Assembly: GCA_947167565.1 (NCBI GenBank)
Contig: CAMVIN010000009.1
Coordinates: 1 to 35,172 of the forward strand
Direction: 5' to 3'
DNA from: an uncultured Clostridia bacterium
GTDB taxonomy: Bacteria; Bacillota; Clostridia; Lachnospirales; Lachnospiraceae
DNA: 35,172 nucleotides
This document shows positions 1 to 35,172 of the stretch, piece by piece. Under the pieces are notes generated by a model, which was not told where the DNA came from, made no database searches, and saw only the letters and a program-made list of their open reading frames with translations. How positions within the stretch are numbered: position 1 is the first letter of the stretch; every line of letters starts with the position of its first letter. The position numbers were made by a program, and so were the translations under genes.

Positions 1-689
1 TAAACATACCGAACAAAATCAGTGATGTGCCAACTGAATGTTTTTATCAATGTAGCAACCTATCAGAGATAGAGATACCATCAAATATAAAGATGATAGA
101 ATCTGGTGCGTTTTATAAATCAGGAATTAATAAATTGGTTATAGAGGGAGGAGAGACTGGAATAAAAGCCGGGGCATTTTCCTTGTGTCAAAGTTTGAAG
201 AGTGTGGAATTGCCAGCAGATACAGAATATGTGGATAATAAGATAGCGTTTGACGGATGCCCTGTAGAAAAGGTGGTTTATACAAAAGGAAATACTGCAA
301 TTGTCACACCAAGTGTTGAGATGTCAGATGGAGGAATGCAAGTTTATAAAAATGTGGTATCAAATTGCAGTGAAACAATAAAAGAAATAGAATTTGGAGA
401 AGGAATTATAGAGATAGGAGATGGTTTATTATATGGAAGTAGTAAATATAAGGAATTAGAGAGTATAAAATTGCCATCAACATTGAAACGGATTGGTGCT
501 TATGCGTTGAGTTCAATAACACATGAAATAGGGATAAAATTACCTGATTCAATAGAGGAATTGGGGATGAGAACTTTTTGGTGTAGCAGTGGATTAACAA
601 GTATAAACATACCGAACAAAATCAGTGATGTGCCAACTGAATGTTTTTATCAATGTAGTAGCTTATCGGAGATAGAGATACCATCAAAT
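1..689 (+). repeat. Intragenic direct repeat in the LRR region (1-86 and 604-689)
   Basis: Bases 1-86 recur at 604-689, offset by 603 bases. By eye there are 4 differences in 86 positions and the first 55 are identical. The repeat encodes one LRR unit beginning 'NIPNKISDVPTECFYQC'. The near identity at DNA level, compared with the diverged repeats in between, points to recent duplication or gene conversion inside the gene. Confidence 0.85.
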
Positions 690-3011
690 GTTAACAACAT
701 TAAAGACGACAGTTTCTATTATGTTGACCTAACAAAAGTGACAATATACGGTTTTGAGTCAACCTATGCAGAACAATATGCGAAAGAGAAAAATGCCAAA
801 TTCATACCTTTAATGAAACCGATGATAACCTTGGATGAAACTACAGTAACCAGAGGTTCAACTCTACAATTTTCGGCCCAAGTTTGCACGGAAATTGACG
901 AATACACAGACAAGGTCGATTGGTCTATAAAAGGCGCAAAAAATGAAGCAACAACAATTTCCCAGGATGGACTCCTGACAGTTTCATCAAAGGAAAAAGC
1001 AAAAGAATTAACAGTATGCGCTTCATATGAAGGAAATGAAACTACGAAACAGATTTCCGTCGAAATACTGGAGTATAAAGTTTCATTTACAGGAGTTATC
1101 AATAAGATAGTAGAGACAAAAGATGGTACAATAGAAAGACCTGAGAAAGATGAAAAATCAGGTTATGAATATATTTATTATTTGGAAACAAAAGAAGAGA
1201 ATAACCTTATTGAAACCACTGATTGGCCATTGGATATTTATTCAGACACAACAATTTTTGTTGAGAGAAATCTTGATGATATTGAACTGATTAAGGACTT
1301 GCCAAATGAAACTACTTTTACGTACGATGGGAAAGAACATAATGTGACCTTTGAAGTGAAACATGGGCTGGAAATAGAATATCAGTGGTACAAAGTGGAT
1401 GAAAATGATAGTAGAGAGAAGATTGATGAAACTTCAAACACTTTGTCATGTAAGTATGTAAAAGACAGCGGATCTTACATTTGTGTGGCTCAAGTATCTG
1501 ATGGGGATACAAACAAGATGATAGAATCTGAAAAATGCAGAATTGTTGTAAATCCGAAAGAAGTGGAAATAAAAGCAAAAGACCAGACAATTCAGTATTC
1601 GGATTTAATAAAAACAGATGATTCTGTGATTAAAGCGACAGGACTTGCGGAGAACGATTATCTATCGGATTTTAAACTGGAAGCAGATACAAGTGAGGTG
1701 GCAGACGCTGTAATTATATCACTTAGTAATGCCACGATTATATGTAATAAAACAGATGTGACAGAAAATTATAATATTACATATAAGAGTGGGATGCTGA
1801 CCGTAAATAAGAAGCGATTAAATGTTCCGACGATAAAAGAGGGGCAGGTCAATATTGCCTATGATGGCAAAAAGCATTTGCCGGAGTACCTTGCAGACAA
1901 CGATTATATTGAAATGAAATCGGAGGAAGCAGAGGAACCGGGAGAATACTATTTTACGGCCGTAATCAAAGATAAAGACCATTATTGCTGGGAAGATGGA
2001 ACTACAGAAGATAAAAAGATTGCCTGGTATATATACAGTGTTAAAGTTACAAACGGAAAAAATGAAGAATATTATACGGATATCAATGATGCACTGACTG
2101 CTGTAAAAACTAATGACAAGGTAGAAGTATTGTGTGCTCAGACAATAAGTGGGAATTCCGATGACTCTCAGTCAAAAATTGAACTGCCGGATAAAGTATG
2201 CTTGACTGCAGAAAGTGACGTGGTTTTGACAGTAGATGAAAATATTTCTATATCCGGTGGAGAATATCAGATTGCTGTATTAAATAATGGAGTAATAGAA
2301 GAGGCAACAATATCTTCTAATGTTGAAAATAATGGTATGATTAAATCCGCTGATGTTACTGAAAATGGTAATGTCTCGGGTGGTGTGCTCAGTGGAAATG
2401 TGGATAATAAAGGCGTCATAGAAAATGTAACTGTTGACGATAAGGGTGTCATCAGTGGTGGCGTAGTAAAAGGTGATATTAATAATCTTGGAAAAATTAT
2501 TGATGCGGATACCGATAATGCAAAAGTGAGTGGAAATTTACCGGAATCTACCGAGCGGGAACCAGTAGAAGAGTCTGATGATAAAGTAGAAGATTCGAAA
2601 GATACAATAAAAGAAACGCCAGAAAAAGAAGTTAAGGATACTGACAAAGGCCAGAAAGAAACTGCGGGTGAAACCACATCTGATAAATCGAATACTACAG
2701 AAAAAAATAATGGTGTTACAAAGCCTGGAAAAGTAAAGTCAGTAAAGGTTAAAAACAAGGCAAAGAAGAAAGTTGTTGTCTCTTGGAAGAAGATATCAAA
2801 AGCAAAAGGATATCAAATTCAATATGCATTAAATAAAAAAATGACAAAGAAAAAGAAAACAAAGACAATAGCAAAAAATTCAATTGTATTAAAGAAACTT
2901 AAGAAAAAGAAAGTTTATTATATCAGAGTCCGGGCGTATTCAATTGATGAGGAGGGGAACAAGAACTACGGTAAATGGAGCAGTGTGAAAAAAATCAAGG
3001 TCAAAAAATAG
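1..3011 (+). CDS. BspA-type leucine-rich-repeat surface protein, 5' truncated by the window
   Basis: The reading frame is open to the window edge, so the GTG at 27 is not the true start; the sequence before it reads as another leucine-rich repeat. Domains in order: LRR_5-type repeats (about residues 1-250, with 'CSSLSEIEIPSN'-like units), an Ig-like domain (about 265-345), further Ig/MBG-like modules with a 'YQWYKVDEND' stretch (about 430-600), a repetitive Gly/Asn/Val-rich stalk-like section (about 755-840), an acidic Glu/Lys/Thr linker, and a C-terminal fibronectin type III domain ending in a lysine-rich strand. No LPXTG motif or membrane anchor is visible. Lachnospiraceae encode many such secreted proteins, thought to bind wall or host ligands. 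The signal peptide would lie upstream of the window. The class is clear; the ligand cannot be told. Confidence 0.88.
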   Translation, partial: NIPNKISDVPTECFYQCSNLSEIEIPSNIKMIESGAFYKSGINKLVIEGGETGIKAGAFSLCQSLKSVELPADTEYVDNKIAFDGCPVEKVVYTKGNTAIVTPSVEMSDGGMQVYKNVVSNCSETIKEIEFGEGIIEIGDGLLYGSSKYKELESIKLPSTLKRIGAYALSSITHEIGIKLPDSIEELGMRTFWCSSGLTSINIPNKISDVPTECFYQCSSLSEIEIPSNVNNIKDDSFYYVDLTKVTIYGFESTYAEQYAKEKNAKFIPLMKPMITLDETTVTRGSTLQFSAQVCTEIDEYTDKVDWSIKGAKNEATTISQDGLLTVSSKEKAKELTVCASYEGNETTKQISVEILEYKVSFTGVINKIVETKDGTIERPEKDEKSGYEYIYYLETKEENNLIETTDWPLDIYSDTTIFVERNLDDIELIKDLPNETTFTYDGKEHNVTFEVKHGLEIEYQWYKVDENDSREKIDETSNTLSCKYVKDSGSYICVAQVSDGDTNKMIESEKCRIVVNPKEVEIKAKDQTIQYSDLIKTDDSVIKATGLAENDYLSDFKLEADTSEVADAVIISLSNATIICNKTDVTENYNITYKSGMLTVNKKRLNVPTIKEGQVNIAYDGKKHLPEYLADNDYIEMKSEEAEEPGEYYFTAVIKDKDHYCWEDGTTEDKKIAWYIYSVKVTNGKNEEYYTDINDALTAVKTNDKVEVLCAQTISGNSDDSQSKIELPDKVCLTAESDVVLTVDENISISGGEYQIAVLNNGVIEEATISSNVENNGMIKSADVTENGNVSGGVLSGNVDNKGVIENVTVDDKGVISGGVVKGDINNLGKIIDADTDNAKVSGNLPESTEREPVEESDDKVEDSKDTIKETPEKEVKDTDKGQKETAGETTSDKSNTTEKNNGVTKPGKVKSVKVKNKAKKKVVVSWKKISKAKGYQIQYALNKKMTKKKKTKTIAKNSIVLKKLKKKKVYYIRVRAYSIDEEGNKNYGKWSSVKKIKVKK

Positions 3012-3048
3012 CCTTATTCAGGTATATAGAAAATAAAGGAGACTTGCT

Positions 3049-4719
3049 ATGGCTTTTACAGTTAGTGTAGGAGAGGCGGATTTTTTGTCTCTTCGTAGGG
3101 AAAAGGCATATTATGTGGATAAAACCAAGATTATATATGAACTTGTACATGATACCAAAAACAAAGTATCACTTTTTACCAGACCAAGAAGGTTTGGGAA
3201 GACACTTATGATGAGTATGATGGAGAACTTTTTCAGTGTCAGAAAATCCAGTATGGATATTTTTGAAGGACTAGCTATTACTGAACATAAAGAGTTCTGT
3301 GAAGAGTGGATGAATCAGTATCCGGTATTGTTTGTTTCCTTTAAAGATGTGGAAGCAGAGGATTATGAGGTGGCATATGCAAAATTGATGAATGTGATTG
3401 CTGATGTTTGCAAATCTATTTCGGACTTGGTTCTAAAAGACTCGGTTGATAAAGATGATTTGGATGTGTTCGCAAAATTAAAGGCGCAAAAGGGAACGGC
3501 GAGTGATATTCAAAATTCGTTAAAAACCCTTATGCGTATTCTCTATACTGTATATGGAAAACAGGTTATTTTACTTATAGATGAGTATGATGTACCGTTG
3601 GCGAAGGCAAGTGAGAAAGATACGGTAAAGAATCTCTATTATTCTAAGATGCTTGATGTCATAAAAGGAATGATGAGTGCGGCGTTAAAGGATAATGTTT
3701 TTTTGAAATTTGCCGTTATTACGGGCTGTCTTAGAATTGCCAAAGAGAGTATCTTTACAGGAACAAACAATTTCTCGTCATTTTCAGTACTTGATGAAAG
3801 ATTTGGCGGATATTTTGGCTTTTCCGAAGAAGAAGTGAATGCTATGCTTGAAGCTGCGGACAGAAAAGAAATTGCTGATACGATGCGTGAGTGGTATGAT
3901 GGTTATGTATTTGGAAGCAATTATGTATATTGTCCATGGGATGTGATTAATTATCTATCAGCGGTAAAGTACAAGAGAACAGCGAAACCTAAGAATTATT
4001 GGAAGAATACCAGCCATAATGGAATTTTGATGACTTTCGTAAAACACACGGATTATGATGTGGCAGATAAGTTTGAAACATTGCTTAATGGTGGAACCAT
4101 CATGCAGACGATAACGGATGAACTGACATATGATACTTTACATTCTTCTGAGGATAATTTATGGAGTGTTCTTTTAATGACCGGATATATCACAAAGGCA
4201 GAACCAGACGACGATGGGGAAACAGTTGCGCTTAAAATACCGAACAAAGAAATTTTTTCAATTTTTGAGGACACTGTCGTAAAATATTTTAGTGAATCGG
4301 TGAGTGATGGAACGATAAAAGAGTTGATGAACTGTTTATGGGAAAGCGATGAGGAAAATGCGACTGTGATTCTATCAAAACTTCTTTGGGAGACGATAAG
4401 TTATCATGATTATCATGAGGATTATTATCATGCTTTTCTTGCGGGCATTTTTGTTGGCAGGGGATATGGTGTTGAATCGAATAAGGAGAAGGGGCTTGGA
4501 CGACCGGATATTGTGATTAAGGATAAAAAGAAACGTCGGGTTATTATCGTGGAAACTAAGATAGTTAAAAAGGAATCAGAACTCGAAAAAGGATGCGGCG
4601 ATGCAATTAAGCAAATTATTTCAGAAAGATACGGAGAAGGCTTTAGTGGTTATGAGCAGATTTATTGTTACGGTGTGGCATTCTTTCGGAAAGAAGCAAT
4701 GGTTAAAAAAATGAACTGA
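3049..4719 (+). CDS. Predicted AAA-ATPase with C-terminal PD-(D/E)XK nuclease-like domain
   Basis: This 556-residue protein fits the Pfam pair AAA-ATPase_like (PF09820) plus PDDEXK_9 (formerly DUF1703). The N-terminus has the family's 'YYVDKT' start, a Walker A-like 'TRPRRFGKT' at about residues 43-51 and a Walker B 'VILLIDEYD' at about 173-181. The C-terminus carries 'GRPDIVIKD' (about 484-492) and 'IIVETKI' (about 498-504), which supply the D and E-x-K of a PD-(D/E)XK active site. ATG 3049 follows AAAGGAGA. These genes are multicopy in gut Firmicutes and Bacteroidetes; their role is not established, with mobile-element or defence functions suggested. It ends just upstream of pth and may be co-transcribed with it. 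Confidence 0.85.
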   Translation: MAFTVSVGEADFLSLRREKAYYVDKTKIIYELVHDTKNKVSLFTRPRRFGKTLMMSMMENFFSVRKSSMDIFEGLAITEHKEFCEEWMNQYPVLFVSFKDVEAEDYEVAYAKLMNVIADVCKSISDLVLKDSVDKDDLDVFAKLKAQKGTASDIQNSLKTLMRILYTVYGKQVILLIDEYDVPLAKASEKDTVKNLYYSKMLDVIKGMMSAALKDNVFLKFAVITGCLRIAKESIFTGTNNFSSFSVLDERFGGYFGFSEEEVNAMLEAADRKEIADTMREWYDGYVFGSNYVYCPWDVINYLSAVKYKRTAKPKNYWKNTSHNGILMTFVKHTDYDVADKFETLLNGGTIMQTITDELTYDTLHSSEDNLWSVLLMTGYITKAEPDDDGETVALKIPNKEIFSIFEDTVVKYFSESVSDGTIKELMNCLWESDEENATVILSKLLWETISYHDYHEDYYHAFLAGIFVGRGYGVESNKEKGLGRPDIVIKDKKKRRVIIVETKIVKKESELEKGCGDAIKQIISERYGEGFSGYEQIYCYGVAFFRKEAMVKKMN

Positions 4720-4733
4720 TAATGGAGGACACT

Positions 4734-5312
4734 ATGTTTTTGATAGCGGGACTGGGCAATCCGGGCATTGAGTACGCGGCGACGCGGCACAACATCGGAT
4801 TTGACACAGTGACATATTTAAGTGACAAATACGACATTCCCATGCGGGGGAAGGAGAACAAGGCGGTTGTAGGAAAGGGATTGATTGGTGGACAGAAGGT
4901 TCTTCTTGCGCAGCCGCAGACATATATGAATAACAGTGGCGAGAGCATTCGCGCACTGGTTGACTTTTACAAACTGGATATCGAGGATATTATTATAATA
5001 TATGATGACATCAGTCTGGATGTCGGTCAGATTCGTGTGCGCCCAAAGGGGAGTGCCGGAGGGCACAATGGGATTAAGAGCATTATATCACACCTTGGTA
5101 CACAGGAGTTTGCGCGCGTCAAGATTGGTGTTGGGGCGCAGCCGGAGCACGGCGATTTGGTAAAATATGTACTGGGGCGCTTTTCCAAGGAAGAGGACGG
5201 CATGTTCCGGGATGTGTTTGCGCTAGCAGACGAGGCAATACTTGCCATTATGAATGAGGATGTGGCGAGCGCTATGAATAAGGTAAATGGTGTCAGAATC
5301 GAGAGACAGTAA
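4734..5312 (+). CDS. pth: Peptidyl-tRNA hydrolase
   Basis: Pth cleaves the ester bond of peptidyl-tRNAs dropped by stalled ribosomes, recycling tRNA in the cytoplasm. The protein starts 'MFLIAGLGNPGIEYAATRHN' with the family GLGNPG motif, Asn9 and catalytic His19, and later has 'IIYDDISLD' and 'GSAGGHNGIKSI', all diagnostic. The length of 192 residues is normal. I chose ATG 4734 over the in-frame ATG at 4722: GGAGG (4724-4728) sits 5 bases before 4734 but overlaps the 4722 codon, and family members begin right at this point. It leads a pth-mfd pair, an order conserved in Firmicutes, and starts only 14 bases after the nuclease-like gene, with no clear promoter of its own in that gap. Confidence 0.97.
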   Translation: MFLIAGLGNPGIEYAATRHNIGFDTVTYLSDKYDIPMRGKENKAVVGKGLIGGQKVLLAQPQTYMNNSGESIRALVDFYKLDIEDIIIIYDDISLDVGQIRVRPKGSAGGHNGIKSIISHLGTQEFARVKIGVGAQPEHGDLVKYVLGRFSKEEDGMFRDVFALADEAILAIMNEDVASAMNKVNGVRIERQ

Positions 5313-5337
5313 AGTGTGAGACAGAAAGAGGTAAATT

Positions 5338-8300
5338 GTGGAGACGTTATTGGCCCCTTTGAGGGAACTGGATGAATATAACCAACTGAAGATTGCTGTA
5401 ACAAAAGGGAATACACCGGTCAGTGTCACCGGGAGCATGGATGCCCAGAGATGCCATTTTATTTATGGCATGGAGGATATCTGTGATGTCCGTCTGATTG
5501 TGACACACAATGAGATTCGCGCCAAGGAAATCCTTGAGGACTACCGGATGTATGACCGGAATGTCATGTACTATCCGGCAAAGGATTTGATATTTTACAG
5601 TGCGGATGTACATGGTCAGGCGATTGTGAAAGAGCGCATGAAAGTTATCAAAGCCTTGGCGGAACATGAGCCGGTTACGATTGTTACAACGGTGGATGCA
5701 GGCATGGATTTTTGCCTGCCTTTTGAGCGTTATATGGAGAAGAGAATTTGTATCTCACCGGGAGATGTGCTGGATCTTACGGAACTTCAAAAGCGTCTTG
5801 CGGATATCGGCTATGAAAATGTGGCACAGGTGGAGAATGAGGGCGAGTTCTCTGTGAGGGGAGGGATTCTTGATGTATTTCCGCTGACGGAGGACAGTCC
5901 GTGCCGGATTGACTTCTGGGGCGATGAAGTGGACACGATACGGAGTATTGACGTGGAGAGTCAGCGCTCGGTAGAAGATTTGGAAAAAATCGAGATATAT
6001 CCGTCTGCGGAGATTTTTATGACAAAAGATGAGGCACTTTCGGGAATGCACAAAATCAGGCAGGATATGGAAAAAGTGACTGCTGAATTAAAGACTCAGG
6101 GGAAAAAAGAAGAGGCTTCCAGACTTCGCCAAAACGTGGAATATTTCTTAGATACCTTCGAGGCATATCAGGGCATGGTGAGTATGGAGAGTTATGTGCT
6201 ATATTTTACGAGGGATACGGTCTCCTTTTTTGATTATTTTGCCGGGCAGAAGGCAGTTGTTTTCTTAGATGAGCCAAACCGCTGTGTCGAGAAGGCAGAG
6301 GCGGTAGAGTATGAATTTCGGGAGAGTATGGCGGGAAGACTGGAGAAGGGATATATACTGCCGAAGCAGATGGACGTATTATATTCGGTTCCGCAGATTT
6401 TTGCGAAACTACAGAAACTTCCGCTGGTGCTGATGGCGACTCTTGACGGAACATGTAAAGACATACAAGTTAAGCGCAATTTTTATTTTCAGGTGCAGCC
6501 GTCTCCGTCGTATAATAACAATTTTTCCATGCTGGCAAAGGATATCGCTCGGTTCAAGAAGAAAAAATACCGGGTGCTGCTTCTCTCGGCATCGGAGACG
6601 AGGGGAAGAAGACTGTGCGAAGATTTGCTGGATTTTGAGGTAGAGGCATTTTACGACGGAAAAATGGAACATGAACTGAAGCCGGGTCAGGTCATGATAA
6701 GCCGTGGGAATGTCCGCCGGGGCTTTGAGTATTCGAATATAAACTTTATTGTTGTCACTGAAGGAGATATTTTTGGTGCAAGAGCAAAGAAGAAAAAGAA
6801 AAAAATAAAAAAATATGAAGGTGCGTCAATCCACAGTTTTCAGGATTTGAAAATCGGAGACTATGTAGTTCATGAGAATCATGGACTTGGCATCTACAAG
6901 GGGATTGAGAAAATTGAGCGCGAACATATAATTAAGGATTATCTGAAAATTGAGTATGCTGCCGGGAGCAATCTCTATGTGCCGGCGACATCGCTGGAGG
7001 TTCTGCAAAAATACGCCGGCGGTGAGGCAAAGGTGCCAAAACTGAATAAGCTGAATTCACCGGAGTGGAAGAAAACAAAGTCGCGCGTGCGTGGAGCAGT
7101 ACAGGAAATTGCGAAAGATTTGGTTGAATTGTACGCGAAGAGACAGGCAAAACAGGGGCACTGTTTTGAGAAAGACACGGTGTGGCAGACAGAATTTGAA
7201 GAATTGTTTCCTTATGAGGAGACTGAGGATCAAAGGAAGGCAATCGAGGCAACGAAGGCCGACATGGAGAGCACCAAAATCATGGACCGTCTGATTTGCG
7301 GCGATGTGGGGTACGGCAAGACGGAAATAGCGATTCGTGCCGCGTTCAAAGCGGTGATGGATGGACGGCAGGTCGCTTTTTTAGTGCCGACGACGATTCT
7401 TGCCGTGCAGCACTACAATACATTTTCGCAGAGAATGAAGGACTTTGGTATAGATGTGGAACTTCTCTGCCGGCTGCGCACTCCGGCAGAACAGCGAAAG
7501 ACGATGGATGGTCTGAGAAAGGGAAGTGTGGACATTGTCATCGGCACACACCGCCTGCTCAGCAAGGATATATCCTACAAAAATCTTGGACTGCTGATTG
7601 TGGATGAGGAACAGCGATTTGGGGTAAAACACAAAGAAAAGTTAAAAAAAATAAAAAATGATATTGATGTACTCACACTGACGGCAACGCCGATTCCGCG
7701 AACGCTCCACATGAGTCTTGTGGGAATTCGGGACATGAGTGTGTTGGAAGAACCACCGGTAGACCGCATGCCAATTCAGACGTTTGTACTGGAGAGAAAT
7801 GCTGAGATTGTCAGAGAGGCAATTCTCCGTGAGGTCAGCAGGGGCGGTCAGGTCTATTATGTGTACAATCGTGTCGGCAATATGGACATTATGGCAAATG
7901 AGGTGGCGAAACTCGTGCCGGAGGCAGTGGTTGCCTATGCCCATGGACAGATGAAAGAGCGGGAACTGGAGGACACCATGTTCCGCTTTGTAGAGGGAGA
8001 GATTGATGTTCTGGTTGCGACAACGATTGTGGAGACCGGTCTTGATATCCCAAATGTCAACACGATTATTATTGAAGATGCAGACCGCCTTGGACTGTCG
8101 CAGCTCTATCAGTTGCGTGGACGTGTTGGACGGAGTAATCGGACGGCTTATGCATTTCTCATGTACAAACGCGATAAGATTCTTAAGGAGGTTGCGGAGA
8201 AAAGGCTGGCGGCGATTCGCGAGTTTACAGATCTTGGTTCGGGATTTAAGATTTCTATGAGGGATTTAGAAATCCGCGGGGCGGGAAATTTACTTGGTTC

Positions 8301-8907
8301 TATGCAGCATGGGCACATGGAGGCAGTCGGTTATGATCTCTACTGTAAAATGCTCAACGAAGCAGTAAAACGGCTAAAAGGCGAGAGCGTTCAGGACGAA
8401 GATTTTGCGACAAGTATTGAGATAAAGGTTGACGCATTTATTCCGGTCAGTTATATTAAGAATGAGCTGCAAAAATTAGATATCTACAAGAGAATTGCAG
8501 AAATTGAGACAGAAGAAGAGAAAAGTGATATGATAGATGAACTGGTGGATCGTTTTGGCGAACCGCCGAAAAGTGTTATGAATCTTCTGGCGATTGCACT
8601 TCTCAAAGCAAAGGCACATCGAGCATACATTACGGAGATTAACGGTCAGGGGGATACGCTGAAGATTACCATGTATCCGCAGGCGAAGATTAATCCGCTG
8701 GGGATTCCGCCTCTGATTGAGAAGATGAACAGGAAACTTCGATTTGTTACGACCGGAACTCCTCATTTTTTGTATTCAATTGGCTCGGGAACACGTGCGG
8801 TTACAGGTGGAACAGCAGAACAAGGAAATCTGTTGGATGTGGCTGACGGGATTGTGGATGAGATTTTGCAGTTGACAAAAGAAGATATTCATGAGGAGAG
8901 TTTGTAA
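5338..8907 (+). CDS. mfd: Transcription-repair coupling factor Mfd
   Basis: Mfd is an ATP-driven DNA translocase that removes RNA polymerase stalled at lesions and recruits UvrA. At 1189 residues it has the full-length architecture: a UvrB-like N-terminal module (about 1-350), a CarD-like RNA polymerase interaction domain with 'KIGDYVVHENHGLGIYKG' (about 505-522), superfamily 2 helicase motifs including Walker A 'GDVGYGKTE' (about 656-664), 'VDEEQRFG' (about 755-762) and 'TATPIPRTLHMSL', then 'QLRGRVGRS', and the C-terminal TRCF domain. The start is GTG 5338, about 7 bases after AGAGG. A lysine-rich linker of A-runs (about 6787-6812) precedes the CarD-like domain, as in other Mfd proteins. 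It sits between pth and a lipoprotein gene, with short spacing. Confidence 0.98.
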   Translation: METLLAPLRELDEYNQLKIAVTKGNTPVSVTGSMDAQRCHFIYGMEDICDVRLIVTHNEIRAKEILEDYRMYDRNVMYYPAKDLIFYSADVHGQAIVKERMKVIKALAEHEPVTIVTTVDAGMDFCLPFERYMEKRICISPGDVLDLTELQKRLADIGYENVAQVENEGEFSVRGGILDVFPLTEDSPCRIDFWGDEVDTIRSIDVESQRSVEDLEKIEIYPSAEIFMTKDEALSGMHKIRQDMEKVTAELKTQGKKEEASRLRQNVEYFLDTFEAYQGMVSMESYVLYFTRDTVSFFDYFAGQKAVVFLDEPNRCVEKAEAVEYEFRESMAGRLEKGYILPKQMDVLYSVPQIFAKLQKLPLVLMATLDGTCKDIQVKRNFYFQVQPSPSYNNNFSMLAKDIARFKKKKYRVLLLSASETRGRRLCEDLLDFEVEAFYDGKMEHELKPGQVMISRGNVRRGFEYSNINFIVVTEGDIFGARAKKKKKKIKKYEGASIHSFQDLKIGDYVVHENHGLGIYKGIEKIEREHIIKDYLKIEYAAGSNLYVPATSLEVLQKYAGGEAKVPKLNKLNSPEWKKTKSRVRGAVQEIAKDLVELYAKRQAKQGHCFEKDTVWQTEFEELFPYEETEDQRKAIEATKADMESTKIMDRLICGDVGYGKTEIAIRAAFKAVMDGRQVAFLVPTTILAVQHYNTFSQRMKDFGIDVELLCRLRTPAEQRKTMDGLRKGSVDIVIGTHRLLSKDISYKNLGLLIVDEEQRFGVKHKEKLKKIKNDIDVLTLTATPIPRTLHMSLVGIRDMSVLEEPPVDRMPIQTFVLERNAEIVREAILREVSRGGQVYYVYNRVGNMDIMANEVAKLVPEAVVAYAHGQMKERELEDTMFRFVEGEIDVLVATTIVETGLDIPNVNTIIIEDADRLGLSQLYQLRGRVGRSNRTAYAFLMYKRDKILKEVAEKRLAAIREFTDLGSGFKISMRDLEIRGAGNLLGSMQHGHMEAVGYDLYCKMLNEAVKRLKGESVQDEDFATSIEIKVDAFIPVSYIKNELQKLDIYKRIAEIETEEEKSDMIDELVDRFGEPPKSVMNLLAIALLKAKAHRAYITEINGQGDTLKITMYPQAKINPLGIPPLIEKMNRKLRFVTTGTPHFLYSIGSGTRAVTGGTAEQGNLLDVADGIVDEILQLTKEDIHEESL

Positions 8908-8920
8908 GGAGGAAAATCAA

Positions 8921-9907
8921 GTGAGAAATAAATTGTTGACAGGTTTGCTATGCCTGAGTATGGTGTTCGGGCTCTGTGCCTGTGGAAGTACCAGTGAGAA
9001 GGTTGAGGAAACTACGACATCAAAAGAGAGTGCTGCATCGGTAGAGAATGGTTCGCTTTCGGCAGAGTCGGCAGTTGTGTCAGTGGGCAAGACAACGGTG
9101 TCCTATGATGAATATCGCGTATACAACTATTTGATGAAGAATCAGTACCGGGATATTTTTGATGACAGTGTGTGGGATTATGCAGGGAACGATATGGAAG
9201 ACAGCATTGGACAGGAAGCGGTTATGGATGTTGTTCGGCTGATTATACAAGTGAAGGTTATTTGTAAGGCGGCTGCCACACAGGGGGTTGAATTAGCTGC
9301 CGATGAAAAAGAAGAGGCAGACCACAGTGCGACAGAATATTGTGAGGGGATTTCAGATGAGGAAAAAACACAAAACGGTATTTCACAGAATGTGATGAGC
9401 CGGATTTTTGAAGAGAATAAACTGGCAGACAAAATGTATCGTGTTGTGACCGGAAAGGTAGATGTCAATGTGACAAAAGACCAGTCAAAAGCGGTTCGCC
9501 TGCAGTTGATTTATCTGAAGGCAGGAGCGGATGACAAAGAGGCTGTGAGAGCAAATGCGCAGGCTCTTTTAGAGCAGGCCAAAGCGTTACAGGGAAATTT
9601 TTATAATTTTGCAAGTGAGAACACACAGGCAGATGAGGTAGAGAGTCTTGTCGGGCAGATGGATAGCCGGGAGAATCTTGTGGCAAATACAATAGGATTA
9701 AAGCAGGGAACGTTGTCCGGTGTAATTGAAGAGAGTGATGGCTTTTATATTGCGTATTGTGTTGAGGCGGCAGGCAATTCACTTGCGAAAGAATACAAGA
9801 ATCAAGTGATTGAGGAACGTCAGACAAAGGCATTTCAAGAATCCTATGCTGAATGGGCGAAGAATTACAGTGTGCGCGTCAGCAAATCGCTTTTAGTAGG
9901 AGAATGA
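8921..9907 (+). CDS. SurA/PrsA-like lipoprotein (putative foldase)
   Basis: A 328-residue lipoprotein. From the GTG at 8921 it reads 'MRNKLLTGLLCLSMVF', a signal peptide, then lipobox 'LCAC' with the modified Cys at about residue 20. An acidic Ser/Glu linker follows, then a SurA N-terminal-like helical region ('VSVGKTTVSYDEYRVYNYL') and a parvulin-like segment (about 185-295: 'VRLQLIYLKA', 'FYNFASENTQ', 'GTLSGVIEESDGFYIAYC'). The parvulin core looks short and diverged, so isomerase activity is uncertain. GTG 8921 is preferred to the ATG at 8891 because AAGGAGG (8906-8912), overlapping the mfd stop, lies 8 bases upstream and the signal peptide starts there. It is probably co-transcribed with mfd and acts outside the membrane on secreted proteins. 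Confidence 0.78.
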   Translation: MRNKLLTGLLCLSMVFGLCACGSTSEKVEETTTSKESAASVENGSLSAESAVVSVGKTTVSYDEYRVYNYLMKNQYRDIFDDSVWDYAGNDMEDSIGQEAVMDVVRLIIQVKVICKAAATQGVELAADEKEEADHSATEYCEGISDEEKTQNGISQNVMSRIFEENKLADKMYRVVTGKVDVNVTKDQSKAVRLQLIYLKAGADDKEAVRANAQALLEQAKALQGNFYNFASENTQADEVESLVGQMDSRENLVANTIGLKQGTLSGVIEESDGFYIAYCVEAAGNSLAKEYKNQVIEERQTKAFQESYAEWAKNYSVRVSKSLLVGE

Positions 9908-9952
9908 TGGAACGAATAACAACTGCTTGGTTTTGTGGTTTGGAGGTTGTTT

Positions 9953-11443
9953 ATGAGAAACAGTGGAATTTTATTACCGGTCACCAGTCTTCCTTCCCGA
10001 TACGGGATTGGATGTTTTGATGAGTGCGCTTATGAATTTGTAGACCGGCTTGAGAAAGCGGGGCAGACCTGCTGGCAGATTTTACCGATGGGGCCTACGG
10101 GGTATGGGGATTCACCCTATCAGTCGTTTTCTTCTTTTGCGGGAAATCCGTACTTTATTTCACCGGCTGAGCTTGTAAAGAAGGGGTGGCTGACGGAGGC
10201 AGATTGTGATCAATCTGCGGAGGGGACGAGAGAAGATTACGTGCAGTATGATGTGATTTATAAAAATCGATTTGCACTTTTGCGTAAGGCGTTTGCGGCG
10301 AGCGGAATTGAGACGGATGCGTCCTATAATGACTTTGTTCTGGAAAATGGGGACTGGCTTCCTGACTATGCGCTTTTTATGGCGATAAAGGACAGTAAGG
10401 GGGGGCAGAGTTACCTTGAGTGGGAGGAGAGTATTCGTCTGCGTGAGCCGGAGGCTCTTGTGTCTTATAAGAATCGATTAATGGATGATGTGAATTTTTA
10501 TCAGTTTTTGCAATATGAATTCTCTTGTGAATGGAAGGCGCTCAAAGAGTATGCCAATGAAAAGGGGATTAAGATTATTGGGGACATCCCGATTTACGTG
10601 GCGCCGGACAGTGCAGACACCTGGGCGCATCCGGAACTCTTTCAGTTGAAGAAAAATGGTACGCCAATCGGTGTTGCGGGATGCCCGCCGGATGCCTTTT
10701 CGGAGACAGGGCAGCTTTGGGGGAATCCTCTCTATAACTGGGAGGCGCACCGAAAGAGCGATTATGCATGGTGGATTTCGCGAATTCGACAGTGCTTTTT
10801 GTGGTATGACATGGTTCGCATTGATCATTTTCGTGGATTTGACGAATATTATGCCATTCCTTATGGGGACAAGACAGCAGAGAATGGCAAGTGGGAAAAA
10901 GGACCGGGCATGGAACTTTTTGCTGCACTAAAAAATGAATTGGGTGAGTTGCCGATTATTGCGGAGGATCTTGGCTTTTTGACGGAGAGCGTACGCGAAT
11001 TGCTCCGGGATTCAGGATTTCCCGGTATGAAGGTTTTACAATTTGCATTTGACTCACGTGAGGACAGCGATTACCTTCCGTATCGCTATGACAAAAATTC
11101 CGTAGTTTATACAGGGACGCATGATAACACGACAACATTTAGCTGGTGGGATGAGCTGGAAGCAGAGGATAAATCAGTGGCACTCCGTTATATGAACAGT
11201 GGACGTTTCACCTCAAAGAAAAAATTGACATGGCAGCTCATCTGTCTTGCTATGGGGAGCGTGTCAGATTTGTGCGTGATTCCGTTACAGGATTATTTGT
11301 GTCTGACAAATAAAGCGAGGATGAATACTCCGTCTACCCTTGGATTTAACTGGCAGTGGCGGATGGAACGGGGGGCGCTTACGGACAAATTGTGCGAGAA
11401 GATTTATAAGATGACAAAGTTGTATGGACGATTGGGGAAATAA
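9953..11443 (+). CDS. malQ: 4-alpha-glucanotransferase (amylomaltase, GH77)
   Basis: MalQ transfers alpha-1,4-glucan chains between maltooligosaccharides in the cytoplasm, for maltose/starch or glycogen metabolism. The 496-residue product begins 'MRNSGILLPVTSLPSRYGIG', typical of GH77. Conserved regions include 'GDIPIYVAPDSADTW', 'VRIDHFRGFDEYY' with the nucleophile Asp at about 290, 'PIIAEDLGFLT' with the acid/base Glu at about 336, and 'YTGTHDNTTTFSWW' with the third Asp. ATG 9953 is preferred to GTG 9935 because GGAGG (9942-9946) is 6 bases upstream of it. No other glycogen or maltose genes adjoin it; it may be read with the unknown gene at 11490. Confidence 0.96.
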   Translation: MRNSGILLPVTSLPSRYGIGCFDECAYEFVDRLEKAGQTCWQILPMGPTGYGDSPYQSFSSFAGNPYFISPAELVKKGWLTEADCDQSAEGTREDYVQYDVIYKNRFALLRKAFAASGIETDASYNDFVLENGDWLPDYALFMAIKDSKGGQSYLEWEESIRLREPEALVSYKNRLMDDVNFYQFLQYEFSCEWKALKEYANEKGIKIIGDIPIYVAPDSADTWAHPELFQLKKNGTPIGVAGCPPDAFSETGQLWGNPLYNWEAHRKSDYAWWISRIRQCFLWYDMVRIDHFRGFDEYYAIPYGDKTAENGKWEKGPGMELFAALKNELGELPIIAEDLGFLTESVRELLRDSGFPGMKVLQFAFDSREDSDYLPYRYDKNSVVYTGTHDNTTTFSWWDELEAEDKSVALRYMNSGRFTSKKKLTWQLICLAMGSVSDLCVIPLQDYLCLTNKARMNTPSTLGFNWQWRMERGALTDKLCEKIYKMTKLYGRLGK

Positions 11444-11489
11444 TGCCGATATATAAAGTAGGAGAGTATCATGCAAGGAGGCGTTACAA

Positions 11490-12158
11490 ATGGAGAAAAG
11501 GTATTTAGTGGAATATAATTATATGCTGCTTGCAAATCAGCACATTTCATATAGGGGAAGACTTGTTGGGGGAGTGAGCGTGAGTGTGCGTTTTCACAAA
11601 TTAAATAAATCCGGTCAGGAAGTGTATTTGGAAATTCCGCCGATTACAAAGAAGGGCATGCTGCCGATTGATCCGGGGTTGAGTGATTTTCTTCGAGTGT
11701 CCGTGAGCAAAGAGGACGGAATTCTTTTGGTGCCGAATGTAGAAAAACTGTATAAGCACTATATGTCAACCGGGGAGAGAATCTGTTACCGGGTAGTCAA
11801 ATATTGGATTGAGTATGAGAATCCGGACAATGAAAATTATGCCTCGGATGCAGTCACAAAAGAGGAATTTGATTCTTTTGTTATGAATCACTTTGACCGG
11901 TTTGATATTTTTGATAATGATAAAGCTCAGTGTGTTGCCTACGATATTACCTACATAAAGGATCCTTATGTTAAGGAGCGGTATTTTGTTGGCTGGGATA
12001 TCAAAGGAAATCCTGCGATTGTTAATGATGCAAAAGAGTTGAGTAAATTTTACAGCAATGCGCGTTCGCGAGCGGATGCTGAGAAGCGATTGTCGGAATT
12101 GAGGATACAGATGAAGCAGTATCGGACAGCAACTTCAAATTTAAAAAATAAGCGATAA
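11490..12158 (+). CDS. Hypothetical protein, 222 residues
   Basis: I do not recognise this family. The protein is soluble in appearance, with no signal peptide or membrane segment, and alternates beta-type segments ('GRLVGGVSVSVRFHKL', 'KERYFVGWDIKGN') with acidic loops. The C-terminus is a basic helix ('RSRADAEKRLSELRIQ') that may form a short coiled coil. The gene has a strong AAGGAGG (11475-11481) 8 bases before ATG 11490, starts 46 bases after malQ, and is followed at once by a strong terminator, so it is likely the last gene of the malQ transcript. It is a real gene on start signal, length and terminator placement; the function is unknown. Confidence 0.8.
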   Translation: MEKRYLVEYNYMLLANQHISYRGRLVGGVSVSVRFHKLNKSGQEVYLEIPPITKKGMLPIDPGLSDFLRVSVSKEDGILLVPNVEKLYKHYMSTGERICYRVVKYWIEYENPDNENYASDAVTKEEFDSFVMNHFDRFDIFDNDKAQCVAYDITYIKDPYVKERYFVGWDIKGNPAIVNDAKELSKFYSNARSRADAEKRLSELRIQMKQYRTATSNLKNKR

Positions 12159-12196
12159 AAAGAGCTGTAGGCGTTTTGCCTGCAGCTCTTTCTTTT
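12159..12196. terminator. Bidirectional intrinsic terminator between gene 11490 and the chemotaxis receptor
   Basis: A 14-bp stem pairs 12159-12172 (AAAGAGCTGTAGGC) with 12178-12191 (GCCTGCAGCTCTTT), with one G-T wobble, around a 5-base loop. T-rich sequence follows on the plus strand. The leading A-run gives a U-tract on the other strand, so it can serve both converging transcripts. Confidence 0.9.
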
Positions 12197-12226
12197 AAAT
12201 CTCGTTTTAGGTCACACTTTATAAGA

Positions 12227-14245
12227 TTATTCCAGCGTGTAATTTTGAAGATCTGAATTAATCGCATCGGAGTATTGATTCAGGTTTTCTGAAATATTGG
12301 AAATGCTATCCGTCTCGGCGGATATTTTGTTGCTCTCGGTCACAATCATGTTACTGAGATTTAATATTTCATTGATGGTTGATGCCTGTTCCTGTGTCGT
12401 GGCTGCATTATCGGAAGCGACATCATTGATTTTTCCAATGCCGTTAGCGATTTCTACAATGCCGTCGGTTGCCTTTTTGACATCGGAACAGATGGAATCA
12501 AAAGATTTGTTGGCACTCTCTACGCCGGACATACATGCTTCCATATCGGTAATACAGATATCAGCTTTGCGGTTGATATCTTCGATGTTTTTTGTGATAC
12601 TGCCAATCAGCATGCGAATTGTCTCGGTGGCTTCCGATGACTGGCCTGCCAGCGTTCCTACTTCCGATGCAACTACGGCAAATCCCTTCCCCATTTCACC
12701 GGCTCTTGCTGCCTCGATGGAGGCATTGAGTGACAACAGATTTGTCTGCTCGGAAATAGCGTTAATAGCTTCGGTAATACCAGTGATTTCTTCGACAGTC
12801 TTTCCTGTGGCATGAATGATTTCAGTGAGGTCACGGATCGTATCGTTCAGGGTGGAAACATTCTTTGTCATATTCTGCATTTCCGATTTTCCTGTTGTGG
12901 AGGAGTCCATGGTCTCGGCGCACAAATCTTTGACGTCTTCCGCGTTCTGCGACAACTGGTTAGCGGTTGAGGCGAGATCAGTGGCGGCCCGGGCAATCTC
13001 ATCAATCGAGTCATTCATGGCACGAAGGATATTGTTGAGATTCTCTATAGAATCCCCCTGTGACTGGTTAGAAGAGGAAAGCGTGTGAGATATATCAAAG
13101 CACTCTCCCGCACTATTGTTCATATCATTTGAAATATGCGACAATTTCAATAACATATTTCGCATGTTGGAAATATAATCATTAAGATTTTCGCTGAGCG
13201 TAGTAATCTCATTATTTCCTTCCGGAACAAGAGCGACAGTAAAATCTCCCTTGCTAATATCGGTAAGTCTGTCGGATACAGTAGTTACCGGATTGATGAA
13301 TTTGGAAATAATCAGGTAAAGTGCCACGGCGAGCAGTATAAGTGAGACAAGAGCGATGATAAAAATCGTGGTTACTGTCTTCATAATACTGTTACTTACA
13401 AAGGAATATGGAACAGCAGATGCCACAATCCAAGAAGTTCCCTCGATATCTGTCGCCGAATACATCATTCTTCCTTTGGAAGTTTTAGCAATCTGCACTT
13501 TATCAGCGGTGATGGAATTTTCTGTATTCAGAGAATCCAGTACACTGTTTAGTCCCTGCATAACGGGATCTTTGCATTCTTCGGTTGTTTGACCGGCTAA
13601 GTCTGCTACACTGCTCACAAGAATATCTTTTGTGTCTTTGTTAATGATATAAAATGTAGTATCCTTAGAACTGGACTGGAACTGGCTCATTTTTTCTGCT
13701 ACTTTATCAAAGTTGATATCACTGCTCAGAACAACTTTATCCCTCAGCATGATAGAACAAGCAAGACAGGTTTTACCTGTAGAAGCGTCAAGATACGGTT
13801 CTGATGTGTAAATCTCACCATTTTTCTCCAGTGCTCCTATGTACCATGCTCTGTCCGTAAAGACAAAGGTGTCATCCGGAACCCAGCCGGAGCCGTCCAG
13901 AAACTTAGAGGTGTCACCGTATGCAATATAGATATCCTGAGAATCAGGATCCGACTCAGTGAGCTTTAAGAGCATAGAGAGAGCATCGTTGTAAGATAAT
14001 TCCGGCGTACTCTTCCAGACATCAGCAGTCTGCTTTACTCTGCCCTCAACGCTGCTCCACCAGTTGTATACCTCGTTGGAATAGGATACAGATTCTTTCC
14101 CCAGAACAGACTTTGTAAGTTCAAGTATTTTGTCGGACTGCATTTTGATACTTACAATGGTAATGATGGCAAGAATGACTGCGACAAATATAACGATTTC
14201 TGTCAGAAGAAGTTTTTTTAATGATTTTCTCTTTTTGTTAGCCAT
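12227..14245 (-). CDS. Methyl-accepting chemotaxis protein with periplasmic-type Cache domain
   Basis: A membrane chemoreceptor of 672 residues. Order: basic N-terminus '[16 protein letters not shown]', first transmembrane helix (about 14-35), an extracellular dCache-like sensor domain (about 40-275; '[20 protein letters not shown]' is typical), second transmembrane helix ('[19 protein letters not shown]'), a HAMP domain, and a long cytoplasmic coiled coil with the signalling hairpin '[20 protein letters not shown]' followed by '[13 protein letters not shown]'. The ligand is not predictable. No CheR pentapeptide is seen at the C-terminus. I chose the start at 14245 rather than 14263, since GAGAGG lies just upstream of it and the basic n-region begins there. 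No other chemotaxis genes are nearby, so this is an orphan receptor. Confidence 0.95.
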
Positions 14246-14277
14246 AGGATACCTCTCTTTCACATTGATGTACCTTA

Positions 14278-14306
14278 ATTTTACAACTTTCCGAATTATC
14301 TGTCAA
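14278..14306 (-). promoter_or_regulatory. Sigma-A type promoter of the chemotaxis receptor
   Basis: On the minus strand, -35 TTGACA (14306-14301) is 17 bases from -10 TAAAAT (14283-14278). It points at the receptor start at 14245. Confidence 0.8.
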
Positions 14307-14318
14307 TAAAGACAGGCG

Positions 14319-14345
14319 TTGACTAATTACTTATTTCAGTATAAT
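14319..14345 (+). promoter_or_regulatory. Promoter of mntP
   Basis: TTGACT (14319-14324) is followed after 15 bases by TATAAT (14340-14345), about 60 bases upstream of the mntP ATG. The -35 is only 12 bases from the divergent receptor -35, so the two promoters are back to back. Confidence 0.7.
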
Positions 14346-14406
14346 ATTATGAAAGAAAAGGGATAAAAAGAGGTGCTGTTTTTGAAGATTGTGATCAGGA
14401 GGATTT

Positions 14407-14970
14407 ATGGGTTTTTTAGAAGTGGTAATTCTGGGAATCGGTCTTGCTATGGATGCTTTTGCTGTGTCTATCTGCAAGGGGCTTTCTATGAATAAGGTTA
14501 AGTGGAAAAATGTACTGATTATTGCTCTGTATTTTGGGGCGTTTCAGGCGTTCATGCCGATGCTTGGATACTTTTTGGGAACCTCATTCAGTAGTTTTGT
14601 GAAGGCAATTGACCACTGGATTGCATTTTGCCTGCTCACGATTATTGGCGGAAATATGATCCGGGAGTGGAAAGACAGGGATGACGACAAAAAAACAGAT
14701 GAAGTGGGATTTCGAACGATGCTTCCGCTGGCGGTAGCTACCAGCATTGACGCACTGGCAGTGGGGATTACGCTGGCGTTCCTGGGAGAAAATGTTTTTT
14801 GGGATGGAGCAATCATTGGGGGTGTGACGTTCTTTATTTCGGGCATGGGGGTTCTGCTCGGAAAAAAATTTGGTGATCGTTTTCAAAATACAGCGAAATT
14901 GTTGGGGGGGATTGTTCTGATTCTGATTGGTGTGAAAATCTTACTGGAACATCTGGGTATCTGGAAATAG
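14407..14970 (+). CDS. mntP: Putative manganese efflux pump MntP
   Basis: A 187-residue inner-membrane protein of the MntP family (formerly DUF204), which exports Mn2+. It has about six hydrophobic helices in two related halves, each with the family's acidic motif: 'GLAMDAFAVS' with Asp16 and 'ATSIDALAVGITLAF' with Asp115. Between the halves is a charged loop 'REWKDRDDDKKTDE'. The length is standard. ATG 14407 follows AGGAGG. The leader is only about 55-60 bases, too short for the yybP-ykoY Mn riboswitch that often controls this family. It ends 2 bases from the convergent tmcAL stop, and no terminator hairpin was seen between them. Confidence 0.94.
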   Translation: MGFLEVVILGIGLAMDAFAVSICKGLSMNKVKWKNVLIIALYFGAFQAFMPMLGYFLGTSFSSFVKAIDHWIAFCLLTIIGGNMIREWKDRDDDKKTDEVGFRTMLPLAVATSIDALAVGITLAFLGENVFWDGAIIGGVTFFISGMGVLLGKKFGDRFQNTAKLLGGIVLILIGVKILLEHLGIWK

Positions 14971-14972
14971 TT

Positions 14973-16154
14973 TCATTCTACTATAAGTAAGGAGTGTTGG
15001 TATTCGTTCAGTCGATGCTCGCTATATTTCCGGCACCACACCTGACGGTACAAATCTGCGGCAAAAATGTCCTGTGAGAGCAGTGCATTTTCTTCTCTGC
15101 CGAGTTTTTTTGAGTCGGTGGCCAGACGTGATAAAATGGTAAAGCCTTCTTTTGCAGAATGTGACAGAAGAGAAGATGTGCCTTTTTTCATGCCGAGAAG
15201 TCTGAGGTATGGCATGGAATTTTCACTGGTGAAGGTGCCGTCGCAGTCTCTGGTGATTCCCAGCATGCACTGCAGAATTCCGCGACGGATTCGCCCTTCG
15301 GTAAATGCTCTGGTCCGGCAGTCTTCTATATATTCTGTCGCAGTGGTAAAATCATTAAGCCGGCTGTTCATCCGGTTTGCCAGTTTTTCCGGGATATCTT
15401 TATATTTTTTCAAATCTTTCGAGGATAAGAGAGCATAGCCAATCACAGAGGAAAAATCATCAAGACACAGGTGAGGAATGCTGCTTGTCATGATTTCTTT
15501 TCGAAGTGCAGTCGCTGAGGGAAATACGGAATGTTTGCTTTCCGTGGCATGATACGCCATTCCTTCTCGCTGAATTGTGTGAGGGATAAGTGTGGAGCAG
15601 GTCTTCTTCAGGGCAAGACAGTACTCAATGCCGAGAATGTTGTTCGGCTCGTGCAGAAGAGCTGACAGATTTTCTTTCTCCCCATTGTCCGCAGAAAAAT
15701 CCCATGTGTCCTCCAGTGCTTTCGCCCTCGCATGTGGGTAGGAAAGACCGGCGGATAGATATTTTGTGAGAGCCGTATGGAATGAATCGCTTTCCTTATA
15801 TAATTCTCCGGCAACTCTTTGAAGGGCAGACAGATTCCCGCACTCACTGCCAAAGCAGAGGTCGGTCACAAACCCGAGAGCATTTAGAGCCATCACGCCG
15901 CCCAGCGCAAAATCTCCGGCACTGGAAATGCCAAAGCGAACAGGAAGTTCAAAGACCAAATCCGCACCGCCGTCTAAAACAGCTCGGGCGCGGGTGTATT
16001 TGTCAAAAATAGCGGGTTCTCCGCGCTGTACAAAATCGCCGTTTAGGATAACGACGGCATAAGTTGCGCCCGTGATTTCTTTTGCTCTCTGAATCAGATA
16101 GGCGTGCCCCTCGTGAAAGGGATTGCACTCCGCGATAATTCCCACTACTCGCAT
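14973..16154 (-). CDS. tmcAL: tRNA(Met) cytidine acetate ligase TmcAL
   Basis: TmcAL (YlbM in Bacillus) uses ATP and acetate to form N4-acetylcytidine at the wobble base of elongator tRNA-Met. The 393-residue protein opens 'MRVVGIIAECNPFHEGHAYL', with the HxGH nucleotidyltransferase motif (His14-His17), then 'ILNGDFVQRGEPAIFDKYTR' and 'GADLVFELPVRF', all diagnostic of the family, and the C-terminal helical domain is complete. The start follows GAGGT on the minus strand. A -10 TATAAT lies upstream at 16205-16200. It overlaps nothing and converges on mntP. Confidence 0.95.
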   Translation of the reverse strand: MRVVGIIAECNPFHEGHAYLIQRAKEITGATYAVVILNGDFVQRGEPAIFDKYTRARAVLDGGADLVFELPVRFGISSAGDFALGGVMALNALGFVTDLCFGSECGNLSALQRVAGELYKESDSFHTALTKYLSAGLSYPHARAKALEDTWDFSADNGEKENLSALLHEPNNILGIEYCLALKKTCSTLIPHTIQREGMAYHATESKHSVFPSATALRKEIMTSSIPHLCLDDFSSVIGYALLSSKDLKKYKDIPEKLANRMNSRLNDFTTATEYIEDCRTRAFTEGRIRRGILQCMLGITRDCDGTFTSENSMPYLRLLGMKKGTSSLLSHSAKEGFTILSRLATDSKKLGREENALLSQDIFAADLYRQVWCRKYSEHRLNEYQHSLLIVE

Positions 16155-16199
16155 AGATACCTCATTTCTAAGTCAATAACAGTTACCAGTTTTGTTGTT

Positions 16200-16229
16200 A
16201 TTATAATGTAAGAAAAGGGAGAGCGCAAG
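16200..16229 (-). promoter_or_regulatory. Possible promoter of tmcAL
   Basis: On the minus strand TATAAT (16205-16200) has a weak -35 CTTGCG 18 bases upstream (about 16229-16224). The -10 is a perfect match but the -35 is poor. Confidence 0.5.
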
Positions 16230-16260
16230 TTTTTGAAAAAAATAAAAAAATAAAACTTAA

Positions 16261-16288
16261 TTGACTCCTCGTTCGTCTTATACATAAT
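16261..16288 (+). promoter_or_regulatory. Possible promoter of the accessory patch
   Basis: TTGACT (16261-16266), a 16-base spacer and CATAAT (16283-16288) precede the first gene of the patch, leaving a leader of about 100 bases. The sequence from 16155 to 16399 is otherwise A/T-rich with no gene. Confidence 0.5.
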
Positions 16289-16360
16289 AGTTTTTTTATT
16301 GTAATTATTTGGGAAGTGTGTTAGGATGAAGATGTATAGTCAGGATAATCAACCGATCGA

Positions 16361-16481
16361 TATGAAATAGAAATACCGACAAGAAAGAAGTGGTTTTCCG
16401 TGAAAAAGAAAAAGTTACTGATTGTAATTGGTATCGTATTTTTGATTGTATGTGCTGGATTAGGAGCAGTCTTATTGTATT
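16361..16481 (+). repeat. Leader/anchor repeat, copy 1
   Basis: This segment covers the last 39 leader bases and the membrane-anchor codons of the gene at 16400. It recurs at 19786-19900 in front of the propeller-like gene. By my count there are 7 mismatches and one 6-base indel. After base 16481 the two sequences are unrelated. Confidence 0.9.
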
Positions 16482-16900
16482 TTAAGCCTCAGGTGACACA
16501 TGGCGAGTTTTCCTTTACACTGAATTATGAAATTAACGGTGAGGAGAAAGTGTTAGAGGATACAATTATATGTGATTATGATGGAATTGACATAGATGAG
16601 GGAAGGGGAATATTTCGCAAATGGAAAGCGGCTTTAGGAAAAGGCGGCAGCCAAATAGTACTATGGAAGGACGAGGATGATAATGGAGTAAAACAAGAGA
16701 TCTATTATAACTATGCGCCTCCGGGATATTATATGGGGGATCCGGAGTATAGTGAGAGAAATAAATATAATGCCTCAGATGTTGTTTTGAAAAAGACTTA
16801 TCCTGATTCGACAGAAGAATTGTTTGTTGATGAAGAAGAGCTTCTTGATGAATATCATATAAAAATAATTAGTTGGGACTGTGAACAGCCGATAAAATAA
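16400..16900 (+). CDS. Hypothetical membrane-anchored protein, first gene of accessory patch
   Basis: A 166-residue protein of no family I recognise. It begins with a basic n-region and one hydrophobic helix (about residues 6-27, 'IVIGIVFLIVCAGLGAVLLY'), probably a signal anchor placing the acidic, tyrosine-rich body outside the membrane. The anchor is nearly identical to that of the protein at 19825, but the body is unrelated, so the gene looks like a chimera. GTG 16400 fits where the anchor begins; the ribosome site (AGAAAG) is weak. The next gene starts 17 bases after its stop. Function is unknown; a membrane-exposed immunity role is possible from context only. Confidence 0.72.
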   Translation: MKKKKLLIVIGIVFLIVCAGLGAVLLYFKPQVTHGEFSFTLNYEINGEEKVLEDTIICDYDGIDIDEGRGIFRKWKAALGKGGSQIVLWKDEDDNGVKQEIYYNYAPPGYYMGDPEYSERNKYNASDVVLKKTYPDSTEELFVDEEELLDEYHIKIISWDCEQPIK

Positions 16901-16917
16901 GGGAGTGTGTGTTTGCA

Positions 16918-17322
16918 ATGAATTACGATATAGAGAAAAAATTTGCGGGAAATTTTATACAAAAAAGGTGGCAGGATAGGCTTATTTATGAACTTTCCAA
17001 AGAGAAAAAAAGAAAGACGGCTCTAAGTAGATTTTGTCATAATGCTGAAAATTATATTAAGAAAGATACTATAATATATAAAGGGTGTAATTTAGATGAT
17101 ATTTTTAATATAATAGCAGTTAAAACAGGGGAAGGGTGCTACATTATATCGTGGGATAAAGATGATGGATTATGTGTGAATCTCAGACAAGCCCTCGATA
17201 AAATTGACAATGCGGGCTTGTCAATGATTTTAATTTTTTCAGATTATTCAATTATTATTACTGAGCGGGAACATGGAGATACACTGAAATACTTACTTAA
17301 AAGGAAGGGAAAAGAGATGTAA
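16918..17322 (+). CDS. Hypothetical small protein, 134 residues
   Basis: I do not recognise the family. No signal or membrane segment is visible; the protein is basic at the N-terminus ('MNYDIEKKFAGNFIQKRWQD') and mixed alpha/beta after that, with a strand-like 'CYIISWDKDDGLCVNL' and 'MILIFSDYSIIITEREHG'. Size and composition resemble small cytoplasmic immunity proteins, but that is inference. Start choice is uncertain: GGGAG (16901-16905) is 12 bases before ATG 16918 and only 3 before the in-frame GTG 16909. The last codons (ATG TAA, 17317-17322) coincide with the start of a degraded copy of the propeller-like gene, so the stop codon may have been supplied by that junction. Confidence 0.7.
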   Translation: MNYDIEKKFAGNFIQKRWQDRLIYELSKEKKRKTALSRFCHNAENYIKKDTIIYKGCNLDDIFNIIAVKTGEGCYIISWDKDDGLCVNLRQALDKIDNAGLSMILIFSDYSIIITEREHGDTLKYLLKRKGKEM

Positions 17323-17400
17323 TCTTGATGGCAGCAATGATAAAAGACTATGAGGCGCTGGCTTGGAGAGGAATGTATCAGGTTTGAATGAAAAGAAGAG
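17317..17400 (+). pseudogene. Remnant of the propeller-like gene: three joined fragments
   Basis: The stretch matches three separated pieces of the gene at 19825: 17317-17345 resembles 20181-20209 (one difference), 17346-17362 resembles 20464-20480, and 17363-17397 resembles 20639-20673, including that gene's stop codon. About 250 and 160 bases are missing at the two joints. It encodes nothing in frame. It is the decayed 3' end of a former paralogue, left between two small genes. Confidence 0.8.
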
Positions 17401-17430
17401 AAAGAATGTGAATAAAGGAAAGGAGTTATT

Positions 17431-17975
17431 ATGAGTTTGTTTGGAAAAGTTGAACATAGAAAAATAGAATTACCGTTTTATTACATAAGAGAAGAAGAGG
17501 ATATTAAAGCAGGAGCCATTAGTATTGAGGCATGGGGGATAATAGATGGAAAAACTAAATACTTTTATGTACTCATGGAATTATCCGATAGTGTTATGTA
17601 TAATAATGGTGATTATGAGGAAATGCTGAAGATTTTGGAGGAAAATGTGGATAGAAGAGTTGTTTTGGACTTGAAGTATAAAAAGGGAAAATTAAAAGAT
17701 TTTAGAATAGATAAAGAATCATTAGTGCGCAATCTAAATGATTCAAGGTTTGGTAAGATAGATATTCTGGGCTGGGGGATTAATGACAAAAGCCAGAGAA
17801 TATTATAGATGTCATTGGCTTTTCAATTGAAATTGGCGAGAATAAGAAAATAGCAATAGTTAATGAACATATTTGCTATTCGGATATAGATTTAGACGAG
17901 TATATTAATAGAGTTAAATCAAGAATAGAACTGAGAATTCCAGATAAATATTTAATTGAATGTGGATGGAAGTAG
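17431..17975 (+). pseudogene. Hypothetical protein gene, interrupted by a one-base frameshift
   Basis: From ATG 17431, behind AAGGAAAGGAG, the frame stops at TAG 17806-17808 after 125 residues. The next frame continues without a break from about 17786 to TAG 17973-17975, reading 'PENIIDVIGFSIEIGENKKI' and ending 'IPDKYLIECGWK'. Adding one A to the AAAA run near 17786-17792 joins them into a protein of about 181 residues reading 'GWGINDKKPENIIDVIGF'. The composition is the same on both sides, so this is a recent deletion or a sequencing error in a homopolymer. The family is not recognised; the product looks cytoplasmic and acidic, beta-rich at the N-terminus. Its neighbours suggest an immunity-type role, without direct proof. 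Confidence 0.78.
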
Positions 17976-17977
17976 AA

Positions 17978-19156
17978 ATGAGATCTATTATAACGGAACA
18001 AAAAACATTATCATTAGCAGAAAAATGGGAAATAGATGTTCAGGCGTATAGGGCCGGCGCATCAGCAAGGACATCATCGCCTCAATGCCAAAAATGTAAA
18101 TATAATATTTTTGGCAATGCTATAAATTGTGAAAAATATAAAGATAAAAGAAAACCGAATCACATAATATTTTGCGAGAAGGAATGCATCTATTTTGAAA
18201 GTAATCAAAGAATTGAATTTGATACTACTATCAAGGAGAAAGATTCACTGTATGGTGGGATTTTAGGATTTTGTATTGGAGATATGCTAGGAGTTCCTGT
18301 TGAATTTACAAGCAGAGCTGAAAGAAATATAGACCCGGTTAAGGAACTACGAGCATATGGTACATATCATCAAGGGTTTGGTGTTTGGTCAGATGATTCA
18401 TCTTTGATGATAGCATTAATAGCAGTTTTAATTAAGGGCTATTCTCTCGATCTTTTATCGGAATATTTTGTTAAATATTATAAAGAGGGGCTTTTTACAC
18501 CAAATGGAGTCATGTTTGACATCGGTAACTCAACCAGACTTGCTATTGAAAATATTGTGAAAGGTGTTTCACCAATGATGTGTGGCGGGGCTACAGAGAG
18601 AGATAATGGGAACGGCTCATTAATGAGAATTCTGCCGATAGCTTTCTTGAACATTAGTGATAAAGACCAAAAAAAGATGGTTGAAGAAGTGTCTTCAATA
18701 ACTCATAGACACAAGCGATCGTTATTAGCGGGTATAATATATGTAAATTTTGTTTCAAATTTGTTTAAAGGTTATGAGAAAGATGGAGCATATGAAAGGA
18801 CAATAGAGTTTGTTAATAAAGAATGTAAGAATGAATATTTAACAGAATGGTCTTATTTTAGAAGAGTGTTAGAAAAAACAATTATTAATGAAAAGGTTGA
18901 TAGAATAAATTCAACAGGATATGTTATAGATACTCTTGAAGCAGTGTTTTGGCTGATATTTAATGGTCATTCATATGAAGAAATTGTACTAAACGCTGTA
19001 AACTTAGGTGATGATACAGATACGATCGCTGCTCTTGCAGGAGGATGTGCAGGTGTAATTTATGGCCTTTCGTCAATTAATGACAGATGGATACAAAACG
19101 TTGCAAAATTAAATGAAATAAAACAGTTAATAGATGAATTTCGGTCAGTAATATAG
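17978..19156 (+). CDS. ADP-ribosylglycohydrolase with cysteine-rich N-terminal extension (putative immunity protein)
   Basis: DraG/ADP-ribosylglycohydrolase enzymes remove ADP-ribose from modified targets, using a binuclear Mg2+ centre. The motifs are intact: 'GFCIGDMLGVPVEF' (about 97-110), 'WSDDSSLMIAL' (137-147), 'DNGNGSLMR' (209-217) and 'LGDDTDTIAALAGGCAGV' from about 343, with all expected Asp residues. Residues 1-85 are additional: Cys37, Cys40, Cys51, Cys66 and Cys70 ('CQKC', 'FCEKEC') suggest a small zinc-binding module. Members of this family act as immunity proteins against ADP-ribosyltransferase toxins (for example Tri1), and the SUKH neighbour supports that reading. ATG 17978, with GGAAG upstream, is my choice; in-frame ATGs at 17960 and 17966 are possible, and 17960 would overlap the broken upstream gene. 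392 residues. The enzyme class is firm; the immunity role is inferred. Confidence 0.9.
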   Translation: MRSIITEQKTLSLAEKWEIDVQAYRAGASARTSSPQCQKCKYNIFGNAINCEKYKDKRKPNHIIFCEKECIYFESNQRIEFDTTIKEKDSLYGGILGFCIGDMLGVPVEFTSRAERNIDPVKELRAYGTYHQGFGVWSDDSSLMIALIAVLIKGYSLDLLSEYFVKYYKEGLFTPNGVMFDIGNSTRLAIENIVKGVSPMMCGGATERDNGNGSLMRILPIAFLNISDKDQKKMVEEVSSITHRHKRSLLAGIIYVNFVSNLFKGYEKDGAYERTIEFVNKECKNEYLTEWSYFRRVLEKTIINEKVDRINSTGYVIDTLEAVFWLIFNGHSYEEIVLNAVNLGDDTDTIAALAGGCAGVIYGLSSINDRWIQNVAKLNEIKQLIDEFRSVI

Positions 19157-19183
19157 GATTGAGAAAAATAAAGGAGCTTAGAG

Positions 19184-19654
19184 ATGGAATTATATGATGA
19201 AGGGATCAAATTGACAAGAGAAGATATGAATGAATTTAGTAAAATGATGAATATTATATTTCCAGAAAAATATGTTGAATTTCTATTGAACAGTAATGGG
19301 GGAACTCCAGAGGAAGACTTAGTTTTTGATTTTATAGACGATGCATCAAATAAAAGAATAAGTACAGACATTAGAGAATTTTTTGTCTTTTATAAAAATG
19401 ATGAATCATCATACGATGATATAGTAAAAGTAAATAAAAAGATGAAGTCTGAAAAGTTGATATCAGACGAATACTTTGTTTTTGCAGATGATTCAGCAGG
19501 AAATCCTATATGTATGAAAACAGCGGGAAGTGATGTGGGAAGTATATACTTTTGCGATCATGAATTAGAGGATGCCGATGAAGGATATTTGCTGATGAGC
19601 AGAGTGGCGGATTCTTTCAGTGGATTTATAGAATCGTTGTATGTATTAGGATAA
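19184..19654 (+). CDS. SUKH (SMI1/KNR4) family protein, putative immunity protein
   Basis: A 156-residue cytoplasmic protein with the SUKH pattern: 'FPEKYVEFLLNSNGGTPEED' early (about residues 23-42), central 'FVFADDSAGNPICM', then 'GSIYFCDHE' and C-terminal 'VADSFSGFIESL'. SUKH proteins are a major class of immunity protein in bacterial polymorphic toxin systems, where they bind and block a matching nuclease or other toxin. No toxin gene is beside it. AAGGAG (19171-19176) is 7 bases before ATG 19184, and it starts 27 bases after the ADP-ribosylglycohydrolase, so the two are probably co-transcribed. The domain call is strong; the cognate toxin is unknown. Confidence 0.92.
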   Translation: MELYDEGIKLTREDMNEFSKMMNIIFPEKYVEFLLNSNGGTPEEDLVFDFIDDASNKRISTDIREFFVFYKNDESSYDDIVKVNKKMKSEKLISDEYFVFADDSAGNPICMKTAGSDVGSIYFCDHELEDADEGYLLMSRVADSFSGFIESLYVLG

Positions 19655-19655
19655 A

Positions 19656-19790
19656 GGGGGATTCTATGCAGAAAAAAAGGATTGTGTGATAGGGCGATGT
19701 GATCTGGATGGCGGAAAAATTAAGAAACTTATGATATATGATGCGAGTATACCTTTTGAGGCGACATTATGTGATGATGCAATTGTATGA
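19656..19790 (+). pseudogene. Internal fragment of a propeller-like gene
   Basis: One frame reads through 'GGFYAEKKDCVIGRCDLDGG' and 'KIKKLMIYDASIPFEATLCD' to TGA 19788-19790. This resembles the blade of the protein at 19825 that reads 'IAGSGNSLHKCNLDGSNDKM'. It has no start codon of its own and runs directly into the leader/anchor repeat at 19786. I read it as the decayed middle of another paralogue, joined to the next gene's leader. Confidence 0.65.
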
Positions 19791-19900
19791 AATAGAAATA
19801 CTGACAAGAAAGAAGTGGTTCTCAATGAAAAAGTTACTGATTGTAATTGGTATCGTATTTTTGATTGTGTGTGCAGGATTTGGAGCAGTCTTATTGTATT
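19786..19900 (+). repeat. Leader/anchor repeat, copy 2
   Basis: This matches 16361-16481, with 7 mismatches and a 6-base indel by my count. It covers the leader and membrane anchor of the gene at 19825; homology stops sharply after 'TTATTGTATT'. Confidence 0.9.
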
Positions 19901-20667
19901 ATTTTAACTATGAATCTGTTGCGTTAAACAAGAGCAGATTATATCCTTATATTAATAAAATGAAAGCGGACACCTTTTTAGAGAAAAACAACAATCCGGA
20001 ATCCTGCTATCAGATAGTTGATGGAACTATATATTTAATGGAACAAGGAGATTTGTATAAAGCACATATAGGGGATGACCGGATGAACAGAGTCATTTCT
20101 TATGTTCGCTCGTTTGTTGTGACAGAAGAATTTATTTTTTACTGTACTGAGATTGCAGGGTCTGGAAATTCATTGCATAAATGTAATCTTGATGGAAGCA
20201 ATGATAAAATGCTACACAAAAATGTTGATGCATGTACTATATTGGACGAAAACACATTGCTTTTATCAGGTCATATTGAGCAGTGGACTCTGTTGAGTTA
20301 CGCTTTGAAAAATGACCGGTTTGAGGAAATTGAAATTAACGGCAATGCGAGCCCTAAGAAAACATGTTTTCATGATAACTTGGCTGTTTATGCGGACACA
20401 TATGACATTAGTACAGTTGATACAGATTCAGGCGAAGTGAAAGAATTGTGGTCCTTGTACGATGACTATGAGGCATTGGCGGAAGTAACTTGTTTATACA
20501 TACATAATGATAAGATCTATTTCGGAGTAAGAGCGAGAAAGAAAAAAGCAGATTCTGTGACTGGGTTATGGAGCATGGATTTAGATGGGAAAAATCAGGA
20601 ACAGTTAACAAGGAAACAAGTAAATGAAATATGTTTTATTGGAGAGGAATGTGTCAGGTTTGAATGA
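19825..20667 (+). CDS. Membrane-anchored propeller-like protein (DUF5050-like)
   Basis: A 280-residue protein with an N-terminal signal anchor ('MKKLLIVIGIVFLIVCAGFG', residues 1-20, continuing to about 26) and an extracytoplasmic body built of repeated blades such as 'CYQIVDGTIYLMEQGDLYKA', 'LHKCNLDGSNDKML' and 'LWSMDLDGKNQEQLT'. The '(N/D)LDG' turns resemble DUF5050/TolB-type beta-propellers, though there are fewer blades than a full ring. Role unknown. I chose ATG 19825 since the anchor begins there and the same point starts the gene at 16400; the upstream in-frame ATG at 19738 lies within the fragment and leader repeat. Remnants of this family at 17317 and 19656 show it was once present in more copies here. 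Confidence 0.75.
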   Translation: MKKLLIVIGIVFLIVCAGFGAVLLYYFNYESVALNKSRLYPYINKMKADTFLEKNNNPESCYQIVDGTIYLMEQGDLYKAHIGDDRMNRVISYVRSFVVTEEFIFYCTEIAGSGNSLHKCNLDGSNDKMLHKNVDACTILDENTLLLSGHIEQWTLLSYALKNDRFEEIEINGNASPKKTCFHDNLAVYADTYDISTVDTDSGEVKELWSLYDDYEALAEVTCLYIHNDKIYFGVRARKKKADSVTGLWSMDLDGKNQEQLTRKQVNEICFIGEECVRFE

Positions 20668-20750
20668 AAAGAGAGGTATACAGATGGATTACTATTTACG
20701 CTTCAGATGCGGGAGGCATTTGTAAAAAAAATATAGGAAATCACAAACAT

Positions 20751-20779
20751 TTGACAAACCTCGATTCAAGGAGTATCAT
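20751..20779 (+). promoter_or_regulatory. Promoter of ilvE
   Basis: TTGACA (20751-20756), a 17-base spacer and TATCAT (20774-20779) lie about 70 bases before the ilvE start. No T-box or other structured leader fits in the remaining space. Confidence 0.65.
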
Positions 20780-20850
20780 ATAACGTAGCGCAATAGAACA
20801 AAGAATACATATTCTTTGGAAATTATGGATAAAAGAAAGAAGGAATAAGG

Positions 20851-21876
20851 ATGGAAAAGCAGAATTTGGATTGGTCCAATCTTGGTTTCGCATATCATGA
20901 TACGACAGAGAGATATGTGTCAAATTACAAAGATGGCAAATGGGATGACGGTGTTATGACAAAGGATGCCAGTGTTGTCATCAATGAGTGTGCCGGCGTA
21001 TTGCAGTACTCGCAGTCATGCTTTGAGGGATTGAAAGCTTACACGACAGAGGATGGCAGAATTGTAACATTTCGTCCGGATTTGAATGCACAGCGTATGA
21101 TCGATACAACAAAGAGATTGGAGATGCCGTCATTTCCGGCAGAGCGCTTTGTAGAAGCAGTTGATAAAGTAGTAAAGGCCAATGCAGATTTTGTACCTCC
21201 GTATGGCTCGGGGGCTACTCTGTACATTCGTCCATATATGTTCGCCAGTGGTCCGGTTATCGGTGTGAAGCCGGCTGAAGAGTACCAGTTCCGTGTGTTC
21301 TGTACTCCGGTAGGACCATATTTCAAGGGCGGCGCAAAGCCGATTACGATTCGTGTCTGCGATTTTGACCGTGCAGCTCCTCACGGAACCGGTCACATCA
21401 AGGCAGGACTCAATTATGCGATGAGTCTTCACGCCATTGTAGATGCACATGCACAGGGATACGATGAAAATATGTATCTTGATGCTGCGACTCGCACAAA
21501 AGTAGAGGAGACAGGCGGCGCAAACTTTATTTTTATCACGAAGGATAATAAACTTGTGACTCCGAAGTCAGCGAGCATTCTTCCTTCTATCACAAGACGT
21601 TCTATCATGGTTGTGGCAGAGAAATATCTTGGTATGACAGTGGAACACCGGGAAGTACTCTTTGATGAAGTGAAAGATTTTGCCGAGTGTGGTCTCTGTG
21701 GAACCGCAGCAGTGATTTCTCCGGTAGGAAAGATTGACGATCACGGCAAAGAAATTCTGTTCCCAAGCGGAATGGAGGAAATGGGACCGGTGACAAAGAA
21801 ATTATATGATACATTGACAGGAATCCAGATGGGTCATATCGAGGCACCGGAAGGATGGATACACGAAGTAAAATAA
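20851..21876 (+). CDS. ilvE: Branched-chain amino acid aminotransferase
   Basis: A PLP enzyme that interconverts Leu/Ile/Val and their 2-oxo acids with glutamate/2-oxoglutarate, in the cytoplasm. The 341-residue protein matches the longer, eukaryote-like BCAT group: 'VLQYSQSCFEGLKAY', 'FRPDLNAQRM', 'YIRPYMFASG', then 'GHIKAGLNYA' with Lys184 as the predicted PLP Schiff-base lysine, 'VEETGGANFIFI' and 'GTAAVISPVGKI' near the C-terminus. All core motifs are present. AAGGA lies 6 bases before ATG 20851. It stands apart from other ilv genes, which is common in this group. It ends 24 bases before the Na/Pi cotransporter gene with no terminator seen, so read-through is possible. Confidence 0.96.
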   Translation: MEKQNLDWSNLGFAYHDTTERYVSNYKDGKWDDGVMTKDASVVINECAGVLQYSQSCFEGLKAYTTEDGRIVTFRPDLNAQRMIDTTKRLEMPSFPAERFVEAVDKVVKANADFVPPYGSGATLYIRPYMFASGPVIGVKPAEEYQFRVFCTPVGPYFKGGAKPITIRVCDFDRAAPHGTGHIKAGLNYAMSLHAIVDAHAQGYDENMYLDAATRTKVEETGGANFIFITKDNKLVTPKSASILPSITRRSIMVVAEKYLGMTVEHREVLFDEVKDFAECGLCGTAAVISPVGKIDDHGKEILFPSGMEEMGPVTKKLYDTLTGIQMGHIEAPEGWIHEVK

Positions 21877-21900
21877 CCCCCTAACAGAGAGGATTAATTT

Positions 21901-23526
21901 ATGTCAGTTTGGAATGTTATAAGTCTGATCGGCGGACTCGCCATGTTTATTTTTGGCATGAATCTGATGAGCGACGGATTGAAACTGGTAGCCGGATCTT
22001 ATTTAAAAAAAGTATTAGAGAAACTTACCCAGAACCGTGTGATTGCTATGTGCGTTGGTGCGGGACTCACAGCGCTTATTCAGAGTTCCAATGCCATGTG
22101 CGTTATGGTGGTTGGTTTTGTCAATGCCGGTATGATGGAATTGGAGCGTTCCGTTGGTATTTTGATGGGTGCCAAGATTGGAACGACGATTACCGGTCAG
22201 TTGATTGCTTTTAATATATCACAGATAGCACCGATTATTGCTTTTGTGGGTGTGGCAATCACAATGTTTGTAAAAAAACAAAAGGCTAAGAATGTCGGCA
22301 TGATTATAGCCAGTCTCGGAGTTTTGTTTATCGGATTAGGAACGATGAGCGATGCGATGAAGCCGTTGGCGAATGAGGCATGGTTCCAGTCTATCTTACA
22401 ACGTTTTTCTAACCCACTGCTTGGTGTATTGGTCGGTATGGTATTTACCATCGTTATTCAGAGTGCGTCGGCATCGGTGGGTGTCTTGCAGATGATGGCA
22501 CTCAGTGGTGTTATGGGATTTCAGCAGGCATTTTATATTATGCTTGGAATGAATATTGGAGCCAGTGTGGCACCGGTACTCGCTTCTTTGAATGCGAGTA
22601 AGGATGCTAAACGCGTGGCAATGATTGTTGTGTTGTTTGAGAGCATCGGCATGGCTTTATTCCTTGTTGTGACGCAGATTTTCCCGCAGACGCTGGATTT
22701 GATTGCGGGGACTTCGCCGGATAACCCAAGCCGTCAGATTGCCAATGCCAATACAATTTTTGAATGTATGACAGTTATTATTCTTTTGCCATGTGCTAAA
22801 TATCTTGTCAAGATGGCGAAGTGGCTGATTCCGGGTTCGGATGAGAAGGATAGCATGACGCTCCATTATATTGATGATTCCGGATACCAGTCCGGTACGG
22901 TTCTGATTGGTCAGATTGATCAGGAAGTAGGGCGTATGTATCAATTGGTTCATGATAATATTGAGGCTTCAACAAAAGTATATTTTGATACAGAGTTCAA
23001 GTTGGATGAAGAGAAATTCAATGATAATGAAGCGGTCGTGGACATGCTGAACAAAGAGATTACTTCGGCACTCATTCGTACCAGTGAGTTGGATATCACT
23101 CCGCAGGAAGCGAAATATGTCAGTGCGCTGTATCATATTGTGACGGATCTTGAGCGAATTGGGGACCATGCGGAAAACGTATTGGGTTATGCGCTTCAGA
23201 TGAAGCAGAATAACCAGAATTTTTCCAAAAAGGCGGTTAAAGAGATAAAAGAGTTGTCGGATACGGTATATGAGATTTTTGATCAGACTTTTGAACACTT
23301 CAAGGAACCGAGCAAAGACTATTATGTTTTGATTTATAACCTTGAGGATCAGATTGACAATTTGGTGGATAAGATGCGAAATACCAATATTAAGCGTCTG
23401 AGTAAAGGAAAATGTGAAGTGACGCAGGGCTCTTACTTCAATGAGATTCTTGTGGATTTGGAGCGTGTGGGTGACCATTGCCTGAATATTGCGAAAGCGG
23501 TAAGGCGATATCCGGTTAGAAATTAG
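21901..23526 (+). CDS. Na/Pi cotransporter family protein with C-terminal PhoU domain
   Basis: A 541-residue membrane protein that imports phosphate with sodium. The N-terminal half (about 1-310) has the two inverted repeats of the NptA/PNaS family: 'GLAMFIFGMNLMSDGLK', 'GLTALIQSSNAMCVMVVG' and 'GMVFTIVIQSASASVGVLQ'. The first carries the canonical QSS; the second has QSA. The C-terminal half (about 345-541) is a PhoU-like helical domain with 'LERIGDHAENVLGYAL' and 'DLERVGDHCLNIAKAV', which bind metal and regulate uptake in this family. ATG 21901 follows AGAGGA. It may use a sodium gradient of the kind Rnf produces. Operon with ilvE is possible. Confidence 0.94.
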   Translation: MSVWNVISLIGGLAMFIFGMNLMSDGLKLVAGSYLKKVLEKLTQNRVIAMCVGAGLTALIQSSNAMCVMVVGFVNAGMMELERSVGILMGAKIGTTITGQLIAFNISQIAPIIAFVGVAITMFVKKQKAKNVGMIIASLGVLFIGLGTMSDAMKPLANEAWFQSILQRFSNPLLGVLVGMVFTIVIQSASASVGVLQMMALSGVMGFQQAFYIMLGMNIGASVAPVLASLNASKDAKRVAMIVVLFESIGMALFLVVTQIFPQTLDLIAGTSPDNPSRQIANANTIFECMTVIILLPCAKYLVKMAKWLIPGSDEKDSMTLHYIDDSGYQSGTVLIGQIDQEVGRMYQLVHDNIEASTKVYFDTEFKLDEEKFNDNEAVVDMLNKEITSALIRTSELDITPQEAKYVSALYHIVTDLERIGDHAENVLGYALQMKQNNQNFSKKAVKEIKELSDTVYEIFDQTFEHFKEPSKDYYVLIYNLEDQIDNLVDKMRNTNIKRLSKGKCEVTQGSYFNEILVDLERVGDHCLNIAKAVRRYPVRN

Positions 23527-23554
23527 TGAATGGAAACGGGAAGGAGTATACCGG

Positions 23555-25720
23555 ATGATGAATCAAATAAAAGTTATAAGAAAAACGTTTGTTGGTGTGG
23601 TTGCTGCTGTTCTCTTAATGGGAACAGTGGTAATTGCTACACCGACAGACGTTTTTGCTAAGTCTAAAGTCAAAGTAAAGAGTATTGTTGTGACGTCGCT
23701 GTCAGGAAAGACTGTCTATGTTGCCAAGGGAAAAAAAGTGCCGCTGACCACAACGGTGAAAGTTACTCCCAATAAAGAAGCAAATAGGGCGGTTACGTAC
23801 CGAAGCTCGAACCGGAGGATTGCCTACGTGACATCTTCGGGAAAAGTGAAAGGGAAAAAGGCGGGTAAGACGACGATTACTGTAAGTTCTCTGAAAAATC
23901 CAAAGAAAAAGAAAAAAATAAAAGTTGTAGTTAAGAAAAAATCGATTAAGAAAATAACTTTTAAAAAGAAAATATTCAGCCTGGCGCCGGGGAAGAGTAT
24001 GTCCCTGAAGGCGACAATTTCACCGTCCAAAAATGTCAGTAAAATTCTCCGGTGGTCATCGGCAAATAAAAAGATTGTCTCTGTTTCCGCCAAGGGCGTT
24101 GTGACGGCAAAGAAAGCCGGCAGTGCCACAATTACCGTGAAGGCGACGGATGGAAGCGGTAAGTCTGCCTCCTGCCGGGTGGAGGTCTCAGAGGCTGCCG
24201 GACAGAAGCAGGAAACGACATCTGAGGACAAGACAGGAGAGACGCAGGAAAAAGAATTGCCGGCTTCATTTGCAGAGGAAAAACTCTCTTCTTGGACAGA
24301 GGGAAGTTATGGTGAGGACAATTTGAGCTTTTTCGGTGCGGATTATAGCACGTATACGATTACTGCTCTTCCGGATGGACTGAGTTCAAAAAAGAGCGAA
24401 AAAGAAGGACTTGTTGTCTACGGAACTCCAACAAAGAGCGGTGTCACCGAGGCTGTTATAAAAGCGACAGATTCAAAGGGGAACACATACACGGAAACAG
24501 TGTGGTTTCTTGTCGGTTCACCAGAGAAGATTGTGGGGGCTGGTCTTCCTGTATATGTGCTGGAGGCGGAAAATGACACGGAACAAAATGTATCTGCTGC
24601 GGTACGGTTTGAGGGGGGAAGCGGTAAGTACGCCCTGTCAGTGACTGATGACGGAGGAATTGGTGCGTCTCTTGCGGAGAATAATGGAACGGCCGGGGAT
24701 GATCTGACGCTGACAGCAAATGTTCAGAAAGCGGGTACATATACCGTAAAAGTTGCGGCTACTGATTTGGAGAAGGACTCTCTTACAGCGGAGGCGACAG
24801 TGGTTATTCATGTGGCGAAGGCAATTACGGTTTCCGGCACGGTGACAGATGCTGGTGGAAACGGCATGCCTTATGATTCGGTCACATTCACCAATGCGGA
24901 CCGGGGGGACCGCTATACGCCGACGGCGTCCGTGTTGTCTGGGGAGAGAAGCGGGAAATATCAGATCCGTGTTGCCACCGGAACTTATCGCGTGACAGCG
25001 GCGTACAATCGGGACAAGTCCAATAATGGCGCGGAAGTTACCTTGTCCGAACAGAAATACAGTGCGGCGGTGAGCAGAGTGAATCTGAAACTGCCTCTCT
25101 ATAAGGTCACGCTGACGAGCAGTGATGAAACATTTTTTCCTGCCCTGCATTCCTGGCAGATTTTGAGGGGAGAGTCGGTGGCGGTTTATGAAAAATCCGG
25201 TGATGCCCATACGGGAGAACTCTATTTGCGGGCAGGCACTTATGCTCTGCAATCCGGGGATTTTTATGAGAATGAGAAGTGTACCAATTCGGATGATTCG
25301 CCGCTGAATTGGTTCTATGGTTATACGGCGACGACCAGAAGGGACACCTGCCGATATGCGGCCAATTTTACAGTCAAGAATACGGCGGTGAGTCAGCAGG
25401 TCACAAAACTTCTGATACAAAAGGGAGATGTTGTGAATTCGGTTGTCTTTCCGGGGGTGAAAAACACGGAGGCGACTGTGAATATCGGTGAAATGGCAAC
25501 TATTTCAGAGGAAGAAAATATTTACGGATATCAATTTATTCCGCCTGAGAGTGGGGGGTATACCATTGATAACAGCCTGATTTCGCTTTATGACGAAGAG
25601 GGCAGTTTGATTGTAGCAGGTGACGATGGAAGTTATTTTTTGACAGAGGACGTGACTTATTATGTCGCGCAGGGCCCTTCTGTAACGACGACATCGTTTA
25701 CCATAAATAAAAAAGCGTAA
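23555..25720 (+). CDS. Secreted Ig-like (BIG2) surface protein, first of a tandem pair
   Basis: A 721-residue secreted protein. It has a signal peptide ('VIRKTFVGVVAAVLLMGTVV', cut near 'VFA-KSK' at about residue 35), then two lysine-rich bacterial Ig-like group 2 domains (about 40-127 and 128-213; 'VTYRSSNRRIAYVTSSGKVK' and 'AKGVVTAKKAGSATITVKAT' are typical). A Glu/Thr linker follows, then a putative-Ig segment with 'LPDGLSSKKSEKEG', another cadherin-like segment, a carboxypeptidase-regulatory-like module ('VSGTVTDAGGNGMPYDSVTF'), and a C-terminal beta domain. There is no LPXTG anchor; the basic domains may hold to the wall by charge. AAGGAG is 8 bases before ATG 23555. It is a paralogue of the next gene in the same order of domains. 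Confidence 0.85.
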   Translation: MMNQIKVIRKTFVGVVAAVLLMGTVVIATPTDVFAKSKVKVKSIVVTSLSGKTVYVAKGKKVPLTTTVKVTPNKEANRAVTYRSSNRRIAYVTSSGKVKGKKAGKTTITVSSLKNPKKKKKIKVVVKKKSIKKITFKKKIFSLAPGKSMSLKATISPSKNVSKILRWSSANKKIVSVSAKGVVTAKKAGSATITVKATDGSGKSASCRVEVSEAAGQKQETTSEDKTGETQEKELPASFAEEKLSSWTEGSYGEDNLSFFGADYSTYTITALPDGLSSKKSEKEGLVVYGTPTKSGVTEAVIKATDSKGNTYTETVWFLVGSPEKIVGAGLPVYVLEAENDTEQNVSAAVRFEGGSGKYALSVTDDGGIGASLAENNGTAGDDLTLTANVQKAGTYTVKVAATDLEKDSLTAEATVVIHVAKAITVSGTVTDAGGNGMPYDSVTFTNADRGDRYTPTASVLSGERSGKYQIRVATGTYRVTAAYNRDKSNNGAEVTLSEQKYSAAVSRVNLKLPLYKVTLTSSDETFFPALHSWQILRGESVAVYEKSGDAHTGELYLRAGTYALQSGDFYENEKCTNSDDSPLNWFYGYTATTRRDTCRYAANFTVKNTAVSQQVTKLLIQKGDVVNSVVFPGVKNTEATVNIGEMATISEEENIYGYQFIPPESGGYTIDNSLISLYDEEGSLIVAGDDGSYFLTEDVTYYVAQGPSVTTTSFTINKKA

Positions 25721-25736
25721 AAAAGGAGGAATGTGA

Positions 25737-28265
25737 GTGATGAAAAAACTTGCAGCAAAAACATTGGCAGGAGTTATGGCGGCAGCTATGATATTTACCG
25801 GAAGTGTGATTCGCACACCGTCCGCAGCTTCTGCAAAAACGAAAGTGACAGTGAAGAAAGTCAGTGTAAAGGCTCCGTCAGGCAAGACGGCCTATGTCGC
25901 AAAGGGAAAGAAAATTTCCCTGACGACAACTGTGAAAGTCACGCCGGATAAGGCGGCCAACAAGAAAGTGACTTACAAGTCGGCGAAAACGAGTATTGCC
26001 ACCGTCAATGCCAAGGGCGTTGTCAAGGCGAAGAAAGCCGGTACGACAAAAATAACTGTCAGTTCCAAGGTGAACAAGAAGAAAAAAGCAACAATCAAGG
26101 TTGTTGTCAAAAAGACAGCGGTCAAGAAAATTAAACTTGATAAAACAAGTTTATCAATGGGAGCGGGAGAGAAAAAGACACTGAAAGCCACAGTCACCGC
26201 GGCGAAGACAGCCAGCAAAAAAGTTCAGTGGAAGAGTTCTAAAACTTCTGTTGCGACAGTGTCATCGAAAGGTGTCGTGACGGCAAAGAAGAAGGGCTCC
26301 GCCCAGATTACTGTGACGGCTGCTGACGGAAGCGGGAAGAAAGCGACCTGTAATGTGACAGTGAAAGAGGCGTCAAATGCCGCGAAAAGCGGAGAGAGTG
26401 TGATAAATGCCGGACTGGTAAAAGCGTCTGTAATAAATGCCCGCACGATTTCGTTTACGCTGGACAGTAAGGCAAATCTGGATAAGAGCAAAGTGACAAT
26501 AAAGAGAAAATCGCATAAAGAGAGTTCTTATCTGAATACAGCTGAGATTGAAAATCTGTCTTCTTCGGATAATACCACGTATCAGGCAATTCTGCACCAT
26601 GAATCGGAATTGGAACTCAACGACTATGTACAGATAAATATTCCGTCCCTGAGCGGAACAAAGGCGATTGAGACGCAGTACAAAGAAAATGTGACCGCCT
26701 ATACGGATGACGAGGTCTCTACCTGGAATGTTGATACCTATGGCTCTCAGAAATTTACGTTTTATGAGAGCGAGGGATACAGTACTTACAGTATTACTTC
26801 TCTTCCGGCGGGCCTGACTTCCCAGACGAAGGGAAATTCCATACTGGTGAAAGGTACACCGACAAAGGCCGGACAGACGAGAGCAACGCTGACGGCAAAG
26901 GATGAGAGAGGGAATACGCTGACAAAGACCATTTATTTTGTGGTGGGTTCGGACACACAGATTGTCGGTGCCGCAGCACCGTATTATACAATGGCTGCCG
27001 AGACAAAAAATGCGTACAATGTCAATGCAGATTTCTTTTTTGCCGGCGGGAGCGGTTACTATGATTACAGCATAATTGACAAAGCAAATCTTGATATTTC
27101 TCTCGATTATGATGAGGGGATTTATGAAAACCGCATAGTGGGGACTACGACAAAGGCGGGAACTTATAACGTTAAGATACAGGCAACAGATAAGAGAATT
27201 CCAAATCTCTCAGCGACGATTACCATGACGTTTCACGTTGCCCAGGCAGTTACGATCAGTGGTAAGGTCTTGGATGCAACGAAAAACGGTATGCCTTGGG
27301 ATGAGATTGTATTTACCAATAAAGATTCTGGAAATCGTTATGTCTCCGGCGATCTTTATGCGAAAAGTCCTGCTGATTATGTGAAGTCCTCTGACTACGA
27401 TACCACGACCGCATATAACGAGGCATTAAAAGCAGCTAAAGACAAGGCGATGAATGGTGAGTATCAGATTCGGCTCGTAGAGGGAAATTATGATGTAAAG
27501 GTATATTATAACAGTGATTCAGATACTGCCGGAACAGTTCTGAGTTTGTACAATCAGTCTTACAAGGCAGATAATGCAGGCGTGAACTTTACACTTCCTA
27601 TGTACCGGGTTACCCTGTCGGGAGAAAAGGCAAATGCGGACGGAGAAAATATCCGACCGGAGTCATACACCTGGCATATTAAGAATGGTGATAACTGTTC
27701 GGTTTACCGTTACAAATCAGCAGAGTTAAGTGATTTTACGGCATTTACTTTTGTAAAGGCAGGGACCTATACAATTGAATCCGAAGATGTCAAAATAAAT
27801 ACCGAGGTAAAGACGGTGCCGGAGGTATCCGATCTTGACTGGTTTACCGGATACAACCGCACGACCACAACGACTTATGACCGTTGTCGGTACACAGCGA
27901 CAGTTAAAGTTTCCAATCAGTCTGTCAATGCTCCGCTCAAGGAAACAATTGTCAAAAAGGGAGTAATAGCAGCCTTTTCGACAATGAGTCAGGTCGGAGT
28001 TAAGGATACAACATATGTTGCAGAGTTGAATACTCATTATGAACTGAACCAGACCGGGGATTATTACGGTTATAAGTTTACACCGGATGAGAGCGGTAGT
28101 TACGATATCAGTGTTTCTTATGTGTATTTGTATGATGCAAATGGAACGCAGCTATCCTGGAGCGAGGAGAGTGGCTATGTGCTGACGGCAGGAACAACGT
28201 ATTATATCGCTTCGGGATATCGCCCGTCAATTGATGGCTTCCGGATTAAAAAAATGTCTGTTTAG
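25737..28265 (+). CDS. Secreted Ig-like (BIG2) surface protein, second of a tandem pair
   Basis: An 842-residue paralogue of the preceding protein. It has a signal peptide ('AAKTLAGVMAAAMIFTGSVI', cut near 'ASA-KTK'), two BIG2 domains ('VATVSSKGVVTAKKKGSAQI'), an extra domain of about 100 residues absent from its neighbour (about 220-310), the shared putative-Ig and regulatory-like modules ('LPAGLTSQTKG', 'ISGKVLDATKNGMPWDEIVF') with an insert rich in Asp/Ala/Lys, and the shared C-terminal beta domain ('YLYDANGTQL', 'TYYIASGYRP'). No sorting signal is visible. AAGGAGG (25723-25729) sits 7 bases before GTG 25737 and 10 before ATG 25740; either may be used. The 16-base gap suggests co-transcription with the first paralogue. 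Confidence 0.85.
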   Translation: MMKKLAAKTLAGVMAAAMIFTGSVIRTPSAASAKTKVTVKKVSVKAPSGKTAYVAKGKKISLTTTVKVTPDKAANKKVTYKSAKTSIATVNAKGVVKAKKAGTTKITVSSKVNKKKKATIKVVVKKTAVKKIKLDKTSLSMGAGEKKTLKATVTAAKTASKKVQWKSSKTSVATVSSKGVVTAKKKGSAQITVTAADGSGKKATCNVTVKEASNAAKSGESVINAGLVKASVINARTISFTLDSKANLDKSKVTIKRKSHKESSYLNTAEIENLSSSDNTTYQAILHHESELELNDYVQINIPSLSGTKAIETQYKENVTAYTDDEVSTWNVDTYGSQKFTFYESEGYSTYSITSLPAGLTSQTKGNSILVKGTPTKAGQTRATLTAKDERGNTLTKTIYFVVGSDTQIVGAAAPYYTMAAETKNAYNVNADFFFAGGSGYYDYSIIDKANLDISLDYDEGIYENRIVGTTTKAGTYNVKIQATDKRIPNLSATITMTFHVAQAVTISGKVLDATKNGMPWDEIVFTNKDSGNRYVSGDLYAKSPADYVKSSDYDTTTAYNEALKAAKDKAMNGEYQIRLVEGNYDVKVYYNSDSDTAGTVLSLYNQSYKADNAGVNFTLPMYRVTLSGEKANADGENIRPESYTWHIKNGDNCSVYRYKSAELSDFTAFTFVKAGTYTIESEDVKINTEVKTVPEVSDLDWFTGYNRTTTTTYDRCRYTATVKVSNQSVNAPLKETIVKKGVIAAFSTMSQVGVKDTTYVAELNTHYELNQTGDYYGYKFTPDESGSYDISVSYVYLYDANGTQLSWSEESGYVLTAGTTYYIASGYRPSIDGFRIKKMSV

Positions 28266-28283
28266 GAAAAGAGATAATCCTGA

Positions 28284-28313
28284 TTCATATTTCATGAAGT
28301 TCCCTCATAGATT
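28284..28313 (+). promoter_or_regulatory. Sigma-E type sporulation promoter of spoIIID
   Basis: TTCATATT (28284-28291) matches the sigma-E -35 pattern TKMATATT exactly. After a 14-base spacer, CATAGATT (28306-28313) matches 7 of 8 positions of the -10 pattern CATACAHT. It lies 29 bases before the start of spoIIID, a known sigma-E gene in Bacillus. Confidence 0.75.
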
Positions 28314-28342
28314 GTATAAACAAATATCCCAAGGGGGAGCCA

Positions 28343-28624
28343 TTGAAAGGTTATCAGGGAAATCGAACACCGATCGAGGAGAGAGCGGTGGCGGTTGCGG
28401 AATATATTATTGAGCACAATGCCACCGTCCGCCAGACAGCGGGACAGTTTGGCGTGTCAAAAAGTACGATACATAAAGATGTGACAGAGAGACTGCTTCG
28501 TGTCAATCCGTCATTGGCAGCAAAAGCGAGAAAAGTCCTTGATGTGAATAAATCAGAACGGCATATCCGGGGAGGGTTAGCAACAAAGGATAAATATTTG
28601 AGAGAGCGGCATCTCACAAATTAA
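28343..28624 (+). CDS. spoIIID: Sporulation transcriptional regulator SpoIIID
   Basis: SpoIIID is a small DNA-binding protein that activates and represses mother-cell genes during sporulation. The 93-residue product has the family helix-turn-helix 'TVRQTAGQFGVSKSTIHKDV' (about 28-47), then 'TERLLRVNPSLAAKARKVLD' and the C-terminal 'RHIRGGLATKDKYL', as in Bacillus SpoIIID. The start is TTG 28343, preceded by a G-rich ribosome site (AGGGGGAG). Its length is close to the Bacillus protein. It has its own near-consensus sigma-E promoter and terminator, so it is a single-gene unit. Presence of this gene supports a spore-forming host. Confidence 0.95.
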   Translation: MKGYQGNRTPIEERAVAVAEYIIEHNATVRQTAGQFGVSKSTIHKDVTERLLRVNPSLAAKARKVLDVNKSERHIRGGLATKDKYLRERHLTN

Positions 28625-28631
28625 AATTGAG

Positions 28632-28668
28632 CAGTCATTTGGTATGGTTCACCGAATGGCTGTTTTTT
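28632..28668 (+). terminator. Intrinsic terminator of spoIIID
   Basis: A 12-bp stem pairs 28632-28643 (CAGTCATTTGGT) with 28651-28662 (ACCGAATGGCTG), two pairs being G-T, around a 7-base loop, followed by TTTTTT (28663-28668). Confidence 0.88.
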
Positions 28669-28702
28669 GTCGTTGATTTTTGACAAAAATTTAATGGAAA
28701 AC

Positions 28703-28730
28703 TTGTTATTTTTGGTGAATATGCTATAAT
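28703..28730 (+). promoter_or_regulatory. Extended -10 promoter of the rnf operon
   Basis: TGCTATAAT (-10 28725-28730, with the TGn extension) has a weak -35 TTGTTA (28703-28708) 16 bases upstream. Transcription would begin near 28737, downstream of the in-frame ATG at 28729, which supports the later TTG start for rnfC. Confidence 0.7.
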
Positions 28731-28767
28731 GAAAATATATATCATTTACGGCAAAGGAGGAATTGTA

Positions 28768-30090
28768 TTGGGACAGTCTACCTTTCGAGGGGGTGCGCAT
28801 CCATATGAGGGGAAAGAACTGAGTATGGACAGTCCGATTCAGGTGCTTGAACCAAAGGAAGAACTTGTTTTTTCTATGAGTCAGCACATCGGAGCCCCTG
28901 CTACACCAGTGGTATCTGTAGGAGATACCGTGAAGATGGGACAGTTGATTGGCGAGGCGAGTGGTTTTATCTCTGCCAACATTGTAAGTTCCGTTTCGGG
29001 AAAAGTAAAGGCGATTCAACCAAGACTGCTCTCATCCGGCGCAAAAGCGAACTGTGTTGTTGTTGAAAACGATGGTGAGTACACGCCGATTGAGGGACTG
29101 GGTGAGGAGAGGGATTATACCAAACTCTCTAAAGAGGAGATTCGCCAGATTATTAAAGATGCGGGAATTGTCGGCATGGGCGGTGCCGGATTTCCGACTA
29201 ATGTGAAGGTTACGCCAAAGAATGAAGAGGACATCGACTATGTGATTGTCAACGGCGCAGAGTGCGAGCCTTATCTGACTTCGGATTATCGGTTGATGTT
29301 GGAAAGACCAGAGGATTTGGTTCAGGGACTTCGTGTCGTGGTATCCCTGTTTGACAATGCCAAGGGTGTGATTGCTATTGAGGACAACAAGCCGGAGGCG
29401 ATTGCCAAACTTCAGTACCTGATTCAGGATGATCCAAATCTGGAGGTTAAAGTATTAAAGACGAAGTATCCGCAGGGTGCAGAGCGTCAGATTATTTATG
29501 TTGTGACCGGGCGCCGGATTTATTCACGGATGCTTCCGGCAGACGCAGGCTGCATTGTGGACAATGTACAGACGATACTTGCTATTTATGATGCGGTGTG
29601 CAAGTCTACGCCTTGTATGAAGAGGGTAGTTACTCTGACCGGAGATGCGATGGCAAAACCTCAAAATTATGAGGTGAAATTTGGAATGAGTCATGCGGAA
29701 CTTCTGGAGGCGGGCGGTGGTCTGAAATGCGAGGCGAAGAAACTCATCTCCGGCGGGCCTATGATGGGCATGGCGATGTATGATTTGAATACGCCGATTA
29801 CGAAGACGAGTTCTTCAATTCTTGCCATGAGTGAGGATGAGGTTGAGAAGAGTGAGCCTACAAACTGTATCCGCTGCGGCCGTTGTGCCACGGTATGTCC
29901 GAGTCATCTCGTGCCTCAGATGATGGCACAGGCGGTAGAACGGGATGACAAAGAAGCATTTCAAAAACTGAATGGAATGGAATGCTATGAATGTGGAACC
30001 TGTACATTTGTGTGTCCTGCAAAGAGAAGGCTTACACAGCTCTTTAAGCAGGCAAGGCGTGAGATTATGGACGCGTCAAGGAAGAAATGA
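28768..30090 (+). CDS. rnfC: Rnf complex subunit C (ion-translocating ferredoxin:NAD oxidoreductase)
   Basis: RnfC is the cytoplasmic NADH/FMN-binding subunit of the Rnf complex. The 440-residue protein begins 'STFRGGAHPYEGKEL', as family members do, then has the glycine-rich flavin/NADH site 'GIVGMGGAGFPTNVK', 'GAECEPYLTSDYRLM', an SLBB-type region, and two [4Fe-4S] motifs: 'CIRCGRCATVCP' (about 367-378) and 'CYECGTCTFVCP' (about 405-416). I chose TTG 28768: AAAGGAGG (28753-28760) is 7 bases upstream, homology begins there, and the ATG at 28729 overlaps the promoter -10. It is first in the order C-D-G-E-A-B, standard for Clostridia. Confidence 0.96.
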   Translation: MGQSTFRGGAHPYEGKELSMDSPIQVLEPKEELVFSMSQHIGAPATPVVSVGDTVKMGQLIGEASGFISANIVSSVSGKVKAIQPRLLSSGAKANCVVVENDGEYTPIEGLGEERDYTKLSKEEIRQIIKDAGIVGMGGAGFPTNVKVTPKNEEDIDYVIVNGAECEPYLTSDYRLMLERPEDLVQGLRVVVSLFDNAKGVIAIEDNKPEAIAKLQYLIQDDPNLEVKVLKTKYPQGAERQIIYVVTGRRIYSRMLPADAGCIVDNVQTILAIYDAVCKSTPCMKRVVTLTGDAMAKPQNYEVKFGMSHAELLEAGGGLKCEAKKLISGGPMMGMAMYDLNTPITKTSSSILAMSEDEVEKSEPTNCIRCGRCATVCPSHLVPQMMAQAVERDDKEAFQKLNGMECYECGTCTFVCPAKRRLTQLFKQARREIMDASRKK

Positions 30091-30115
30091 TACATCTTAC
30101 GAGGAGGGTAAAGCA

Positions 30116-31123
30116 ATGGAAGAAAAATTATTAAATGTATCTTCGTCTCCTCATGTGCGGGACAATTCTTCGACGAAGTCCATCATGAGGGATGTGGTGA
30201 TTGCACTGATTCCTGCTACGTTTGTGGGAATTTACAATTTTGGTGTGAGAGCCTTGTTAGTGATTTTGACAACTTGTGTCACGTGTATTCTTGCAGAGTA
30301 CATATGGCAGAAATGTATGAAGCAGCCGATTGCGACGGGGGATTTCAGTGCGTTGCTGACCGGACTTTTGTTGGCGCTGAATTTACCGGCAACACTCCCA
30401 CTGTGGATGTGTGTGCTTGGCGGCGTGTTCGCAATTATTATCGCAAAGCAGATGTTCGGTGGATTGGGGCAGAATTTCATGAACCCGGCACTCGCAGGAA
30501 GATGTTTTCTCATGCTGTCTTTTAGCGGTTCGATGACATCTTTTGTGATTGAAAAGGGGAATAAAATATGGGGTGGTGTGCAGGCGGTCGATGGTATTTC
30601 GAGTGCAACTCCGCTCATGCAGGTCAAAGAGGTAGCGCAGGGAACAGCATCTGCTATGCCGGGGCTCAGTGATATGTTCCTCGGAACAACTGCAGGTACG
30701 ATTGGTGAGACATCTGTGGCGGCAATTCTGATTGGTGCTATTTATCTGCTCGCCAAAAAGATTATTGACTGGAAGATTCCGGTTGTGTATATTCTTACTT
30801 TCGCAGTGTTCAATCTGATTTATGCGTTTGCGACAAGTGATGGCAATGCCAATTTCTATCCTCTGGCATACGAACTCTGCGGTGGTGGTCTTATGCTCGG
30901 TGCCTTTTTCATGGCGACGGACTATGTGACAAGTCCGATTACGCCGAAAGGAAAAGTGATTTTTGGAATTCTTTTGGGACTTCTGACCGGACTGTTCCGT
31001 TTCTGCGGAGAGTCTGCCGAGGGAGTGTCCTTTGCGATTATTATCGGAAACCTTTGCGTTCCTCTGATTGAGCGCTTTACCATTCCGAAAGCATTTGGGA
31101 AGGAGGAGAAGGCGAATGAATGA
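30116..31123 (+). CDS. rnfD: Rnf complex subunit D
   Basis: RnfD is a membrane subunit with covalently bound FMN, part of the ion-translocating core. The 335-residue protein begins 'MEEKLLNVSSSPHVRDNSST' and has about nine or ten hydrophobic helices. It carries 'GGLGQNFMNPALAGRCFLML' and 'VDGISSATPL', where the Thr (about 165) is the predicted FMN-phosphoester residue. Near the C-terminus are 'GGGLMLGAFFMATDYVTSP' and 'PLIERFTIPKAFGKE'. GAGGAGGG precedes ATG 30116; upstream in-frame starts lie within rnfC. Its last bases overlap the start of rnfG by 8 bases. Confidence 0.96.
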   Translation: MEEKLLNVSSSPHVRDNSSTKSIMRDVVIALIPATFVGIYNFGVRALLVILTTCVTCILAEYIWQKCMKQPIATGDFSALLTGLLLALNLPATLPLWMCVLGGVFAIIIAKQMFGGLGQNFMNPALAGRCFLMLSFSGSMTSFVIEKGNKIWGGVQAVDGISSATPLMQVKEVAQGTASAMPGLSDMFLGTTAGTIGETSVAAILIGAIYLLAKKIIDWKIPVVYILTFAVFNLIYAFATSDGNANFYPLAYELCGGGLMLGAFFMATDYVTSPITPKGKVIFGILLGLLTGLFRFCGESAEGVSFAIIIGNLCVPLIERFTIPKAFGKEEKANE

Positions 31124-31763
31124 AAAGAAAAGTAGTATGGTAAAAGATGCTGTGATTCTCTGTCTGATTACTCTGATTCTGGGTGCTGTCCTTGCGGGGG
31201 TATACGCGATTACCAAGGGACCGATTGACAAAGCGCAGGCAAAGGCAAACAATGAGGCGTGCGCGGCTGTTGTCGCTAATGGCGATTCGGTGAAGGACTC
31301 TGATGAAGAGGCTGTCAAGGCAGCAGGTGAATACCTCGGCAAACATGATTTGTCGAATGCTGAGATTGCAGAGGGAGATTCGCTGAGCAATTATGTGGAA
31401 ATTTCCGAGGTTCATCCAACGGAGCAGGGAGGTAAGGTGTACCTCGCCGACGCAACAAAAGGGTATGGCGGCAAGATTAGTTTTGCTCTCGGTGTCGGTG
31501 CAGACGGGGCGATTACCGGTATTTCAATTACATCCCAGAGCGAGACGGCGGGCCTTGGCGCTAATTGTGAAAAGAAAGATTGGCAGGCTGGATTTGCGGG
31601 GAAAGTTTTGCCTTCTAATGCGGCAGACGAGATGTATAACAAGACGAGTGCGACAGACTCTCAGGTTCAGGCGTTGTCCGGTGCGACCGTGACGTCCCGG
31701 GCGATTACAAGAGCTGTAAAGGGAATTCTCTTCTATGATGAATCAGTAAGGGGGGATAAATAA
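31116..31763 (+). CDS. rnfG: Rnf complex subunit G
   Basis: RnfG is a single-span membrane protein whose extracytoplasmic FMN-binding domain carries a covalently bound flavin. The 215-residue product has an N-terminal helix ('DAVILCLITLILGAVLAGVY', about 11-30) and the signature 'LSGATVTSRAITRAVKGI' near the C-terminus (about 187-204), in which the second Thr takes FMN. 'TSQSETAGLGANC' is also family-typical. ATG 31116 follows AAGGAGG and overlaps the rnfD stop by 8 bases, implying translational coupling. The stop overlaps the ATG of rnfE by one base (TAATG). Confidence 0.95.
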   Translation: MNEKKSSMVKDAVILCLITLILGAVLAGVYAITKGPIDKAQAKANNEACAAVVANGDSVKDSDEEAVKAAGEYLGKHDLSNAEIAEGDSLSNYVEISEVHPTEQGGKVYLADATKGYGGKISFALGVGADGAITGISITSQSETAGLGANCEKKDWQAGFAGKVLPSNAADEMYNKTSATDSQVQALSGATVTSRAITRAVKGILFYDESVRGDK

Positions 31764-32410
31764 TGAGCAAATATACAGAACGACTTCATAATGGTATTAT
31801 AAAAGAAAATCCAACTTTTGTCATGATGCTTGGTATGTGTCCGACACTTGCTGTCACATCGTCAGCCATCAACGGACTGGGCATGGGACTCTCCACGACG
31901 GTTGTGTTGATTTTGTCTAATATGCTGATTTCAGCACTGAGAAATATTATTCCGGATAAAGTTCGTATTCCGGCATTTATTGTGGTTGTCGCATCTTTCG
32001 TGACAATTGTGCAGCTGCTTTTGCAGGCGTATATTCCATTTTTGTACAGCGCACTTGGTGTGTACATTCCACTGATTGTGGTAAACTGTATCATTCTCGG
32101 CCGCGCTGAGGCGTACGCATCCAAAAATCCTGTGATTGCCTCCGCCTTTGATGGAATCGGCATGGGGCTTGGGTTTACCCTGGGACTTACCTTGATTGGT
32201 ATTTGCCGTGAGATCCTCGGAAGTGGAGCAATTTTCGGATTTCAATTTATTCCGGACACCTTTCATATTTCCATTTTCGTTATGGCACCGGGCGCATTTT
32301 TCGTGCTTGCCGGACTGACTGCTCTGCAGAACCGGCTTCAGATGCCAAGTGCTACGAATAAAGACGATTCGGAAGAGAAAAAAGAAGAAAAGGAGGCTGA
32401 GCAAGTATGA
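31763..32410 (+). CDS. rnfE: Rnf complex subunit E
   Basis: RnfE is an integral membrane subunit with about six helices, thought to form the ion path together with RnfA. The 215-residue protein starts 'MSKYTERLHNGIIKENPTFV' and contains 'LGMCPTLAVTSSAINGLGMG', whose Cys belongs to the pair of half-sites that hold a membrane-embedded iron-sulfur cluster shared with RnfA in structural studies of the complex. A matching second site, 'YIPLIVVNCIILGRAEAYAS', lies further on. The C-terminus is charged (Lys/Glu-rich) and soluble. It is coupled to both neighbours: one base of overlap with rnfG and an ATGA overlap of 4 bases with rnfA. Confidence 0.95.
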   Translation: MSKYTERLHNGIIKENPTFVMMLGMCPTLAVTSSAINGLGMGLSTTVVLILSNMLISALRNIIPDKVRIPAFIVVVASFVTIVQLLLQAYIPFLYSALGVYIPLIVVNCIILGRAEAYASKNPVIASAFDGIGMGLGFTLGLTLIGICREILGSGAIFGFQFIPDTFHISIFVMAPGAFFVLAGLTALQNRLQMPSATNKDDSEEKKEEKEAEQV

Positions 32411-32982
32411 GTTTGTTTACGATTTTATTTACTGCGGCTCTTGTCAATAACTTCGTGTTAAGTCAGTTCCTTGGTATTTGTCCGTTTTTGGGGGTATCAA
32501 AGAAAGTTGAGACTGCCGCCGGCATGGGCGGAGCCGTTATTTTTGTTATTACGATAGCCTCCTTGATTACGAGCACACTGTACAATCTGCTTCTCCTTCC
32601 AAATGATTTGGAATATTTGAATACGATTGTATTTATCCTGGTTATCGCAGCACTGGTTCAGTTTGTGGAGATGTTCATGAAGAAATCCATGCCGGCTCTG
32701 TACAAGTCGCTGGGTGTGTACCTTCCGCTCATTACAACAAACTGTGCGGTATTGGGTGTGGCACTTCTTAGTGTCCAGAACAACGATTCGATTCTTCAGG
32801 CGACGATTCGAGGAATTGGCGCATCGGTGGGATTTTTTCTCGCTATTGTCCTGATGGCGGGAATTCGTGAGAAATTGGAAAACAGTAACATTCCGTCAGC
32901 GCTCAAGGGAACGCCGATTGTCCTGATTACGGCAGGACTGATGGCAATTGCCTTCTGTGGCTTTGGCGGCGTCAGTTTTTGA
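32407..32982 (+). CDS. rnfA: Rnf complex subunit A
   Basis: RnfA is a six-helix membrane subunit homologous to RnfE and inverted relative to it in the membrane. The 191-residue protein starts 'MSLFTILFTAALVNNFVLSQ' and carries the cysteine sites 'FLGICPFLGVSKKVETA' and 'YLPLITTNCAVLGVALL', both matching the family and the partner sites of RnfE. It ends at 'FCGFGGVSF'. ATG 32407 overlaps the rnfE stop (ATGA), and rnfB begins 17 bases after its stop behind a long purine-rich ribosome site. Confidence 0.96.
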   Translation: MSLFTILFTAALVNNFVLSQFLGICPFLGVSKKVETAAGMGGAVIFVITIASLITSTLYNLLLLPNDLEYLNTIVFILVIAALVQFVEMFMKKSMPALYKSLGVYLPLITTNCAVLGVALLSVQNNDSILQATIRGIGASVGFFLAIVLMAGIREKLENSNIPSALKGTPIVLITAGLMAIAFCGFGGVSF

Positions 32983-32999
32983 TAAAGGAGGAGAGAGGT

Positions 33000-33800
33000 A
33001 TGACAAAAGTTATTGTGATTTCTATCATTCTCCTTGCAGTATTGGGAATTCTTATTGGCCTTCTGCTCGGAGTGGCAGCGAAAGCCTTTGCCGTTGAGAC
33101 GGATGAAAGAGTGGTTCAGGTGCGTGAGTGTCTGCCGGGGAATAACTGCGGTGGTTGTGGCTTTCCGGGGTGTGATGGTCTTGCTGAAGCTATTGTCGCC
33201 GGAGATGCGCCGGTAAATGGCTGTCCGGTCGGCGGTGCGCCGGTGGCGGGCAAAATCGGAGCAATTCTCGGCGTCGAGGCGGGGGATTCCGTCCGTCAGG
33301 TGGCATTTGTCAAATGTGCCGGAACCTGTGAGCAGGCGTCCACAAAATATAACTACGTTGGTGAGATGGATTGTCGTCGTGCAGTCATGGTGCCGGGACG
33401 TGGAGACAAGGCTTGTTCACACGGCTGTCTGGGACTTGGTTCCTGCGTGGCAGCGTGTCAGTTCGGTGCACTCTCTATTGTCGATGGCATTGCCAAAGTA
33501 GACAAAGAAAAATGCGTTGCCTGCGGCAAGTGTGTGGAGACTTGTCCAAACAATGTGATTTCGCTGATTCCATACGAGGCATCCTATGCTGTGCAGTGCA
33601 ATTCCAAGGATAAGGGCAAAGATGTCATGAGCGTGTGCAAGGTCGGCTGTATCGGCTGCAGTCTCTGTGTCAAACAGTGTGAGTTCGGTGCCGTGACAGT
33701 CGAAAATAACATTGCGTTTATCGATGGAACAAAATGTACCGGCTGCGGTAAGTGTGCGGAGAAATGTCCGAAGAAGATTATTCACCCGCAGGCGGGATAA
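33000..33800 (+). CDS. rnfB: Rnf complex subunit B, polyferredoxin
   Basis: RnfB receives electrons from reduced ferredoxin and passes them into the membrane core. The 266-residue protein has one N-terminal membrane helix ('VISIILLAVLGILIGLLLGV'), then a [4Fe-4S] domain 'CLPGNNCGGCGFPGC' (about 44-58), and a C-terminal array of ferredoxin motifs: 'CSHGCLGLGSCVAAC', 'CVACGKCVETCP', 'CKVGCIGCSLCVKQC' and 'CTGCGKCAEKCP', giving room for about five clusters in all. ATG 33000 is chosen because AAAGGAGGAGAGAGG lies just upstream; the TTG at 32979 lies within the end of rnfA. It is the last gene of the operon, followed by a terminator. Confidence 0.96.
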   Translation: MTKVIVISIILLAVLGILIGLLLGVAAKAFAVETDERVVQVRECLPGNNCGGCGFPGCDGLAEAIVAGDAPVNGCPVGGAPVAGKIGAILGVEAGDSVRQVAFVKCAGTCEQASTKYNYVGEMDCRRAVMVPGRGDKACSHGCLGLGSCVAACQFGALSIVDGIAKVDKEKCVACGKCVETCPNNVISLIPYEASYAVQCNSKDKGKDVMSVCKVGCIGCSLCVKQCEFGAVTVENNIAFIDGTKCTGCGKCAEKCPKKIIHPQAG

Positions 33801-33814
33801 AGAAAGAATGTAGA

Positions 33815-33855
33815 AAGGGCGTCCATAGATGTTAGGTGGATGCCCTTAATTTTTT
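33815..33855 (+). terminator. Intrinsic terminator of the rnf operon
   Basis: An 11-bp stem pairs 33815-33825 (AAGGGCGTCCA) with 33837-33847 (TGGATGCCCTT), with one G-T pair and an 11-base loop, then AA and TTTTTT (33850-33855). Confidence 0.9.
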
Positions 33856-33924
33856 AGGAGTAAAAGGTACGGACGAAAACATAAGAAAATGGCAATTCAA
33901 TCGGTATCTGTCAGTCGTTATGAG

Positions 33925-33970
33925 AAAAAATTACGGACTATATTTCTATTGTATTACAATTTGTCCGTAA
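33925..33970 (-). terminator. Probable terminator of the minus-strand pair, overlapping the stop codon
   Basis: On the minus strand, TTACGGAC (33970-33963) pairs with GTCCGTAA (33938-33931) and is followed by TTTTTT (33930-33925). The 24-base loop contains a small inner hairpin (TTGTA/TACAA). The 5' arm lies within the last codons of the gene ending at 33954. Confidence 0.6.
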
Positions 33971-34352
33971 AAGTTTTAATTGCAATGAATGCAGCAATCA
34001 AGCAGGAAGCAAGAGCGAATGTGCGATAGACAAACGCAGCTTCATTATAATTAAAAAGTGAGGCGATAAATAGAATAACAGAGATTGCTATAAAAATGAG
34101 TGCAATGATGTATGCAGCCAGTTTCTTCTTCTTTTTTTCCGCAAGAGCTGCTTCTTCCATGTCTAATTCACGATTTCGAATCATGAGATAAGTTTCAGTT
34201 TCTTTGATTCTTGCCTCATCGACAATATGGTTTGTGATGCGATAGTCCTCCATTGTAATTTTGCTTCCGCAGTATTGGCAAAAACAAACTTCTTTTTCTT
34301 CATCTGCAAAATCTATATTTGCTCCACAATTGGGACAATTTAAAGTTCTCAT
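33954..34352 (-). CDS. Zinc-ribbon membrane protein, hypothetical
   Basis: A 132-residue protein with an N-terminal zinc ribbon ('CPNCGA' at 6-11 and 'CQYCGSK' at 25-31), a charged helix that probably forms a short coiled coil (about 48-78, 'RNRELDMEEAALAEKKKKK'), and two membrane helices (about 79-100 and 106-126). Such zinc-ribbon/coiled-coil/membrane proteins are common in Firmicutes and lack a known role. An AAGGAAA site precedes the start on the minus strand. It begins 21 bases after the Ig-like gene that runs in from the window edge, so the two are probably one transcript, ended by the hairpin at its stop codon. Local base composition is A/T-rich compared with the rnf operon. Confidence 0.75.
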   Translation of the reverse strand: MRTLNCPNCGANIDFADEEKEVCFCQYCGSKITMEDYRITNHIVDEARIKETETYLMIRNRELDMEEAALAEKKKKKLAAYIIALIFIAISVILFIASLFNYNEAAFVYRTFALASCLIAAFIAIKTFTDKL

Positions 34353-34373
34353 AATATGATTTCCTTTCTTGTT

Positions 34374-35172
34374 TTAGACTTGTTTAAAATAAGCATCTAA
34401 TTCTCTACAGAATTTTATCAATGTTTTTAATTGTTTTAATTCTTTTTTTGAACAGGTATAAGTGATGGAACTTTTTCTGGTCGGATAAGCGGTAAATTTT
34501 AGATAAGTTCCGTTTTCTATGATTTTTGCTACTTTTTCTGTTTTATCAAAATAATAATAAAACGAGTCATAATAAGGATAGGTATAGACATATCCATATT
34601 CATATTGATATTCACTGTCTTTAAAAGCATAACTGCTGCTTTTAATTCGTCCTTTATTGGAGCGAATATACATAAAATCTGGATAAAAATAATATTCTTT
34701 GTTAAATACTTGATTGAACACGACAAAAGAAAAATTGTATAATTTCTTGCTTTGAACTAGCGCTATGTATGGTTCAATAAAAATGCAACTATCTCCTTTT
34801 TTGGCAGATAATTCCTTTTTTACTTGTATGTATACTGCTTTCTTATTATTATCGTTACTCATTTTTAATGACTTGTAGTCTTTCTTTTTTAACAGTTTTT
34901 TTACTGCTTTTTTTCGTTCTGAAAAGGAGTAAACTTTGTGTACGACAACTTCCATTGTTTTTGTAGTCTCATTACCGGAACTGTCTTTTGCAGAAAATGT
35001 TATATGATAAGTTCCGTGTTTCGTTAAGTTGAGGTCATTATTGGTTATATCAACCAATATTTCTTCACCGGAATTGTCAGTTACACTCACATAATCCCTT
35101 GAATTGAACTTGTCATTTTCATATAAGGTTACACTATCTTTGCAGGATATAATGGGAGCTTCGTCATCATAC
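34374..35172 (-). CDS. Ig-like domain protein, N-terminus beyond the window
   Basis: The frame is open to the window edge, so the GTG at 35090 is not a reliable start. The visible N-terminal part ('APIISCKDSVTLYENDKF', 'VSVTDNSGEEILVDITNN', 'GTYHITFSAKDSSGNET') is an Ig-like/DUF5011-type fold found in surface proteins. The rest, about 180 residues, starts with a lysine-rich helix ('ERKKAVKKLLKKKDYKSLKM') and continues as a tyrosine-rich beta region ('YAFKDSEYQYEYGYVYTYPY') that I do not recognise; it ends 'FCRELDAYFKQV'. There is no C-terminal anchor. It is likely secreted or membrane-tethered by the missing N-terminus. Confidence 0.72.
   Translation of the reverse strand, partial: YDDEAPIISCKDSVTLYENDKFNSRDYVSVTDNSGEEILVDITNNDLNLTKHGTYHITFSAKDSSGNETTKTMEVVVHKVYSFSERKKAVKKLLKKKDYKSLKMSNDNNKKAVYIQVKKELSAKKGDSCIFIEPYIALVQSKKLYNFSFVVFNQVFNKEYYFYPDFMYIRSNKGRIKSSSYAFKDSEYQYEYGYVYTYPYYDSFYYYFDKTEKVAKIIENGTYLKFTAYPTRKSSITYTCSKKELKQLKTLIKFCRELDAYFKQV

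Follow-up and report, generated by a model that had tools for sequence, protein, structure and literature searches.

A probable heterogeneous poly-immunity locus without a toxin gene between tmcAL and ilvE in an uncultured Lachnospiraceae bacterium

Why should a run of unrelated small genes, with pieces of other genes scattered between them and no toxin alongside, occupy a single chromosomal junction? The question is raised by a patch in the window, i.e., the whole analysed stretch of 35,172 nucleotides (GCA_947167565.1, contig CAMVIN010000009.1), from an uncultured, gut-type Clostridia bacterium. The patch is flanked by ilvE and by a gene matching the PRK13670 nucleotidyltransferase model, for which we use the name tmcAL, as does the sequence-only reading. 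Its G+C content is 0.334 (16361-20672) versus 0.440 (12227-16154) and 0.452 (20851-28265) in the flanks, so that its description as A/T-rich holds. Six open reading frames (ORFs), all in one orientation, are separated by gaps of 17, 108, 151, 27 and 170 nt (Table 1), and gene remnants sit inside the three longest gaps (108, 151 and 170 nt). In Pfam and NCBIfam searches, none of the ORFs within 16361-20680 was assigned to a toxin family, and DNA comparison found none of the Rhs-core DNA of contigs C8 and C212 of the same genome in the patch. Counts of promoter-like (32 versus 24.8, s.d. 4.9) and terminator-like (1 versus 1.0) signals are near those of shuffled sequence.

Table 1. Features of the patch and its flanking genes (positions in the window).
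Feature	Position	Strand	Length	Assignment
Left flank gene	14976-16154	-		PRK13670 nucleotidyltransferase (NCBIfam), 299 bits (under cut-off 360)
Leader copy 1	16361-16481	+		5' untranslated stretch, start codon and hydrophobic anchor
16400 gene	16400-16900	+	166 aa	Candidate anchored immunity protein; leader-encoded N-terminal hydrophobic segment, then unnamed ectodomain
16918 gene	16918-17322	+	134 aa	Candidate cytosolic immunity protein, unnamed family
Fragment	17317-17396	+		Tail remnant of a second DUF5050-type gene
17431 gene	17431-17808	+	125 aa	Candidate immunity protein, unnamed family; complete
Fragment	17796-17975	+		3' gene fragment; open frame ending in stop
Glycohydrolase gene	17960-19156	+		ADP-ribosylglycohydrolase, candidate Imm-ARG; start 17960 or 17978
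SUKH gene	19184-19654	+	156 aa	SUKH (SMI1/KNR4) immunity protein
Fragment	19688-19786	+		Fragment of anchored-type gene found in C8 Rhs array
Leader copy 2	19786-19900	+
DUF5050 gene	19825-20667	+	280 aa	Anchored DUF5050 protein; candidate outward-facing immunity protein
Fragment	20671-20722	+		Remnant of an ORF also on contig C26; right edge of patch
Right flank gene	20851-21876			ilvE_II, 385.7 bits (over cut-off)

Heterogeneous polyimmunity loci have been described as unrelated immunity genes uninterrupted by toxin genes or cassettes, with content that varies between strains and, in the extended kind, four or more mutually unrelated types of immunity gene (Zhang et al., 2012; PMC3482391). 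As far as that account of such loci goes, the patch shares with them a single orientation, small gaps and freedom from toxin genes; its genes are of unrelated, mostly candidate immunity types, and its presence varies at least between species of the genus. It differs in its fragments, its two anchored members with a common leader, its three unnamed families and the lack of a recognised recombinase, although the same account reports an adjacent recombinase for several polyimmunity loci only and not as a defining feature. No recombinase was recognised among the neighbours scanned at 12230-16154 and 20851-23523, namely genes for MCP, MntP, the nucleotidyltransferase, IlvE and a Na/Pi symporter. 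The patch is probably a heterogeneous poly-immunity locus without a toxin, put together from cassettes of Rhs- and LXG-type toxin systems and kept at the tmcAL-ilvE junction. Two of its genes, SUKH and glycohydrolase, belong to described immunity classes, and the other four are assigned by context and fold.

That these two genes stand side by side was confirmed by matches to PF09346 (E 1.9e-20; 74.2 bits, gathering cut-off 25.4) and PF03747 (E 8.7e-64; 216 bits), respectively. The SUKH protein is 68% identical to the SUKH protein of a HINT-toxin array in genome G319; this relative came to light in a locus collected for the 17431 gene and so adds no independent survey. Elsewhere in the genome under study there is a single SUKH match, directly 3' of a colicin-DNase/WHH toxin ORF and overlapping it by one base. 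The SUKH protein also matches one PADLOC candidate model (PDC-M40A; 1.9e-8), as might be expected of an anti-phage or toxin-antitoxin island. However, none of the remaining five proteins of the patch matches a PADLOC model at 0.01, and pattern-based viral-contig scans with the 16918, 17431, 16400 and SUKH proteins gave no relatives, which makes such an island highly improbable and led to the rejection of a phage origin.

The glycohydrolase carries the acidic motifs WSDDSS and GDDTDTIA, to which we assume a catalytic role. Its PDB matches are Lmo0067, for which a literature search found no paper, and 6dre. Imm-ARG, an immunity class with an ADP-ribosylglycohydrolase domain that goes with ADP-ribosyltransferase toxins, is among those described in the polymorphic toxin literature (PMC3482391). 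The patch gene resembles Imm-ARG and Tri1 in this domain, and, of the relatives found, the closest sits in an LXG array, the tips of which carry no Pfam name. The gene differs in scoring below the equivalog cut-off of the Tri1 model (NF041672; 168.6 bits, cut-off 490), in its cysteine-rich N-terminal extension and in that no ADP-ribosyltransferase was recognised next to it or its LXG-array relative.

No credible Pfam or NCBIfam match was found for the 16400 gene, nor for the 16918 (best stray match OKR_DC_1_N at 0.028) and 17431 (stray plant photosystem model at 0.0006; 20 bits, cut-off 105) genes, both of which had been called unrecognised from the outset. A paralogue of 16918 (72%) lies in an Rhs array on contig C212 of the same genome, and further relatives adjoin Rhs in loci L083 and L092. 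An independent point comes from structure prediction, in that the confident model of 16918 matches a chain of the CDI toxin-immunity complex PDB 5t86 over 99 residues at 10% identity (VIA-align). The predicted overall fold is thus like that of a 5t86-type CdiI (E. coli A0 34/86), chain I being taken as the immunity partner from its letter. The two differ in that a profile search of PDB with 16918 does not list 5t86 even at E up to 10, and that the 16918 relatives stand with Rhs rather than CdiA. The suggestion that 16918 founds a new immunity family is strengthened by this fold and by the relatives in Rhs loci, its function being predicted.

The 17431 gene had been thought to need repair, but its homologues in genomes G319 and G085 are 127 and 128 aa long and end within two residues of its own end, which rules out a frameshift. 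The open stretch after it is therefore the tail of another gene; no family was found for this fragment (17796-17972), which has one weak plasmid match (E 0.1). The 17431 relative (54-55%) in the G319 HINT-toxin array, the only one in a toxin locus, is consistent with a candidate immunity family of predicted function. For 16400, a relative in Monoglobus lies between two Rhs-core genes, following an Rhs protein whose tip is a class-3 lipase, and a paralogue on contig C34 of the same genome has no toxin nearby.

Fetched loci, several of them on short contigs, were surveyed by tblastn for three kinds of toxin sequence only (Rhs, LXG and HINT). Such sequence was found in 3/23 loci of the 16918 family versus 0/20 background loci (not significant alone), 1/4 of the 17431 family, 1/4 of the 16400 family and 1/19 of the glycohydrolase family, so that most loci of these four families lack it and the survey is a weak test of whole-family toxin enrichment. 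The 16918 loci include 5 of 16 plasmid records, and L033 and L034 carry a nearly identical gene; for the glycohydrolase, 19 of 20 other places were fetched. L084 was left out as it is the same contig as L066. Since the queries were cut from L083, L092, L097, L077, L138 and L078, these loci match themselves by construction; their Rhs, LXG or HINT domains were shown apart from the self-matching queries. Homologues confined to non-toxin contexts would have spoken against the sequence-only reading; instead, 16918, 16400, 17431, SUKH and the glycohydrolase each have at least one relative in an Rhs or LXG/HINT locus.

A different explanation is that these are unrelated small accessory genes, housekeeping or regulatory, brought together by chance; both SUKH proteins and ADP-ribosylglycohydrolases are found in a wide range of settings. 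The 18 of 19 glycohydrolase loci without Rhs, LXG or HINT sequence are in its favour, as are the 16918 relatives in Priestia, Peribacillus and Oscillospiraceae, which have no recognisable toxin genes nearby. It is nevertheless improbable: the patch has three DNA matches in other parts of the genome, two of which fall inside Rhs arrays, two patch families (17431 and SUKH) occur together in the G319 toxin array, and the predicted 16918 fold singles out a chain of a toxin-immunity complex. Orphan poly-immunity, as originally proposed, is supported by unrelated, toxin-free genes of which five have relatives in toxin loci, the link of DUF5050 to such loci being indirect, and the immunity role is predicted.

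The claim of two anchored proteins with shared leaders was substantiated in that the leaders are 90% identical over 121 columns (score 189 versus a maximum of 26 in 300 dinucleotide shuffles) and hydrophobicity analysis gave one N-terminal segment in both proteins, anchoring being predicted. The DUF5050 protein (ORF 19738-20667) matches PF16472 (E 2.8e-10; 40.3 bits, gathering cut-off 27), and its start was taken as 19825 because the start codon of the shared leader lies there. Its ectodomain has no relatives in 171 other genomes of the family or in plasmids, and its one other match in the genome, on contig C13, is weak and below cut-off. Homology to the anchored-type genes in the Rhs array on C8 was unsupported (hhalign probability 1.7%; one-pair BLASTP E 3e-4 over the first 106 residues including the anchor). 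In 16400, the shared leader ends exactly at the start of the family's ectodomain, and 16400 lacks the proline-rich stretch that the other aligned members have behind their membrane segment; in this alignment the start of the C34 protein was placed by the analyst at an in-frame position.

The gene debris is real and comprises four fragments. The first (17317-17396) is made up of three ungapped segments, in collinear order, from the 3' half of the DUF5050 gene (20181-20209, about 20464-20480 and 20639-20672), with an alignment score of 119.8 versus a maximum of 54.3 in 300 shuffles. The fragment at 19688-19786 is 88% identical over 99 bp to C8:34878-34976, within a gene of an Rhs array, and that at 20671-20722 is 94% identical over 52 bp to the C26 ORF, which adjoins an IS110 transposase. 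A transposase identity for the latter was unsupported; the C26 ORF has no credible Pfam match and no plasmid match.

The leader and tail of an anchored gene bracket unrelated coding sequence, namely the 16400 ectodomain and 16918. Tentatively, immunity proteins could be polymorphic in the way toxins are, with a shell formed by a constant leader, membrane anchor and tail, around an exchangeable payload that comprises the exposed antidote domain and even a second antidote gene, a cytosolic one, behind it. The 16400 gene would then be a chimera, and the tail of the displaced DUF5050 body would survive downstream of 16918. In TipC/EsaG immunity arrays, blocks of high similarity at the 5' and 3' ends serve recombination between neighbours (Garrett et al., 2022; PMC9484751). 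Within that description, TipC is an outward-facing, membrane-bound immunity protein, as the leader-bearing patch proteins are predicted to be, but the variable middles of those arrays are paralogous, whereas in the patch an unrelated ectodomain and a second whole gene seem to have replaced the body.

The same fragments could mark a scrapyard in decay, in which the 3' end of an earlier toxin-immunity array was translocated and its genes have lost expression or selection. Four fragments among six ORFs, the low G+C and the derivation of three of the fragments from ORFs with longer copies elsewhere are compatible with such decay, yet five of the six ORFs (16918, 17431, the 16400 ectodomain, SUKH and the glycohydrolase) match their homologues over all or almost all of their length while the spacer pieces are broken, and we consider decay unlikely. 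For DUF5050, no full-length homologue was found for length comparison.

A core operon fixed across the genus would have counted against the poly-immunity reading, but the patch is not one. Of 37 other genus genomes with a tmcAL match, 20 loci were fetched, and at E 1e-4 no patch protein is encoded in any of them. The tmcAL-ilvE interval could be measured in 16 of these loci, all from other species; the intervals range from 164 to 7746 bp, have other contents or are empty, and lack the patch; in the remaining four, ilvE is not seen (L049, L050 and L052) or lies on the other side (L054).

As a heterogeneous poly-immunity locus, the patch would protect the cell against toxins that neighbouring bacteria deliver. 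Toxin tips would be bound and blocked in the cytosol by 16918, 17431 and SUKH, while ADP-ribose placed by a toxin would be removed by the glycohydrolase. At the outer membrane face, 16400 and DUF5050 would hold off wall- or membrane-acting toxins, and new antidotes would enter where leaders and tails are shared, by recombination. For four of the six genes, toxin tips lie near their relatives, so that cognate pairs are directly testable. Antidote islands of this kind are known; here, genes seem to be exchanged within a common membrane-anchor frame. For Bacillota, the patch supplies as many as three immunity candidates of unnamed families, including one whose confident model resembles a chain of a known toxin-immunity complex, and it preserves a legible history of the assembly of an orphan antidote island. 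If the leader-shell reading is true, it would reveal a route by which gut bacteria could swap surface antidotes.

In a genome of 3.08 Mb and 271 contigs, the patch (16361-20680) is bounded by a tmcAL-like gene on one side and ilvE on the other. Its G+C content is 0.334, with flanks of 0.440 and 0.452, and its plus strand carries six ORFs. Pfam families were assigned for three of these, while the other three, named by start coordinate (16400, 16918 and 17431), had no credible match in Pfam, NCBIfam, PADLOC or PHROGs. In the G+C profile, two more low-G+C stretches occur at the window ends, 34001-35000 (0.31) and 1-4000 (about 0.35). A 68-bp repeat (3282-3349) is 90% identical to positions 798-865 of the locus fetched from contig C212 of the same genome.

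Features of the patch and copies of the 76-bp palindrome on other contigs of the same genome
Feature	Location	Position	Strand	Basis
Candidate gene 16400	window	16400-16900	+	ORF call
Candidate gene 16918	window	16918-17322	+	ORF call
Candidate gene 17431	window	17431-17808	+	ORF call
ADP-ribosylglycohydrolase	window	17960-19156	+	Pfam
SUKH	window	19184-19654	+	Pfam
DUF5050	window	19825-20667 (ORF listing starts at 19738)	+	Pfam
Palindrome copies	C212 (L065)	1355-1430, 4660-4735		
Palindrome copies	C8 (L077)	6835-6909, 7955-8029		
Palindrome copy	C26 (L114)	6700-6775		

The sequence-only reading proposed an orphan poly-immunity locus, and would have been undermined by an interval conserved throughout the genus. 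The tmcAL-like gene was present in 38 of 39 genus genomes, the window's own included, and its locus was fetched from 20 of the 37 others. None of these 20 loci encoded a patch protein (E 1e-4). Sixteen intervals (164-7746 bp) were bounded by both tmcAL and ilvE and held other genes or nothing. Hence the neighbourhood recurs, and among the genomes seen only the window's carries the patch. Thus, in this between-species comparison (tmcAL 46-58% identical), the patch is not a fixed core operon. The tmcAL-ilvE junction is generally variable in the genus, its contents being nothing or what we take to be a GDSL-type hydrolase, a three-gene signalling set or a glutamine-amidotransferase-like pair.

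Relatives of 16918 were rare (5/397 family genomes, including the window's). The C212 paralogue (72%) follows two short ORFs without a recognised family, and an Rhs-core segment lies downstream of it. Another relative, from a Eubacteriaceae MAG (L083), is preceded by three small genes as well as an Rhs-HINT gene. That of Bacillus sp. FJAT-25509 (L092) has an Rhs ORF on either side, with Ntox8 in the second, and in genome G376 a relative split in two frames sits beside YezG-like and SUKH genes. For 17431, relatives were found in 4/397 family genomes and, by profile, in 2/391 of the class, again counting the window's genome. A single locus of genome G319 (L078) holds relatives of 17431 (54%) and of the SUKH protein (68%), an additional SUKH fragment (67%), and a further SUKH gene, more distant, that sits immediately 3' of a PT-HINT toxin carrying a WHH nuclease domain. 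In this array (6851-11657), several small membrane-type genes that closely resemble one another alternate with other candidate immunity genes, an arrangement resembling a repeated series of spacers or antidotes. The sole other SUKH match in the window's genome is directly 3' of a colicin-DNase/WHH toxin ORF; on this contig (C53, L105 2914-7759) a HerA/TraG-like ATPase gene, the toxin ORF and the SUKH gene are consecutive.

The glycohydrolase matched 20 other places among 299 family genomes at E 1e-40 or better. Its best relative, in genome G094 (53% identical vs ≤44% for the rest), is surrounded by small genes, an LXG gene and LXG-like tips. This relative shares the cysteine-rich N-terminal extension of the window's protein (17990-18240), immediately preceded by an in-frame stop, and several others start without the extension. 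Relatives of 16400 occurred in 2/299 family genomes, counting the window's. In Monoglobus pectinilyticus, one is flanked on both sides by genes encoding Rhs-core domains: the first carries a lipase tip whose reading frame apparently breaks off short of the end, and the second carries an amidase tip. Near the C34 paralogue, by contrast, no sequence of the Rhs, LXG or HINT kinds was found. The DUF5050 protein matches PF16472; no relatives were found in 171 other family genomes or in plasmids, its profile did not significantly match the anchored genes of C8, and it is the weakest member of the proposed immunity set.

Homologues are therefore not confined to non-toxin contexts, as 16918, 16400, 17431, SUKH and the glycohydrolase each have a relative in an Rhs, LXG or HINT locus. 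Such sequence occurred in 3/23 fetched loci for 16918, 1/4 each for 17431 and 16400, 1/19 for the glycohydrolase and 0/20 for the tmcAL background. Over whole families the association with toxins is thus weak, and members without a nearby toxin could be orphan antidotes, as in the window, or proteins with other roles. DNA matches of the patch within the genome are the stronger argument for a link to toxin systems: two of the three elsewhere in the genome fall in Rhs arrays, which with 2 kb either side make up ~0.3% of it.

The 16400 and DUF5050 genes begin with a common 121-column leader, comprising a 5' untranslated stretch and a hydrophobic segment (90% identical; score 189, shuffle maximum 26). 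Furthermore, 17317-17396, which overlaps the end of 16918 and extends downstream, is made up of three ungapped, collinear stretches from the 3' half of the DUF5050 gene, 492 bp collapsed to 80 bp (score 119.8 vs shuffle maximum 54.3). The simplest history would be an earlier second DUF5050-type gene at 16361-17396, whose body gave way to the 16400 ectodomain plus the 16918 gene, with leader and tail left behind. This history fits the alignment of four 16400-type proteins, in which the other three have a membrane region and then a proline-containing stretch; the window's protein has no such stretch, and its leader ends where the common ectodomain starts. The spacer 19688-19786 is a fragment (88% identical) of an anchored gene between Rhs-core segments on C8, and the right edge (20671-20722) matches a C26 ORF adjoining an IS110 transposase.

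On C212, the Rhs/16918 cassette is flanked by two copies of a 76-bp imperfect palindrome (34-nt arms, 6-nt loop; copies 98.7-100% identical); no copy of it was found in the window. Also on C212, a NUDIX gene (L065 963-1353) matches a C34 copy (L104 6989-7379) at 98.5% over 391 bp, and the match ends 2 nt short of the palindrome. On C34 the copy is longer and adjoins the 16400 paralogue.

The patch products are proposed to protect the cell from toxins delivered by neighbours. Cytosolic members would bind incoming toxin tips, the glycohydrolase would reverse ADP-ribosylation, and the anchored members (16400, DUF5050) would act at the outer face, much as TipC acts there against TelC (PMC9484751). 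An outward-facing antidote role for 16400 fits the lipase tip upstream of its Monoglobus relative. New antidotes would be taken up via shared leaders and tails; recombination at such similarity blocks is described for tipC and esaG (PMC9484751). Exchange of antidote domains within this constant frame is a tentative reading, doubtful as yet and worth testing. So far as testable, the patch appears to have the features of a heterogeneous polyimmunity locus described in PMC3482391, which also describes Imm-ARG and treats a lipobox-anchored immunity protein as exceptional in its collection. What would be new in the patch is a set of candidate immunity proteins without family names, within an already known kind of locus.
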